64,000 bases of DNA from Luteolibacter luteus (lineage in GTDB: Bacteria; Verrucomicrobiota; Verrucomicrobiia; Verrucomicrobiales; Akkermansiaceae): assembly GCF_012913485.1 (NCBI RefSeq), contig NZ_CP051774.1, forward strand, positions 5,518,001 through 5,582,000. The letters are read 5' to 3'. A program made the translations under genes and the position numbers. The notes under the pieces were generated by a model. That model was not told where the DNA came from and did not search any database. It saw only the letters and a program-made list of their open reading frames with translations. Below are positions 1-64,000 of this stretch, in pieces; within the stretch, counting starts at the first letter, position 1; the number at the start of each line of letters is the position of its first letter.

Positions 1-1
1 G

Positions 2-3000
2 GATAAGGAGGGCGGCGGCTACATTGGCCGGCATCGCCCCGACCTGGCGTTCTCACCCGATCCTTGGTTCCGGGGGATCGATCTGCTCTATGGGCCCGAT
101 GGCGGCGTCTTCATCAGTGATTGGTCGGATACCGGCGAGTGCCATGATGACGATGGGGTGCATCGTCTTTCCGGGCGTATCTACAAGATTACCCATGGAG
201 CCCCCGCCGCTTCTTCCGTCCGAGATTTGGCACTGCTACCCAGCAGCGATTTGCTCCCGCTTCTTGATCATCGGAATGAATGGTTCGCCCGCCGCAGCCG
301 CTTGCTATTGCAGCAGCGTGCCGCCTCCGGTGAAGACATGGCCGGTATCGCCGCCGCGCTTCACCATCGATTCTCGGAGACCAGCAATGAAGTCCTTCGG
401 CTACGCTACCTCTGGTCCCTATCTGCCATCAGCAAGGCGGATCCGGCTTTCCTACGATCCCTCCTCGGTGACGGACAGGAGCACGTTCGCGTGTGGGCGC
501 TCCGCTTGTTGTTAGATGACCGCGCGGTGATGCCGGAACCGGAAACCTTGGCCGTCCTTTCGAGGATCGCACAGGAGGAGAAGTCTGCCACTGTCCGACT
601 TGCACTAGCATCTGCTTTGCAGCGGCTCCCGCTGGAGCATCGTTCATCCATCGCTGGTCCCTTGCTTGCCCGGGCGGAGGATGCTGCGGATCACAATCTG
701 CCGCTGATGCTGTGGTATGGCATTGAGCCGCTTGGCGATTCTCGTCCCGGCGAACTCGCGGTGCTGGCAAAGGACTGCGCCATTCCTTTGGTGAGAATCC
801 AGATCTCCCGGCGTCTCGCCAGCAAGGCGGTGGACACGGATGGCGCGCTCGATTCGCTCCTGCGTCACGCTCCGTCCGCAAGCGCCGCATGGCAGGCGGA
901 TCTCTTGGAAGGAATGATCCGCGCTTTTCAAGGGCTGCACGGCACGAAGTCTCCCGCAGCTTGGTCCCTCTTGGCGCAAGCTCTGGCCGAATCCGGAGAT
1001 GCCTCCGTGAAAGACCTCGCTCGCAAGCTCGGCCTGACCTTCTCCGATCCGAAATCGATCGCCGATACAGTAGCCATCCTGCGTGATGATACGGCGCATA
1101 TCGAGGCACGCCGCACCGCGCTCCGGGCCCTCATCGGTTCGCGGGTGGACGGGCTCCACGAACTGTGCACCGGCTCCTTCGCCACTCCCGGCCTGACAGC
1201 CACTGCCGCGGAAGGACTGTCACTGGAAGATGATCTCGCGACGGCGGATTGGATCATCGCAGCCTTCAATCAGGTGCACCCTGCGGAGAAAAGCGCGGTG
1301 ATCGGTGTCCTGATCCTTCGCCCCGCATGGGCGATGCGCTTGCTAGATGCGATAGCCGCGGGATCGATTCCGGCGACGGAAATCAGCGCCTTTCAAGTCC
1401 GCCAGATCCGTGGCTTGAAGGACGAAACGCTCGACACACGCATTGCGAAACTTTGGGGAGACGTTCGGGATTCCAGTGCCGACAAGCGGGCAGCCGTCGC
1501 GAAATGGGAAGCCTATCTCACCCCGAAGACGATCGCCCTTGGCAACAAGGAAGCAGGGAAGCTTCTCTTCGCTGCGACCTGTGGTGCCTGCCACACGATG
1601 TATGGGCAAGGCGGTGCGATCGGTCCGGATCTCACCGGAGGAGGGCGGGATAACCTGCACTACCTCCTTGCGAATATCATCGACCCCAGTGCCGTGCTTG
1701 CGAAGGAGAACCAGCTTTCCATCCTGACTCTGAAGGATGGTCGCGTCTTGAGCGGCATGATCCGTGCGAAGGACGAGCGGATGGTCACCTTGCAAACCCT
1801 CACCGAAAGGACCTCCGTGCCCGCAGGCGATGTCGTGAGAACGGACACCCTGCCCGTTTCGCTCATGCCGGAAGGGATGCTCGACGCTCTTTCCCATGAG
1901 CAGGTCCGTGACCTCTTCGCATGGCTCATGGACAAGCAGTCGTCCGCTGCCGCTCCATCTCCCGAGGCTATCAACCCCTTCAGCGTCTCGATCACGGGTG
2001 ATTGGCAGGTGTCTGTGAAACATGGCCATTCGGAAACCGTGACACTGCTTGATATCGCACCGCCTGCCTATCAAGAGGTGACATCAGAGGCCTTCGCCTC
2101 GCTCCCGGTTTACAATGCGAACGGCGGAGGCTGGAACAATGGCGCAAAGTTCGCCGGCAACCTCGCCGAGGAATGCGCGACCCCGGATCTCATTGACGCC
2201 GCCACGGTCACGCTTCGGGCCAGTGCGGATCCGGCTTCACCGGCATTCGTTCGCGGGAAGGACTGGGAGATGGAGAATCGCTGGGGCACCTTCGGCCGGA
2301 TCACCGGGGGGGCGATCGGCGAAGCTGTCCCCATATTTGCCAGCTACCGGCACACCTCCTTGCGGCTCGATTCAATCGTTCAGGAAACTACGGGAAATAT
2401 CGTAGTTCGCCAGGGCAGGGGAGCTCCTGCAGCTCCGGAAGCTCCCCGCTTGAAGGAAGGGGAGCGCCGCCTGGCGAATATCTGGATCCCCGGACCCATT
2501 CCTCGGCTCACCGGTGATCACCTCTTTCCGGTGATTGAGGCTGCTTATCCTGCCGGGTCTGCTCCCGTGCCACCGAAGGTCGCGGAGAAGTTCCCGCGCA
2601 TCATGGAGAAATTACGCTCCGGGGAGCCCCTGCGGATCCTAGCATGGGGTGATAGCGTTACCGCTGCGGGCTATCTCCCGCAGGCAGAAAAGTGGCAGGA
2701 GCAATTTGTCGCCCGCCTGCGTGCGAAATTTCCACAGGCAAAGATCGAGTTGCTCTCGGAAGCCTGGGGTGGCCGCACCACCTCTGCCTACCTCGCGGAG
2801 CCACCGGGTAGTGCCCACAACTATCAGGAAAAGGTGTTGGCGCTGAAACCTGATCTCGTGATCTCGGAGTTCGTCAACGACGCCGGTCTACCCCTGGATG
2901 GCATGGCTCCGCAATACGCCCGCATTCTGACAGACTTCAAGGGGATCGGTGCCGAGTGGATCATTCTCACTCCTCACTACGTCATCCCGGCATGGATGGG

Positions 3001-3229
3001 ACTGAGCCGTGAGCGCGAGATCGACGAAGATCCTAGGCCCTACGTGGCCATGCTCCGGAAGTTCGCCGCGGACAACCCGGTGCTCCTTGCAGACGCCGCG
3101 CGACGCTATGGCAGGCTCTGGCGGCAGGGCATCCCCTACACCACGCTCATGGTAAATTCCATCAATCACCCGAATGCCCGGGGGATGACCCTTTTCGCGG
3201 ATTCTCTCATGGAGCTCTTCGAAGAGTAG
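2..3229 (+). CDS. Heme-binding membrane-bound dehydrogenase fused to SGNH hydrolase (5' partial)
   Basis: The frame is open from the first bases of the window, so the N-terminus is missing; 1075 residues are visible. The first ~50 residues (GPDGGVFISDWSDTGECHDD) match the end of the beta-propeller of the planctomycete/verrucomicrobial 'membrane-bound dehydrogenase' family. Residues ~70-480 are helical and HEAT-like. A cytochrome c motif CGACH lies at ~527-531, followed by IGPDLTGGGR and IDPSAVLAKENQ, as in the TIGR02603 heme-binding domain. The C-terminal ~210 residues form an SGNH esterase with GDSV at ~883-886, Asn ~959 in FVNDAG and His ~1056 in NHPN. The residue three before that His is Ser, not the usual Asp. 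The family is thought to be periplasmic and to oxidise sugars or deacylate polysaccharides; the substrate is unknown. It converges on rhaM with a 3-nt gap. Confidence 0.85.
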   Translation, partial: DKEGGGYIGRHRPDLAFSPDPWFRGIDLLYGPDGGVFISDWSDTGECHDDDGVHRLSGRIYKITHGAPAASSVRDLALLPSSDLLPLLDHRNEWFARRSRLLLQQRAASGEDMAGIAAALHHRFSETSNEVLRLRYLWSLSAISKADPAFLRSLLGDGQEHVRVWALRLLLDDRAVMPEPETLAVLSRIAQEEKSATVRLALASALQRLPLEHRSSIAGPLLARAEDAADHNLPLMLWYGIEPLGDSRPGELAVLAKDCAIPLVRIQISRRLASKAVDTDGALDSLLRHAPSASAAWQADLLEGMIRAFQGLHGTKSPAAWSLLAQALAESGDASVKDLARKLGLTFSDPKSIADTVAILRDDTAHIEARRTALRALIGSRVDGLHELCTGSFATPGLTATAAEGLSLEDDLATADWIIAAFNQVHPAEKSAVIGVLILRPAWAMRLLDAIAAGSIPATEISAFQVRQIRGLKDETLDTRIAKLWGDVRDSSADKRAAVAKWEAYLTPKTIALGNKEAGKLLFAATCGACHTMYGQGGAIGPDLTGGGRDNLHYLLANIIDPSAVLAKENQLSILTLKDGRVLSGMIRAKDERMVTLQTLTERTSVPAGDVVRTDTLPVSLMPEGMLDALSHEQVRDLFAWLMDKQSSAAAPSPEAINPFSVSITGDWQVSVKHGHSETVTLLDIAPPAYQEVTSEAFASLPVYNANGGGWNNGAKFAGNLAEECATPDLIDAATVTLRASADPASPAFVRGKDWEMENRWGTFGRITGGAIGEAVPIFASYRHTSLRLDSIVQETTGNIVVRQGRGAPAAPEAPRLKEGERRLANIWIPGPIPRLTGDHLFPVIEAAYPAGSAPVPPKVAEKFPRIMEKLRSGEPLRILAWGDSVTAAGYLPQAEKWQEQFVARLRAKFPQAKIELLSEAWGGRTTSAYLAEPPGSAHNYQEKVLALKPDLVISEFVNDAGLPLDGMAPQYARILTDFKGIGAEWIILTPHYVIPAWMGLSREREIDEDPRPYVAMLRKFAADNPVLLADAARRYGRLWRQGIPYTTLMVNSINHPNARGMTLFADSLMELFEE

Positions 3230-3232
3230 CTG

Positions 3233-3547
3233 TTAAGCCAGATGAAACACCTCCCGCAGCTCTGCTGACACCGGCGAGGCATCCTCATTCGCCGGCATCA
3301 CATCGCTCATGTGCCGCCACCAGCGTTGGCACACCTCCGTCGTGGCGATTGCGGCCCAGCGCTCTTCGCTCTCGATCTCCGCGTAGCCGAAAAGCTGCCG
3401 CGTCTCCGGATGGAGAAAGATCGAGTAGTTGTGCACGTCATGTGCCTTCAGGACCTCTTCGAGTTCCCGCCAGATCGGCTTGTGCCGCCGCTCGTATTCG
3501 TCCTCGCAGCCGGCGTTTACCGACATCACGAATGCCTTCCGGATCAT
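3233..3547 (-). CDS. rhaM: L-rhamnose mutarotase
   Basis: This protein of 104 residues has the same length as E. coli RhaM and matches it along its full length. It is a small ferredoxin-like-fold protein with the typical N-terminal region ([20 protein letters not shown]), a central [20 protein letters not shown] stretch, and the C-terminal [10 protein letters not shown] block that carries the conserved tryptophan pair. It interconverts alpha- and beta-L-rhamnose in the cytoplasm, the first step of rhamnose use. The start is ATG. It lies upstream of, and in the same direction as, the DUF1552/DUF1592 pair, with 49 nt between, so co-transcription is possible. No rhaA, rhaB or rhaD is seen in the window. 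Together with the rhamnosidase at 36413-38185 it suggests that this organism consumes rhamnose. Confidence 0.9.
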
Positions 3548-3596
3548 GCCTGAACCCTAGGCTCGTCTTCCTCGAAAAGAAAAGCCGCCCCTGCGC

Positions 3597-4946
3597 TTAC
3601 AGCAGTTCCGAGAACTCTCCGCTGCTATCGGAGAAGCTTTCCGTTTCCACTCCCATCTTCTGTGCCACCGTCAGGAGTACATTGCTCAGCGGCGGATGCT
3701 TGTCCGGATCATGCGCAATGTGCTGGTTGTGCTTCAGTCCGTAGGCACCGCCACCCGCCACCAGCAGCGGCAGGTTTTTCGGCGAATGATCACCGCCCGG
3801 ACCACTGTTCATGCCGGAGCCATACACCAGCATCGTGTGATCCAGCATCGGGATGCCTCCTTCATCCGTCGATTTCAGGAGTTCCATGAAACGAGCGAGC
3901 CGCTCCAGATAACCCCGGTCCACGACTGCGAGTTTCTTCAGCGTTTCCGGATCTCCGCCGTGGTGCGAAAGCTCATGGTGATTCTCACCACCCACGCCAT
4001 AGCCACCCGCCTCACGTGCCCACTCGAAGGAAATCACCCGCGTCGTGTCGGTCACGAAGGCCAGATACGAAAGCTCCAGCATCACATCCAGCCACATGGG
4101 CCGGTCATGCGCATCGCCCGGCTTGCTATTGAGTTGCAGGCCCGCGGAATCGATCACCGGTTTCGGCACATCTACCCATGCCTCTTGGCGCTGCACCCGC
4201 AACTCCGTCTCGCGCACGGCTGCCAGGTATTCGCCCAGCTTGCCCTTATCCTCCTTGCCCAGCTTCTTCTCCAGCGCCCGCGCCTCGCCCAGCACATCAT
4301 CCAGGATGCTGCGCTTCTCCGCATAGCGCTTCAAAGTCGCATCCCGCGAATCGGCGCCATCCGGCACGAAGAGCCGCTCGAACAAACGCTGCGGGCTATT
4401 CTCGGCAGGCAGGGGCGTTCCGTTGCGATCAAATGCCAGCGTGTGACTATGCATCGCCGTCCCCGTGCCGGATTCATCCCCGATCTCGATTGAAGGAAAG
4501 CGGGTATTCATCCCCACCTTCTCCGCGATCAATTGGTCCACCGAGATGGTGTTGGTGTAGTCCTTTCCCGGCACCGCCTGCAGATTTGCCCCGGTCAGCC
4601 ACGTATCGCCACCGCTATGCCCGCCGAGACAGTGCGGATGTCCGAGACCGGATAAAATCGAGAACTGCTCGCGATGCTCTTTCAACGTCTCGAGGGTGGG
4701 GGAGAGCTTATAGCCCTTGCCCTTCTCCTCCGGCACCCAGTCCAGAATGTTCACACCATTCGAGACGTAGCAAAAGATCGCGCGCGGCACCGGCTTGGCA
4801 CCCGACTTGGCCAAGGGCCGGTAGGTCGATGGCGCTGCATGGAGCGTCCGCGGCAGCATCGCCTCCAGCAGTGGCAGCGCCAGCGTGACACCCATGCCGC
4901 GCAAGGCCGTGCGCCGGGAGAGGGGAGTGTGGAAGAGCGGGTTCAT
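3597..4946 (-). CDS. DUF1552 family secreted protein
   Basis: The 449-residue product begins with a Tat-like signal (SRRTALRGMGVTLALPLLEA), so it is probably exported folded. The body matches DUF1552, a Planctomycetes/Verrucomicrobia family of the alkaline-phosphatase superfamily: FCYVSNGVNILDW, LGHPHCLGGHSGGDTWLTG, ENHHELSHHGGD and MLVYGSGMNSGPGGDHSPKN. The several His and Asp residues in these motifs could bind metal. DUF1552 genes almost always sit beside a DUF1592 multi-domain cytochrome; here that gene (4961-7510) lies 14 nt upstream on the same strand, so the two form an operon. The biochemical role is not established. Confidence 0.9.
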   Translation of the reverse strand: MNPLFHTPLSRRTALRGMGVTLALPLLEAMLPRTLHAAPSTYRPLAKSGAKPVPRAIFCYVSNGVNILDWVPEEKGKGYKLSPTLETLKEHREQFSILSGLGHPHCLGGHSGGDTWLTGANLQAVPGKDYTNTISVDQLIAEKVGMNTRFPSIEIGDESGTGTAMHSHTLAFDRNGTPLPAENSPQRLFERLFVPDGADSRDATLKRYAEKRSILDDVLGEARALEKKLGKEDKGKLGEYLAAVRETELRVQRQEAWVDVPKPVIDSAGLQLNSKPGDAHDRPMWLDVMLELSYLAFVTDTTRVISFEWAREAGGYGVGGENHHELSHHGGDPETLKKLAVVDRGYLERLARFMELLKSTDEGGIPMLDHTMLVYGSGMNSGPGGDHSPKNLPLLVAGGGAYGLKHNQHIAHDPDKHPPLSNVLLTVAQKMGVETESFSDSSGEFSELL

Positions 4947-4960
4947 CGCGTGGCTGCAGT

Positions 4961-7510
4961 TTATTTCGTGGTGAAAAGCTCGGAGGTCGTGATCGCCTCG
5001 ATCAGGGAACGCATCGTGTAGCCATTTCCCTTCATCTCCTGCACGAAGCCGCGCAGCGCAGGCTGATCGGAAAATCCCAACTCCCGCCCGAGGGCGTAGG
5101 TTGTGAGCCGGCTTGCCAGCGCGTTCAGGAAGAGATCCTCGCTCTTCATCAGCTGCTCCTGAAGCCCGGCCACTCCCGTGAACTCCGTGCCATCCGGCAT
5201 CTTCGCGCTCGCATCGATCACCGGATCATCCTTCTCGATCCTCCCGTTGTAGCCATGGCCTTCCTGATCGCGCCACTCGCCCGCCGCATTGAAATTCTCC
5301 AGCGCCAGCCCCAGCGGGTCGATCTTGTCGTGGCAGCGCGCACAGGACTCCATCTGCCGGTGGATCTCCAGCCTCTGCCGCACCGTCGCCTTGTCGATGC
5401 CCGGCACCTTCGGCTGGATCTCGCCCACGTTTGCCACCGGCAGGCCCGGGTCCCGACCGAGCAAGGTCTTCAGGATCCAGGTGCCGCGCAGCACCGGTGA
5501 GGTGCGTGTGCCGTTCGAAGTGATCGAGTGAAAGGACGCCTGTGTGACCAGCCCGCCGCGGCGCGATTCCGGGCTCACCATCACCTTCCGGATCTCATCA
5601 CCCCGCACGCCAGGGATGCCGTAGTGACGTGCCAGGCGTTCGTTGATCGTGACGAAGTCGCTACGGATGAAGTTTCGCGCATCCAGATCGCTGCGCAGGA
5701 TCTCCGCAAAGAACCCCTCCGATTCCCGGACGATGCTGAGTTCCAGATGCCGGTCGTAGTCCGGGTAGAGCGTTCGGGATGGAGGATTCGCTCCCACCTT
5801 CCGCAGTCCAAGCCATTGGCCCGCGAAGTTCGTCACGAAGGCTCCGCTCCGCGGATCCGCCAGCAGGCGCCGGGTTTCTTCACGTAGTACATCCGGGTTC
5901 TGAAGTTCGCCGCTTGCCGCCAAGCTCGTCAGCCGCTCATCCGGCATGGAAGACCAGAGGAAATAGGAAAGCCGGGTCGCGATCTCGTAGCCGTTCAGCG
6001 GCTTCGGAGCAGTGCCGGGAGACTCAGGCTCCACCAGATAGAGGAAATGGGGAGAGGCCAGAACGGCGGCCAGCGGCACCTTGATCGCTTCCGCGAAGGA
6101 CGGCTTCTCTGCACGGAGCTTCTTGTAGAGCTCCAGCTTCGCATCGATCTCCGCCGCGTCCACGGGCCGCCGATAAGCCCGTGGCATGAAACGCGCCAAC
6201 ACCTCGCGGGCGTACGCGGTCTCATCCTGCTCACGGACAGGGATGTCGGGAAGCAGCCGCCGAGAACTCTCCGGCGGCCAGCTTTCATACACCGGTCCTT
6301 CCAGCTCGATCCAATCCACCATCAGCTCGGGGCGCGGGAATTCCTCGCGCTCCTGCATCCAGAAATTCTCCAGAGTACTAGGGACATCGTAGGCATATTC
6401 CAGGTCGATCCCTCCCTCCTCGGTATTGAAGTAGGCCCTAACCTCGTACGACTCCGGCGCATTGGCCGGTGCGGGCACGTCCATCTCCGCGACCACTCGT
6501 GGTGCGCCGCCCAGATGCCGGGTGATTTTCACCCGCGGCGGGCCGTAGTCATACATCCGGTGCCCGGCGAAGATCTTCATCTTCTGCTCGAATGCCTCGT
6601 GGTGCCACTTCGCTCCTTCCGGATTGTTCGCGATCTCCTCGTCGCGATGCTTTGCCAGGATCTTCTGCCCCGCAGCCACCACCTGCTTTCTGTTGGGAAC
6701 CCGGCCTGCAGCCCGGAAACGAACGATGTACTCGCCGGCCGCCGGCACATGGAAGGATCTGAAACCGATGTTCTTGTTCCAGGCCTTGTGGTGGATCACC
6801 GTGAAGCCTTTCTCGACCGGGTTCTCCCCCGGGTTCAGGAGCACGTCGTCGTTTCCACGCCGCACCCGGTAACGGTCCAGCCCTTGGGTGTTTTCTTCCG
6901 GCTCGAAACGCCACTTCACACGCTCCGGCCGCGGGCCTTCGGGCAGAGCCCGGTCCAGGATCTCCCGGGCCGCCGCATAGTAGAGCTCCACTTGCATCGG
7001 TGAGATCGTGAGCGCCTGCCCGATGTTATCGAAGCCACCCGCCGGTGGGTCTTCGGGGAAGTCCTCCGAAGGATGAAAATCCACGCCGATGAGATCGCGG
7101 ATCGTGTTGTCATACTCGGTGCGGTTCATCCGCCGCAGCACCACCCGCGTCGATCGCTTCGCCACCTCCGCACGGGCGAGTTCGGCTTCCACCCATTCCG
7201 CGAAGCGTGCTGCATCGGCCGCCGCAGGCTGCGGTTCATCTTCCGGCGGCATCTCATGGCCGTTGATGACATTCAGCACCTCTTTCCACTTTTCCGCGGA
7301 GATCGGGCTATGGAAGTCCGGTGAGAGCGTGTCCAGCCGCAGCTTGCCCTTCTGCTTCTCCGGACCGTGACAGGAGATGCAATGTTCCTCAAGGAAGGGC
7401 CCCACAATCTCCGCTAGAGCCGTGTCGCGTTCCTGGGCAGTGACTTGTAGCACGCCCAGGGAAAGAAGAGCCAGCCATGTGATAGCTGCGGATCCGACGC
7501 TGCTCACCAT
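4961..7510 (-). CDS. Planctomycete-type cytochrome c protein (DUF1587/1595/1592/1588/1585)
   Basis: The 849-residue product has an N-terminal signal peptide (WLALLSLGVLQVTAQ) and a first heme-binding motif CISCH at ~43-47, followed by GPEKQKGKLRLD, the signature of the planctomycete cytochrome c domain. The order of domains inferred from motifs is DUF1587 (MNRTEYDNTIRDLIGVD), an all-beta middle region (~200-400), DUF1595 (LARFMPRAYRRPVD), DUF1592 (YEIATRLSYFLWSSMPDE), DUF1588 with a second CARCH motif (ESCARCHDKIDPLGLALENF) and DUF1585 at the end (LASRLTTYALGRELGFSD). It is probably a periplasmic redox partner of the DUF1552 protein encoded 14 nt downstream. Substrate and electron acceptor are unknown. 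Confidence 0.92.
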   Translation of the reverse strand: MVSSVGSAAITWLALLSLGVLQVTAQERDTALAEIVGPFLEEHCISCHGPEKQKGKLRLDTLSPDFHSPISAEKWKEVLNVINGHEMPPEDEPQPAAADAARFAEWVEAELARAEVAKRSTRVVLRRMNRTEYDNTIRDLIGVDFHPSEDFPEDPPAGGFDNIGQALTISPMQVELYYAAAREILDRALPEGPRPERVKWRFEPEENTQGLDRYRVRRGNDDVLLNPGENPVEKGFTVIHHKAWNKNIGFRSFHVPAAGEYIVRFRAAGRVPNRKQVVAAGQKILAKHRDEEIANNPEGAKWHHEAFEQKMKIFAGHRMYDYGPPRVKITRHLGGAPRVVAEMDVPAPANAPESYEVRAYFNTEEGGIDLEYAYDVPSTLENFWMQEREEFPRPELMVDWIELEGPVYESWPPESSRRLLPDIPVREQDETAYAREVLARFMPRAYRRPVDAAEIDAKLELYKKLRAEKPSFAEAIKVPLAAVLASPHFLYLVEPESPGTAPKPLNGYEIATRLSYFLWSSMPDERLTSLAASGELQNPDVLREETRRLLADPRSGAFVTNFAGQWLGLRKVGANPPSRTLYPDYDRHLELSIVRESEGFFAEILRSDLDARNFIRSDFVTINERLARHYGIPGVRGDEIRKVMVSPESRRGGLVTQASFHSITSNGTRTSPVLRGTWILKTLLGRDPGLPVANVGEIQPKVPGIDKATVRQRLEIHRQMESCARCHDKIDPLGLALENFNAAGEWRDQEGHGYNGRIEKDDPVIDASAKMPDGTEFTGVAGLQEQLMKSEDLFLNALASRLTTYALGRELGFSDQPALRGFVQEMKGNGYTMRSLIEAITTSELFTTK

Positions 7511-7592
7511 CTCTTCCGCCAGTGAAGCAGGGAGTCGCCCTTTTACGAGAAAACTCCGCGGTCTCCGTCCCGTTCGACTGGATTCCCCGGTT

Positions 7593-7626
7593 GTTAGGAC
7601 TGCGCGGATTCGCGGCGGGTCCTAAC
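7593..7626 (-). terminator. Hairpin downstream of the PEP-CTERM remnant
   Basis: Perfect 8-bp arms GTTAGGAC/GTCCTAAC enclose an 18-nt GC-rich loop that can pair further. The hairpin lies 46 nt past the stop of the broken PEP-CTERM gene and about 80 nt before the DUF1592 start. There is no clear U-tract, so it could instead be a leader structure of the DUF1552/1592 operon. Confidence 0.4.
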
Positions 7627-7672
7627 AGGCTGCGCCCGGATTCCGGCGCAACCTGAATAAAAAAGCTCTGGT

Positions 7673-8007
7673 TTAACGGCGGCGGCGCAGAAATGCGGCC
7701 ACCGCACCCAAGGCCGCGAGCGCGCAGGATGCCGGCTCCGGGACCACCTCGAACTGACTGATGATGCCGCCCTGGCCTGCGTAGGCATATAGCCTAGGGC
7801 CACGTTCCCAATCGTTTCGCCGCAGGGAGATTGGTGAAACTCGAAAGATCCACGATGGAGCTGCCGGTGAAGACGGTCGTGGGGGTCGAGAAATGCTGTT
7901 CGTCGGCATTCGAGGCACCGACGTTGCAGATGTTTAGATCCACCCTCGGCACCACGACGGGGCTTCCGCTCCGGCTCCGATCCAGTTGCCCACGATCTGC
8001 CGCTCCC
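7673..8007 (-). pseudogene. PEP-CTERM protein remnant (5'-truncated, frameshifted)
   Basis: The 3' end encodes a clear PEP-CTERM sorting tail: QFEVVPEPASCALAALG, a hydrophobic stretch, then four arginines and the stop. No start codon precedes it at a sensible distance. The protein-like text upstream (DLNICNVGASNADEQHF, GSSIVDLSSFTNLPAAKR) continues in a different frame, with the break near 7800-7815. The upstream part runs directly into the 3' end of ribBA and no signal peptide remains. I read this as the last ~110 codons of a once complete exported protein, cut by a deletion at ribBA and shifted by one base. A sequencing error could explain the frameshift but not the missing N-terminus. Confidence 0.7.
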
Positions 8008-9210
8008 TTATAGCCTGTGGCCCATCCGCTCGCGCTTCGTTTCCAGATAGCGTGCGTTGTGTGGGTTCGCCGGCAGGCTGATCGGAAGCTGTTCCACGAT
8101 TTCCAAGCCATAGCCTTCAAGGCCGACCACCTTCTTCGGGTTGTTGGTCAAAAGGCGGATTTTGCGAACACCGAGGTCGCAGAGAATCTGCGCACCCATG
8201 CCGTAGTCGCGGAGGTCGGAGCCGAAACCGAGTTTCTCATTCGCCTCGATCGTATCGAGTCCTTGCTCCTGAAGCTTGTAGGCATGGATCTTCGCCGCCA
8301 GCCCGATGCCGCGACCTTCCTGGCGGAGGTAGAGCAGCACACCGCCCTCTTTTGAGATCCGCTCCATCGCGGCATCCAGTTGGCCGCCGCAGTCGCAGCG
8401 CTGGGATAGGAAGACATCACCGGTCAGGCACTCGGAGTGCACGCGGACCAGCACCGGTTGGGACGAGTCGATGTCCCCGCGGACCAGCGCCAGGTGGTGG
8501 GAGCCATCCGTCTCTACCCGGTAGAGGTGGCAGGTGAATTCGCCGTGGTCGGTCGGAAGTCCGATCGTTTCCTCGCGGACCACTAGCTTCTCGGATTTCC
8601 GGCGCCAGCTGATCAGTTGGGCGATCGTGCACGCCTTCAGACCATGCTCCTTCTGGAAATCGCCCAGATCACCCACGCGGCCCATCGTGCCATCCGCGTT
8701 CATGATCTCGCAGATCACGCCGGCTGGTTCGAGTCCGGCCAGACGCGCGAGGTCGACCGCGGCCTCCGTGTGGCCGGCACGCCGCAGCACGCCGCCATCG
8801 CGGGCTTGGATCGGGAAAGTGTGTCCAGGGTGGACGAAGTCATCCGGCCCGGCATTCGGGTCGGCCAGCAGCTTCACGCAGCGGCAGCGATCGGGGGAGG
8901 AAATCCCGGTGGTGATGCCATCCGCGGCGTCCACGGAGATCGTGAAGGCGGTGCGCTGGACCTCGCGGTTTCGGCGGGTCATCTGCGGCAGGTCCAGCTC
9001 CTCGGCCCGTTTCTGGGTGATCGGGGCGCAGACAAGCCCGCGGCCATGGACCGCCATGAAGGAAATGATCTCCGGGGTGCACAGGGAAGCGGCGGCGATC
9101 AGATCCGCCTCGTTTTCCCGATCCGGATCGTCCGCCACGATCACGATGCGGCCGGCGGCGATTTCGGCGATGATTTCCTCGATGGGGCTGAAGGTAAGCT
9201 CGGTGGCCAT
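8008..9210 (-). CDS. ribBA: Bifunctional DHBP synthase / GTP cyclohydrolase II
   Basis: The protein has 400 residues, the usual length for RibBA. The N-terminal half is 3,4-dihydroxy-2-butanone-4-phosphate synthase, with the acidic DDPDRENEADL motif and GHTFPIQARDGGVLRRAGHTEAAVDL. The C-terminal half is GTP cyclohydrolase II, with zinc-binding CLTGDVFLSQRCDCGGQ, RQEGRGIGL, and a TNNPKKVVGLEGYGL motif near the end. It makes both precursors of riboflavin in the cytoplasm. The start ATG is followed directly by the conserved TFSPIEEIIAEIAAGRIVIV. No FMN riboswitch could be recognised upstream. No other rib gene is nearby, so it is probably transcribed alone. Confidence 0.95.
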   Translation of the reverse strand: MATELTFSPIEEIIAEIAAGRIVIVADDPDRENEADLIAAASLCTPEIISFMAVHGRGLVCAPITQKRAEELDLPQMTRRNREVQRTAFTISVDAADGITTGISSPDRCRCVKLLADPNAGPDDFVHPGHTFPIQARDGGVLRRAGHTEAAVDLARLAGLEPAGVICEIMNADGTMGRVGDLGDFQKEHGLKACTIAQLISWRRKSEKLVVREETIGLPTDHGEFTCHLYRVETDGSHHLALVRGDIDSSQPVLVRVHSECLTGDVFLSQRCDCGGQLDAAMERISKEGGVLLYLRQEGRGIGLAAKIHAYKLQEQGLDTIEANEKLGFGSDLRDYGMGAQILCDLGVRKIRLLTNNPKKVVGLEGYGLEIVEQLPISLPANPHNARYLETKRERMGHRL

Positions 9211-9706
9211 GGGCGCGCCGAGATTCAGCCCGGACCAGCCTCAGGTCAAGGGAGGGGGTGGGGCGAGAGGGGACATATTCACCCGGCTCGCTTAAATCTG
9301 CCATACAGCTTTGATCCAAATCGGCTCCGCGTGGCAGTAGAAGCCTGTGGCGAAATGGGCCAAGTTTCCCGCTGCCATGAGATTCAAAGTCGTTCCAAAC
9401 CCCGGCATCCCCAAGGCGGCACGCCTCCGTCCGGCAGCAGGCGCGCCTCGATTCGACCGGTTTCGCCTGTTATTTTCCCTGTTTTAACAGGCGGAACAGG
9501 CTGCTTGGGCAGAGGTCGCGGGAACCGGCCTATCTCAGGATTTGTCCCCGAAAGCGGGTAGGGTGCGGCGCGCTCTTGCTGGACCGCGCCGGATCGCTCA
9601 AGCGTGGCCGGTCGCATGTCGCATTTTTCATGCTTCCAGCAGATTTTGCCTTTCCCCCGGTGAAAGGCCTTAGCCAATCTCAACGCACCATTCCGCCCAA
9701 ACCATC
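9211..9706. other. Divergent intergenic region between ribBA and the sugar cluster
   Basis: This 496-nt gap lies between two genes that point away from each other, so it should hold both promoters. Apart from the dispersed repeat at 9465-9501, I see no coding frame and no riboswitch. The stretch 9510-9600 is GC-rich without clear hairpins. Confidence 0.6.
9465..9501 (+). repeat. Dispersed GCCTGTT element, copy 1
   Basis: The 37-nt element has the order GCCTGTT, an AT-rich core ending in TTTT, AACAGGC, GG, AACAGGC. The 5' arm can pair with either of the two 3' arms, giving two mutually exclusive hairpins. Close copies lie at 25971-26008 (opposite strand) and 61901-61937 (same strand). All three are intergenic. 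Confidence 0.75.
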
Positions 9707-10759
9707 ATGTCACGACCCGTCACACTCTTCACCGGCCAGTGGGCCGATATCCCCGCCGAGGAACTCTTCCCCAAGGTCAAGGCCATGGGCTTCGATGGCG
9801 TGGAACTCGCCTGTTGGGGCGATCATTTCGATGTCCAGGCCGCTCTCAATGACCCGGCCTACATTCCGGCCCGCTGGGAGTTGCTGAAGAAGCACGGCCT
9901 CGCTTGCTACGCGATCTCGAACCACCTCGTCGGCCAGGCGATTTGTGACCCCATCGATGACCGCCACAAGGCGATCCTCTCTCCGGCAATCTGGGGTGAT
10001 GGCGATCCGGAAGGCGTCCGTCAGCGTGCTGCCCAAGAGTTGATCGACACCGCCAAGGCAGCCCGCAAGTTCTTCGATGCCGGCAAGGAATACATGGCCG
10101 GTCATCCTGCCGGTTCCGGCAAGACCGTCGTGAACGGCTTCACCGGCTCCTCGATCTGGGGCGCGCTGTATGCCTTCCCGCCGACCAGCCAGGAATACAT
10201 CCAGAAGGGCTTTGATGACTTCGGGAAGCGCTTCAAGCCGATCCTGGATGCGTTTGATAAGGAAGACGTTTACTTCGCCCTGGAAGTGCACCCGACCGAA
10301 ATCGCCTTCGACATCGTCTCCGCACAGCGGGCGATCGAGGCCGTGGGCGGCCACAAGCGCTTCGGCTTCAACTACGACCCGAGCCACCTCGGCTATCAGG
10401 GCGTGGACTACGTGAAGTTCATCTATCAATTCTCGGACCGTATCCATCATGCCCACATGAAGGACGTGTGGTGGGGCCACGGTGATGGCACCGTGGGCGT
10501 CTTCGGCGGTCACACGGATTTCTGCGATGCCCGCCGCTACTGGGATTTCCGCAGCGTCGGCCGCGGCGACATCAACTTCGAGGAAGTCATCGTCGCGCTC
10601 AATGACACTCGCTACAACGGCCCGCTTTCCATCGAGTGGGAAGACGGCCGCATGGACCGCTTCCACGGCGCGACCGAAAGCTGCGCCTTCGTGAAGAACC
10701 TCGACTTCCCGCGGAACACCGTCGCCTTCGACGCCGCCTTCGACAAATCGAACCAATAA
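9707..10759 (+). CDS. Sugar phosphate isomerase/epimerase, TIM barrel
   Basis: The 350-residue product belongs to the xylose-isomerase-like / AP-endonuclease-2 superfamily. It opens with the typical [20 protein letters not shown]. Candidate metal ligands at the expected places are the Glu in FALEVHPTE, the Asp in [11 protein letters not shown], the His pair in HHAHMKDV and the Glu in LSIEWEDG. No signal peptide is visible, so it is cytoplasmic. It is followed after 11 nt by a Gfo/Idh/MocA oxidoreductase, then by a second oxidoreductase and a ThuA protein. In such clusters TIM-barrel enzymes isomerise keto-sugars made by the oxidoreductases. The exact substrate cannot be told from sequence. 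Confidence 0.85.
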
Positions 10760-10770
10760 TTTCCACACTC

Positions 10771-11850
10771 ATGTCCATCAAAGTAGGAGTCATCGGAGCC
10801 GGCGGCATGCTGCGCTACCACGCCGCCGGGTTTCGCCAGGCAGGAGCCGTCGTCAATGCCGTCGCCGACCCGGCTCCGGGCGCTGCCGATCGCGCCGCCG
10901 CCCAGTGGCAGATCCCGTCCGCTTTCGAGAGTGTTGACGCGATGCTTGCCGAGGCTGACATCGATGCCGTCTCGATCATCGTTCCGAACAAGTTCCACAA
11001 GCCGCTGGCCCTTCAGTGTCTGAAGGCTGGCAAGCACGTCTTCAGCGAAAAGCCCCCGGCGCTCAATGCCGCCGAGGTGCAGGAGATGATCGACGCCGCC
11101 AACGCCGCCGGCAAGAAGCTGATGTTCAACTTCAATAATCGCGCCCGGCCCGAGTCGATCGCGATGCAGCAGTACATCGCGGATGGCACGGTCGGTAAGA
11201 TCAACTCCGCTCAGGCCAAGTGGATCCGCCGCACCGGCATCCCGGGCTTCGGCGGTTGGTTCACCACCAAGGCTCTCTCCGGCGGTGGTCCGGTCATCGA
11301 CCTCCTTCACATGATCGATCTGGCCCTTTACTTCATGGGCTATCCGGAGCCGGCACACGTGCTTGCCCAGACCTTTGACGATCACATCACCGACAAGGGC
11401 TTCAAGGGTCCTTGGGGTATCCCGGACCGCGCCGACGGAACCAACGATGTCGAGGCGGCTGCCCACGGCTTCGTCACCTTCAAGACCGGCCAGGTTCTTT
11501 CCCTCCAGGTCTCCTGGGCGGAAATGATCAAGCGCGAGGAAGTCTCCGTGGTCTTCCAAGGTGCCAAGGCTGGCGGCAAGGTGGAGCGTCTCTTCGGCCG
11601 CGATGGCATCGATGAGACCGCCATCGATACCTGCGAACTCTACGTCCAGGAGAACGGTCGCTCGGTCAACCGTAGCATCGTCACCGAAGCGTGCGAAGAC
11701 ATGGGCCGCAGCGCTTCCGCCGCGAACTTCATCGAAGCGATCGAAGGCAAGGCAGAAGCCTTCAACACCCCGGACCAGGCGCTGAAGCTGATGAAGATCA
11801 TCGACGCCATCTACGAGTCCGCTGCCACCAAGGCACCGGTGGCCGTCTAA
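10771..11850 (+). CDS. Gfo/Idh/MocA family oxidoreductase (1)
   Basis: The 359-residue product starts at the ATG before SIKVGVIGAGGM, a Rossmann dinucleotide-binding motif placed at the N-terminus as expected; a longer open frame upstream overlaps the isomerase gene and is not used. The EKP catalytic motif of the family is seen in HVFSEKPPALN, and the C-terminal alpha/beta domain follows from FNFNNRARPES. It is an NAD(P)-dependent sugar or inositol dehydrogenase, probably cytoplasmic. It lies 11 nt after the TIM-barrel isomerase and is surely co-transcribed with it. The specific sugar is unknown. Confidence 0.88.
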   Translation: MSIKVGVIGAGGMLRYHAAGFRQAGAVVNAVADPAPGAADRAAAQWQIPSAFESVDAMLAEADIDAVSIIVPNKFHKPLALQCLKAGKHVFSEKPPALNAAEVQEMIDAANAAGKKLMFNFNNRARPESIAMQQYIADGTVGKINSAQAKWIRRTGIPGFGGWFTTKALSGGGPVIDLLHMIDLALYFMGYPEPAHVLAQTFDDHITDKGFKGPWGIPDRADGTNDVEAAAHGFVTFKTGQVLSLQVSWAEMIKREEVSVVFQGAKAGGKVERLFGRDGIDETAIDTCELYVQENGRSVNRSIVTEACEDMGRSASAANFIEAIEGKAEAFNTPDQALKLMKIIDAIYESAATKAPVAV

Positions 11851-11857
11851 TCAAATC

Positions 11858-11979
11858 AACGAACCGCGAAGACGCGAAAACGCGGAGGCCGCAGATAATA
11901 GCGCAAAGAGATAGCCCCTTCGGGATTCTCCGCGTTCACCTCCGCGACTTCAGCGACTTCAGCGACTCTGCGGTTCGTT
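11858..11979. repeat. Large imperfect inverted repeat between two oxidoreductase genes
   Basis: Perfect 10-bp outer arms (AACGAACCGC at 11858-11867 and its complement at 11970-11979) flank inner arms AACGCGGAG (11879-11887) and CTCCGCGTT (11928-11936). The right half also contains two direct copies of ACTTCAGCG. The element fills nearly the whole gap between the two oxidoreductase genes. It resembles the long 'accgcgaagacgcg'-type palindromic repeats of environmental bacteria and may attenuate or stabilise the mRNA. Confidence 0.65.
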
Positions 11980-11997
11980 CCTTTCAATCAATCTCCT

Positions 11998-13158
11998 ATG
12001 AACCGCAAACTCCGCATGGGCATGGTCGGTGGTGGCCGTGGTGCCTTCATCGGCGCTGTGCACCGCATGGCTGCCAATCTCGATGGTAAGATCGAACTCG
12101 TCGCCGGCTGCTTCTCCTCCGATCCGGAGAAGAGCAAGCTCTCGGGCGAGGACTTCTTCCTCGATCCTTCCCGCGTTTACACTTCCTACGAGGAGATGGC
12201 TGAGAAGGAAGCCGCGCTCCCGGCGGACAAGCGGATCGACTTCGTTTCGATCGTCGTCCGGAACAACCTCCACGTGCCGGTGGCCAAGGCCTTCCTCAAG
12301 GCGGGCATCAACGTGATCTGCGACAAGCCGATGGCACTTTCCCTCGCCGAGGCAAAGGAGTTCGCGGAGATCGTGAAGAGCTCCGGAAAGGTCTTCGCAC
12401 TCACGCACAACTACACCGGCTATCCGATGGTGAAGGAAGCTCGCGCGATGGTGAAGGCGGGCAAGCTTGGCCGCCTGCTCAAGGTCGTCGCCGAGTATCC
12501 TCAGGGCTATGCTTCCAGCGCTTTCAAGGAAGCCGCTCCGAGCAAGATTGCGAACTGGCGCATGGACCCGAATGTCTCGGGTGTATCGAACTGCATGGGT
12601 GACATCGGCTCGCACGCCGAGAACCTTGCCCGCTACATCACGGGCTTGGAGATCGAGGAACTGGCCGCCGAACTCACCACCTTCATTCCGGGCCGCAGCC
12701 TTGATGATGATGGCAACGTGCTGGTCCGTTACCAGAACGGCGTGAAGGGCATCATCTACGCCTCGCAGGTTTCGACCGGTGACGAGAACAACCTGAACAT
12801 CCGCGTCTACGGCACGGAAGGATCGATCGAGTGGCACCAGGAGCATCCGAACGAGCTGGTCGTGAAGTTCCTCGACAAGCCGCGCGAGATCTGGCGCCGC
12901 GGGAATTCCTACAACGGCCCGGAGGCATCCGCGTTCACGCGCTTGCCCTTCGGCCACCCGGAAGCCTTCATCGAGGCTTTCGCGAACGTCTACCTCGCCG
13001 CCTCTGAAGCGATTCGCGACGAGCTGGCAGGCAAGTTCCCGCGCCCTGAGGGCTATGACTTCCCGAACGTCGATGACGGCGTGGCGGGCATGGCCTTCAT
13101 CGAGGCCACCGTGGCTTCCGCGAAGAACAACGCGGCTTGGACCAAGCCGGGTCACTGA
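11998..13158 (+). CDS. Gfo/Idh/MocA family oxidoreductase (2)
   Basis: The 386-residue product begins MNRKLRMGMVGGGRGAFIG, a Rossmann motif with a GGGRGAFIG loop. The catalytic motif is CDKPMAL, with Lys in the usual place. SNCMGDIGSHAENLARYITG and KGIIYASQVSTGDENNLNIRVYG are typical of the sugar-dehydrogenase branch of the family. It is cytoplasmic by the absence of a signal sequence. It is only distantly similar to the preceding oxidoreductase, so the pair is not a recent duplication. It probably acts in the same oxidation/isomerisation route. A strong hairpin follows the stop. Confidence 0.88.
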   Translation: MNRKLRMGMVGGGRGAFIGAVHRMAANLDGKIELVAGCFSSDPEKSKLSGEDFFLDPSRVYTSYEEMAEKEAALPADKRIDFVSIVVRNNLHVPVAKAFLKAGINVICDKPMALSLAEAKEFAEIVKSSGKVFALTHNYTGYPMVKEARAMVKAGKLGRLLKVVAEYPQGYASSAFKEAAPSKIANWRMDPNVSGVSNCMGDIGSHAENLARYITGLEIEELAAELTTFIPGRSLDDDGNVLVRYQNGVKGIIYASQVSTGDENNLNIRVYGTEGSIEWHQEHPNELVVKFLDKPREIWRRGNSYNGPEASAFTRLPFGHPEAFIEAFANVYLAASEAIRDELAGKFPRPEGYDFPNVDDGVAGMAFIEATVASAKNNAAWTKPGH

Positions 13159-13166
13159 AAAACTTG

Positions 13167-13205
13167 GACCACGGGGCGCCCGGTCATCCGGCGTGTCCCG
13201 TGGTC
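13167..13205 (+). terminator. Rho-independent terminator after oxidoreductase 2
   Basis: Arms GACCACGGG (13167-13175) and CCCGTGGTC (13197-13205) form a 9-bp stem, followed by TTTCT. It sits 8 nt after the stop codon and closes the isomerase/oxidoreductase transcript. Confidence 0.8.
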
Positions 13206-13377
13206 TTTCTCTGCATGGCCACCGCCCTGTCTGGACCCGGGGTGGGGGCATTCCAAAAAACCACATCCACCGGATCCGGGACGGCACGGAAATCGGAGAG
13301 GAATCCCGGCAATCATCCGTAGTTTCCTTTTACCGTAATTTCCTTGTATCCTCTGGTCTTCAAATGACGTCCAAACC

Positions 13378-14301
13378 ATGAAACCCACCTTATTCCTCCC
13401 CCTTGCAAGCGCGGCCGCCGCGTTCTTCCTCGTTGCCGCCAGCAACGATTCCGAGCAACCGCCACCGGGTGCCGCTGACAAGATTGCAGAGGCCCTGCCG
13501 TCCGAGCCCTACGCCAAGCCCGCCAAGGCCCGCAAGGTGCTCATCTTCTCGAAGACCGCCGGCTTCCGTCACGAGTCCATCGCCACCGGCAAGGTCGCCC
13601 TGACCGAACTCGGCAAAAAGACCGGAGCCTTCGAGACCGTTATCAGCGACGATCTTTCCAACTTCGAGCCGAAGACGATCGATCAGTTCGACGCCATCGT
13701 TTTCCTCAGCACTACCATGAATCCTTTCGCACCCTCAGGGGACGAGCTGAAGGCCATGGATGACAAGGCCAAGAAGGATGCTGAGAAGAAGGTCGAGCGC
13801 CTGCAGAAAAGTCTCATGGCCTTCGTGAAGGGCGGCAAGGGCTTCGTCGGAATCCACGCCGCTACCGATACCTTCTACGATTGGTCCGACTACGGTGACA
13901 TGATCGGCGGCTACTTCGACGGCCACCCTTGGGGTGCCGGCACCCAGGTCTCGATCAAGGTGGAACCCGGCCAGGAAAAGCATCCGCTGGTGGCCATGTT
14001 CGACGGCCAGAATGTCGACTTCAAAGAGGAGATCTATCAGCTGAAGGCTCCTTACGACTCGAAGAAGGTCCACATGCTCCTGCGTCTGGATCCCGAGAAG
14101 TCGGACATGAATGTCCAGGGTCTCAAGCGTGAGGACAAGGACTGGGGTGTTGCTTGGGCCCGTTCATGGGGCAAGGGTCGCGTCTTCTACTGCTCCTTGG
14201 GCCACAACCACGACATGTATTGGAACCCGAAGGTCCTCCGCCACTACCTCGCGGGCATCCAGTGGGCGCTCGGAGATTTCAAGGTGAAGGTCGACAAGTG
14301 A
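13378..14301 (+). CDS. Secreted ThuA domain protein
   Basis: The 307-residue product has a signal peptide (LFLPLASAAAAFFLVAASND), so it acts outside the cytoplasm. The body is ThuA: KVLIFSKTAGFRHESI at the start of the domain, DAIVFLSTT, GFVGIHAATDTFYDW, GGYFDGHPWG, HPLVAMFD, and near the end GRVFYCSLGHNHDMYWN. ThuA is a class-I glutamine-amidotransferase-like fold linked to trehalose use in Rhizobium and is common beside Gfo/Idh/MocA genes in Verrucomicrobia and Planctomycetes, where it is thought to process keto-glycosides. It has its own terminators before and after, so it is probably a separate transcript. Confidence 0.85.
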   Translation: MKPTLFLPLASAAAAFFLVAASNDSEQPPPGAADKIAEALPSEPYAKPAKARKVLIFSKTAGFRHESIATGKVALTELGKKTGAFETVISDDLSNFEPKTIDQFDAIVFLSTTMNPFAPSGDELKAMDDKAKKDAEKKVERLQKSLMAFVKGGKGFVGIHAATDTFYDWSDYGDMIGGYFDGHPWGAGTQVSIKVEPGQEKHPLVAMFDGQNVDFKEEIYQLKAPYDSKKVHMLLRLDPEKSDMNVQGLKREDKDWGVAWARSWGKGRVFYCSLGHNHDMYWNPKVLRHYLAGIQWALGDFKVKVDK

Positions 14302-14306
14302 TTTCG

Positions 14307-14340
14307 AAAACGGCCGGGGCAGCGATGTCCTGGCCGTTTT
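14307..14340. terminator. Bidirectional terminator
   Basis: Arms AAAACGGCC (14307-14315) and GGCCGTTTT (14332-14340) form a stem that is followed by T-rich sequence. It lies between the convergent ThuA and PEP-CTERM genes and can serve both. Confidence 0.85.
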
Positions 14341-14353
14341 TCTTTCTGCACCC

Positions 14354-14989
14354 TCAGTTCCGGCGGCGTCGCATCACGGAGCCGGCCAAGGCCATGACCC
14401 CAAGCATCGCCGCGCCCGGCTCCGGCACCGCCATGAAGGCTACCTCGCCAAGGCCGGTGTAATCATTGGACCCCTGCACGCCTTCGATATCGAAGCGGAC
14501 GAGGGATACACCTTCGACCACGCTGAAGTTGAAAACTTGGCCGGACGCTGTGTCCGGTTGGGCAGCGAGGTCATTCAGGGTGAAGAGAACTGTCGTTCCG
14601 TCCGCGGCGTAGAAGGTGAGGTCGAAGAGCGTGACGTCGTAGCCAGAGTTGGTCGAGATCCCGCCATTCGATTGGTGGTTCCACATGACGAAGCTCGTTA
14701 GGTCCTGCGCCGTGTTGAAGGCGAAGGTAATGAACTGATCCAGCGGCTGGGTGTCCGCCGCGCTTGTCCAATGATTGCCGCCCCCCGTATTGGAGTAGGC
14801 CGCGTGGATACTCGATGCGGAGTAATCACCGGGGAGCCCCGAACCATTGATCGTGTTCTGCGGCTTGTACTCGGGAGAAAAGAAGGAACTGACCTCATGG
14901 ATCGAGTCCGGCACGATCATCACAGCCGCGTGGGCGCTAGGGAACGTGGCGAGGGCAAGGCACGAGCTGAACAGGAATGGCTTCATCAT
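14354..14989 (-). CDS. PEP-CTERM protein with discoidin-like domain
   Basis: The start is one of two adjacent ATGs before KPFLFSSCLALATFPSAHA, which is a signal peptide; 211 residues result. The mature part (EYKPQNTINGSGLPGDYSA, QPLDQFITFAFNTAQDLTSF, VRFDIEGVQGSNDYTGLGEV) has the layout of a discoidin/F5-8C-type beta-sandwich. The C-terminus is a PEP-CTERM tail: VPEPGAAML, a hydrophobic segment, MRRRRN. Such proteins are exported by Sec, cut by an exosortase and placed in the outer layers. No exosortase gene is in the window. A C-tract/G-tract inverted repeat lies ~60 nt upstream. Confidence 0.85.
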   Translation of the reverse strand: MMKPFLFSSCLALATFPSAHAAVMIVPDSIHEVSSFFSPEYKPQNTINGSGLPGDYSASSIHAAYSNTGGGNHWTSAADTQPLDQFITFAFNTAQDLTSFVMWNHQSNGGISTNSGYDVTLFDLTFYAADGTTVLFTLNDLAAQPDTASGQVFNFSVVEGVSLVRFDIEGVQGSNDYTGLGEVAFMAVPEPGAAMLGVMALAGSVMRRRRN

Positions 14990-15044
14990 GAAGTGGAGGG
15001 ATGAGTTGCGGATCTTCGCTGAAATGCCGCTTCTAACCGCTCCT

Positions 15045-15055
15045 CCCCATCGGGG
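15045..15055 (-). promoter_or_regulatory. CCCC-n-GGGG inverted repeat upstream of a PEP-CTERM gene
   Basis: CCCC-ATC-GGGG lies about 55 nt before the PEP-CTERM start. The same layout precedes three other exoprotein genes in the window (25892-25910, 30472-30489, 36360-36372). It is a candidate shared operator or leader hairpin. Confidence 0.4.
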
Positions 15056-15137
15056 CACCCGAAAAGAGATCCTTTGCTACCAAGGGACCATTTTACCAAG
15101 ATTTCTTCCCCCTATCCGACATTGGCAATGCAGCCCT

Positions 15138-16490
15138 CTATGGCTTCGCCACCGCCTTCAATCGGACGAAGGATTTCCTCTCCGTTGGGGGTACCACCGA
15201 GACCGTGCCATCTGTCGCAACGCTGGTCCTTTCTGCAGGCACCGTCGTCCAAGCCACCAGGTCATTCGATTCTTCCGCGATCAAATCTCCGAACCTCAGA
15301 CCGACGGCATCCGGCTTCCAACTCAGCGAGGCTCCCGGCGAGAAGCTTCCCGCGAAGGGATTGCTGTAGTTGCCGGGCGAGGTTCCCAGCAGATACTCCA
15401 CCAGATTCGGCAACCCATCACCGTCCGGATCAGCGTCCATCCCCGAGCTTGGCAGGCCGGCAGAAGAAATCCAAGTCAGGTATGGTTGGTCAGGATTCAG
15501 CCCCAACAGGTTCTTCAGGATCTCCCGATCGGAGAATTTAGGAATCGTGGTTCCCATCGCCGTATTCAGCGAGGCGATCACCTCGTTCGCAATGTAGGCT
15601 TGCGCTACCGTGGACGCGTGAAAGCCGTCCTTGCAGAAAACTTGAGTCGGCGAGTTCTCATTACTCCCGGAGAGAGTGAAAACCGTACCGTTGATCTGGA
15701 ATGGAACCTGATCGAAAACGCGGTCGGTCAAGAGGTCCAGGCGCGCGACCACCGGCGGATTCTGCTTCGACGCAGCCCAGGCGATGATCTTTTGGTTGAA
15801 GGCTGCGATTTTCGCACGGGTCGTCACCTTCTTCTCGGGAACGTTGTAAATATTCGAGATCTGCGGTGTCGCCCCCACATCCGGCACCGTGCAGACCACT
15901 ACCTTGGGAGGCTTGACTCCGCGGATTGCGCGCACCCAGGAGTGGATGAAATTGATGCGGGTGATGATGTTGTCGAAGAACGCGGGATCTTCGGTGTTAT
16001 TGAAAATGTCGTTATATTCCTGTTTCAGGTCGTTGGCCCCAAGCATGATCACCACCACAGGGGTATTGAAGATCTCCTCCTCGATCGCGTTCTTCGTGAC
16101 CGAATAAAGGGGCCCTAGCGGATCATCTTCCCAGGCACCGTTGATGAGATTGGTCCAATTGGTTGTCGTGGTTCCGGGAATGCCAAAGTTATACCGGTGG
16201 CCTAAAGTACGGAGATCACCGTAGGGGATACCCGTTCGATAGGCCCCCATGTCCAGGTCGGTAGGGCGAAAAATTCGGAACAGCTCAGGCCAATTCCTCA
16301 CATTGGCGTTGTCCGGATCGGAGTCCGGGGCGGAAAAGGTCAGTTCGAAGGCATATTCCTCCGTCATGCTGTCTCCTATCGCGAGAACCCGTAACGGTGC
16401 CGCGTGAAGATACCCCGTGAGAACCGAGGCAAAGATCGGAATTGCCGCCCAGTTTTTGAGCAGTGAAACAATAGGTCGATTGCGGATCAT
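15138..16490 (-). CDS. Secreted SGNH/GDSL hydrolase with TSP3-like tail
   Basis: Starting at the ATG before IRNRPIVSLLKNW, the product has 450 residues and a signal peptide ending near YLHAAP. The SGNH blocks are complete: LAIGDSMTEE (Ser), an oxyanion-hole Gly in YNFGIPGTTT, VIMLGANDL (Asn), and KDGFHAST, which supplies the Asp-x-x-His pair. It is thus a likely esterase acting on acylated sugars outside the cell. After the catalytic domain comes one thrombospondin-3-like calcium motif (DADPDGDGLPNLVEYLLGTS) and a C-terminal beta-sandwich also seen at the end of the two giant LamG proteins. It is probably monocistronic. Confidence 0.85.
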   Translation of the reverse strand: MIRNRPIVSLLKNWAAIPIFASVLTGYLHAAPLRVLAIGDSMTEEYAFELTFSAPDSDPDNANVRNWPELFRIFRPTDLDMGAYRTGIPYGDLRTLGHRYNFGIPGTTTTNWTNLINGAWEDDPLGPLYSVTKNAIEEEIFNTPVVVIMLGANDLKQEYNDIFNNTEDPAFFDNIITRINFIHSWVRAIRGVKPPKVVVCTVPDVGATPQISNIYNVPEKKVTTRAKIAAFNQKIIAWAASKQNPPVVARLDLLTDRVFDQVPFQINGTVFTLSGSNENSPTQVFCKDGFHASTVAQAYIANEVIASLNTAMGTTIPKFSDREILKNLLGLNPDQPYLTWISSAGLPSSGMDADPDGDGLPNLVEYLLGTSPGNYSNPFAGSFSPGASLSWKPDAVGLRFGDLIAEESNDLVAWTTVPAERTSVATDGTVSVVPPTERKSFVRLKAVAKP

Positions 16491-16664
16491 CGGCTGCCGA
16501 AGCGGTTCCGCTTCCCGATAAATTACCTCGCATTGAAGTCGTGCCAAGCACAGCCACTGTTTGAAATGCTGCGCAAAATAATGGTTGGAGTCCGTTAGCT
16601 TCGGATGAGCCCCACTAGGCGAGAGAAGAGAAGATCTCTTGGAATTTTCCTTGAATTACGGAAG

Positions 16665-16682
16665 TTTCAGTAAATACTGAAA
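16665..16682. promoter_or_regulatory. Palindromic operator overlapping the GbsR-type regulator's leader
   Basis: TTTCAGTA-AA-TACTGAAA is a perfect palindrome with 8-bp arms. It ends 5 nt before the regulator's ATG and covers the place of its ribosome-binding site. A second short palindrome (AAGAGA-AGA-TCTCTT) lies at 16626-16640. The position is typical of autoregulation. Confidence 0.65.
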
Positions 16683-16687
16683 AATAA

Positions 16688-17209
16688 ATGAGCAAGGAAC
16701 GTGAGCTACTCAAAACGGTGCGCGAGGAATTCGTCGCCCAATGGGGTGCGATGGGCTCGCAATGGGGAATCAATCGAACCATGGCCCAAATCCATGCGTT
16801 GCTAATGATTTCGCCCGAACCCCTCAGCACGGATGAGGTGATGGAGGAGCTGCAGGTGAGCCGGGGGAATGCCCATACCAACTTGAAGGATCTTGTCGCT
16901 TGGGGCCTCGTGCGGATTGTGGTGAAGAAGGGCGAACGGCGCGAATTTTTCGAGGCGGAGAAGGATGTGTGGCAGATCTTCACCACCGTCACACGGGAGA
17001 GGAAGAAGCGCGAGATTGAGCCCGCACTGGCCGTGCTTAATCACTGTGCCGAGAGTACTCGTGACCTCACTTCGCCGGAAGCGAAAGCTTTTCATGATCA
17101 AGTCCGCCAGTTGGAAGAGTTCGTTGGCTTTGCCTCGAAGGTGGCGGACCGGATCGGATCGATGAAGCACGGCTTTGCCGTTCAACTTGCCGCCAAGCTG
17201 CTCGGTTAG
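16688..17209 (+). CDS. GbsR/MarR-type transcriptional regulator
   Basis: The 173-residue product matches the GbsR branch of MarR-like winged-helix regulators: FVAQWGAMGSQWGINRTMAQIHALL at the N-terminus (the GxxGxxRxxG-like helix of this family), then PLSTDEVMEELQVSRGNAHTNLKDLVAWGLV as the recognition helix region, and a KGERREFFEAEKDVW wing. GbsR proteins respond to small effectors such as choline, but relatives control other functions. A perfect palindrome lies immediately upstream. The next gene, a nucleoside-diphosphate-sugar epimerase-like protein, starts 73 nt after the stop, which makes it the likely target and partner. Confidence 0.85.
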   Translation: MSKERELLKTVREEFVAQWGAMGSQWGINRTMAQIHALLMISPEPLSTDEVMEELQVSRGNAHTNLKDLVAWGLVRIVVKKGERREFFEAEKDVWQIFTTVTRERKKREIEPALAVLNHCAESTRDLTSPEAKAFHDQVRQLEEFVGFASKVADRIGSMKHGFAVQLAAKLLG

Positions 17210-17282
17210 TTCGGTAGGTGGCTTTTCAAATTTTTCTGAAAAAAGAGGAAAAAGAGGATTTCAAAAAGGAAGGGAGTTTGAA

Positions 17283-18299
17283 GTGAATCCGCAAATTGTG
17301 ATATTCGCCGCGAACGGTTTTCTGGGCCGCTATCTGGCGCGCCACTATCAGAACCAAGGCCGTGAAGTGGTGTGTGTCGCCCGCAGCCGGGATGGCTGGA
17401 GCGGCGATGGCATGTTTCTTGAGTGGGATGGCAAGACGTTAGGCCCTTGGGCCTTGGCTCTGGAAGGCGCGGAACGGGTGATCAATCTCGCAGGCCGTAA
17501 TGTGAACTGCCGCTACGATGCGCGAAACCGCCGGGAAATTCTGGAGTCGCGCATCGACTCGACCCGGGTGATCGGTCAAGCGATCTCGACCTGCAAGATC
17601 CCGCCGAAGCTCTGGATCAACGCCAGCTCGGCGACCTTCTATCGTCACGCCGAGGACCACGGACAGGATGAATGGATGGGCGAGCCCGGGGAGGGATTCT
17701 CGGTGGGTGTCGTCCAGGCATGGGAAGAAGCCTTCTTCGCCGCCGCTGTTCCGGGAGCGACCCGGAAGATAGCCCTGCGCATCGGCATGGTTCTCGCGAA
17801 CGAGGATGGCACTGTCTTTGATGTGCTCCGTCATCTTACCCGCCGTGGTCTTGGTGGAAAGATGGGGAAGGGGAGCCAGCGGGTGAGCTGGATCCATATG
17901 GATGATCTCCTCGGGTCGATCGATTTTTTGGCAGCCGATCCGCTGGCCGACGGCGTTTTCAATCTGACGACGCCGGAATTTCCGACCAACCGCGAACTGA
18001 TGCAGGCCTTCCGCGAACAGCAAGGCGCTCCTTTCGGCCTTCCGGCGACGGAACTGATGTTGGAACTTGGTGCGCGCCTGTTGAAGACGGAGACGGAACT
18101 CGTGTTGAAGAGTCGCTGGGCCGATCCGCGCCGACTCCGGGAAGCGGGCTTTCGCTGGCGCTGGCCGCATCTCGATGCCGCTTTGGCTGATCTTGAGAGT
18201 AGAATCGGGCTGGAGGGGTTTTTCCGCCAGCCGGAACGCCGCTCAGCCGGTGTCCGGATCTGGACTCCAGGAAAAAGAGCCACGGCATCGCTAAGATGA
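17283..18299 (+). CDS. TIGR01777-type SDR epimerase
   Basis: I chose the GTG at 17283, which follows a GGAAGGGAG ribosome-binding site; 338 residues result. The product is an atypical extended SDR of the TIGR01777 (YfcH-like) family: N-terminal NAD(P)-binding AANGFLGRYLARHY, VINLAGRNVNCRYDARNR, LWINASSATFYRHAEDHGQD (this family carries a substituted active site), VSWIHMDDLLGSI, and GVFNLTTPEFPTNRELMQAF. Its reaction is not known. The family is cytoplasmic. It shares a probable transcript with the GbsR-type regulator. The first glycine of the usual GATGFIG motif is replaced (AANGFLG). Confidence 0.85.
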   Translation: MNPQIVIFAANGFLGRYLARHYQNQGREVVCVARSRDGWSGDGMFLEWDGKTLGPWALALEGAERVINLAGRNVNCRYDARNRREILESRIDSTRVIGQAISTCKIPPKLWINASSATFYRHAEDHGQDEWMGEPGEGFSVGVVQAWEEAFFAAAVPGATRKIALRIGMVLANEDGTVFDVLRHLTRRGLGGKMGKGSQRVSWIHMDDLLGSIDFLAADPLADGVFNLTTPEFPTNRELMQAFREQQGAPFGLPATELMLELGARLLKTETELVLKSRWADPRRLREAGFRWRWPHLDAALADLESRIGLEGFFRQPERRSAGVRIWTPGKRATASLR

Positions 18300-18364
18300 A
18301 GGCCGAATAAACAGTTTCAAAGGAAAGTCACATTTCCGGGTCTACTTCTCAACTGCTCCTCGAA

Positions 18365-18583
18365 ATGAAAGCGTACCTCGCCCTCGTTCTCGCCGTCCTA
18401 GGCATCGTGATGTTCTCCGGGGGCATCTGGATGCAGCGGATCTGGCTGCCCCAGGTGAGGACTTCCCAGCCGGAGCCCGAGGAGCAAACTGTTTCAATCG
18501 AGCCGGCACAGGAGGGTGCGGAAGTATCCACAGAGGCGGATGCCAAGGAGGAATGGGCCGTGGATCACGTCACCATCAAGTGA
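18365..18583 (+). CDS. Small membrane-anchored protein
   Basis: The 72-residue product has one N-terminal transmembrane helix (AYLALVLAVLGIVMFSGGIWM) and then an acidic, low-complexity tail (QPEPEEQTVSIEPAQEGAEVSTEAD). I recognise no family. The ATG follows a short spacer after the epimerase gene (65 nt). It may be a tail-exposed membrane peptide; no function can be assigned. Confidence 0.55.
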   Translation: MKAYLALVLAVLGIVMFSGGIWMQRIWLPQVRTSQPEPEEQTVSIEPAQEGAEVSTEADAKEEWAVDHVTIK

Positions 18584-18639
18584 GGAAGCATCCCGGAAGG
18601 GATGGGAGATCCTCCGGGTTTGCGTAGTGCAGGAAAGCT

Positions 18640-18668
18640 TTGTGAATTGGCAAGGATACCTGTAAGAT
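18640..18668 (+). promoter_or_regulatory. Possible sigma-70-like promoter
   Basis: TTGTGA (18640-18645) and TAAGAT (18663-18668) stand 17 nt apart, ending 15 nt before the AI-2E permease start. The leader would be very short. A small CATCCC-GGAA-GGGATG hairpin lies upstream at 18588-18603. Confidence 0.35.
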
Positions 18669-18683
18669 CGCCTCACCCTCCAG

Positions 18684-19862
18684 ATGAGCGAAGGCGGAAT
18701 AATCCAAAGAAAACCCCGGGCGACGCAGATGATCCTGTTGTTCGCCGCGCTGGTCGTGGTGGTGGCGGGCTTGAAAGCGGCACAGTCCTTTTTCGTGCCC
18801 GTGCTGCTGGCCTTCTTCATTGCGACGGTGAGCTATCCCGTGACCGGCTGGCTGCAGCGGCATCGGGTCCCTCCGGCGGTCTCCGTGATTCTCACGGTTT
18901 TGGTCGACTTCGCTTTCCTCGCCGCGGTCATCGTGCTCGGCGTGACCATCATCGGTGACCTTCAGGAGAAGTGGGATGCTGAATACTACGATCTCACGCG
19001 GGCGAAGATTCAGGATGCCAGTACCTCCGTGGCCGGGAAGCTGGAGGAATGGGGTGTGGAAGATGGCGCCGAAAAGGTGCAGGAATTCACCACCGAGAAC
19101 CTCGCCGAGCTGCGGAATATCAAGTTTTCCACGATCCTTAGCTTTGGCACAGGCGTGGTAGGCCGCCTGCTCACCTTCTTTGCCAGCTTCGGCGTGGTGA
19201 TCGTGCTGACGGTTTTCATGCTCTCCGAGGCTCAGGGATTTAGTCGCCGTTTCGGGGCGATCCGTGCTGCCCGGGGACCGAATTTCGATCGTTTGGCTAG
19301 TGCGATGCTCGATACCCAGCGCTACCTTGGCATCAAGACGGTCATCAGTCTGGCGACCGGGGTGTTGGCGGGGATCCTCTGCTGGGTGGCCGGTCTCGAT
19401 TTCTTCCTGTTGTGGGGAATTCTCGCCTTCGTGATGAATTTCATCCCGGTGGTCGGTTCGCTGATCGCTTCCGTCCCGCCAATCCTCCTGGCCTTGATTG
19501 CCAAGGATGGCGGAACCACGGATGCAATCGTGGTGGCCGGTGGCTACGGGCTGATCAACATGTTCTTGGACAACTTCGTGCAGCCCATGCTGCTCGGACG
19601 CCGCTTTGGCCTTTCGATTCTGGTGGTCGTCCTCTGCGTTCTCTTCTGGGGCTGGCTCTGGGGTCTTATCGGCATCATCCTCGCCGTTCCTTTGACGATG
19701 ATCCTCAAGGTCGTGCTGGATAATAGCGACGAGTTCCGCTGGGTCGCCGTGGCGATCGGTCAGGAAAACCAGAGAAATGGGGCAAACCCGGCCATCAATG
19801 GGAGTCCCGGCGAGAAAACCGCATCGGCTCCTCCGGGTGCGACCGAGGTGCAAGGAGGCTGA
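18684..19862 (+). CDS. AI-2E family transporter (PerM/YdiK-like)
   Basis: The 392-residue integral membrane protein matches the AI-2E/PerM family. Two helices at the N-terminus (MILLFAALVVVVAGL, FFVPVLLAFFIATVSYPV) are followed by VTGWLQRHRVPPAVSVILTVL, an amphipathic coiled region (~100-160), and the characteristic C-terminal helices with AFVMNFIPVVGSLIASVPPILLALI and NMFLDNFVQPMLLGRRFGLSILVVVLCVL. Members export small molecules or act as ion antiporters; the name AI-2E derives from one member and does not prove a role in quorum sensing. The gene stands alone before ctaA, 59 nt apart. Confidence 0.88.
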   Translation: MSEGGIIQRKPRATQMILLFAALVVVVAGLKAAQSFFVPVLLAFFIATVSYPVTGWLQRHRVPPAVSVILTVLVDFAFLAAVIVLGVTIIGDLQEKWDAEYYDLTRAKIQDASTSVAGKLEEWGVEDGAEKVQEFTTENLAELRNIKFSTILSFGTGVVGRLLTFFASFGVVIVLTVFMLSEAQGFSRRFGAIRAARGPNFDRLASAMLDTQRYLGIKTVISLATGVLAGILCWVAGLDFFLLWGILAFVMNFIPVVGSLIASVPPILLALIAKDGGTTDAIVVAGGYGLINMFLDNFVQPMLLGRRFGLSILVVVLCVLFWGWLWGLIGIILAVPLTMILKVVLDNSDEFRWVAVAIGQENQRNGANPAINGSPGEKTASAPPGATEVQGG

Positions 19863-19921
19863 TCTTTCCTTCTCTATCGGGTTTGCATCGGGGCGCGGGC
19901 TGCCGATGATTCGCGGCGTCC

Positions 19922-20926
19922 ATGACCCGCTTTCAGAAGTTCGCCTCGGCTGCCCTCGTTTCGGTGATCGTCCTTATTTTTGTGGGGGCCATCGTCCGGG
20001 TGAGTGGAGCAGGGATGGGCTGTCCGGATTGGCCTCGTTGCTGGGGCCGTCTGATCCCGCCGACGAGCGTGGAGCAGGTGGACATCACGAAGCTGAACTT
20101 CGAGAAATTCCGGAAGGCGGCGGCGCGCTATGACCGCGATCCCGAAACGGTCACCCCTGAACATATCCTGGAGAATTTCAATGCAGTGCACACTTGGACG
20201 GAGTTTGTGAACCGTCTCAGCTCCTTCCCCGTGGGCTTCTTCTCGATGGCCACGCTGGTTACCGCGCTGATCCGCCAGCGTCGCCGTCCGTGGGTTCGGT
20301 CGGCATCGGTGGTTTCGGTGCTCCTAGTGGGGGTGAATGCATGGATGGGTAGCCAAGTGGTTTCCAGCGATTTGAAGCCCGTGGTGCTCACGGTACATAT
20401 GGCTTTGGCGATGCTGCTTCTAATGCCGCTGACCTTTGCCGCGTGGCGTGGTTGCGAGTCGCCTTGGCTCATCGCGGGTGACGATACTTTCCGTCGAAAG
20501 ATGCGTTGGATTGTCGGCCTGCTGCTGGCGCTGATCTTCGTCGAAGGCGTTCTCGGCACCCAGATCCGGGAAACGAATACCCATCTCGCCCGCACCCATG
20601 AGGGAATGGGTCGGGCCGAGTGGATCGGGATCCTGGAGCATACGTGGACCTACTTGATCCATCGTAGCTTTTCTTGGGTAATCCTCGGCGCTGCGGTCGG
20701 GTCTTGGTGGCTGTCAAAGAAGGTTGGAAAGCCGGGCCGCACGGCGACTGGTGTCTTGGCGGTGGTGATCGCCCAGATGGTGCTGGGCCTGATCATGGCA
20801 CGCGTCGAGATTCACCCCGTGGTGCAGGTGTTGCACTTGGGGCTCTCCGGTATTCTTCTGACTCTGGCGACCCTTTGGTTCTGTGGAACCTTCAAGCCTG
20901 CCCCGGAGGCTGTCCGGGGCGCGTAA
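19922..20926 (+). CDS. ctaA: Heme A synthase (COX15/CtaA)
   Basis: The 334-residue membrane protein has eight predicted helices. Family markers are present: RVSGAGMGCPDWPRCWGRL with the loop Cys pair, NAVHTWTEFVNRL with the first His-containing helix, LTVHMALAMLLLM, LEHTWTYLIHRSFSW and VQVLHLGLSGILL, which supply the four heme-ligating histidines. It oxidises the C8 methyl of heme O to give heme A for aa3-type cytochrome oxidase. No ctaB or oxidase subunit gene is nearby. It converges with ald (6-nt gap). Confidence 0.92.
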   Translation: MTRFQKFASAALVSVIVLIFVGAIVRVSGAGMGCPDWPRCWGRLIPPTSVEQVDITKLNFEKFRKAAARYDRDPETVTPEHILENFNAVHTWTEFVNRLSSFPVGFFSMATLVTALIRQRRRPWVRSASVVSVLLVGVNAWMGSQVVSSDLKPVVLTVHMALAMLLLMPLTFAAWRGCESPWLIAGDDTFRRKMRWIVGLLLALIFVEGVLGTQIRETNTHLARTHEGMGRAEWIGILEHTWTYLIHRSFSWVILGAAVGSWWLSKKVGKPGRTATGVLAVVIAQMVLGLIMARVEIHPVVQVLHLGLSGILLTLATLWFCGTFKPAPEAVRGA

Positions 20927-20932
20927 GCGGAT

Positions 20933-22045
20933 TTAGACGCCAAGAATCTCCGCCGCTGAAACGACCGGGATTCCATGAGCTTCACCGACCGGTGCACAGG
21001 TCAGCTTGCCTCCGGCACAGTTCACCGCGCCGAGCACTTCCTTGCGGATCTTTGCTGCTCCGGCCAGACCATTGTCAGCAAGCAAGGTGATCCAGCGTTG
21101 GGTCACATTGTTCAGCGCCTGCGTTGCGGTGCGGGAGTAGGCTCCGGGCATGTTGGCCACGCAGTAGTGGATGACGTCTTCTTCGACGTAGGTCGGTGCT
21201 TGGTGAGTGGTCGGGCGTGTGGTCTCTGCACAGCCACCTTGGTCAACCGCGATGTCCACGAAGACGCTGCCGGGCTGCATTTGTTTCAGCATGTCGCGAG
21301 TGATCAGCTTCGGCGCGCGGGCCCCGGGGACCAAGACCGCACCGATCACGAGGTCGACCCGTGGCAGAAGTTCCGCGAGGTTTGCTTCGCTGGAATACAC
21401 CGTGTGTGTGCCGGTCATGGTGATATCCAGGAAACGCATGCGCTCGAAGTCTACCTCAAGGATCGTCACGTCCGCGCCAATACCGGTGGCAACGCGTGCA
21501 GCATTCACACCTGCCGTGCCACCACCGATGACCACCACGCGACCCGGCGCTACCCCAGGCACGCCGCCGAGCAGGGTGCCGCGACCGCCATTGTGTTTGG
21601 CGAGGTGATAGGAACCGACGATGGAGGCCATGCGGCCTGCGATTTCGCTCATCGGCTCCAGCAGCGGCAGACGGTGATTCACTTCGAGGGTTTCGTAAGC
21701 CAAGGCCGTGCAACCGCTTGCCACCAACGTCTCAGTGAGCGTCTTGCCCGCGGCGAGGTGGAGGTAGGTGAAGAGCAGATGATGCGGCTGCAGCCGGGCG
21801 ATTTCCTCGGCCTGCGGCTCCTTTACCTTCACGATCATTTCCGCAGCGGAAAAAACCGCGTCTGCATCCGGGAGAATTTCGGCCCCGGCGGCGAGGTATT
21901 GCTCGTCGCTGTAGCTGGCGCCCGCGCCGGCTCCCGCCTGCACGAAGACGCGGTGCCCGCGTTTCACGAGTTCCCCGGCGGAGGCCGGGATCATGGAGAC
22001 GCGATTTTCCTGCGCTTTGATTTCCTTCGGGATGCCGATGTTCAT
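20933..22045 (-). CDS. ald: Alanine dehydrogenase
   Basis: The 370-residue product has the usual Ald length and starts [18 protein letters not shown], which is diagnostic. VKVKEP (catalytic Lys), TYLHLAAG (catalytic His), the Rossmann motif [39 protein letters not shown] and [21 protein letters not shown] are all present. It interconverts L-alanine and pyruvate plus ammonia with NAD, in the cytoplasm. It is probably transcribed alone. I see no Lrp-type site near it. Confidence 0.96.
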
Positions 22046-22159
22046 GATGATTCCTGATCGAGGTGCATCCCCACGCTAGATCCGGCGTCCTTTCCTGTCT
22101 TTGCGGAAAACGGTGAAAAGCGGGAGGGAATGGGGCAATTTCAGCTGCTCGAAAATGAA

Positions 22160-22194
22160 TCAGCCGGAAACCGCGTGAGGCGGTTCCCGGCTGA
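22160..22194 (-). terminator. Hairpin terminator after the first LamG giant
   Basis: TCAGCCGG pairs with CCGGCTGA, with an inner ACCGC/GCGGT stem and a GTGA loop. It lies 27 nt past the stop of the 1194-residue gene. The U-tract is weak. Confidence 0.6.
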
Positions 22195-22220
22195 AGCGGC
22201 ACCCGGTTAAAGGAGAGTGA

Positions 22221-25200
22221 TCACTTCAAGACCACCCGATAGAAGGCCTTGCCGGCTGGTGGATACGGATCGGTGAAGCTGGCTGTGCCCGCCGTGCCGG
22301 GGACCGTGGCAATGTCTTGCCAAGTTCCGGTCAGCGAAGTGTTACGCTGGATGGTGAAAGTCACACCGGTCACGCTGGGCCACTGGATCTGGCCGGTTGT
22401 GCTACGCGTTGCTGCGAAGCGCGAGGTCCCGCTATTCGGGATCAAGCCAAGGCGATACTCGGTGAGGTTGTCGGTGCCGTCCTTGTCGTAGTCGCCGGTT
22501 TCGGTTTCGCCGAGGCCTCCGAAGTATTGCATTTCCCACGCGTCATCGAGGGCATCCCCATCCGGCCCGGCAACAAAGAGGAACTGGCCGGCCGTGCGTG
22601 CGACCGAGCTGATGCGCACTTCATCCAGCACGCCGAGGAAGCTATCGGTGCTGCCACCGTTGCTCCGGCCTTCATTGCCGATCGTCAGATCGCAGGCGGT
22701 TGAAACCAACAGATCGTTGGTCATCTGCAGCGAGGCAAGCTGGCTGGCTTGGTTGCGGGATGGGTCCAGCAGGGTCCAGTAAAGCTTGAGGTTGTCCGCG
22801 GTGGCTTCGGTTCCGCTATAGGTCACGGCCACATGGTACCAGCCGCCTTGGGCGATGGCATTGGTGGCTGCTCCGATCGGTAGCGGCGCGGTCAGCGATT
22901 GCACTGCCGTTGCGCCGTGCAGGTTGATGAACTCCAGCAGGGGAGCGGTGCCGGCGGTATTTCCCGGGCCGCCGATCGGGACGATGCGGAATTGCCAGAC
23001 GCGGCCAGCATCGGCGTCGTTTTCACCGGTGACAATCTGCATTGGCACCACCGACGCCGGAGCTGCCGCAGGATCGAAGTCGATGCGTACGATTGCCTCA
23101 AAGGTGAAAGCTCCATCCGCCCCCGCATAGCTGAAGGTGGCATCGTCCGTGGTGTCTGCTGCCAGCGGCAGTGCCGAAAGCACGCCGCCGGTGGCAGTGC
23201 CGCGGCCAGCCGAGGGATTGAGTCCCGTGCCGAAACCCGCGAGGGAGGGCGTCCACATCATTGCTCCATCTTGAAGGCTATTGAGGGAAAGCCGCCCGGC
23301 CGCAGCATCGGCTGCCGGTGCCTTCACCTCATCAAGGTGCCAGAGATGCAGCGTATCCGAATCCACGGTGTAAGGTTGGAAAACCTCGGTTGTGTCGACG
23401 ATTCCATCGCCGTCGATATCGGTGATCGTAGAGCTGGCTTGAGTCGGGTCCGACCCGGCATTTTGCTCCTGAAGGTTCGTGCCCGAGTCCCCATCCGGGT
23501 TGCCGCTCGCAAGCTCGTCGAGATCGGAAAAGTAGAACTGCTCCCAAGAGTCGATCAGCTGGTCGCCATCGGTATCGAGCGGCGTGAAAACCGCATTCTT
23601 GGGACTGGTTCCAGCAGCACGCTCCGCGACGTTCGAGAAACCATCGCTATCCGGATCGTCCGTGCCATTGAAACGTGAGATGATCGCGAAAAGGTCTTCA
23701 TCGCCGGCTTCTTTGAACCAGAACACTTCCCATCCATCCGGCAGGCCGTCGGCATCGGCGTCGAAGGAAGAAAGGATGTCCATCGGGTCGGTGCCATCGA
23801 GGAACTCCGAGGCGTTGTCATAGTAGTCGCCATCGGGGTCGTCGGTGCCGTCGTATTTCGCGAGAATGGTTGCGATTGATTCTCCCGCGTTGGAGCGGAA
23901 GTTCTCCACTTCCCATTCATCCAGCAGGCCGTCCCCGTCGGTGTCGGTGGCATTGACCACCTCCGGGCCAGCATCATGGAAGAACTCGCGCTCCTCAGGG
24001 GTGAGCGCGCCGCTCCAGATCCGCATCTCATCATAGCGGGCATTCGCGACATTGTCGCCGGCCCATTGGGAGCGCCCGAGGTAATTGAATGTGTCGTTGA
24101 GGAAGGCGAGTTGGTTCGTCGTGCTAAAAGTGCCCTGGGCGCTCCCCAGATCGGAACCATTGGCCGGATTGGAATACCAAGTGACCAAGGTGCTGCTGTC
24201 CGCGCCGGCACCGGGCTCGATCGTCATCACGATGTGGAACTGCGTGCCGACGGTGTAGGGCTGGTTGGTGTTCGGGCTATTGGTGGTCGCGGCATCGATC
24301 CACTCGACCTGATCGGTCGCCGCATTCGTGCCCTGCGTCCAGGACATGAAGAGATACTCGGTGGTGCCACTGCCAAAATCGAAGATCCGGGCCCAGTTCT
24401 GCACCGCTACTTGTGTGGCCCAGAATTCCAGAGTGACAGGGGTCTTCTTGCCTTGCAGCAGGTTTGTGCCGAGCTGTGCGTAAGCCGAGGTTCCGCTCGC
24501 TCCACCCACAAGCAGGAGATCGGTTGCGGACAAGGTGGATGATCCGCCGACCAACGGATCATTATCCGGATCGATCACCTGCGCGTGGCTGGTGCCGACG
24601 GAATCATTGAGGTTGCCATTGAAGCTCCAGCGATGGGCGAGCTTTGCCTTTGCCGGAGTCCATGCCGCATCATTCGGGTTCGTGTTCGCCAGGAACTCCT
24701 CGATGTTCGAGAAGGTGTCATTGTCCGCATCGGCGTCCGGAAGGCGGGATGTATTCCCGAAGTAGAAGATTTCCCAAGCATCGGCCATGCCGTCGCCGGT
24801 TCCGTTTTCGGTATCCGGGAAGGAATTCCGGTCGAGCGGATTGGTGGATGCGGTGTATTCCTCAAGGTTGGTCGCGTAGTCGCTGTCCGCATCTCCAGCA
24901 CCGGTCTGGTTGAGATTGCCGAAGGTGCCAAGCTCCCAGAGGTCGGGCAGGCCGTCATTGTCGCCATCGCCGGAGACCACGCTGAGCACGCCGCTGCTCT
25001 CGCTGAAGGCGTAGACGTTATCCGCGGAGATCCAGAGATTGTTGGTCTTGGTGAAGCCGGGGATATTGAAGGTGGCGCCGAAAGTCTCCGTGAGCGTGGC
25101 GGTATTCACCAAGGTCCAGGTGCTGCCGGAAGTGGTGCTGGCACCCGTCAGGTTCAGATTGAAAGTACCGTTGAAGGCAACGTTGCCCGCTCCCGAGATA

Positions 25201-25805
25201 CTGTTGTTTACGCCGCTGGCTCCGATGGTGAAGGCCAAGGCGCTGGTTTCCGCCGCAGTAACGAAGCCCGTGACGGTAATGTTACCAGTGTGGGTATTGG
25301 TGCCGGAGATGGTGGTGCGATATGTCGCATTGCCACCGGTGAAAGTCAGATCACCGGTGCCGCTGATCGGGGCGGTGATGCTCACCGGACCTTGCGTGGC
25401 TCCAATGCGCGATCCGGTGCCGGTAACATTGAGATTACCAGCGAGAGTGAAAGTTTCCGTGCTTCCCTGGAGGTGATCGATCAGTCCGCCCGAGAGGATC
25501 AGATTGTTGACGGTGATGATGTGCGAACCGGCGGTCTTGTAAGTCAGGTTGCCGGTGGTCGTGCCGATTGTGAGGGAATTGCCGGCAAAGGCGTAGTCAC
25601 CTGCCGTGGCCGGGGTGCGCAGGCGCTGAATGTTCACGATGTAATCGTTCTCCGCGGACGGGGCGGCGGCATTGCTCCAGTTTAGGGCGGCGTTGAAGGA
25701 ACTCGTATTGAGCGCGTCGGCAGCATTGAGCGTGACGCTGGCGCTCCGGGCGTGCGGGGCGAGGGCAAGGGCCAGGCCGGGAATGAGACAGATCTTCCGA
25801 TTCAT
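22221..25805 (-). CDS. Giant secreted LamG/thrombospondin-3 protein (1194 aa)
   Basis: A signal peptide (ICLIPGLALALAPHARSAS) is followed by a passenger-like beta-helix (residues ~20-270) rich in Gly, Thr and Asn, similar to autotransporter-associated repeats. TSP3-type calcium motifs (DGDNDGLPDLWE, TDTDGDGLLDEWE) lie at ~275-385 and ~615-810. A first LamG domain is at ~390-615 (LAHRWSFNGNLNDSVG, TLEFWATQ, ARYDEMRIWSGALT), and a second, of another type, at ~815-1075 (LHLWHLDEVK, GGWYHVAVTYSG, NLKLYWTLLDP, VLDEVRISSVARTAGQF). The C-terminal ~60 residues (FTIQRNTSLTGTWQDI...FYRVVL) are a beta-domain common in verrucomicrobial exoproteins. There is no PEP-CTERM tail. It is probably cell-surface or released, binding carbohydrate. 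The LamG2 module recurs in the neighbouring giant and in the sensor kinase at 32840-35389. Confidence 0.85.
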   Translation of the reverse strand: MNRKICLIPGLALALAPHARSASVTLNAADALNTSSFNAALNWSNAAAPSAENDYIVNIQRLRTPATAGDYAFAGNSLTIGTTTGNLTYKTAGSHIITVNNLILSGGLIDHLQGSTETFTLAGNLNVTGTGSRIGATQGPVSITAPISGTGDLTFTGGNATYRTTISGTNTHTGNITVTGFVTAAETSALAFTIGASGVNNSISGAGNVAFNGTFNLNLTGASTTSGSTWTLVNTATLTETFGATFNIPGFTKTNNLWISADNVYAFSESSGVLSVVSGDGDNDGLPDLWELGTFGNLNQTGAGDADSDYATNLEEYTASTNPLDRNSFPDTENGTGDGMADAWEIFYFGNTSRLPDADADNDTFSNIEEFLANTNPNDAAWTPAKAKLAHRWSFNGNLNDSVGTSHAQVIDPDNDPLVGGSSTLSATDLLLVGGASGTSAYAQLGTNLLQGKKTPVTLEFWATQVAVQNWARIFDFGSGTTEYLFMSWTQGTNAATDQVEWIDAATTNSPNTNQPYTVGTQFHIVMTIEPGAGADSSTLVTWYSNPANGSDLGSAQGTFSTTNQLAFLNDTFNYLGRSQWAGDNVANARYDEMRIWSGALTPEEREFFHDAGPEVVNATDTDGDGLLDEWEVENFRSNAGESIATILAKYDGTDDPDGDYYDNASEFLDGTDPMDILSSFDADADGLPDGWEVFWFKEAGDEDLFAIISRFNGTDDPDSDGFSNVAERAAGTSPKNAVFTPLDTDGDQLIDSWEQFYFSDLDELASGNPDGDSGTNLQEQNAGSDPTQASSTITDIDGDGIVDTTEVFQPYTVDSDTLHLWHLDEVKAPAADAAAGRLSLNSLQDGAMMWTPSLAGFGTGLNPSAGRGTATGGVLSALPLAADTTDDATFSYAGADGAFTFEAIVRIDFDPAAAPASVVPMQIVTGENDADAGRVWQFRIVPIGGPGNTAGTAPLLEFINLHGATAVQSLTAPLPIGAATNAIAQGGWYHVAVTYSGTEATADNLKLYWTLLDPSRNQASQLASLQMTNDLLVSTACDLTIGNEGRSNGGSTDSFLGVLDEVRISSVARTAGQFLFVAGPDGDALDDAWEMQYFGGLGETETGDYDKDGTDNLTEYRLGLIPNSGTSRFAATRSTTGQIQWPSVTGVTFTIQRNTSLTGTWQDIATVPGTAGTASFTDPYPPAGKAFYRVVLK

Positions 25806-25860
25806 GGGTTACTTGGGGTTTCGAGCGGGGCGGACGCCGGAAGAGGTGGCCGGTCCCGGT

Positions 25861-25910
25861 GTCGGATGGCTTGGACCCATCCGACAAAATTCCCCCCAGC
25901 CTTAGGGGGG
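25861..25910 (-). promoter_or_regulatory. Tandem hairpins upstream of the 1194-aa gene
   Basis: The first hairpin has perfect 9-bp arms GTCGGATGG/CCATCCGAC with a 7-nt loop (25861-25885). The second has six C paired with six G around a 7-nt loop (25892-25910). They lie 56-105 nt before the start. The C-tract/G-tract element is of the same kind as those before other exoprotein genes here. Confidence 0.5.
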
Positions 25911-25970
25911 CGTCCCGTGTGGTTCAATGAGGGATAGGCTTCTCCCACTCAAAGGGGAGGAAAGGGGGGC

Positions 25971-26008
25971 GCCTGTTCTGCCTGTTAAAAACATGAAAAA
26001 TAACAGGC
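25971..26008 (-). repeat. Dispersed GCCTGTT element, copy 2
   Basis: Read on the minus strand, this is the same element as at 9465-9501 and 61901-61937: GCCTGTT, AT-rich core, AACAGGC, AG, AACAGGC. It is one base longer in the core. Confidence 0.75.
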
Positions 26009-26262
26009 TGAGAAAAGGGGAAGATCGAACATCGAACTTCCAACATGGGACGTCGAAGTGGGGGAAGCCGGGCGAGATGGAATGGCGTGTGAAAAGCATG
26101 CGGGAAAGAAGTTTGGCGCACGCAGGGGTGGGTTTCTACTGCCAGGATGAACTGAAAACGGGGAGGGAAGACGCCAATCGCCCCCTGGCATCCCGGCTTC
26201 TCGCGAAAGTGCTACAGCTAGTGAAGGGGGCCTTGGGGGAGCTTCTGCTGCACGCTAGCTTC

Positions 26263-29200
26263 TTAACCGCCCTCGACGTATTCGATCCGCCAGAAGCGCC
26301 GGGATCCCTGAGGATCGAGAGGGGCTGTGAACTGGATGGGGGTGCCGGTGCCTTCCCGGGTTTCCTCAAGCTGCCAATCCGTTAGATCCGAGCTGCTCCA
26401 CAAACGATAGGACCAGCTTGGTTCGGAGATGCAGCGGATCTGCACCTGACCTCCATTTAAGCTTACCTGCGGTTGCGGCTTGTGGGCGAAGTAGGTCTTT
26501 GCGTCCCACTCGAGGATCGAGAAGCGCGAAGCGGTGTTCGCAGAAGTGGTGTAGCCTTCCCCAGTTGCGGCTTGGTAGAGGAAGTGCAGCTGGCGGTCTC
26601 GATCCCAGAGTTCGTTGTCGATGATTGTCTCGTAGTTGCCGAGATTCTCGGTGGTAAGATCGAATTCGATCCAGACTAGGCGTTCGGGGTCTTCGGCTTT
26701 TGGCAAGCTGTGGACGATCGTGATGCCATTGCTGCCCTGATTGTCGCGATAGGCGACGATGATGCGGCCGCTATCATCATGTACGACGGTCGGGCGGCCG
26801 AGATTGCGGACGAAATTCTCATCATACTTCGTGCCTGTGGGATCGATGGTCCGGTTCGAAACAGGACGCTTCTGCCAGACGCCATTGTCATCGCGGAAGA
26901 CGACCATGTATTGCCGCCGATAGTTTCCGGCGGCTGTCTCGGGTGCCCACCATGAAGCGATCACCGGATTGCCATTCGCATCCAAGCAAGAGCTTGCCTG
27001 ATTGATCAGGCTGCTGCCTTCCGGGATGGCCATGATCTGCTCGGCCTTGGTGGCCGGATCACCGCTTTCTCCATCGCGCGAGATCGGAAGCGTATAAGCC
27101 GTGCCATCGTGGTGCTGCCAGGTCAGGCCGGCATCGGTGGATCTCCCGAAGGCGAACTGGTTGTTCGTCTGATAGCCGTTTTCGTTGGCAGGGGAGTCTC
27201 CGCCCACCGGCTCATAGCGCCAGCACCAGGTGAGCAGGAGGTCATCGCCATCCGGCCCGCCAAGCTGCGGCATATTGGGATAGGCATTGTAGTTCGGTGT
27301 CCAACCGGTGCCCTTGATGAAAGGCAGCTGGATGTTTCCGCTGCGGTGGACATTGTCCCAAGTCTTCGTCGCGGTGTCATAGCGGTTGAGGAAAGTGTCG
27401 CCATTTCCGGATGCCACCTCGCGGAAGAGGAAGAGCAGGTCCCCATCGGGAAGCTTCAGGAATTGCGGGTAGGTCACCGTGTCCTCCCGTCCGGTCATGG
27501 TGCTATCCGGACCAAGGACGATCGGGGCGGTGCCTGTCACAGGGGCTACGCTGCGGGAGTAGTGGAAGGCATCGCCATGCATGCCCCAGGAGACGTGCAT
27601 GTAGCCATCGCCATCGATGCCGTAGCTGATCACGTCATGGCCGTCCGTGATCGTGTTCGCGGTGAAGGTCGGATGGCGGAAGACCTCCCATTCAGAGGAG
27701 CCAAGAGCGCGACGGCCGATCCAGATGGTGTTGTTGAACTTCGCATTCGCATCGAACTGATGGCGTCCATACCAGGTCACGAACTGCTGGTTGCCCACGG
27801 TCTTCAGGGAAGAACGGACGAAGGAAACCGTATTGATCGCGGACGCGCCGCCGTAGCCGAACTCGCTGGTAGCGTGATCACCATCGTCCAAGGGAACGAG
27901 TCGAACGGCCGTCCCGGCGGGACGGGATTCCGCGTCGGCGGGGTTCGTGCCGGCCTCCCATTCCTGAAGATTGCCGAAGCCGTCCTTGTCCGGATCCGCT
28001 CCCCCATTGTGACCGAGGTGGCTGAAGTGGCTCAATTCCCATGGGTCCGGCAACCCATCGCCATCGGTGTCGGTGGAAAGCGAGGCACGGTTGTTCGGTG
28101 CAGAGTTGTTCGTGAGTTCGGTAGCTGTGGATTCCCCGTCCCCATCAGGATCGCCGGAAGCTGTCGCGGAGAGATTGCCGAAATAGCGCATCTCTTCTTG
28201 ATCCGGAAGGTCGTCGCCATCGATATCACCGGGAATGGAAGCCGTCACCGCCGGGTGAGAGCCAGCAGCGAACTCCGCGCCATTGCTGTAACCATCGCCA
28301 TCCGTGTCGGAATTCGCGGTCTCATCCAGATCTCCGAAGCGCCCGATCTCCCAAGCATCCGGTAGCCCGTCCGCGTCACTGTCCGCATAGGACACAGAGT
28401 CCGGCCCGAAGACGTGAAGATGCTCCCGCTCCTCCGCACCCAGCGCGCCATTCCAGATGCGGCACTCATCATAGCGGGCATTTGCCGTAGCATCCGCCGC
28501 GAACATCGAGCGACCGAGCCAGTTCACCGCGTCGTTGAAATCGAGCGGGGTGTTGGTCGTTTCAAAACTTCCCCGGGCTCCGCCGAGAGTCGCTGCTGCA
28601 GCGGGAGCCGCATACCAGGTGACACGGGTGCTGCCCGCGGAACCGGCTCGAGGCTCGATGGTCAGGACGATGTGGTAAGGCGTGCCGAGAACGTAGGGTG
28701 CATTGCTGTTGTTGGTCAGGCTCGAGACTCCGTCCAACCACCGGACCTGGTCGTTTGCGAGCGTGGTCCCTTGGGTCCAGGACATGAAAAGATACTCGGT
28801 GGTGCTGCTGCCGAAATCGAAGATGCGACCCCAGTTCCGGGTGGCGATCTGTGTCGCCCATAGCTCGATGCTCAGCGGGGTCTTCCGGCCGCCGAGCAGG
28901 TTATTCCCCAGCTCAATGTAGGAAGCCTCCGAGCGAACACCACCTTGGAGCAACACGTTGCTGTCCCCTAGCGCGGCTGCTCCCGTGGCGGGATTGGAGT
29001 CGGGATCGATCAGCTCGGCGTGCTCCGTTCCGACGCTGTCTTCCAAGTTGCCATTAAAGCTCCAGCGGTGGGCCAGCAAGGATCTTGAAGGGCTCCATCC
29101 GGCTTGGGTGGGATCGGTGGTGGCATCGTGTTCCGCCTTGTCGCCGGCTCCGTCTCCATCGCTATCGGCAGACCCATCCCGGCTCAGGTTTCCGAAGTAG

Positions 29201-30417
29201 AAGAGTTCCCAGCCGTCATTGAGTTGATCGCCATCGGTCTCAGGCCAGTCGATCGGGTTCACGGGGCTACTGTGCGCCGCTTCCTCAAGTGAATTGCTCG
29301 CGAAGTCACCATCCGGATCGCCCTCACCATCCTGTGCGGTGAGGTTGCCGAAGTGGTGGATCTCCCACTCGTCTTGCAGGCCATCGAGATCCGCGTCGCC
29401 GGGATTGGAGTCCGGGTTGTCCGGTGCGGTTCCCGCCACGAACTCCGCCATGTTGTCGTAGCCGTCGCCATCCGGATCACCGTTTCCATCCTGGCCGAGA
29501 TTCCCGAAATGGAGGGCTTCCCATGCGTCGGAAAGACCGTCGCCATCGAGGTCATCATTGGCAAAGAGGAAGGCGCTCGCGCTGCGGACTACCTTGCTGA
29601 TCCGGACTTCATCGATCAGCCCTTGCAGGCCTTCGCCCGAGGCTCCGCGCGCCTCATTGCCGATGACGAGGGGGCCGGTGACGCTCGCAACCGTGTTTTC
29701 GCTGGTCGAACTCCCGATCGCGTTTGCCTGCGCCGAGGAGGGAGCCAGCTTGGTCCAATAGAAGGTGGAGGTATTCGTGCTGCCATCGAAGGACAGGGCG
29801 ACGTGGAACCACTCGTTCGCGGCAAAGCGATGCGGGCCGGTGGTCGGGATGGCGGCGGAGATCGCGCTGCCGCTGCCCGTGATGAAATTGAATTCGAGCG
29901 CACCTGTCGTCCCGATGCGGAACTGGAAGCCGCGATTCGACATCGAACTGTCGGTCGAGATGATCTCGCGCGAGGCACCGGTGATCGACGGCAGGTTGAC
30001 CAAGGCTTCCAAGGTGAAGGAACCATCGGCACCGGCGATACTGCCCTGAGCAATAGCGTCCGGACTCGTAGTGGTGCCGGGTTGAAAGCCGCCCGACTGA
30101 TTCGCATCGAGGCCGAGCCCGACGGTGCTGGTGGCAATGGAGGCGGCCCTTCCAAACGCTGCGGAATAGGTGGTGGCCCCGAGGATGGTGGTATTTGCCG
30201 GTTGTGCAGCGGTGGCCGCGGCCGGCACGGCGGACCCGCTGTAGGGAAGTAATCCCGCGGCAGAGCTGCCTGAGTTCGCGGCGTTCGTCGCATCCACCGC
30301 CTCATCCAAGTGGAACAGGTGCACGGTCTCCGTGTCCGCCACATAGGGTCCTGTCACGGCTGCGAAGGCGGGAGTGGTGACCAAGGCGAGGAGAAAGGGC
30401 AGTCCGGGGCGCAGCAT
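26263..30417 (-). CDS. Giant secreted LamG/TSP3 protein with BNR_4 propeller (1384 aa)
   Basis: A signal peptide (FLLALVTTPAFAAVTG) comes first. LamG domain A (~25-285) has VHLFHLDEAV, EWFHVALSFDG, FYWTKLAP, IGNEARG and LIDEVRISKVVR. TSP3-type repeats (~287-440 and ~680-850) follow a recurring pattern DxDGDGLxDxWExxxFGNL. LamG domain B (~447-677, LLAHRWSFNGNLEDSVG) is close to LamG1 of the neighbouring giant. Residues ~850-1310 look like a BNR_4 beta-propeller (TWYGRHQFDANAKFNNTIW, DGHDVISYGIDGDGYMHVSW, TVTYPQFLKLPDGDLLFLFR). BNR_4 is the fold of ulvan lyases of families PL24/PL25 and of many uncharacterised proteins; the HxH-containing stretch fits but does not prove lyase activity. The end is an SSTDL-type beta-domain (YRLWSSSDLTDWQLEE). 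It has no PEP-CTERM tail. Confidence 0.82.
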   Translation of the reverse strand: MLRPGLPFLLALVTTPAFAAVTGPYVADTETVHLFHLDEAVDATNAANSGSSAAGLLPYSGSAVPAAATAAQPANTTILGATTYSAAFGRAASIATSTVGLGLDANQSGGFQPGTTTSPDAIAQGSIAGADGSFTLEALVNLPSITGASREIISTDSSMSNRGFQFRIGTTGALEFNFITGSGSAISAAIPTTGPHRFAANEWFHVALSFDGSTNTSTFYWTKLAPSSAQANAIGSSTSENTVASVTGPLVIGNEARGASGEGLQGLIDEVRISKVVRSASAFLFANDDLDGDGLSDAWEALHFGNLGQDGNGDPDGDGYDNMAEFVAGTAPDNPDSNPGDADLDGLQDEWEIHHFGNLTAQDGEGDPDGDFASNSLEEAAHSSPVNPIDWPETDGDQLNDGWELFYFGNLSRDGSADSDGDGAGDKAEHDATTDPTQAGWSPSRSLLAHRWSFNGNLEDSVGTEHAELIDPDSNPATGAAALGDSNVLLQGGVRSEASYIELGNNLLGGRKTPLSIELWATQIATRNWGRIFDFGSSTTEYLFMSWTQGTTLANDQVRWLDGVSSLTNNSNAPYVLGTPYHIVLTIEPRAGSAGSTRVTWYAAPAAAATLGGARGSFETTNTPLDFNDAVNWLGRSMFAADATANARYDECRIWNGALGAEEREHLHVFGPDSVSYADSDADGLPDAWEIGRFGDLDETANSDTDGDGYSNGAEFAAGSHPAVTASIPGDIDGDDLPDQEEMRYFGNLSATASGDPDGDGESTATELTNNSAPNNRASLSTDTDGDGLPDPWELSHFSHLGHNGGADPDKDGFGNLQEWEAGTNPADAESRPAGTAVRLVPLDDGDHATSEFGYGGASAINTVSFVRSSLKTVGNQQFVTWYGRHQFDANAKFNNTIWIGRRALGSSEWEVFRHPTFTANTITDGHDVISYGIDGDGYMHVSWGMHGDAFHYSRSVAPVTGTAPIVLGPDSTMTGREDTVTYPQFLKLPDGDLLFLFREVASGNGDTFLNRYDTATKTWDNVHRSGNIQLPFIKGTGWTPNYNAYPNMPQLGGPDGDDLLLTWCWRYEPVGGDSPANENGYQTNNQFAFGRSTDAGLTWQHHDGTAYTLPISRDGESGDPATKAEQIMAIPEGSSLINQASSCLDANGNPVIASWWAPETAAGNYRRQYMVVFRDDNGVWQKRPVSNRTIDPTGTKYDENFVRNLGRPTVVHDDSGRIIVAYRDNQGSNGITIVHSLPKAEDPERLVWIEFDLTTENLGNYETIIDNELWDRDRQLHFLYQAATGEGYTTSANTASRFSILEWDAKTYFAHKPQPQVSLNGGQVQIRCISEPSWSYRLWSSSDLTDWQLEETREGTGTPIQFTAPLDPQGSRRFWRIEYVEGG

Positions 30418-30471
30418 GATTGCCGGGAAGCATGGCAGCCTTGCGGTGCTGCTACACCCGAAAGCAGCCCG

Positions 30472-30489
30472 CTCCCCAAAAATGGGGAG
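30472..30489. promoter_or_regulatory. Inverted repeat in a divergent promoter region
   Basis: CTCCCC (30472-30477) and GGGGAG (30484-30489) flank a 6-nt A-rich centre. It lies 55 nt before the LamG/BNR_4 gene and about the same distance from the divergent gene at 30543, so it could control both. Confidence 0.45.
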
Positions 30490-30542
30490 ACTTGGATTGC
30501 CTTTTGAAGCTTATCTCACAAGCTATCTTCGAAAGACCGCGG

Positions 30543-31349
30543 ATGACCCGATCAAAGACATTGCTCTTCTTCCTGGTGGCCGCGGGGCTGGGTCTCGGGA
30601 TCCTTTGCGGACGGGCACTTCGCGGGGAGGCGATGGATGAGGATATGGCCACGGGGATCGCCGGGAAGACCAGCAAGCGGATGCGTGAAACAGGACCTTC
30701 CGGGAGGGAGAATGCCGGAAAACCCGTTCCCGAAGGCGTGCCCTCGGAGGGCTTCGTGGTTCCTCCCCAGGCGATGCGGCGTATCCAAGTGGAACTGCTA
30801 TCGGGGAGCTCGCTGAACAAAAACGAATGCCGCATGCTAGGGATGACGGAGGCACAGATCAAGGAAGTGGATCTGATGGTGAGCGATGCGGTGAAGCGGT
30901 GGCGCGAGCGTGAAATGGCCACGGCCAAGCGCATTCCCTCGCAGAAGGGAGATGTTCTTTGGTTTATCCCCGCTGCGGGGCCTGCGGTGGCGGAGCAGGA
31001 GTGGCTGGGCGTCACCAAGAAGCTGGTCGAGATCGGCGGTCCGGACCTGGAGCCGCTGCTGACCTACCGTCTCACGGTGGGCAACAGTCCGAGCCATCGC
31101 AGCAACTCGGGTGCAGGCATGCTCAATCTTCTCACTGCGGGATTTGGCACCTTGGATCGCTTCATCAAGATCCCGGCGGATGGTTCCTATCCCCAGGTGA
31201 TCGATGTGTTTCCCCATCGCGTGAAGGAGGTGCCCGTCGATGAATCGATCTTCGAGCAATTCGAACATAAGCTGAGCATCGATTGGCGGAGCTACATTTC
31301 TCCAGCTGACCATGCGGACCGCTTTTCCCACCTTCCGGCCACAAAGTAG
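30543..31349 (+). CDS. Membrane-anchored unknown protein A (paralogue of B)
   Basis: I start at the ATG before TRSKTLLFFLVAAGLGLGIL, which is an N-terminal membrane anchor or uncleaved signal; 268 residues result. The next ~60 residues are low-complexity linker. A region from ~80 to 150 (MRRIQVELLSGSSLNKNECRMLGMTEAQIKEVDLMVSDAVKRW) aligns clearly with the following gene (LAERLQIMALSEMKVNRTELAILGFTDAELDQLQELI). The rest is alpha/beta with no family I know. It is divergent from the LamG/BNR_4 giant and 6 nt before its paralogue, and lies beside the LamG sensor kinase, so a role in the same surface system is possible. Confidence 0.7.
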   Translation: MTRSKTLLFFLVAAGLGLGILCGRALRGEAMDEDMATGIAGKTSKRMRETGPSGRENAGKPVPEGVPSEGFVVPPQAMRRIQVELLSGSSLNKNECRMLGMTEAQIKEVDLMVSDAVKRWREREMATAKRIPSQKGDVLWFIPAAGPAVAEQEWLGVTKKLVEIGGPDLEPLLTYRLTVGNSPSHRSNSGAGMLNLLTAGFGTLDRFIKIPADGSYPQVIDVFPHRVKEVPVDESIFEQFEHKLSIDWRSYISPADHADRFSHLPATK

Positions 31350-31355
31350 CTTTCC

Positions 31356-32186
31356 ATGTCCGTGCGTCGTCCGGTTTTCATTTTCCTCGTCGCCTTTCTG
31401 CTTGGTGGGGTGATCGGCTTTGCCGGCTACTCGTCCAAGAAGAACCGTGGGGAACCGGATGGTTCCCGGAGCGGTCATGCGGACGAAAAGGATGACTCTT
31501 TGAGTGATGGCCGCGCGAGCGAGACTCGCCTTACGCCGACTCGCAAGGAGGCTCCGGCGCTTCGAGTGGATGAGAATGGGAATTATCTCCTCCCGGCGGC
31601 TCTCGCGGAGCGGCTACAAATCATGGCGCTGAGCGAGATGAAGGTGAACCGCACCGAGCTGGCGATCCTAGGCTTCACCGATGCTGAGTTGGACCAATTG
31701 CAGGAGCTTATCAGCGAAGTCTGCGAGAAATGCTTTTCCCGCGAGGAAGCCGCGGTGAAGGATTTCACGCGAGGGGAGACAGAGTTGGTTCGTTTGATTC
31801 CCGGAGATCGATCCTTCGCGGAGTCCGTGAAAAATGATGCATTGGAAGGAATGCGTCGCATCGCGGGCAGGAAGGCACCTTTGCTCGAGACCCGGATGCT
31901 GTCCGAACTCGAGAGCCTCACCATGGATTTCGGACGCACCGACTACTACCAGCGCGTGGGGCTTTCCGACTCATCTTCCAATGGACTGGAAATCGAGAGT
32001 GTCCTGATTTCCCAGCCGATGCAGGAGGGGGGCTTGATGCCTGAGCCGGGGGACAGCTTTCAAGGTTACAAGACTCGCTACCGCTATGGGGCCCGGCGGC
32101 GCTACGGCTACGGTGGCGAGGTCCCGGAATTTCTCCGCCATCTGATCACGAAGGAAGAGTGCGAGGCACTGCTGCCGCGGAAGTGA
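31356..32186 (+). CDS. Membrane-anchored unknown protein B (paralogue of A)
   Basis: The 276-residue product has an N-terminal membrane helix (PVFIFLVAFLLGGVIGFAGY), a charged linker to ~65, and a helical core (~80-130) homologous to protein A. The C-terminus is rich in Tyr, Arg and Gly (YKTRYRYGARRRYGYGGEV). It starts 6 nt after gene A and is co-transcribed. It converges on the response regulator, ending 6 nt before that gene's stop. Tandem duplication followed by divergence is the simplest origin. No function can be assigned. Confidence 0.7.
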   Translation: MSVRRPVFIFLVAFLLGGVIGFAGYSSKKNRGEPDGSRSGHADEKDDSLSDGRASETRLTPTRKEAPALRVDENGNYLLPAALAERLQIMALSEMKVNRTELAILGFTDAELDQLQELISEVCEKCFSREEAAVKDFTRGETELVRLIPGDRSFAESVKNDALEGMRRIAGRKAPLLETRMLSELESLTMDFGRTDYYQRVGLSDSSSNGLEIESVLISQPMQEGGLMPEPGDSFQGYKTRYRYGARRRYGYGGEVPEFLRHLITKEECEALLPRK

Positions 32187-32192
32187 GCAAAG

Positions 32193-32831
32193 TCACTTCC
32201 CTCCCAGATACTTCACGACCGCCTCCGTACGGGTGCGCACGTGCAGCTTCGCGTAAATGTTGTGGAGGTGGGTGCGGACGGTTTCAACGCCGATTCCAAG
32301 GTCCCAGGCGATCTCCTTGTAGAGTCCGCCTTTAACCAAGAGCTCGAGGATCTGCTTCTCACGCGGAGTGAGGTTGTGATCCTCGTTCTTTGCGGGAGGC
32401 GTTTTCTGGAAATGCTGCACGACCTTGCGGGCGATGGCGCTCGACATCGGGGAGCCGCCTTGCAGCAAATCTTCAAGGCATTCGAGCAGCTTTGCGGGAG
32501 CATCGCGTTTCAAGAGGTAACCTGAAGCGCCTGCAGCCAGTGCGTCGTAGATCCGGTCGTTGTTGTCGTAGACGGTAACCATCAGAACCTGCACTTCGGG
32601 ATGCATTTCCTTGAGTTTCGCGACGCACTCGATGCCCGACATGCCGGGGAGCTGGATATCCATGAGCACGACCTCCGGGCAGCTCTCCTTCATCGCTGCG
32701 AGCGCGGGCTCGGCAGCGGGGTAGGCGGCCACGAGCTTCCATTGCGGGGAACTGGAGAGAAGGTCTGCCAAGGTTTCGCGCAAGAGCATGTCGTCTTCGA
32801 CCAAGGCAATCGTATGAGCGGGTTCGGACAT
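32193..32831 (-). CDS. NarL/FixJ-type response regulator
   Basis: With the start at the ATG before SEPAHTIALVEDDMLLRE, the product has 212 residues. The receiver domain (~7-120) holds the acidic pair EDD, the phospho-acceptor Asp58 in VVLMDIQLPGMSG, and Lys in YLLKRDAPAK. The LuxR-type HTH follows (LTPREKQILELLVKGGLYKEIAWDLGIGVETVRTHLHNIYAKL). It begins 8 nt after the stop of the LamG-bearing histidine kinase and is surely its partner. Its targets are unknown; the adjacent exoprotein genes with C-tract/G-tract palindromes are candidates. Confidence 0.93.
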   Translation of the reverse strand: MSEPAHTIALVEDDMLLRETLADLLSSSPQWKLVAAYPAAEPALAAMKESCPEVVLMDIQLPGMSGIECVAKLKEMHPEVQVLMVTVYDNNDRIYDALAAGASGYLLKRDAPAKLLECLEDLLQGGSPMSSAIARKVVQHFQKTPPAKNEDHNLTPREKQILELLVKGGLYKEIAWDLGIGVETVRTHLHNIYAKLHVRTRTEAVVKYLGGK

Positions 32832-32839
32832 CGGGTTTT

Positions 32840-35389
32840 CTACTTTGGAAGTTCGGGGAGCCGGCAAATCAGCACGATAGAGGTTCCGTGGCCGGGTGAC
32901 GAGTCGAGAGCGTAGCTGCCGCCGATTTCACGGATTCTACCCGCGGTATTGCCCAAGCCGTGGCCATCGGGATGGGACCTCGGATCGAAGCCGCGGCCGG
33001 TATCGCGGATCATGAGGGCGAGGGTCTCGTCCTCAAGCCCGAGCGAGAGGAAGACCTCGCAGGGGCCGGCGTGCTGCAGGACATTATGGAGGGATTCCTT
33101 CACCGCGAGGGCAATGTGATGGCGGTACTCCGCGCTGAGAGGGCGTGCCGGTAGCTCCGCCGGGATATCGAGGCGGCAGCGGACCGGTGAGTCGCGGAAC
33201 ATTTCATCCGCGAGGCGGGTGAGGTGGGAGCCGAGTTGGTCGAGGGTGTCATGCGCGGGATCGACGGCCCAGACGAGATCATCCATCGCGGAAACGAGTT
33301 CGCGGGCGGCACCGGTCATCTTGTCGAGGTGGCGCTGGGCCTTGGCGGGATCCTTTTCCCAATCCCGGCGGGCGAGTGCCGCGGTAAGGTTTAGTACGGT
33401 AACTCTCGTACCAAGGTCATCGTGCATGTCCCGGGCGATGCGGCTGCGGTCCTGCTCGAGTGCATTTTGGAAGCGCAGCCGCTCGAGACGTTGCTTCGAA
33501 CGACGGCGGAGGTGGCGGAAGGCGGCAGCGGCAACGAGGGCGACCGAACCTGCGGCGACCGCTGGTCCGAACCAGACGCGCTGCCAGAAGGGGGGATCGA
33601 TATGAATGGGGAGAGCAATCATTTCGCCGGTGCGCTGGTTCGCGCCTGCGAGGCCGATGGCGCGGAACGTGTAGGCCCCGGGCGGCACGTTGATGTAGGT
33701 CGCGCGGTTCAAACGGCCGCCGATCACGTTGAAGGCTTCGTCCCAAGAGAGGACGAGGGTGCGGCTTGCTGCGGGAGGGCCATTCAGCTTTTGCACGGAG
33801 GTCCATTCGCCGTGTTTCATCTGATCACCGTCGACCAGCGCAAGGGCGGGTCCATCGCTACGGATCGAAAGGTAAGCGATGGCAGGATCGCTGCCATCGC
33901 GGCGCCAGCCCGGCGGCGCGTCGCCGGGGGAAGGAGTGAGTCCATCGATGGTGAGATTGCCGTTTTGCCAGAGCGAGGCTTCTTCTTCGCCCGGAACGGA
34001 GACGGCGATGTTGTCCACCATCAGCAGGCCGGTGGTATCGGGTGAGCCGGAGCTGACGGAAAGCCGCAGTGCGACGGCTTCTGCGGGCAGGTAGATCGGC
34101 TCGACCCGGCGGGTCATTTTCGAGTCGTCGAACGTCGTTTCCCAGCCATCGCTGCGACCGACGGCGGAGAAGACGGCTTGGGAGATCACTTGGTTTCCCG
34201 CGTCGAGTGCCTGGCAGGTGAGGCTCATCCCGCGCTCGGTTTCCTGCCAGCGTTCGTCGATGCCCTCGAGCTGGCAGCGAAGCTTGACGTCTGCATCGAG
34301 TGGTTCGGGGCTGAAGCCGAAGTCGAAGTCAAGGCGGTGAAGGCCTGAGCCGAGACGCAGCACTTCACCGGGTTTGCCGGAGAGATTGGCGGAGGAAGCA
34401 TCGACCAGCACGCTAGCGAGCTTGAGGTCGAGCCGCTCGGGGATCGCGGGTTTTGCGGCGGTGGCATCCTTGGCTCCGGGGGCGATCCGCTTTCCGGGTG
34501 CGACGAAGAAGAAGTCGGTGGGATGGCGGGCTACGCCGCTGATGCGCACTTCATCGATGAGGCCGGGGAAGGGCTCTCCTTCGGCATTGCCGTTGAAGCC
34601 GCGTGCTTCATTGCCGATGGCGAGATCACCGGTTTTGCCGTTGAGGTCATTGGAAAGAGTGCCGCGGCCGATCAGATTTGCTTCCGCGGGATGGGTGTCG
34701 ATCCGTGTCCAGTAGAGCTTGAGGTTGTTGGTGATGCCCGCGTTGCCATCGTAAGTGACGGCGACGTGATACCATTGACCGGTCGCGATGGCATGGGGTC
34801 CGGTGGTCGGGATCGTGGCCAGGCCTCCACCGGTGGCACCGCAGTGAGGCAGCGCCATGAAGGTGAGGAAGCCTTGTTTCTCGATGCGGAAATTGAAGAT
34901 GCGGTCGTCGCCATCGCCGTCCATCGAGAGGAGACCCGAGGCGATCACTCCGGCTTCACCGGGGAGGATCTCCGGCTTGATCAGCAGTTCGTAGGTGAAG
35001 GCACCGTCTTTCCCGAAGTAGCGGAAGTCGGCCCTCACGTTGTCCTGGTTTCCGGAAACGAGGTGGGGGGCTTCCGCGAGGATGGCCCCTACCAGGTTCG
35101 ACTCGCCGGGGACGCCTCCTGCGTTCGAGCGAAAGGACACGGCTGTCCCCAAGCCCGGCAGTGAGGGCTGGCCTGCGAGCGCGCCATTCAGCAACCCACG
35201 AAGCGGGGTGGGGGATGGTCCGGCATCGCTGAAGGGTATGGTTTCCTCATCGAGATGCCAGAGGTGCAAGGTGGCGGAATCCACGTCGTTAGGCGTGTGG
35301 AATTCCGCCGCGGGGGCCAGCGGGCAGCCACTCGCCACGAGGGCCGCGAATCGCAGGATGCGGCGGATCATCGCAGCGGGGAATGGCAT
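32840..35389 (-). CDS. Sensor histidine kinase with extracellular LamG domain and split Y_Y_Y domain
   Basis: The 849-residue protein has a signal sequence (FAALVASGCPLAPAAEF), then a LamG module at ~30-295 (ATLHLWHLDEE, GQWYHVAVTYDG, NNLKLYWTRIDTHP, IGNEARGF, LIDEVRISGVARHPTDFFFVA) closely related to those of the two giants. Residues ~330-390 look like the first half of a Y_Y_Y domain (LDFDFGFSPEPLDADVKLRC, LEGIDERWQE); its second half (RATYINVPPGAYTFRAIG, PPFWQRVWF) appears only at ~560-605. The ~170 residues between look like a CBM-type jelly roll (LLMVDNIAVSVPG). One transmembrane helix at ~605-627 precedes a HisKA_3 domain with His656 in ARDMHDDLGTRV, an N box (VKESLHNVLQHA) and G boxes (IRDTGRGFD, GHGLGNTAGRI). 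It senses something outside, probably a glycan, and signals to the response regulator just downstream. Confidence 0.9.
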   Translation of the reverse strand: MPFPAAMIRRILRFAALVASGCPLAPAAEFHTPNDVDSATLHLWHLDEETIPFSDAGPSPTPLRGLLNGALAGQPSLPGLGTAVSFRSNAGGVPGESNLVGAILAEAPHLVSGNQDNVRADFRYFGKDGAFTYELLIKPEILPGEAGVIASGLLSMDGDGDDRIFNFRIEKQGFLTFMALPHCGATGGGLATIPTTGPHAIATGQWYHVAVTYDGNAGITNNLKLYWTRIDTHPAEANLIGRGTLSNDLNGKTGDLAIGNEARGFNGNAEGEPFPGLIDEVRISGVARHPTDFFFVAPGKRIAPGAKDATAAKPAIPERLDLKLASVLVDASSANLSGKPGEVLRLGSGLHRLDFDFGFSPEPLDADVKLRCQLEGIDERWQETERGMSLTCQALDAGNQVISQAVFSAVGRSDGWETTFDDSKMTRRVEPIYLPAEAVALRLSVSSGSPDTTGLLMVDNIAVSVPGEEEASLWQNGNLTIDGLTPSPGDAPPGWRRDGSDPAIAYLSIRSDGPALALVDGDQMKHGEWTSVQKLNGPPAASRTLVLSWDEAFNVIGGRLNRATYINVPPGAYTFRAIGLAGANQRTGEMIALPIHIDPPFWQRVWFGPAVAAGSVALVAAAAFRHLRRRSKQRLERLRFQNALEQDRSRIARDMHDDLGTRVTVLNLTAALARRDWEKDPAKAQRHLDKMTGAARELVSAMDDLVWAVDPAHDTLDQLGSHLTRLADEMFRDSPVRCRLDIPAELPARPLSAEYRHHIALAVKESLHNVLQHAGPCEVFLSLGLEDETLALMIRDTGRGFDPRSHPDGHGLGNTAGRIREIGGSYALDSSPGHGTSIVLICRLPELPK

Positions 35390-35406
35390 GGCTTGGGAAA
35401 TAGCAG

Positions 35407-35437
35407 AAAGCCGGGTCCCTTGCGAGACGCCGGCTTT
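35407..35437 (-). terminator. Hairpin terminator after the PEP-CTERM gene
   Basis: AAAGCCGG and CCGGCTTT form an 8-bp stem with a 15-nt loop between the PEP-CTERM stop and the kinase start, so kinase and regulator probably have their own promoter. Confidence 0.65.
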
Positions 35438-35464
35438 GGAAAAAATGGATCTCGTGTCAGCGGT

Positions 35465-36259
35465 TCAGGCACGGCGGCGACGCATGATGCCGAGCAGGCC
35501 GAATGCTCCCAGAAGGGCCGCGGACGAGGGCTCGGGAACGATGGCGAGATTGTCCATGAATCCCACGGTTTGGTCATGCCGGACGTCCGCATAGAAGCCG
35601 ACGGAAGTTCCCATCAGGGCGGAGGTGAAGGTGAATTCGTTGCCTGCGGAAGCACCGTTCAGATCGAGGGTGACCTTTGTATCGGAGGTGGTGTAATAGC
35701 CGACCTCGAAGGAATTCGCCGCGGTGCGGGTGATGAAGAGTTGGGCGACGAGGTTCTCCGTGGTTGCTGCGGTGAAACTCGTGACCGGTGCGGCATTGTT
35801 TGCGTAGCCCGCGCGGATCGAATCCTGGTTTGGACGCACCGAGATGTAGAGGTAGCTGCTTGAAGCCCGGACATCGCCGCTTGTTCCGGTGGTGAGACCG
35901 GCGGGTGTCTCGGTGGTGCCGATCGCGATCCCGAAGTCATTCACGATGTTCGCAGTGGCGAGATTGCTGGTGATCGTCGTGTCGATCAGCAGGGTTTGCC
36001 CCACTTCCAAGCTGTGGTCGTCGCGGAGGAAGAGTACTTGCTCGGGGACATTCGATACACCGCCGCTGACCGTGGTGGAAAGGGTGCCGCCCGTGGCCGA
36101 GAAAGAGATGTTGGACGCGGTGTTGTTGTCGAGCACGCGGGTCAGCGTGTATTCGGACAGGCTCTCGTCGTTGAAATTGTCGATCACCACGGCGCTGGCA
36201 CTGCCGATCAGAAGCGGTGCCATGGCCAGGCAGGTCAGGGAGAGAAATCGGGAGGTCAT
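35465..36259 (-). CDS. PEP-CTERM protein, beta-sandwich type
   Basis: The 264-residue product has a signal peptide (FLSLTCLAMAPLLIGSASA) and an all-beta body of unknown family (VVIDNFNDESLSEYTLTRVL, EVGQTLLIDTTITSNLATAN, FGIAIGTTETPAGLTTGTS). The C-terminus is a textbook PEP-CTERM signal: IVPEPSSAALLGAFGLLGIM followed by RRRRA. It should be exported and handled by an exosortase encoded elsewhere. A CCCC-n-GGGG repeat lies ~100 nt upstream. It sits between the rhamnosidase and the LamG kinase on the same strand. Confidence 0.85.
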   Translation of the reverse strand: MTSRFLSLTCLAMAPLLIGSASAVVIDNFNDESLSEYTLTRVLDNNTASNISFSATGGTLSTTVSGGVSNVPEQVLFLRDDHSLEVGQTLLIDTTITSNLATANIVNDFGIAIGTTETPAGLTTGTSGDVRASSSYLYISVRPNQDSIRAGYANNAAPVTSFTAATTENLVAQLFITRTAANSFEVGYYTTSDTKVTLDLNGASAGNEFTFTSALMGTSVGFYADVRHDQTVGFMDNLAIVPEPSSAALLGAFGLLGIMRRRRA

Positions 36260-36359
36260 GCTGGGTCTTGTTAGGGGTTGGGTTGCCCGCGACTCGCGCG
36301 GAATAGGCGAGCATAAGCCCCGGCCTGCTCCCCTTCCTCAATCCAAATCCCCCCTTCTC

Positions 36360-36372
36360 CCCCTTAATGGGG
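36360..36372 (-). promoter_or_regulatory. CCCC-n-GGGG inverted repeat upstream of a PEP-CTERM gene
   Basis: CCCC-TTAAT-GGGG lies about 100 nt before the PEP-CTERM start and about 40 nt past the rhamnosidase stop. It resembles the elements at 15045, 25892 and 30472. Confidence 0.4.
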
Positions 36373-36412
36373 AAGTGTCTCCTTCCCTCAGTTTCCGTGC
36401 CTTAGGCGAGCC

Positions 36413-38185
36413 TTAGCCTTTGATCGAAAGCTTCCAGCGGCCTTCTCCCAAGCCGAGAATCCGCCGGCCGTTCTTGTCGCCCACCGGCGTGGCTTCAGCG
36501 GGGCCTTGGACGGAAACTTCCCCGACATGCGGGACATGGAATTCCGCGACGGTCCCCGCGGGCACGGTCAGCGAGGCCTGCCAAGCCGAAGCGTCCCTGC
36601 CTTGGATTTCCAAGAAGATCGGGCCCTTCGGCGTGGGCATCTTGATCCGAGCGTTTTCAAGCGATGCCGTTTGAGGCTTTACCCGGAAACGCCTGAAGCC
36701 GGGCTCGAGAGGTTCGATCCCCATCAGCTTTCGTGCGATCAGGTTTGATGGCGCAGCTCCCCATGCATGGTTCCAGTCGAGGTTCGGTTTCAGGGATGGA
36801 TCCCAGGCTTCGAGCGTGATCGTGGAGCCGACCTTTTCGCTCATGTTCAGCCACGAGCGCTGGCCGCGGGAAGAGAGCAGGGATAGCGCGTATTCCGACT
36901 CGCCTGCATCGTAGAGCGCATCCAGCAGGAACTGTGCGCCATAGACACTACAGGCCATGTCTTTCGTTTTCAGGAAAGCTGCCACCTTGGGCACGCGGTC
37001 TTGCGGCACCAGGCCCATCGCGAGAGGAAAGAAATTCGCATGGGCCGAGGCATGGTTGCTACCGAGACCGTCGACGTAGCAACCGCGGGCTTCGTCCCAG
37101 AGCCTGGCGTTCACGCCCTGCCTGGTTGCTTCGGCCGCCGCTGCGAATTCCTTCGCGTCCGCCGCTTTGCCAAGTTGCAGCGCGATCTTCTCCAACAAGA
37201 CCAGCGCGCGGTAGTGGAAGGCGGTCACCACGGTCTTCACCTCAGGCTTCATGTCGTAGCCATCGCGCTCGCCAGCAGGCCAGTCCACGATGTCGGTGAT
37301 GTCGCCCTTGTTCCATCCTTGGAAGAGTCCTTCGGGCGTGCGGCGTGTGATCATCGCGCGGGCCTTTAGCGTGGCGTAGTTCTTCCGCAGCGAGCCGTCA
37401 TCGCCCGACCACAGGAAGTCGTGCCAAGCTAGGATCACCGATTGCAGGCGCCACTCGGTCGGCCAGGTCGGCTTCTCCAGCAGATACTCGTGGGTCAGCC
37501 GCGCCGTGTCGTAGCGCGCATCGAGGCAATAGTGGGAGAGCTGGTTGATCAGTACGTCCGCTTCGTAGGGCTTCCGCTCGCGATCTCCATCCACATAGAG
37601 GCCCATGAAGGTGGTTGCCTTGATGCTATGCTTGCAGAGGTCCCACACCGCATTGAGTTCGGGGCTGGAACTCTCGAAGGCGGATGCCTTTTCATCGAAG
37701 GCGACACTCCACGAGACCCGCTTTACCTGATCGGCAGAAAAACCGGGAGGAGCTCCTTCAATTTCCGCATAGCGGAAAGGCATCACCTCCTCCTTGCACT
37801 CCTTCGGAAGATCCAGAAAGCCCTCCTTCATCCAATTCGGCGGACTCCAGCTCAGGCGCGGGGAGACCGGGCCGCGGGGGTTCAGAGTCACCTCATGGCG
37901 TTGGTAACGGACGGTGCCAGCGGGTTTGCGATTGATGCTGCGGTCTCCCGAAAGCGTCTCACCGAGATGGATGGTCATGCGTCCTTTCTCCCGATTGCTC
38001 GCAGGTGTGATCGAGATATTGCCGAAAGCCGCCTTGCCGAAATCGATGAGCCAGTGGCCATTCCCGAGTTGTTCGGCCTTCACCGGGCTTTCCGTGGTGG
38101 ATACCACGGGGCTGCGTTCCGCCGCGGAGAGGGGAGAAAGTGGCAGGAGAGCGCAGCAGAGGAGGGCACGCATGGCGACGGACAT
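36413..38185 (-). CDS. Alpha-L-rhamnosidase-like glycoside hydrolase (GH78-like)
   Basis: From the ATG before SVAMRALLCCALLPLSPLSAAE the product has 590 residues with a signal peptide; a longer frame upstream has no good start. Residues ~35-160 form a beta domain (HWLIDFGKAAFGNISI) and ~180-500 an (alpha/alpha)6 barrel with FMGLYVDGDRERKPYEADVLIN, the position of the acidic catalytic loop in bacterial alpha-L-rhamnosidases, and WPTEWRLQSVILAWHDFLWSGD. NLDWNHAWGAAPSNLIARKLMGIEPLEPGF marks the usual end of the barrel, before a C-terminal beta domain. The enzyme would release L-rhamnose from glycans in the periplasm or outside. Its family neighbours and RhaM make rhamnose the likely product; activity on other sugars is not excluded. 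Confidence 0.82.
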   Translation of the reverse strand: MSVAMRALLCCALLPLSPLSAAERSPVVSTTESPVKAEQLGNGHWLIDFGKAAFGNISITPASNREKGRMTIHLGETLSGDRSINRKPAGTVRYQRHEVTLNPRGPVSPRLSWSPPNWMKEGFLDLPKECKEEVMPFRYAEIEGAPPGFSADQVKRVSWSVAFDEKASAFESSSPELNAVWDLCKHSIKATTFMGLYVDGDRERKPYEADVLINQLSHYCLDARYDTARLTHEYLLEKPTWPTEWRLQSVILAWHDFLWSGDDGSLRKNYATLKARAMITRRTPEGLFQGWNKGDITDIVDWPAGERDGYDMKPEVKTVVTAFHYRALVLLEKIALQLGKAADAKEFAAAAEATRQGVNARLWDEARGCYVDGLGSNHASAHANFFPLAMGLVPQDRVPKVAAFLKTKDMACSVYGAQFLLDALYDAGESEYALSLLSSRGQRSWLNMSEKVGSTITLEAWDPSLKPNLDWNHAWGAAPSNLIARKLMGIEPLEPGFRRFRVKPQTASLENARIKMPTPKGPIFLEIQGRDASAWQASLTVPAGTVAEFHVPHVGEVSVQGPAEATPVGDKNGRRILGLGEGRWKLSIKG

Positions 38186-38487
38186 GGAACGGATTTCTTC
38201 TCTCACGGGCAGGTCTTTTACTTGGCGGCAGGCCCTTCCGGGTGCGGGCGACTGCGTTCGAGCCAAACATCATTCACCTGCGTCGTCTGCCGGGAATAAG
38301 GCCAGCCACACGAAAGGGGGAACAAGTCTTCGCTGTGGCCCATCGTACCCCTTCTTTGCCGGAGGACCGACGGTCCCGATACAGGATTCTCCATCAAAGC
38401 GAAAATTCGGCTTTCCGACTTCCAGAATTCACGGTAAATCGCCGCCCCCGGCGCGGTCCGTCCCGCTGGGAATCCATCCAAGGTGCC

Positions 38488-38563
<76 letters not shown>

Positions 38564-38599
38564 TGGAAGGCTTCGTCCACGTCGGGCGAAGGATGTGGT

Positions 38600-39049
38600 C
38601 TAAGCTCGGTCCGGAGCTGGATTGGCCACGCGATGGCGCAGGTAGATTCTCCTATTTCGCGTGCCCAGTGCTCCCCAGATGACGAGATAGAATGCGAGCA
38701 CAACCCAGTGGGGGATCCAATAGACCGACCATACCCTTCCGTCGTCTGCTTCGAAGGTTCCTCTTCCCGGAGGGACGAAGGTCCTGCCTGGTGGCTCCTC
38801 ATTGGGGGACGGGATCTCGTCGCCGTAGGGAGAAGATTTTCCCCGGAGCCAAAAGCCGGTGACTGGCCCGGGATTGTTGCTGATGCTGAGCTGAAGTGCG
38901 GCGTGGCGATTCGAGAAGACGTGGATCTTGGATCCGTAGTGACCGAAGTCCAAGGGATGCGATTTCGAGTCGAACCAAGTCCAGAGGAGAAAAAGTAGGC
39001 CAGCCAAGCCCAGCCAGAAGGTGAGAAAGCCGAATTGCCGGGTATCCAT
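38600..39049 (-). CDS. Small two-helix membrane protein
   Basis: From the ATG before DTRQFGFLTFWLGLAG the product has 149 residues; the open frame extends further upstream but into implausible sequence. There is one transmembrane helix near each end (FLTFWLGLAGLLFLLWTWF and WVVLAFYLVIWGALG), with ~80 extracytoplasmic or cytoplasmic residues between. I do not recognise the family. It lies 36 nt from the tRNA-Thr gene on the opposite strand. Confidence 0.6.
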   Translation of the reverse strand: MDTRQFGFLTFWLGLAGLLFLLWTWFDSKSHPLDFGHYGSKIHVFSNRHAALQLSISNNPGPVTGFWLRGKSSPYGDEIPSPNEEPPGRTFVPPGRGTFEADDGRVWSVYWIPHWVVLAFYLVIWGALGTRNRRIYLRHRVANPAPDRA

Positions 39050-39116
39050 GATTCCCCGTCTTAGAGAGGAGATGCGTGGAGATCCACCGATAACTCTCAC
39101 CCTGGAATCCCGGGCC

Positions 39117-39368
39117 TTATCGTCCTTCCCGAAAAAGCTCTTCCTTTCCCGAGTGGACGTCCCCGCGAACCTCACGCTCAAGGTGCAAGATCCCGCTACT
39201 GCCATAGACCCTGATCGTGCCTCCGTCGCGACGCGCGGAGAAGACCGCATACTCCAGCGCGGCCTCGGCATTGCGGAACCAGAGATCTGCATGCTGACCC
39301 AGAGAGTCACTCAGGCCGACGCCGGGACCCTTCTCGCGGGGGCGAATTTCGTAGTGGTTCTGGAGCAT
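39117..39368 (-). CDS. DUF2188-like small protein
   Basis: The 83-residue product ends with a fragment resembling DUF2188: EAALEYAVFSARRDGGTIRVYGSSGILHLEREV, the pattern of a helix followed by GG-hydrophobic-hydrophobic-x-G-x-x-G. The N-terminus has HYEIRPREKGPGVGL, in the place of the usual first strand. It has no signal peptide. The coding potential is plausible but the gene is short. It is followed 67 nt later by the two-helix membrane protein. Confidence 0.5.
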   Translation of the reverse strand: MLQNHYEIRPREKGPGVGLSDSLGQHADLWFRNAEAALEYAVFSARRDGGTIRVYGSSGILHLEREVRGDVHSGKEELFREGR

Positions 39369-39769
39369 GAGTTCATTTGAACACTATGATGCGGATCGTG
39401 TCAAGCTTTCCGATCTTGGCGATCTTTCCCAGCTGCCCCTTCATGTCTGATTTTGGGCGCAACTGGCGGATTTCGGGAACATTTCAACCTTTCGGAATGG
39501 CGAAACATAGGGCAGTTTCTTTGTGTGCGAGGGCGCTTCGGCACCCAAGCCAACATCGAAGATCAGACCTCAGCTGAGCGTCGGTTGAATTCCGGGGGGA
39601 ACATCAACTGGTCCACTGAAAAAGATCTTCGGTTAAACAGAAAAAGCGCGAATTGGATTTCCGGGGGGAACGACGATTCGCGCTTTTCGTTTGTCACCGG
39701 TCACCCAGCCGACCGGCTGGCATTCGAGGCCACCGGGCGTGCTGCCAAGGTGTCCCGGGATTTGATTTC
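39369..39769. other. Intergenic region after the polysaccharide operon
   Basis: This 401-nt gap holds the operon's terminator (39642-39687). The 13-mer TTCCGGGGGGAAC occurs twice, at 39590-39602 and 39659-39671, the second copy inside the terminator loop. I see no convincing gene; open frames here have no family resemblance. Confidence 0.55.
39642..39687 (-). terminator. Terminator of the polysaccharide operon
   Basis: Perfect 12-bp arms AAAAGCGCGAAT/ATTCGCGCTTTT enclose a 22-nt loop; on the minus strand the stem ends in TTTTT. It lies 83 nt after the last glycosyltransferase stop. The stem could also act on the plus strand. Confidence 0.8.
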
Positions 39770-41038
39770 TCAAGCGCCGTTCAAGAAGCCGGCTAACAGC
39801 ATGTCGAGCCGTGCCAAGCCATGAGCCTCTCGGAAGGCGGCGTGACGGCTTTCCAGCGGGCCATCGTTCCAATCCTTGTTATCCAGAATCCGCTGGATGG
39901 CCTCCAGAGCTTTGTCGGAATCGCCTTGGGGAATTGTCAGGCCGGTGCGGTAGCGCTCCACGCGATCACCGATGCATTCGCCCGCCGTGGCGAGGCATGG
40001 AATGTCGTAAGATGCCGCTTTGCCCAATGCACCGCTGCTGCCCTCGAAGTCTTCATACGCCGCCCAAGCCACGTCGAAGGTATTGAAGATCGAATTGAAA
40101 TCCGCCTCTTCCGGGATGCGTCCCGCGTCCAACTCGAAGTGGAGGTTATCAATCTCCCCGGAGGCGATGCGCGCTGCGGTGGCATCGACGAAGGCGAGCT
40201 CCTCCGGAGTATACTCAGGCCTTTCGAAACGACCTGCGCAGGCAAAGTACCATGGAAGTCGTAGTTCCCTGGCCTTTTCTGCCACCCGCATGAGATTGAG
40301 CAGACCCTTGCGCCGCTCCATGCCGATAAGGCCGATCACCTTGCGTCCCGCGGCTTTCCGCAGGATCTCCCGGGCAAGCAGGTAGGGAGACCCCGGCAAT
40401 GAAGCGTCCGTCACATCGGGGAAACCGTGAACCTGCCGGCCCAAGTATGCCTGCATCGGTTCCACGAAGCGTTCGTCCAGCACTCCGATGCCGCGGCAGA
40501 GCGGGCTGCGGATCAGGGCATCTCCCTTTGCCAACAGGCGCAGCTGCTTTTTGGCGGAGGGTGCTTCCCCGAAGTGATGATTCCGCAGGTAGAGCCCGCT
40601 CCAGGGACGATCGATCGTGAAATGCGGGATCGCGGGAAAGGGGAGAAAGCGTAGGTAGCTATCCAGATAGGGAAAGAACACCAGATCCGCCCTTCTGCCG
40701 GTCGCTTGTTCCGCCTCGAAGAGCATGTCCGCACAGCGCTTCCAGCGCTGATAGGTCCGGATCGGATCACCTTCGAAACGCCCTCCGAAGAAGCTGCGTT
40801 TTCCACCCGGCAGCTTGTGCATGGAGACCCGCCGGTCGAAGTCAGGGAAGCTCGCGCCGAGCGCTGTCTTCGCGCCGGCGAAGGCTTCTTCCGGCTTCGG
40901 GCAAAGTCCGATTACGAAAGCACCCAGCCGCAGGAAGGCTCCCGTAAACTGGGAGAAATACATCGGATGATGGCCGACCCACAGCGGGTCGACGAGCGCG
41001 ACGGTCTTGGCTGGTGGCGCGGTGGCGGCGGGAATCAT
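39770..41038 (-). CDS. Glycosyltransferase, GT4-like
   Basis: The start ATG overlaps the upstream stop as ATGA; 422 residues result. The N-terminus (KTVALVDPLWVGHHPMYFSQF) and C-terminal half (RKVIGLIGMERRKGLLNLM, FNTFDVAWAAYEDFEGSSGALGKAASYDIPCLAT) fit a GT-B fold with a retaining-type donor site, including the conserved acidic residue in the C-terminal motif. It has no membrane segment. It is the last gene of a four-gene operon that begins at 44814 and probably adds a sugar to an exported polysaccharide. Donor and acceptor are unknown. Confidence 0.75.
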   Translation of the reverse strand: MIPAATAPPAKTVALVDPLWVGHHPMYFSQFTGAFLRLGAFVIGLCPKPEEAFAGAKTALGASFPDFDRRVSMHKLPGGKRSFFGGRFEGDPIRTYQRWKRCADMLFEAEQATGRRADLVFFPYLDSYLRFLPFPAIPHFTIDRPWSGLYLRNHHFGEAPSAKKQLRLLAKGDALIRSPLCRGIGVLDERFVEPMQAYLGRQVHGFPDVTDASLPGSPYLLAREILRKAAGRKVIGLIGMERRKGLLNLMRVAEKARELRLPWYFACAGRFERPEYTPEELAFVDATAARIASGEIDNLHFELDAGRIPEEADFNSIFNTFDVAWAAYEDFEGSSGALGKAASYDIPCLATAGECIGDRVERYRTGLTIPQGDSDKALEAIQRILDNKDWNDGPLESRHAAFREAHGLARLDMLLAGFLNGA

Positions 41039-42408
41039 GCGTCGGAAAGTCGCGGCCTGGCGTGGATCCAGGAAGCACGCACAAGGAAAGCTTGGGAAAG
41101 TCCGGCCATCACGCCGAATATCATCGAGGCGAGACGTTCGTCGAAGGGATTCGAGGTGAGCGTTTCGCTGAGCAGGCAGCATGCCGCGACGAAGGGCAGG
41201 AATGCCAGCCACTGGTCGGGACCCGGGTCGGATGCATTGGCACGCGCCGCGGAAAGCGAGGCTGCCATCACGCCGCCGATCAAGGCCACATGTGCCATCA
41301 GCCCCAGTACCCCCCCGGAGAAGATCGAGTAGGTCCACATCGAGTGCCCCGCGAACCACACGTCATCCCCGATTTCTTCGTCCGGCGGATAGACCAGATG
41401 GATGGCGGGCATGTGCTTCGGATGCCAGTAGTAGGAAGCGCCGATTCCCCTGCCATAGAGGTAGTGGACCGGCTCGCGGTTCAAGATTTCGAAGATGCCA
41501 TCCGCCTCCGCACGGCGTGTCAGGTAGGAAATGTCCTCCGTGGTATTCCGGTCGGACGCATGATGGAAAAGCCGCTCGTTCCAGCGTTCGATCAGCAGCG
41601 GCTCCGCGACAGCTGCTCCGATGATCCCGACCAAAGCGAGGCCTGCCGCCGCGCCCACCGGTAGCAGCCGTTTGGGCAACTCCATCCAGTGGAAATTTCC
41701 CCACCGGCAGCCTAACAGGAAGCATAGGCCAGCGGCCATTGCCGAGGCCATCACAGGGAAAAGCAGGGAACGCGTGATGGTGACGAAGATCCCGATGAAG
41801 AGCACGCCCGTGGCCACCAGAAGCGTCCAGTGAAAGCGGGGGCGGAGCAGCAGCGCACAGCCGATCCATGCGGCGATCCAGTTGTTTGCTGAGCTCTGCA
41901 CCTCCACGCGCGCGGTTTCAAGCGTTACCCCCTTGAAGACAAAGCCATGGAAGATCCGCCAGATCACATTGGTACAGGCTGCTGCAAGAACCGGGGCGAC
42001 GATTCGCGACGGCCTGACGCCCACGCAGCCAGCAATATGAGCGTTCATCATTCCCGCCAGGCAGAGGCAAAGAGGCAGGATGATGCGGATCGAGCGACCG
42101 GGTGCCACCCCTTGCAGCAGGGCATTCGCGCCCATAAAAGCGAGGAAGGATCCCCAACCGAGGATAAGCCATGCGCCGGGGCGGACGAGGAGATGCCGCC
42201 AGCCGATGAGCAGGATCCCCGCAGTCGAAAAGATCGCGCCGGCCAAGAAGACAAGCTGGTCGATGCCCGCCCCGCCGCTGGCTTCACGGGCCTGAGCCGC
42301 GCGATAGTCGAAGGCGAAGGAAATCATGAAGACCCACAGCAGACGCTCCACCCAAGGTGCAGCGGCCGTGGCGGGAATCGCGATGGGATCGTGGCTGGTG
42401 CCGGTCAT
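41035..42408 (-). CDS. O-antigen polymerase/ligase-like membrane protein
   Basis: The 457-residue product has about ten to twelve hydrophobic segments (e.g. LVFLAGAIFSTAGILLIGW, GLALVGIIGAAVAEPLLI). A long extracytoplasmic loop (~260-350) lies between the last groups of helices, with LYGRGIGASYYW and DDVWFAGHSMWTYSIFSGG, the usual place of the large loop in Wzy/WaaL proteins. It overlaps the upstream and downstream genes by ATGA, so the three genes are translationally coupled. It would polymerise or ligate the repeating units made by the neighbouring glycosyltransferases. Confidence 0.75.
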   Translation of the reverse strand: MTGTSHDPIAIPATAAAPWVERLLWVFMISFAFDYRAAQAREASGGAGIDQLVFLAGAIFSTAGILLIGWRHLLVRPGAWLILGWGSFLAFMGANALLQGVAPGRSIRIILPLCLCLAGMMNAHIAGCVGVRPSRIVAPVLAAACTNVIWRIFHGFVFKGVTLETARVEVQSSANNWIAAWIGCALLLRPRFHWTLLVATGVLFIGIFVTITRSLLFPVMASAMAAGLCFLLGCRWGNFHWMELPKRLLPVGAAAGLALVGIIGAAVAEPLLIERWNERLFHHASDRNTTEDISYLTRRAEADGIFEILNREPVHYLYGRGIGASYYWHPKHMPAIHLVYPPDEEIGDDVWFAGHSMWTYSIFSGGVLGLMAHVALIGGVMAASLSAARANASDPGPDQWLAFLPFVAACCLLSETLTSNPFDERLASMIFGVMAGLSQAFLVRASWIHARPRLSDA

Positions 42409-43583
42409 GCTCGGAACGATTCCGGATTTCCCAGCGCCTTTCGCAGCGTCACGCCGCGGTCTTCCCAGTGGAAGGCATCACGGCAGGCATCGAGCGCACG
42501 GCGCGCCGCGTGATTGAGAAACGCGAGGTCATCGATCTTTGCTGCCACCGCTTTCGTCAGCGATTCCGGATCGGGGGCTGCGATCGCCTCGGTCTGCGGA
42601 TTCACCGGAACACCGCTGAGCGCTGCCTCCACTGAAGCCAGCGGCAGGCCGCGGAAAATGTAATCCAGCGCCTTCAGCTTGAAACCACCGCCCAAGGCTT
42701 CCGGAATCAGTCCGATGCGGGCCTGATCGAGATAGGGGGAAATTGAAGGGACATTCGCCGTAAAGCTTGCCCAAGGGTGCTGCTTCGCAAGCGCGGCGAA
42801 CCACTCGGGATCCGCCTTGCCCACCACTTGAAAGCCGATCTTCCCGCGTTGGAATGATTCCGCCGCAGCATTCAGGAATGCTTCCAGATTCCGCCGCTTC
42901 GCCACCCACTCGAAGGCTCCAGCCAGAACCACGCGACGCGGCGTCTCCGAAGTGATCTCCCGTGGAGCGCCGGCCGCGGCTTCGCCCTGATAACCGGGCG
43001 GTAGCGTGCACACCGGCTTGCCAGGGAACTCCGTGCCAAAAGCCTCTGTATCCCGTGGCGTGATCGCGGAAATCAGGTCGGCCCGACGGCAGAGCGCCCG
43101 CTCCATGCGCGCGTATTTCAGTGCGTCCCACTTCAGGGCCATGCGCATCGGTAGAGAGCCGCCGCGGTCGCTCGCCACCTGCTTGCGCACCGCCGCTTCG
43201 TGATTGTGAGCGATGTAGGCGACCTTCTGGTGGGTGCCGATCATGCCCAGGGCCCAGGCACACGCAGCCTGATCGATCACGATCCAATCCCACTTTTTTC
43301 CCAGCAGCAGGGACAGAGCCTGTCGCTGCACCGGATTGCCCAGCCGGAAGGCATCCCCCGGCAGCTCGGAAAGCAGGCTCTTCAAGCGACCTCCGGGGAT
43401 CTTGCCGTGAAGCTCCCAATGCACCGGTGGTCCGCCTTCGGCACCGGCCGCGGCCCGGTGAGCCAGCACGGTAAGTTCCGTTTCCGGCTGCTTGGCCAGT
43501 GATCCCAGCAGGCCGAGCGTGTAGATCAGCTCGCCGCTGTTCGCGGGACGCGGGTCCTGGCGGGTAATCCAGAGGCAATGCAT
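42405..43583 (-). CDS. Glycosyltransferase family 4
   Basis: The 392-residue GT-B protein has an N-terminal acceptor domain (MHCLWITRQDPRPANSGELIYTLGLL) and a donor domain with RRVVLAGAFEWVAKRRNLEAFL and IGLIPEALGGGFKLKALDYIFRGLPLASVE, which carries the GGxxxK..DY..G pattern of GT4-like enzymes. It has no signal. It overlaps the polymerase-like gene by 4 nt and follows the first glycosyltransferase of the operon after 28 nt. Confidence 0.85.
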   Translation of the reverse strand: MHCLWITRQDPRPANSGELIYTLGLLGSLAKQPETELTVLAHRAAAGAEGGPPVHWELHGKIPGGRLKSLLSELPGDAFRLGNPVQRQALSLLLGKKWDWIVIDQAACAWALGMIGTHQKVAYIAHNHEAAVRKQVASDRGGSLPMRMALKWDALKYARMERALCRRADLISAITPRDTEAFGTEFPGKPVCTLPPGYQGEAAAGAPREITSETPRRVVLAGAFEWVAKRRNLEAFLNAAAESFQRGKIGFQVVGKADPEWFAALAKQHPWASFTANVPSISPYLDQARIGLIPEALGGGFKLKALDYIFRGLPLASVEAALSGVPVNPQTEAIAAPDPESLTKAVAAKIDDLAFLNHAARRALDACRDAFHWEDRGVTLRKALGNPESFRA

Positions 43584-43611
43584 GGGATACGGGAAGACCC
43601 TAGCGCAGGCA

Positions 43612-44814
43612 CTAAGCCTTCGCTGTTAGAATATTTTCGAAGGTACTCGCCGTTTTTTCAATCGGGAAAGTGGCTTCGGCGTAAGCGCGGGCATTGGCGG
43701 CGAGCCTGCGGCACTCCTCCGGAGATTCCTGAAGGATCAAGGCTGCCCTCAAGAAGCCTTCCATGTCATCCGGAGCCACCGTGAGTCCGGCTTCGTTCTC
43801 GCGCGTGATGCGTGCCGAAAGATTCTCCGATGGCACGGCCATCAGTAGGGGCCGGGCGGCGCAAAGGTAGCTGAGGGTCTTCGAAGGAACGGAGAAGACG
43901 CCGGCTTCCTTCTCGAGGATGGCGATCAGCACATCGCCGGCGGCGAGCACGGAAGGCAGCTCCGAGAAAGGCTGGTAGGGCAGGAGAAGCATGTTCTCCA
44001 GACCCGCCCGTGCGGATTCACGCTGCAGCCATTCCGCACCGATGCCTTCGGAGACCACCACGACGCGCACCGACGGGTTGTCACGGAAGCGTTTCGCGAG
44101 TTCCAGCAGCATGGCAGGGTTGTGCTTCATGCCGATGGTGCCGCTGTAAAGGAACACGAATTTGTCCTCCAGACCATGCTTGCGCGCCCAAGCATTGTCC
44201 TTCGGCAATACCGGGAGGTCTTCGATCACCGCCCAATTCGGGACGACGGAGACCCGCTTGGGATCGACGCCGAATTCCTTTGTTAGGATGGGAGTGAAAT
44301 CTTCCGTGATCGCCACGATCCCGCTGCTGCGGCGGAATTGGCGGAGGTCCAGCAGGCGGTACCATGCGCCGATGAGCCCTCCAGCGACGGGAATTTTTTT
44401 GCGCAGCAGTTTGTCCACCGCCAGGCTGTAGAAATCCTGCACCCAGTAGTAAAAGCGGCCGCCGACTTCCACGGTCGCACGGGTAATCGGCTCCTGAGTC
44501 TCGGTAGGGGTATTTCCGGAAAGCACGGCATCCGGTTTCCAAGCTCGGACGAAATCCGCGGCAGCCTGGCCATAGCGGATCTCCATGCTGCGGCGGCGGC
44601 GGAAAGAGTACTTGTAGCGCGGATACTCGGGATCCATCGGGATCTCTTCGAATTCTAAAGTCGGGGCATCGCCTTCAATACGCTGGAGTTCTCCGCGCGG
44701 GGTCTGAAGTGAACTGGCGAAGGCATGAACCACCTGATGTCCGCGCGCTGCAAGGGCACGGCTTAGAGACGGCGGAAAGGCATGGCCTGCGTAATCGTGG
44801 ACCAGGATCTTCAT
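43612..44814 (-). CDS. Glycosyltransferase, WbuB-like GT4
   Basis: From the ATG before KILVHDYAGHAFPPSLSRALAARGH the product has 400 residues. A GT4 fold is clear: VSVVPNWAVIEDLPVLP, KFVFLYSGTIGMKHNPAMLLELA, LASVLAAGDVLIAILEKEAGVFSVPSKTLSYLCAARP-like text, where the conserved VPSK(TL)xxYL motif and the Glu-x7-Glu arrangement of WbuB-type fucosaminyl transferases are seen. It is cytoplasmic and first in the operon; the promoter should lie in 44815-44979, shared with the divergent histidine kinase gene. Confidence 0.85.
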   Translation of the reverse strand: MKILVHDYAGHAFPPSLSRALAARGHQVVHAFASSLQTPRGELQRIEGDAPTLEFEEIPMDPEYPRYKYSFRRRRSMEIRYGQAAADFVRAWKPDAVLSGNTPTETQEPITRATVEVGGRFYYWVQDFYSLAVDKLLRKKIPVAGGLIGAWYRLLDLRQFRRSSGIVAITEDFTPILTKEFGVDPKRVSVVPNWAVIEDLPVLPKDNAWARKHGLEDKFVFLYSGTIGMKHNPAMLLELAKRFRDNPSVRVVVVSEGIGAEWLQRESARAGLENMLLLPYQPFSELPSVLAAGDVLIAILEKEAGVFSVPSKTLSYLCAARPLLMAVPSENLSARITRENEAGLTVAPDDMEGFLRAALILQESPEECRRLAANARAYAEATFPIEKTASTFENILTAKA

Positions 44815-44979
44815 TCGGGGGGAATGCGGGGTGGGGTGGGTGGGGGACGCCGCCAAGCCTATCGGAAGAGTTTAATTTCAGTCAATGGACGGGCTTCACG
44901 CGATCGCGGAGGGCGCTCCGGATGGGGAATTCCTCACGTTTCCTCGACCCCGGCCCGTTTCAAGCTAGGCTGGTAGTCA

Positions 44980-45975
44980 GTGAAGAACCGGCCCCCGCCA
45001 GACTTCGCGGATCCCCCCGCAGCCTCGAGCCGCCAGCCTCCCCTCCGCAGGGTGCCTCACGTCACCGCGCGACCCGAGGTTCGGATCGCGGTTGCCTATC
45101 TGATCGTGGCAAGCGTCTGGATCATCTGGTCGGACCGCATTCTCCAATCGGTAATGCCGGGGAACTCGACCTTTATCCAGTCGTTCAAGGGACTTAATTT
45201 CGTCATCACGACGGCAATCCTGCTCTTTTTCACGCTGCGCCGCGCCTACCGCGGCTGGCGCCGGGCGGAACAAGAGCAGGTAGAACTCCTTTCCGAAGTC
45301 AGCGAGGCATTCCGCCACCTCTCCACCCGGGTCGAAAGCCTGCGCGAAGCCGATCGTACCCGGATTTCCAGGGAGCTCCACGACCAGCTCGGCCAAGGTC
45401 TCACCGGCCTGAAGCTCGACTTGCGCTGGATTGAAAACCGGATCGAGGTGCGGGAGGACCGGCGGTTGAATCCGGTAACGGATCGCTTGGTCGAAGCTCA
45501 GGATCAAGTGGACTCGCTGATCGCCTCCGTGCAGCGGATTTCCACGGACCTGAGGCCGGATGCGCTCGATAATCTCGGCCTGCCTGACGCTTTGAAGGAG
45601 GAAGGGGAGCGCTTCCTGCTGCGTACGGGAGTGATTTGTAATGTAAGAGTGGATGAAGCCTCCGCCGATATCCCGGCGGAGGTCACCACGGCGGCCTTCC
45701 GTATCTTTCAGGAAGCCCTCACCAACATCACCCGTCACGCCGAGGCTACCCGCGTCGACGTGGGCTGCGGGATCCAGTCGGACCAGCTCGAACTCGTCAT
45801 TTCCGATGACGGGAAGGGCATCGATCCGGCGATGATCCAGGATACAAAATCGCTCGGTCTCCTCGGCATGCGCGAGCGTGCCGGATTGCTGGGCGGAGAA
45901 CTCACCATTGCTCCCGGGGAAAACGGGGGCACGGTGGTGGAAGCACGTTTACCTCTGATCCGGAAGGAATCATGA
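44980..45975 (+). CDS. NarL-type sensor histidine kinase with two N-terminal helices
   Basis: The likely start is GTG at 44980; 331 residues. A short cytoplasmic N-terminus is followed by two transmembrane helices (~36-58 and ~72-88: AVAYLIVASVWIIW, FVITTAILLFFTL) with a small ~12-residue outer loop, so it has almost no sensory domain. The coiled segment (~95-125) leads to HisKA_3 with His134 in RISRELHDQLGQGLTG. The ATPase has FRIFQEALTNITRHA (N box), ISDDGKGID and LGLLGMRERAGLLGG. It overlaps the response regulator by 4 nt (ATGA). It may sense membrane state or an internal cue; its nearness to the polysaccharide operon suggests control of it, but this is inference. Confidence 0.9.
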   Translation: MKNRPPPDFADPPAASSRQPPLRRVPHVTARPEVRIAVAYLIVASVWIIWSDRILQSVMPGNSTFIQSFKGLNFVITTAILLFFTLRRAYRGWRRAEQEQVELLSEVSEAFRHLSTRVESLREADRTRISRELHDQLGQGLTGLKLDLRWIENRIEVREDRRLNPVTDRLVEAQDQVDSLIASVQRISTDLRPDALDNLGLPDALKEEGERFLLRTGVICNVRVDEASADIPAEVTTAAFRIFQEALTNITRHAEATRVDVGCGIQSDQLELVISDDGKGIDPAMIQDTKSLGLLGMRERAGLLGGELTIAPGENGGTVVEARLPLIRKES

Positions 45976-46601
45976 AAATCCTGATCGCTGACGACCACGA
46001 ACTCATCCGCCATGGATTGAGGGGGCTGCTGCGAGATCATTTGCGCGACGTCGATATCACGGAAGCTTCAAACGCGAAGGAAGCCGTCTCCGCGGCAGTA
46101 AAGGGGGGATGGGACCTCGCCCTGGTGGATATCAACATGCCGGGCCGCAGTGGCCTGGAGCTGATCCGCGATCTCAAGCAGATGCATCCGACCCTCCCCG
46201 TGCTGGTAGTCAGCGCGCACACGGAGGAGGATTTCGCCCTGCGAGCCCTCAAGCTGGGAGCCGCTGGCTATGTCTCGAAGCAGAGTGCCGCCGATGTACT
46301 GGTGGGTGCGGTGAAGAAGGTTCTCGCGGGCGGACGCTACGTTAGTCCCGCTGTCGCCGAGAAACTCGCCCAAGCTGCTGCCGAAGGATGGTCCGGTACG
46401 CCGCATGAGAATCTATCCCACCGCGAGATGCAGGTCCTGCAGATGATTTCCACGGGTAAGACGATCAAGGAGATCGCGGCGGAGCTGGCGTTGAGCGAGA
46501 AGACCATCGCGACCTACCGCAGCCGCATTTCCGAGAAGCTGGGGCTTTCCACCAATGTCGAGCTGACCCGATATGCGATGCAACATGGCTTGGCCGAGTG
46601 A
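45972..46601 (+). CDS. NarL/FixJ-type response regulator (2)
   Basis: The 209-residue product has a receiver domain with the acidic pair ADDHE, phospho-acceptor Asp53 in LALVDINMPGRSG and Lys in GYVSKQSAADVL, followed by a LuxR HTH (LSHREMQVLQMISTGKTIKEIAAELALSEKTIATYRSRISEKL). The start overlaps the kinase stop by ATGA. The target is unknown. It converges on the ornithine cyclodeaminase homologue. Confidence 0.95.
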   Translation: MKILIADDHELIRHGLRGLLRDHLRDVDITEASNAKEAVSAAVKGGWDLALVDINMPGRSGLELIRDLKQMHPTLPVLVVSAHTEEDFALRALKLGAAGYVSKQSAADVLVGAVKKVLAGGRYVSPAVAEKLAQAAAEGWSGTPHENLSHREMQVLQMISTGKTIKEIAAELALSEKTIATYRSRISEKLGLSTNVELTRYAMQHGLAE

Positions 46602-46678
46602 CCTGAATGCCTTGCCGATACCTGCGAGCCTATAGAAGGGCAGCGAATGAAGTGGCCTCCCTTTCCCGCTTCCTCAGG

Positions 46679-47617
46679 CTACTTCTTCGACCGCCACGCG
46701 GTCACCGCTCCGCAGAGGTCTCCCAGTGCGCAACCGACGGATTTGAACAAGGTGATTTCGTCCTCGCTCTGTCGTCCTAGCACGCTTTTCCGGCAGAGTT
46801 CCGACAGTTCGCCGGCGACCTGATCGGTTGAGAAGGCTCCTTCCGCCACCGGCATGAGGATTTCCCCGGCTTCCTTGAAGCAGTTGGCCCGCGTGTCGAC
46901 GAAGACGCGGGAACGTGTCACCATCGCGGTGTCGCATTCGCGCTTGGTCGCGTGGTGATTGCCGAGGAAATCGGTGTGCGTTCCGGGGCGGATCCACTCG
47001 CCATGGATCAGGATTTCGGTGCTTCCGGTGGCGCTTACCAGGATGTCCGCATGTGCGCAGGCCGAGGCGAGATCGGTGGCCACCTCGAAGTTCACCAAAG
47101 GATGTTCTTTGGCTGATGCCTCCACCAGTGCCGCAGCCTTTTCCGTTGAGCGGCCCCAGATCAGCACCTTCGCAAGGGGCCTGACGCTGAGATGGGCGCG
47201 GATCAGATAAGGTGCGAGTTTGCCCGTCCCTAACAGTAGCAGGGTTTCGGACTCCGGACGCGAAAGTATCCGCGAGGCCAGAGCCGATACCCCGGCGGTC
47301 CGCCAGCAGGTCACGCTCACGCCATCTACGAGGGCCAGGGGGGCGCCGCCTTGGCGATCGAAGAGCATGATCTGCGAATACAGGGTCTGCCGGGGAGGCT
47401 TGTTGTCGGGAAAGTAGGTGAAGGCCTTGAGCGCGATCACCTCTTCGTTCCACGAGGGAAGCATCGCGAAGGCGTCGTGGTGCCCGGAGGCCTCGTCAAG
47501 AAGGAGCACCTGCCGTGGAGGCATCGTGTAGGGGCCGGCGAAGGCTGTTTGGAGCGCATCGATGAATTCCGGGTAGCGAAGCGCGGAGTGGACCTCGGCA
47601 GCAGTGATGATCTTCAT
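46679..47617 (-). CDS. Ornithine cyclodeaminase / mu-crystallin family protein
   Basis: The 312-residue product matches the OCD/mu-crystallin fold: IALKAFTYFPDN (substrate-binding Lys), LALVDGVSVTCWRTAGVSALASRILSR-type text, a Rossmann motif that reads LLLLGTGKLAPYLIRAH where many members have IGTGxQA, and DILVSATGSTEILIHGEWI. Members include ornithine cyclodeaminase, alanine dehydrogenase (archaeal) and ketimine reductases; sequence alone does not choose. It is cytoplasmic. It lies 45 nt after the ABC transporter fusion gene on the same strand and may be co-transcribed. Confidence 0.8.
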   Translation of the reverse strand: MKIITAAEVHSALRYPEFIDALQTAFAGPYTMPPRQVLLLDEASGHHDAFAMLPSWNEEVIALKAFTYFPDNKPPRQTLYSQIMLFDRQGGAPLALVDGVSVTCWRTAGVSALASRILSRPESETLLLLGTGKLAPYLIRAHLSVRPLAKVLIWGRSTEKAAALVEASAKEHPLVNFEVATDLASACAHADILVSATGSTEILIHGEWIRPGTHTDFLGNHHATKRECDTAMVTRSRVFVDTRANCFKEAGEILMPVAEGAFSTDQVAGELSELCRKSVLGRQSEDEITLFKSVGCALGDLCGAVTAWRSKK

Positions 47618-47662
47618 GCGGGCGCGGGGACAAAGAGCGATGAAGACGCGGGGTGTCGAGTC

Positions 47663-50600
47663 CTAGCGCGTCCGCCGGTTCTGGATTCCCAGCACGGCGG
47701 AGGTGCAGACGCCGGCACCGATGATGACGAGGATCAGCAGGCCCGCGTCGTAATCGAGGGTGTCCAGCCAATCGTCCCCGAATGGTTTTTTCAGCCCGAG
47801 GAAGATGTTCCGCGGCTTGTCATTGTTCCGATAGTCGACGCGGAAGGTCTCGGCCTCGCGGATCAAGAGGTCGATGCGGTTATTGACGAAGAACTCCGAG
47901 ATGGGGCGCGCTGCCTTGCTCGGGTTTTGGACCTTCATCGCTTCGATCTCCAGGCGGGTGCCGGCCCTGGCGAGATTGGTGAGGCGTTCGGCCAGTTCGC
48001 TGGCTTCGGCAGCCGTGAGCGACTCTGCTGCGCCGAGCTTTACCAAGGCTTCCAGCATCAGCTGGAGGCGCTCCGAGGTGGAGGCATCCAGCGTGTGGCG
48101 CACCTCCTTGATGGCATCGACGCGGCGTTGGATGCGGATGCGTTCGATTTCGTAAGGATTGCGAGTCGCCTGAGTGACAACCATGGCTTCATAGGCATGG
48201 CGCAGGGGCATCAGGCGGGATGGGACAGGCGTGCCGCCGCGTTCGCGCTCCACGCCGCTATTGTCGAAAAGCCCGCGATTCATTTCGCGGAAGGGAACGA
48301 GTGCGCCTGCCAAGAGCATCTGGGGCACGAGCAACAGGGGGACCGCGGTCAACGCGGCGCGCTCCGTTTTCACCAGCGAGGAAACCAGCAATGCGAGGCC
48401 GGTGCCGGTACAGGCGGTTAGGGTCATCCACAGCCATTGGCTCAGGATCGTCCCGCGGATCTCGAGGAACCAATGACCGATGGCGGTATAGGCGAGGCAT
48501 TGTCCCGCTGCGACCAAGCCCAGCGCGCTGAACTTCGCTCCGACATAGAGGAGAGGATTGGGCCGGCTATTGCGCTCGCGGCGCAGGATCGGGCGGTCGC
48601 GCAGGATCTCGGTGGCCGAATTTGTCAGGCCGAGGAACATCGACACGGTCGCCGAGAGGAAGAGATACGCCGGAATGTGGAGCGCGGTGTGGAATTCATA
48701 CGCGCCCTCCTTTGAGGAACGCAGCGTCACCGCGATCAACAGCGCCAGCAGGGGGGCCTCCAACAGCGTGGAGTAGAGCGTTCCCCGGTTCCGCACCTTC
48801 GAGAAAAGCGAGCGCTGGAACTGGGTCGCGAAAACCGAGAAGGACCGCTTGATGCCCGAGACAAAGCCGGTGGTGCCCAGCGGGGCTGACACCGGGCTAT
48901 TGGCGAGGCGTTCGATCCGCGAGGGAGGTACTCCTTCGCCCAGCGAATTCACCAGCGCCTGGCTCTCGAAGCGCTCTTGCCAATAGTTCGGCGGAAAGCG
49001 CCGTGCCGCCGAGGGATTCTGCCCGCCGCCGATATGGGCGAGGGGAGTTTCGAGAATATCGAAGACGAAGTCGGCGCCCAGAGGCGCATTTTCGGAGACC
49101 GAAGGGTGAGAGATTCCGAGTTCCGCCGCCACCTCCCGGAAGTAGGAGATCATTGCGGTGGGCGTGCCGAAGAAAGCCAGCTTTCCGCCGGTATCCAGCA
49201 GCAGCACCTTGTCAAAGAGACCCATCACCTTCGCGCCCGGACGATGCAGCGAGGCGATCACGATCTTGTCGCGCGCCAAGGATCGCAGGGTTTCGGCGAC
49301 GTGTTCGGAGTCCTTGGAGGAAAGGCCGGAGATCGGCTCGTCGAAAAGGAAGACCTCCGCCGCGCTCCCCAGGTCGAGCCCTAGATTCAGGCGGCTGCGC
49401 TCGCCACCGCTGAGAGTCTTTTCTCCGGGCGATCCGACACGCCGGCGGGCGATTGCTTGGAGTCCAAGCTCCGCCAGGATGCCATCGGCGCGGCGCCCAA
49501 CTTCTTCCGAGGAAAGAAAGGGGCGCCGGATCGTCGTCGCGTGCCGCAGGTGCTCGCGGACGGTGAGCTGGGGATTCAATGCCTCTTCCTGAGGCATGTA
49601 GGCGATGAATCGGATCAGCTCCAGGCGGCTCTGGTAGAGAGATGAGTCGTTGAGGCGAACGCGTCCGCGGCTGGGCTCCAATTGCCCCGCGAGGACGGAA
49701 AGCAGGGTGCTTTTACCGCTGCCGCTGGGGCCGATAATGCAGAGCATTTCGCCCCGGCCGACCTCGAAGTTCACGTTGTCGAGCGCCCGGACACCGGGGA
49801 CAAACTCATGGATGAGGTCCTGTGCTCGCAGGGATTCGACGAGGTTTCTTTCCTCATCGATGATGCCTTCGCTGAATCGGCAGCGCAGCGCCTGAGTGCG
49901 GGAAAGCCGAATGATCGAGCCCTCCCGCAGCGGCACCGAGGTTTTCACCGGCACCCCGTCGGCGGTAACCACTCCTTCCGCGTCGCGCACGAAAAGATCA
50001 CCGGTGCGGCGCTCCAGATCGAAGCGGACTCGCAGGACCACGCGCGGGGCAAGGCCGGGAGCCAGAAGCATGTCTCCACGCTCCAGAACCGAGGGATCGT
50101 TTGAGACCCGGAAGTCGCGCTGATCGGCTTCAAGACGGAAACGTCCACCTGCTTCCGCCCGGCGGCGGCGCAGCGCATCGATGGTGGTGGAGAAGCCGGA
50201 GGGTTCGGAGAGCCGCTCGTGGTGGGCGCACAGGATCGGCTTTCCGGGATGCAGCAGGCCGCGTCCGTCGATTGCCATTTCCGTCGGACGTAGGGCTTCG
50301 ACTTCCGCTTGGAGGCCGAATCGGATCCGGACCGCGCTCTGGCGGCTGCGGGCACGCTCGCTGGTGAGCCCCTCATCGGTGAGGGCGAGGAAGATCGCCG
50401 GACGGTTTCCCGTCCGCTTCACATTGAGGAAATAAAGCAGGTCCTCGCAGGTCAGGGTCCAGCCGGGGACCACCAGTTGCTGGCGTTCGCGCATCCGCAG
50501 GAAGGCACCGCTTTCCAGAGAGCGTCCCCGGACCCAGAGCGGATTCTCCCCGGTATTCCGGACCAAAATCAGGTCTGCCGCACGATAGACGCGGAACGCG

Positions 50601-51166
50601 TGTCCCTCAGCTTGGGAGGGGAGGCTGATTTCCGCTCCCTCCGCGGCGGAAAAGGTAAGCCGTTCGAAGCCGGGGTTCTCAGCCGGCTCCTCGCCGCTCA
50701 TTTCCGCCAGGATCTGGCGGGCCATGTCCGGGCGTCCCAAGCGACGGAGGAAAACTTCGAAGGAGGCACGGCTGCGCTCGGATCGTCCCACCGCATCGAC
50801 CAGCGTGTAAAGCTGCAAGCCCACCGCCATTTTCTCGGTGTCGTCGAGCAACTCCCTAAGATCCAGTGCGGTGTGGGCGAGGGGCTTCTGCTCTCGGACT
50901 GCCCTTTGCACGCGCCGGGCCAGCCAGCTATGGTCCGCTTCCGGGAAGGCACTGCGGAGCAGGTCGAGGATCAGGTCGGCTTCGTCCGCATCGAGCCTGC
51001 CATCCAGCGTCGCGAAGCCCGCGAAGGCATCCACCATCAAGCCAAGAACCCTTGAGCCTGAAGAACCTGAGCGACGCCGCTGCTTGAGGCGGGCAATAAG
51101 GCCGATCGGACGGACACGCGATTCCTGCGGGTCATCGTGCGGTGCGTCTCGATCCATTCGCGCCAT
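47663..51166 (-). CDS. TerB-FHA-ABC ATPase-permease fusion transporter
   Basis: The ATG at 51166 is used, because the frame upstream only offers GTG; 1167 residues. Domains in order: a TerB-like helical domain (~40-150: VDAFAGFATLDGRLDADEAD), FHA-like beta segments (~160-400, including LREGSIIRLSRTQALRCRF), an ABC ATPase with Walker A GPSGSGKST (~478-486), signature LSGGERSRLNLGL, Walker B VFLFDEPISGLSSKDS and switch His in IASLHRP, and a C-terminal ABC-2 permease (~760-1150) with helices such as IPAYLFLSATVSMFLGL and LTAVPLLLVPQMLLAG, plus a long soluble insertion before the last helix. The layout is a half-transporter like the eukaryotic ABCG type. The cargo is unknown. The TerB plus FHA front suggests regulation by phospho-proteins. 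Confidence 0.85.
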   Translation of the reverse strand: MARMDRDAPHDDPQESRVRPIGLIARLKQRRRSGSSGSRVLGLMVDAFAGFATLDGRLDADEADLILDLLRSAFPEADHSWLARRVQRAVREQKPLAHTALDLRELLDDTEKMAVGLQLYTLVDAVGRSERSRASFEVFLRRLGRPDMARQILAEMSGEEPAENPGFERLTFSAAEGAEISLPSQAEGHAFRVYRAADLILVRNTGENPLWVRGRSLESGAFLRMRERQQLVVPGWTLTCEDLLYFLNVKRTGNRPAIFLALTDEGLTSERARSRQSAVRIRFGLQAEVEALRPTEMAIDGRGLLHPGKPILCAHHERLSEPSGFSTTIDALRRRRAEAGGRFRLEADQRDFRVSNDPSVLERGDMLLAPGLAPRVVLRVRFDLERRTGDLFVRDAEGVVTADGVPVKTSVPLREGSIIRLSRTQALRCRFSEGIIDEERNLVESLRAQDLIHEFVPGVRALDNVNFEVGRGEMLCIIGPSGSGKSTLLSVLAGQLEPSRGRVRLNDSSLYQSRLELIRFIAYMPQEEALNPQLTVREHLRHATTIRRPFLSSEEVGRRADGILAELGLQAIARRRVGSPGEKTLSGGERSRLNLGLDLGSAAEVFLFDEPISGLSSKDSEHVAETLRSLARDKIVIASLHRPGAKVMGLFDKVLLLDTGGKLAFFGTPTAMISYFREVAAELGISHPSVSENAPLGADFVFDILETPLAHIGGGQNPSAARRFPPNYWQERFESQALVNSLGEGVPPSRIERLANSPVSAPLGTTGFVSGIKRSFSVFATQFQRSLFSKVRNRGTLYSTLLEAPLLALLIAVTLRSSKEGAYEFHTALHIPAYLFLSATVSMFLGLTNSATEILRDRPILRRERNSRPNPLLYVGAKFSALGLVAAGQCLAYTAIGHWFLEIRGTILSQWLWMTLTACTGTGLALLVSSLVKTERAALTAVPLLLVPQMLLAGALVPFREMNRGLFDNSGVERERGGTPVPSRLMPLRHAYEAMVVTQATRNPYEIERIRIQRRVDAIKEVRHTLDASTSERLQLMLEALVKLGAAESLTAAEASELAERLTNLARAGTRLEIEAMKVQNPSKAARPISEFFVNNRIDLLIREAETFRVDYRNNDKPRNIFLGLKKPFGDDWLDTLDYDAGLLILVIIGAGVCTSAVLGIQNRRTR

Positions 51167-51315
51167 GCATGGCAAACCCCGCACCCCCGGGCAAGAGCGT
51201 CCGAAAAAATTGGGTTTTCTTTCCTTAAACGAGGGCTACCCTACCGCGCCCTTTGCAGGTCACGCCGGAGATGCTATGATCCGGCAAGTTCCCGCGGGAG
51301 CTCCAACAAAGAACC

Positions 51316-53658
51316 ATGTCAGAATCGCCCCAAAATCGTCCGCCGCAGGGATCAGGCTCGCGCGGACCTAATGACCCGCCCGGATTCAACTGGCGTCTCG
51401 CCATCTTGCTCGGAGCGGCTTTCCTTATCCTCGGTCTGGCGTTTTTTACCTCGCCGATGAATCCATCGGCCCAGCCCATGACCTTCGCCGAGTTCACCAA
51501 GAACTGGGACAAGGGCATGGTGGTCAAGGATGACCCCAAGCATCAATTGAAGGTGACCACGGGTGACAGCGCCTATAACGCGGTGATTACCGGCTACCTG
51601 TATTCGAACGTCCGCCTGCTCCCCGGTGAAGAGGCTGGCACGAAGAAGAATTTCCAAGCCACCGTCCGGATGGACGAGCTGGCAAGCATCCTCGGTGAGA
51701 AGGACATCTACACCGTGACCGAAGAAGCCGCCCCGACTCCATCGGCCGATACGGTGGTGCTTTCGAACGCCGGTTTCCGTCGCTTGGCCGCACTCGGCTG
51801 GGTGAAGCCGCAGGATGGCAAAGGCTCGATCATCGTCTATTCCCAGAACGGGAACGTCGGCGTGGTGAGCGGTGTCCGTGACGTGCCGACGGAAGGCGTT
51901 GCCAAGGATGACGCCAAGGCGACCGCCCAGACGAAGCCTTTCGAGGTGGTGGCCCCGCTGATGATGCTGGGCGATGAGCTCGGCTCCCTGCTTAAGGAAG
52001 ACGGGATCTTCACTGCGAAGAATGATTTCCTCCGCAGCGCGATCTTCACCTTCCTGCCGGTGCTTCTGATTGTTCTTCTTCTCTTCTTCCTGTTCCGCCA
52101 GCAGATGAAGGCGGCGGGCAGGGGCGCGATGTCCTTCGGTAAGTCAAAGGCCCGCCTTCTTACCCGCGATCACAACAAGGTGACCTTCCGGGACGTCGCC
52201 GGCATCCAGGAAGCCAAGGAAGAGCTCTGGGAAATCGTCGATTTCCTCCGTGATCCGCGCAAGTTCCAGAAGCTCGGCGGCTCGATCCCGAAAGGCGTCC
52301 TGATGGTGGGTCCTCCGGGCACCGGCAAGACCCTGCTCGCCCGTGCGATCGCAGGGGAGGCGGACGTGCCCTTCTTCTCGATCTCCGGTTCCGACTTCGT
52401 GGAGATGTTCGTCGGCGTGGGCGCATCACGTGTCCGCGACATGTTCGAGCAAGGCAAGAAGCACGCTCCCTGTCTGATCTTCATCGACGAAATCGACGCT
52501 GTGGGCCGCCATCGTGGTCACGGCATGGGCGGTGGTCATGACGAGCGCGAACAGACGCTCAACCAGCTTCTCGTCGAGATGGACGGCTTCGACACGCAGG
52601 AAGGCGTGATCATCATCGCTGCCACGAACCGTCCGGACGTGCTCGACCCCGCGCTGCTGCGCCCAGGTCGTTTCGACCGCCAAGTGACCGTTTCTCTGCC
52701 GGACGTGAATGGCCGCGAGGAAATCCTCCGCGTCCACGTGAAGAAGATCAAGCTGGCCCCGGGCACCGACCTTGGTGTCATCGCCCGCGGCACGCCCGGT
52801 TTCTCCGGTGCCGAGCTGGCAAACCTCATCAACGAGGCTGCCCTGCTCGCCGCCCGCCGTGGTCTCTCCGCGGTGACTATTTCCGAGATGGAAGAAGCGC
52901 GCGACAAGGTCCGCTGGGGCCGGGAGCGCCGCAGCCTCGCCATGTCGGACAAGGAGCGCATCGGCACCGCTTGGCACGAAGCCGGCCACGCCTACCTGAA
53001 CATGGTGCTGCCGCACACGCACCCGCTGCACAAGGTGACCATCATCCCGCGTGGACCTTACCTCGGTGCAACGATGTACCTGCCGGAAGGCGACAAGTAC
53101 TCCACGCAGCGCAAGGAAGCCCTCGCGAACCTCGTGGTGACCATGGGCGGCCGTATCGCGGAGTGCTTCATCACCGATGACGTCTCGAACGGTGCTTCCG
53201 GCGACATTCGCCAGGCTACCTCGCTGGCCCGTCACATGGTCTGCGAATGGGGCATGAGCGAAAAGCTCGGCATGATCGAATATGGCGATGGCGATAGCCC
53301 GGTCTTTCTGGCCCGCGATGTCTCGCGCACCCGGAACTACTCGGAAGATACCGCCCGCGTCATCGATGCCGAAATCAAGCGATTCATCGACGAGGCCTAT
53401 GAGCAGGCCACCAAGATCCTTACCGACAACAAGGACAAGGTGGAACTGATCGCCAATGCCCTCTTGGAATTCGAAACGCTCGACGCCTCGCACATGCGCG
53501 ACCTCATCGAGTTCGGCGAGATGAAGAATCCGCCGAGCGCGCCGAAGCCGCCTCCAGTGCCGGAAGAGTTCCGCAAGAAGCCCGCTGCCAAGCCGACGGA
53601 AGACAAGCCGGATGACGGCGGTCCGCTCCCGGGCGAAGTGGTCGGTGCTCCTGCCTGA
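51316..53658 (+). CDS. ftsH: ATP-dependent zinc metalloprotease FtsH
   Basis: The 780-residue product is longer than E. coli FtsH (644). It has a first membrane helix ([17 protein letters not shown], ~29-45), a ~190-residue periplasmic region, a second helix ([19 protein letters not shown], ~241-259), then an AAA+ domain with Walker A GPPGTGKT (332-339), [10 protein letters not shown] and the SRH region [14 protein letters not shown], and an M41 protease with HEAGH (554-558). The extra length lies in the periplasmic loop and a Pro-rich C-tail ([18 protein letters not shown]). It degrades misfolded membrane proteins and regulators. A strong terminator follows, so it is monocistronic. Confidence 0.97.
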
Positions 53659-53686
53659 TCGATCAGCGACGATCCTCTGAAATCTC

Positions 53687-53720
53687 AAAGCGCGGTGTGG
53701 CCTCTGTCACACCGCGCTTT
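53687..53720 (+). terminator. Terminator of ftsH
   Basis: A perfect 13-bp stem AAAGCGCGGTGTG/CACACCGCGCTTT with an 8-nt loop is followed by CGTTTTCTT. It starts 29 nt after the stop codon. Confidence 0.92.
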
Positions 53721-53810
53721 CGTTTTCTTAAAGGGGGACTCTCTTGGCATACCGTAGAGAATTGAAGCCTTCCCCCGAAGGGGCGCAATCCATCTTGGGA
53801 ATAGAAGATC

Positions 53811-54725
53811 CTAGCGCTCTCCCGCCATGTATCTCATCCGACCAATACGGGATCTTTCTTCTGCCCCCTCCCGCAGGACCTTCATTCGTTCTTCCTCGAT
53901 CGCTCTTGAGGTGTCGGACTGGGTTCTCTCGAGCGCCCATTCGATCTCCTGATCGATCCGGGATGCCTCCCTTCGGTTCTGATAGCCTTGGGAAAAGAGC
54001 CCTTCCGGAATTCGTGGATCTTGGAGCAGATCCTCCAGCCTGCGGCTCATCTCATGGAGGATCCGTGCGGCATCTTCGGAGCTTGGGCCTTCCGGAGTGG
54101 CGAAGCTCGCGGGATCAATGTTCCGGTCGATCAGTAGCAGCGCGAACTCCCTCCGCTTGGAATCATCCATCCCTTCGTGCAGGTTCTGGAGCTCTGCACT
54201 GCACCAAATCCGCGCCAGAGCGCGGGTTTCTAGCAAGCTATCCGCGCGGCGCTTGATGCCATCCCGGAAAGAAACCTCCTCCGGTCCTTCGCCGGCACTC
54301 TCCCAATCGCGGACGCGCGTGATATCCGGATGCCGGATGTTCTGCAGCGGCGCATGCTTCTCTCGCAGGTCTAACAAGGCCTTCATCCGCGGATCGGATA
54401 AGGCGTCGTTCCTCCGGCTTGCATCCAGCTGATCCTGCAGCTCGACGAGCCTCGCGATATTCCGCTCCGGCATCGTCGGGATCGCTTGTCTTGTGGGACG
54501 CGTGCCGGTTTTCCCCGGGCCAACCGAAGATCGTTCACCCTTGGAAAAAGGCGGGTTCTCCTTTCCGGCCATACCGGCACTGGCCCTCTCTGAAAGACTC
54601 GCTTTCACGGCGCTCCGGTAGACCCAACCCCCGAGTCCCAGCAGCGCAAGGCTTAACCAGAGGAGACAGCGGGCCCTTGTACTCGGTCCTCGTCCGGATA
54701 AGGAGGAAACGGAAGGAGCATCCAT
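53811..54725 (-). CDS. Membrane-anchored helical unknown protein C (paralogue of D)
   Basis: The 304-residue product has one N-terminal membrane helix (CLLWLSLALLGLGGWVYRSA), a disordered linker to ~95, then charged helices. The blocks ELQDQLDASRRNDALSDPRM and KRREFALLLIDRNIDPASFA match EKLYQNGLQQDALGDPDLAE and ERRAFAKSLIYQDLPLLSYA of the preceding gene. I know no family. It starts 4 nt after the stop of gene D, so the two are an operon. The long soluble part may lie outside the cytoplasmic membrane. Confidence 0.7.
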   Translation of the reverse strand: MDAPSVSSLSGRGPSTRARCLLWLSLALLGLGGWVYRSAVKASLSERASAGMAGKENPPFSKGERSSVGPGKTGTRPTRQAIPTMPERNIARLVELQDQLDASRRNDALSDPRMKALLDLREKHAPLQNIRHPDITRVRDWESAGEGPEEVSFRDGIKRRADSLLETRALARIWCSAELQNLHEGMDDSKRREFALLLIDRNIDPASFATPEGPSSEDAARILHEMSRRLEDLLQDPRIPEGLFSQGYQNRREASRIDQEIEWALERTQSDTSRAIEEERMKVLREGAEERSRIGRMRYMAGER

Positions 54726-54729
54726 GGTC

Positions 54730-55545
54730 TCAGCGGGATTGCACGGGTTGGTCCAAGCGCATCGAATACTCCCGTCGTCCTGCTTCCTGGGTCTCTGGAG
54801 AAGAGAGATTGAAGATCCGCGCCTTGATGGCGGAGGCGATGTGAGCCTTGGCCAGTTGATCCACTACCTCGTCGTTGAGAAGCCCCGGCGGAAACGCATT
54901 GGATTCCATGATCTCCCGTGTCGCGGCTTCCGCCATGGCGCGGATGCTCTCGAGATCCTCTGCACGGGGTGTGGCCGAGGCATACGATAGAAGGGGAAGG
55001 TCCTGGTAGATGAGGCTCTTCGCGAAGGCCCGCCGTTCGCTCTCACTATCCGCATCCAGCAGGTGCCTGAGCTTTGCATCCTCAAGGATTGTCAGTTGTC
55101 CCCGTAGGTCGGCTAGCCCATGGAGCTTTCCGAGATGCTCTCGCCGCGCCTCCTTCTCCGAGGGGACCTCGCTGAGCCATTTCGCGATGGCCTCCATCGC
55201 AGGGGGAGAGCTTGCCCCGTAACTAGCTTCCAGCTTGAGGAGCTCTGCCAGATCCGGATCTCCCAAGGCGTCCTGTTGGAGCCCGTTCTGATAGAGCTTC
55301 TCCTGTGCTTCCCTGCGCTCCCGGGTGAAGTGGGAAGCTCCCGGGTCTTCCGGACGAGCTGGAACGGCAGCGAGGGAAGGGGATCGGGACGCGGACTGCG
55401 TCGATCCCGCCTCGGAATGCGGCAATGGGAGCCGCCTGGCATCGAGGAAGGCAAGTGCACCGCTGGTGAAGATCACCAGCGAGGAGGTGGCGAAACACCG
55501 CTCTATCCTTGAACCTAAGCGCACTCCGCGAAGGAATCGCATCAT
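54730..55545 (-). CDS. Membrane-anchored helical unknown protein D (paralogue of C)
   Basis: The 271-residue product has an N-terminal hydrophobic segment (CFATSSLVIFTSGALAFLDA), a linker to ~70 and a helical body with the same two blocks as protein C. It is the first gene of the pair; the two adjacent ATGs at 55545 and 55542 are both possible starts. No catalytic motif is visible. The pattern of membrane anchor, linker and helical core, duplicated in tandem, parallels the A/B pair at 30543-32186, though I see no clear sequence link between the two pairs. Confidence 0.68.
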   Translation of the reverse strand: MMRFLRGVRLGSRIERCFATSSLVIFTSGALAFLDARRLPLPHSEAGSTQSASRSPSLAAVPARPEDPGASHFTRERREAQEKLYQNGLQQDALGDPDLAELLKLEASYGASSPPAMEAIAKWLSEVPSEKEARREHLGKLHGLADLRGQLTILEDAKLRHLLDADSESERRAFAKSLIYQDLPLLSYASATPRAEDLESIRAMAEAATREIMESNAFPPGLLNDEVVDQLAKAHIASAIKARIFNLSSPETQEAGRREYSMRLDQPVQSR

Positions 55546-55686
55546 GGGGTCCTTCTACGCAAAGAGGACCTGACGGCTATCATCGAAATTGAGACCGCAG
55601 GTCTTCGGAAGAGAAGTGGAGAATCGGGCGGGAATGGGATCCGTTGAAGGTCCTTGAGAATCAAATGCAAGGCCGTTGAAATCTAA

Positions 55687-55704
55687 CTACTATAAATATA
55701 GTAG
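55687..55704. promoter_or_regulatory. Perfect palindrome upstream of the rRNA operon
   Basis: CTACTATA-AA-TATAGTAG has 8-bp arms and a 2-nt centre. It lies ~235 nt before the candidate rRNA promoter and ~140 nt before gene D's start. It is a dyad of the size bound by dimeric regulators. Confidence 0.5.
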
Positions 55705-55921
55705 ATGGGGCGGACTGCGTGCACGAGGGCTGCTTGGGAGGGGAAAATAGAAGGCGAGGCAGCCTCTGGGAGGCCCGTTTTGCATTCTGGAGTGTCCGAT
55801 TTGCCGTCTACGCCGCTCCTAGTAGCAGAATCCCCGAAAAAACTTCATTGGAGCGTGTGCTCAAAATCAACGGGTTGCCGTGGTCCTCTGAAAAAACTGG
55901 AGAAAACCTTCACGAAAGAGA

Positions 55922-55951
55922 TTGACCCGCGGGGCCGGTTCAGACTAGGGT
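55922..55951 (+). promoter_or_regulatory. Candidate rRNA promoter
   Basis: TTGACC (55922-55927) and TAGGGT (55946-55951) lie 18 nt apart and are followed by a GC-rich stretch (CTCCCCGTCGCCGC), as expected of a growth-controlled discriminator. It is ~310 nt before 16S. Confidence 0.45.
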
Positions 55952-56261
55952 CTCCCCGTCGCCGCAACGCTAGCGACGCGAGAGACGAAGGTCGATCGCG
56001 ACTCCTCGAGAGTCCGATCGGCTTTTTAGTCCCCTCGAACGAAGGATCTTTCACAAGCATGGCCCGGTCTTGAAGGGTGCAAGTTGTTCACGGCGAAGGT
56101 TGTAAACAGATGGCATGCCAAAAATGACCGGGTGAAGAGGAAAAGGCTAAATTGTGTGCTGCGTGCATGAGAGTGCGCGCGGTGTTTTGAGGGAAGCCGC
56201 AAGGCGGAACTTGAAACGGTCAATTTGACGATGGTCCGCAAGGACTCATCGCATACGTTTT

Positions 56262-57781
<1,520 letters not shown>

Positions 57782-57967
57782 TGGAGCAGTCACAAACCTT
57801 CTCAAGGTCCCTGTGACAGGTCGAGACCCTGCCTCATCTGTAAAAAGATGAAGGGGTTGTGGATCAGATGAAGAATCCCACACCAAAATATTAATTCCCG
57901 CGCGGATTTGAAGCCCGCAGCACACGATTTAGCTTTCGTCCTCTTCTTCTTCAAAAGTTCCCCGTGA

Positions 57968-58043
57968 GGGGGTATAGCTCAGTTGGTAGAGCGCCAGCTT
58001 TGCAAGCTGGATGTCCGGGGTTCGAATCCCCGTGCCTCCACCA
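57968..58043 (+). tRNA. tRNA-Ala (TGC)
   Basis: Acceptor GGGGGTA/TGCCTCC, anticodon stem CCAGC-TTTGCAA-GCTGG with anticodon TGC, T arm CGGGG-TTCGAAT-CCCCG, encoded CCA. It lies in the 16S-23S spacer, before tRNA-Ile. Confidence 0.97.
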
Positions 58044-58072
58044 ACTTCCAAAAGCTGCGCCTCTTGAATAAA

Positions 58073-58149
58073 GGGCCTGTAGCTCAGTTGGTTAGAGCAC
58101 CGCCTTGATAAGGCGGGGGTCATAGGTTCGAGTCCTATCAGGCCCACCA
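58073..58149 (+). tRNA. tRNA-Ile (GAT)
   Basis: Acceptor GGGCCTG/CAGGCCC, anticodon stem CCGCC-TTGATAA-GGCGG with anticodon GAT, T arm ATAGG-TTCGAGT-CCTAT, encoded CCA. It follows tRNA-Ala by 29 nt. Confidence 0.97.
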
Positions 58150-58202
58150 TTCGCGAGTGAACTTGGAAAAGAACATGAATAACAACTTGTGAGAGCATTG
58201 CC

Positions 58203-58213
58203 GCTCTTTGACA
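58203..58213 (+). promoter_or_regulatory. boxA-like antitermination site
   Basis: GCTCTTTGACA matches the boxA consensus GCTCTTTAACA at ten of eleven bases. It lies in the spacer ~190 nt before 23S, the usual place. Confidence 0.65.
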
Positions 58214-58394
58214 TCCGCATGGAGAAATAAAGTTTTTTAAGACTGCAAAAAATCAATTGTTCACATGAGCCATTATTTGCGCGGTCCTTGGATATACAAA
58301 TGATTTGCCGGATTGACTCAGTCCGGCGCGGCGCAAACCGCAGCTGCTTTACGGCAAAGCTGAAGGTGCGTCGCAAGAACGCTGATTTCGATAT

Positions 58395-61233
<2,839 letters not shown>

Positions 61234-61401
61234 GTTCGGAATCGCTTGTTCAACCAAGTGATCGCGACCGGCTCAAAGTGGACGAATTGAGGTCATTGAA
61301 AAACTTGAAACTCTCCGTGCGGATGTCAGGGAGCGGCATGCGACTGGCAGCTCAGACAACCAGAGTCCCGGCCCTGATCGATGAGATCGACAACAGGGCC
61401 G

Positions 61402-61520
61402 CCCTCTGGTGGCCAGAGCGCGGTGGAACCACCCGGTCCCATTCCGAACCCGGAAGTGAAACGCTGCAGCGCCGATGGTATTGGGACGATAGGTCCTGTG
61501 AGAGTAGGTCGTCGCCAGGT
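61402..61520 (+). rRNA. rrf: 5S ribosomal RNA
   Basis: Typical blocks are CTCTGGTGGCC at the 5' end, AACCACCCGGTCCCATTCCG, AACCCGGAAGTGAAAC, CAGCGCCGATGGTA and GAGAGTAGGTCGTCGCCAGG at the 3' end. A GGCCCTG/CAGGGCC stem (61373-61403) just upstream may be a processing signal. Confidence 0.93.
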
Positions 61521-61524
61521 ATTT

Positions 61525-61563
61525 GCCCGGCATCTTCAGAAATGAAGGTGCCGGGCTCTTTTT
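61525..61563 (+). terminator. Terminator of the rRNA operon
   Basis: A 14-bp stem (with one G-T pair) from GCCCGGCATCTTCA and TGAAGGTGCCGGGC around a GAAA tetraloop is followed by TCTTTTTTTG. It starts 4 nt after 5S. Confidence 0.93.
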
Positions 61564-61698
61564 TTGTCCGCGAAGCGGGCTCGTGAGCGGGCTAGCTTGG
61601 CTTGGTCATCCCGCATGCATGGCATTGCACGTTGGCGCGGTGGCCTTGCCCGGCTGCCTGGCCGGCTGTTCGCTTGGCTTGGGCCGGCACCCGGCACC

Positions 61699-61746
61699 CC
61701 ACGACGGGGACCACGACGGGGACCACGACGGGGACCACGACGGGAG
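61699..61746 (+). repeat. 12-bp tandem repeat, four copies
   Basis: The unit CCACGACGGGGA is present three times exactly and once with the last base changed. Translated it would read as alternating His-Asp-Gly-Asp, but no gene is supported. Confidence 0.9.
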
Positions 61747-61804
61747 ATTCCGGCCGGCCGCCCGGCGTGGCATGATCCGCCGATGAAGTGCTTTTCATGT
61801 GCTT

Positions 61805-61842
61805 GCCGGATACTCGTCTCCGCGCCGGATACTCGTCTCCGC
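61805..61842 (+). repeat. 19-bp tandem duplication
   Basis: The unit GCCGGATACTCGTCTCCGC occurs twice without a gap (61805-61823 and 61824-61842), with no mismatch. Confidence 0.92.
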
Positions 61843-61900
61843 GGCTGGCGTCGCAGGGTACTGCTCGCACCCTTGGCCACTTCCCCTGAGGCACCGTCGC

Positions 61901-61937
61901 GCCTGTTAATTTCCCTGTTTTATCAGGCGGAACAGGC
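61901..61937 (+). repeat. Dispersed GCCTGTT element, copy 3
   Basis: Same element as at 9465-9501, 37 nt, with two or three changes in the core and in the first 3' arm (ATCAGGC). The outer arm AACAGGC is intact, so the long hairpin can still form. It ends 45 nt before the start of the next gene. Confidence 0.75.
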
Positions 61938-61982
61938 GGACTTCGGATTGAACCACAAGGCATCTCATGGTGCCTTCCAGAT

Positions 61983-62414
61983 GTGCGAACTCTCGTCACT
62001 CTTGGCTTCTTGCTGCTGTCGGTGCTTCCTTCGGTCGCACAGCGGCCCACCGTGTCGCTGTTGCAACTGCTGGCCACGCCGGAGAAGTTCGATGGCCAAG
62101 TCGTCCGCTTCCAAGGGGTGGCCAATCTGGCGTTCGAGGAAAACGCCATCTACCTCAGCAAAGAACACTGGAAGCATGGGGTCACCTCCTGTGGTCGTCG
62201 GCTGGATATCAGCGAGGAACTCGCCGAGTCCAGAAAGTGGGCGACGGGGCGCTACATGGTGGTGGAGGGAACCTTCAGCAAGGATGACCGTGGTCACATG
62301 GGGCTCTACATGGGGGCAATCAAGGACATCAAGCTCTTCACTCTTTACGAGATGGTCTCCCCCGAGCAGCTCAAGGAAGGGGATACTAAGAATGGTTCCG
62401 GCGGCAATCGCTAG
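61983..62414 (+). CDS. Small secreted protein of a widespread unknown family
   Basis: The likely start is GTG at 61983, giving 143 residues with a signal peptide (LVTLGFLLLSVLPSVAQ). The mature part reads VSLLQLLATPEKFDGQVVRF and LAFEENAIYLSKEHWKHGVT, a pattern I know from uncharacterised exported proteins of many bacteria; the fold is likely a small OB-like beta barrel (IxLLxLxxNPxKYDGxxVxVxGFL type). No enzyme motif is seen. The single Cys lies at ~70. Confidence 0.7.
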   Translation: MRTLVTLGFLLLSVLPSVAQRPTVSLLQLLATPEKFDGQVVRFQGVANLAFEENAIYLSKEHWKHGVTSCGRRLDISEELAESRKWATGRYMVVEGTFSKDDRGHMGLYMGAIKDIKLFTLYEMVSPEQLKEGDTKNGSGGNR

Positions 62415-62628
62415 CTTCGGACCTTATTGGTAAAAGGATGCCACGGACCATGGCGATTCACGGCGATGCTCCAATTCACGTTGAGCTTTGGCTTTCATGT
62501 GCTTCGATGCCTTGGAGGCTTCCTGTGAAGTGCTGCCACTTTGGTTTTCTAATGAGCCAGGTGACGAGATTTCATACCCATTTCGCTTTCCCCGAAGCCG
62601 ACTTTAAGCGACACCGCGGCCCTGCTTT

Positions 62629-64000
62629 ATGACCAATCCGTTTCGCGAAGACCTCGTCTCCCGCTCGCGTCCCGAGCCGTGCACCGTGGTGATCTTTGGT
62701 GCCACCGGAGACCTCACCCACCGCAAGCTGGTTCCGGCGATCTACAACCTCGCAGTCGACGGTGAATTGCCGCCCGGAGTGAAGATCCTCGGTTTCGCTC
62801 GCCGCGAGAAATCGGACGAGGAGTTCCGCAAAGGTTTGGAAGAGCTGAATCGCAAGGTCTCGCGCTCTGGTCACGATGACGCCCTCTGGTCAAAGTTCGT
62901 TGAGAACATCCATTACCATCAGAGCGAGTTCACCGATGCGGATGGCTACAAGCGTTTGGCCGAGCGGCTCGATGCGATCGACCGGGAACGGGGAGGGAAG
63001 GGGAATCGCCTTTTCTACGTCGCCAGCGCCCCGGAGTTCTTCGATGACATTCTGGAGCAACTCAAGGCCGCCGGCCTGAACAAGGCAAAGGACGGCTGCT
63101 GGGCCCGTGTGATCGTCGAGAAGCCATTTGGCACCGATCTCGCCACCGCCCAGCATCTCAACGAAGTGGTGAACCGCACTTTCCAAGAGCGCGATACCTA
63201 CCGCATCGACCACTACCTCGGCAAAGAGACGGCGCAGAACATCATGGTGCTGCGCTTTGCCAATGCGATTTTCGAACCACTCTGGAACAACCGCTACATC
63301 TCCCACGTGCAGATCACCTGCGCTGAGAACCTGGGCATGGAAGGCGGCCGCGGCGGTTACTACGACAAGTCCGGCGCGCTGCGAGACATGGTGCAGAATC
63401 ACCTGCTGCAGCTCCTGAGCCTCGTGACCATGGAACCGCCTACCGATCTCAGTGCCGATGGCGTGCGCGATGAGAAGGTGAAGGTGATCCGTTCCCTTCG
63501 CCAATGGGACACTCCCGAGAAGGTCGCGGAGAACGTGATCCGCGCCCAATACACCGCCGGTCATGTCGATGGCAAAGCAGTGCCCGGCTATCGCGAGGAA
63601 GACCGTGTGGATCCGGAGAGCATGACCGAGTCCTACGTGGCCGTGCGCCTGATGATTGATACCTGGCGCTGGAGCGGCGTGCCCTTCTACATCCGCATGG
63701 GCAAGCAACTGCCGAAGAAGGCCACCGAGATTTCCGTGCATTTCAAGGCGCCGCCGTGCGTCCTTTTCAACGCGCTGCCGGGAGGTGTCCCGGGTGCGAA
63801 CGTGCTGGTAATCCGCATCCAACCGGACGAAGGAATTTCACTGCGCATGGTTTCCAAGATTCCGGGCACGAGCCTGCGCTTGGAGCCGGTGAAGATGGAT
63901 TTCCACTATGCCACCAGCTTCGGCAAGGGCAGTCCGGAAGCCTATGAACGCCTGCTGCTTGATGCGATGGCAGGAGATGCCACGCTCTTCGCAAGACGCG
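62629..64000 (+). CDS. zwf: Glucose-6-phosphate 1-dehydrogenase (3' partial)
   Basis: The frame is open from the ATG at 62629 to the window's end; 457 residues are seen, of about 500 expected. The N-terminal coenzyme-binding motif is VVIFGATGDLTHRKLVPAIY, with the GASGDL-like fingerprint. EKPFGTD and the active-site RIDHYLGKETAQN are intact, as are GYYDKSGALRDMVQNHLLQLL and PFYIRMGKQLPKK. It oxidises glucose-6-phosphate with NADP to 6-phosphogluconolactone, the entry to the pentose phosphate or Entner-Doudoroff route. The 214-nt gap before it holds no other clear gene. Confidence 0.96.
   Translation, partial: MTNPFREDLVSRSRPEPCTVVIFGATGDLTHRKLVPAIYNLAVDGELPPGVKILGFARREKSDEEFRKGLEELNRKVSRSGHDDALWSKFVENIHYHQSEFTDADGYKRLAERLDAIDRERGGKGNRLFYVASAPEFFDDILEQLKAAGLNKAKDGCWARVIVEKPFGTDLATAQHLNEVVNRTFQERDTYRIDHYLGKETAQNIMVLRFANAIFEPLWNNRYISHVQITCAENLGMEGGRGGYYDKSGALRDMVQNHLLQLLSLVTMEPPTDLSADGVRDEKVKVIRSLRQWDTPEKVAENVIRAQYTAGHVDGKAVPGYREEDRVDPESMTESYVAVRLMIDTWRWSGVPFYIRMGKQLPKKATEISVHFKAPPCVLFNALPGGVPGANVLVIRIQPDEGISLRMVSKIPGTSLRLEPVKMDFHYATSFGKGSPEAYERLLLDAMAGDATLFARR

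Follow-up and report, generated by a model that had tools for sequence, protein, structure and literature searches.

Organization of the locus

The window is a stretch of 64,000 nucleotides from Luteolibacter luteus, and all positions given here are counted from its first letter. It contains an intact open reading frame (ORF) of 849 amino acids for a sensor histidine kinase, flanked by genes for a response regulator, a surface protein and rhamnosidase-related proteins (Table 1).

Table 1. Features of the kinase and its neighbours in the window
Feature	Position	Strand	Basis
Sensor histidine kinase, LamG + Y_Y_Y split by permuted jelly roll	32840..35389	-	ORF and Pfam
Signal peptide, residues 1-28	35306..35389	-	By eye from sequence
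LamG (Laminin_G_3, ConA-like), residues ~36-298	34496..35284	-	Pfam and identity to neighbours
Y_Y_Y segment 1, residues ~319-385	34235..34435	-	Pfam after excision, model, family profile against PDB
Insert part 1, residues 386-467, homologous to the natural-order domain's C-terminal half	33989..34234	-	Homology
Insert part 2, residues 468-557, old-ends linker, then N-terminal half of the natural-order domain	33719..33988	-	Homology
Y_Y_Y segment 2, residues 558-603	33581..33718	-	Pfam, family profile against PDB
Transmembrane helix, residues ~606-628	33506..33574	-	By eye from sequence
HisKA_3, dimerisation and phosphoacceptor, residues 648-712, His656 in DMHDDLG	33254..33448	-	Pfam
HATPase_c, residues 758-843	32861..33118	-	Pfam
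LuxR-type response regulator (receiver + GerE), likely start ATG 32831	32193..32831	-	Pfam; longest ORF from 32867
PEP-CTERM surface protein, encoded immediately upstream of the kinase	35465..36259	-	Pfam
Alpha-L-rhamnosidase-like protein, probable target gene	36413..38266	-	Pfam (Bac_rhamnosid6H, 1.5e-46)
Secreted LamG + TSP3 + BNR_4 protein, 1384 aa, BT3686 (rhamnosidase)-like body	26263..30417	-	Pfam, NCBIfam, PDB

With HisKA_3 carrying the HDD motif, HATPase_c and an adjoining receiver-GerE protein, the locus has all the parts of a HisKA_3/LuxR-type two-component system; His656 is presumably the phosphorylated histidine, as in the HisKA_3 family. Laminin_G_3 was recognized by Pfam at residues 113-290 (E = 2.7e-16, 60.5 bits against a cut-off of 27.6), and two large proteins encoded nearby have parts that resemble the LamG region, with identities of 41% (query residues 24-298) and 39% (3-297), the latter in the 1384-aa neighbour. 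No Reg_prop propeller repeats were listed by Pfam in the kinase at E up to 10, in keeping with an initial annotation of this DNA, according to which an outer LamG replaces the propeller repeats. The same genome encodes a full-length paralogue of the kinase (47%) and a LamG-less relative, both with the split Y_Y_Y domain described below.

The rhamnosidase-like gene, whose family we take to be GH78, lies one gene from the kinase, with the PEP-CTERM gene between. With 159 bits, its product is the only strong match to PF17389 in the genome of 6.41 Mb, where two further matches scored 25.4 and 23.2. The 1384-aa protein showed an NCBIfam match of the BT3686 type (3e-71, 240 bits, under the cut-off of 700), and its PDB matches were to 5muk, named a neuraminidase there (4.7e-52), and to rhamnose-glucuronate lyases (about 1e-21).

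A Y_Y_Y domain interrupted at one loop

In the whole kinase, Y_Y_Y (PF07495) was detected only as a fragment, at residues 561-577 (profile positions 28-44 of 65, 16.1 bits, E = 0.011). The initial annotation had proposed that this domain is interrupted, and the break was found where it had been placed: LEGIDERWQETE has its last residue at 385 and GRLNRATYINVPPG its first at 558, with 172 residues (386-557) between. Excision of these residues raised the score from 19.4 bits (329-aa region) to 26.8 bits (112-aa join), the family cut-off being 26.6, and extended the match to profile positions 13-44. Of seven shifted control cuts designed for this kinase, six were scored, giving 15.1, 16.1, 22.4, 22.8 and 20.8 bits and, in one case, no match; the 22.4-bit match covers both Y_Y_Y halves, because just 15 insert residues were left in. 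The gain over the best control is only 4 bits and is therefore modest for this kinase alone, and it is larger in several relatives. Among 10 members tested out of the 19 in alignment A2, removal of the insert increased the score in every one, and seven passed the cut-off afterwards as against two before. Even without excision, three members (L003, L037 and L039) each displayed two Y_Y_Y stretches in Pfam, the best being the first half in L003 and L037 (profile positions 2-27 and 2-29) and the second half in L039 (28-51).

The clearest evidence is the comparison of the 19-member family profile with PDB, in which two stretches were aligned in each of four distinct sequences (3ott, 3va6, 3v9f and 4a2l). 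The chain residues of the paired stretches abut (704/706 in 3ott/3va6, 735/736 in 3v9f and 738/742 in 4a2l), while about 175 profile positions are skipped. Individual stretches score as low as 5.1 bits, yet the order and the abutment recur in all four sequences, and since these are solved Y_Y_Y chains, the insert is located in one Y_Y_Y loop. (The structures 4a2l and 4a2m are of BT4663, and 3ott/3va6 and 3v9f are of Bacteroides origin.) Thus, the Y_Y_Y domain of the kinase is not one continuous domain, and the profile searches that the initial annotation had suggested recovered a single Y_Y_Y in two segments, both by excision and through the family profile.

A continuous ordinary domain between residues 300 and 605, with the split as an artefact of weak Y_Y_Y matching, was rejected on the excision scores and the abutting stretches. 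It could appeal to the sub-threshold Y_Y_Y score of the kinase in Pfam alone; being at odds also with the control cuts and with the predicted structures of residues 300-612 and of the insert, and already contradicted by the solved structures, it retains next to no credibility. When the genome was searched with Y_Y_Y at E up to 0.001, one kinase was found and none of the three split kinases, so that searching at the level of Pfam overlooks sensors of this type.

Predicted structures

The model of residues 300-612, based on a 13-row alignment, is of moderate confidence (pLDDT 70.4, pTM 0.54). Its first-ranked match was 1ajk (Z = 9.6), which covers model residues 86-256, that is, the insert, and is the sole chain of 998 with Z of 8 or more. 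Ranks 2-50 are mostly Ig- or Fn3-like by title, extending from about 11-21 to 296-306 with 78-111 residues aligned (Z = 6.5-7.7). As the aligned length equals the size of the flanks, these matches appear to involve the flanks alone. A Z value in this range possibly reflects no more than a common arrangement. A Foldseek search with this model at E up to 0.001 returned five matches, all to RbmA and with query TM-scores of only 0.10-0.11.

The insert alone (residues 380-562) is modelled better (pLDDT 81.7, pTM 0.81). Its best match was again the engineered, circularly permuted glucanase 1ajk (Z = 9.7, 140 residues aligned, 3.5 A), followed by 1ajo, another such permutant (Z = 6.2), and, at ranks 3-50, by concanavalin-type lectins (Z = 5.1-5.6); here too, the lower values may indicate a common arrangement only. 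Foldseek gave no match to the insert model at E up to 0.001. No CBM4/9 chain could be identified by title in the best 50 structural matches of the insert, and this absence is no evidence either way, because an order-dependent aligner would score unpermuted modules low. Structure prediction of this region had been named in the initial annotation as a check, and its outcome, flank-sized Ig/Fn3 alignments and a jelly roll of its own for the insert, agrees with what had been anticipated, albeit at a pLDDT of 70.4 only.

The insert as a circularly permuted domain

The insert reads as though it opened with the final part of a CBM-like module (GW...R.E...P..A..LRLS...G...VDNI) and closed with the initial part of one (W.NG.....GW.R.G..PAIA...LAL.D.D...W.S....LSW.EAFN). 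Two profiles were compared: A7, in which 14 kinase inserts were put back into the natural order, and A9, made from the natural-order domains of secreted proteins. They align end to end over 170 columns (pairwise hhalign E = 1.5e-40). When the native-order, unrearranged profiles were used, only 79 and 88 columns aligned, corresponding to one half. In the genome of the kinase, A7 matched three kinases, in each of which the C half precedes the N half. An insert composed of two unrelated halves is ruled out, since the restored halves align as one domain.

A9 also aligned moderately well over 143 columns (pairwise E = 1.4e-7, probability 94%) with the CBM_4_9 of a glycosidase-like protein (L162), a domain recognized by Pfam at E = 8.5e-29, whereas the direct comparison of A7 with the same domain was weak (E = 0.007, probability 5.6%). 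No Pfam CBM family was detected in the insert in its native order, nor in the restored order (0 of 14 members), and when PDB sequences were searched with the restored insert, just two chance-level matches (E of about 1) appeared, both to plant RPS4 entries. The description of the insert as a CBM-like jelly roll in the initial annotation is borne out as to the kind of domain and its separate jelly roll in the model, but not by any Pfam CBM family in either order. The insert and CBM4/9 (PF02018) share the module start N-x-x-F-E ... W and the finish ...IDDLSV. In contrast to CBM4/9, the halves of the insert are reversed, the C half preceding the N half in 72 distinct sensors; its new ends lie in the central hairpin, and the module is situated inside another domain, unseen by Pfam.

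In CBM-type jelly rolls such as that of BT2081, a calcium site joins residues near both ends of the module (Glu122 and Asp351 in BT2081; PMC2954218). If such a site is also assumed for the insert, the old ends would be adjacent, as a permutation requires. Jelly-roll permutants are also the top structural matches of the insert: 1ajk and 1ajo are engineered and concanavalin A is a natural circular permutant. These are free-standing enzymes or lectins, whereas the insert resides within a sensor. We regard an architecture consisting of a split Y_Y_Y domain and a permuted insert as very well supported.

A family of permuted sensors

In 168 loci, the C-N order was recognized in 72 distinct sensors, 71 of which have a kinase part; the remaining one is a 391-aa frame (L157). 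One further kinase (L062) is broken into two frames. The arrangement is therefore not a private oddity of one gene. A survey for the same layout had been called for in the initial annotation, and 26 of the 72 sensors do match the LamG of this kinase, in frames of 702-982 aa (that of 702 aa is truncated by the end of its contig). In the remaining 46, whose frames are 391-700 aa long, this LamG was not matched at E of 1e-5. This majority without such a match, like the permutation itself and the family-wide layout, had been overlooked. In these 46 sensors the insert starts 77-230 residues into the stop-to-stop frame, so that little but the split domain is located outside the membrane.

Both junctions of the insert are nearly constant in length. 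Between W549 in the last insert strand and G571 in Y_Y_Y there are 21 residues in all 72 sensors, and between W381 in Y_Y_Y and M388 in the insert there are six in 64 sensors and seven to nine in the rest. For the linker fusing the old ends, lengths range from 25 to 43 residues. Held junctions and drifting fused ends would be expected if the mechanical link is important; a structural role would look the same. For instance, the inserted jelly roll might stabilize Y_Y_Y or the kinase dimer, with LamG or a partner protein as the sensing part, because fixed junction lengths suit a rigid spacer too and two secreted proteins encoded nearby have similar LamG parts. However, we consider such a role unlikely: the 46 sensors without a match to this LamG have little beyond the split domain outside the membrane, an 863-aa secreted protein of one genome (G707) begins with a relative of the insert, and a distant relative is the CBM_4_9 of the glycosidase-like protein mentioned above.

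Matches were obtained in at least 41 of 195 genomes of the window's family, in at least 12 of 387 genomes of a phylum sample and, in a class-wide search with A7, in at least 34 of 384 genomes, nearly all of the latter being half-matches in kinase-sized frames. These are lower bounds, because few candidates were scored per genome (8 to 16, and at most 9 in the class-wide search). A scan of named genomes with narrow patterns gave 12 loci, all of Verrucomicrobiota by title, and the genome searches were confined to that phylum; the relatives with names belong to Haloferula, Luteolibacter and uncultured Akkermansiaceae/Verrucomicrobiaceae. We did not find this layout described in the open-licence literature, a scope that leaves out most subscription journals.

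Gene neighbourhoods and the possible ligand

In 11 of the 12 named loci, the kinase is followed by a relative of the response regulator; the twelfth locus is truncated by the end of its contig. A rhamnosidase-type gene is near the kinase in three of the 12 (L070, L076 and L078); arabinofuranosidase-type genes are present in L078 and a sulfatase in L075, and PATR proteins occur in L072, L073 and L079. The flanks of the named loci were at most 5 kb, some shorter, and just 10 neighbour proteins were run through Pfam; for the short class, neighbourhoods were covered only for G707 and G712. Such neighbours make the sensing of glycans, perhaps of rhamnose-bearing polymers, plausible, although not demonstrated.

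The ligand might instead be a surface protein or matrix component, such as a PEP-CTERM or PATR protein. A PEP-CTERM gene lies directly upstream of the kinase here, in L072, L073 and L076 the protein immediately upstream has an end that looks PEP-CTERM-like by eye, the upstream proteins of L072 and L073 also contain PATR repeats, and in G707 a natural-order domain is found within a PEP-CTERM protein near a split kinase. We nevertheless think a protein ligand rather improbable, given the rhamnosidase-, arabinofuranosidase- or sulfatase-type genes near the kinase in L070, L075, L076 and L078, and because CBM-type modules are usually sugar binders. A glycan-type ligand remains our preferred assumption.

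Comparison with known sensors and a possible switch

In the solved Y_Y_Y sensors (3ott/3va6, 3v9f and 4a2l/4a2m), as in the kinase family described here, Y_Y_Y is the last periplasmic domain, with the kinase below. In the large hybrid sensors, the propeller repeats are predicted to form two beta-propellers, followed by Y_Y_Y of about 120 aa, and the phosphorelay domains are usually all in one chain (PMC3243724). In the present family, by contrast, LamG or nothing detectable occupies the propeller position, Y_Y_Y is interrupted, and the receiver and DNA-binding domain are in a separate LuxR-type regulator. Few cases are known in which the conversion of ligand binding into kinase control by Y_Y_Y is understood; in the study of BT4663, a scissor-like closing was reportedly proposed.

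Another parallel is offered by the engineered insertional switches, in which a circularly permuted protein is put into a binding protein (for example, PMC3265398). There, as here, both ends of a permuted domain are attached to a second domain, so that binding in one changes the other, an effect that is inferred for the kinases. Those switches are artificial, whereas the permuted sensors are natural, and the roles of host and guest are reversed, because the guest is likely to be the binder in the kinases.

The interruption, the reversed halves, the near-fixed junction lengths and the adjoining LuxR-type regulator are established at the level of the sequence. On this basis we propose, as a reasonably probable interpretation, that the permuted CBM4/9-type jelly roll in the Y_Y_Y loop is a built-in switch with a glycan-type ligand; both the ligand and the switching are inferred, and there are no binding, structural or phenotype data. 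The insert would bind a glycan or similar ligand, and binding would alter how far apart its two ends lie or the angle between them. Because these ends run on into the two strands on either side of the Y_Y_Y loop, the Y_Y_Y sandwich would be strained, and the strain might be relayed by the transmembrane helix to the HisKA_3 dimer. Once phosphorylated, the regulator would control the nearby surface-protein and rhamnosidase genes, and LamG, where present, may help to capture the same or a linked polymer. Since a probable binding module is joined at both ends by near-fixed junctions, the coupling is directly testable by altering one linker. If the interpretation is correct, these kinases represent a natural parallel to the permuted biosensor insertions of engineers, and one for which secreted proteins still contain unpermuted relatives.

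Natural-order relatives and origin of the permutation

In the same 168 loci, the natural order was found in eight distinct proteins, none of which has a kinase part. Four of the eight match the kinase-derived profile, and the other four match only A9 (17-32 bits). With at most 9 candidates scored per genome, unbroken natural-order matches to A7 in non-kinase proteins were limited to G707 and G712, two of the 34 matching genomes. G707 has four tandem natural-order copies in one 849-aa frame, one domain in a 224-aa PEP-CTERM protein and another at the start of the 863-aa secreted protein, and these domains share a 20-kb stretch with a split kinase. Complete natural-order domains also occur singly, in the 224-aa protein and in a 327-aa protein.

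In a midpoint-rooted tree of 79 rows, the six G707 domains were placed between the long and short kinases and grouped with the long ones (96/92), while a natural-order row from L111 fell inside the short kinases with weak support (88/72) and a long branch. The tree is compatible with one permutation event if the root lies at the G707 domains, and the root is not established. Tentatively, and with some doubt, we can imagine a switch of single origin, in which a slice of a tandem CBM-like array, comprising one C half and the next N half, entered the Y_Y_Y loop of a kinase, so that the module became clamped at both ends; in this kinase it would sense rhamnose-bearing glycans, and the class would be largely hidden from the Pfam Y_Y_Y model. 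The two placements in the tree could also be read in reverse, with the kinase order ancestral and kinase inserts giving rise, through tandem duplication, to the natural-order proteins that G707 secretes. This reverse history seems quite improbable to us, because single complete natural-order domains exist and the Pfam-recognized CBM_4_9 of L162 has the natural order. Whichever history applies, the kinase and secreted sets are permuted relative to each other.

Split kinases and relatives of the insert

When the genome of L. luteus itself was searched with the Pfam Y_Y_Y model (E up to 0.001), a single kinase was found, and all three of its split kinases, in which the Y_Y_Y domain is interrupted by the permuted insert, were missed. 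At one locus in another genome (L117; G707, contig 71), secreted proteins (9413-11959, 12330-13001 and 5320-7908) carry natural-order, unpermuted relatives of the insert, both in tandem and singly, and a split kinase is encoded on that stretch as well. At a further locus (L062; G006:C5, about 18132-18751), the split kinase is disrupted inside the insert into two overlapping frames, a break that may represent either decay or a sequencing error.

LamG module and neighboring genes

The LamG-only matches in the L. luteus genome are confined to the two large secreted proteins listed below and a paralogous kinase. The LamG module is common to the sensor kinase and these two proteins, which are possibly its target enzymes.

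Features of the window
Feature	Position	Strand	Identity to kinase LamG region
Large secreted protein, LamG-like part	22221-25805	-	41%
Large secreted protein, LamG-like part	26263-30417	-	39%
Protein A	30420-31349	+	
Protein B	31356-32186	+	
HisKA_3 kinase and LuxR-type regulator, second such pair	44980-46601	+	

The neighboring proteins A and B, each with a hydrophobic N-terminal stretch recognized by eye, had no match in a Pfam search. The two resemble one another weakly (22%, E = 1e-8), and A is the only other match of B in its own genome.
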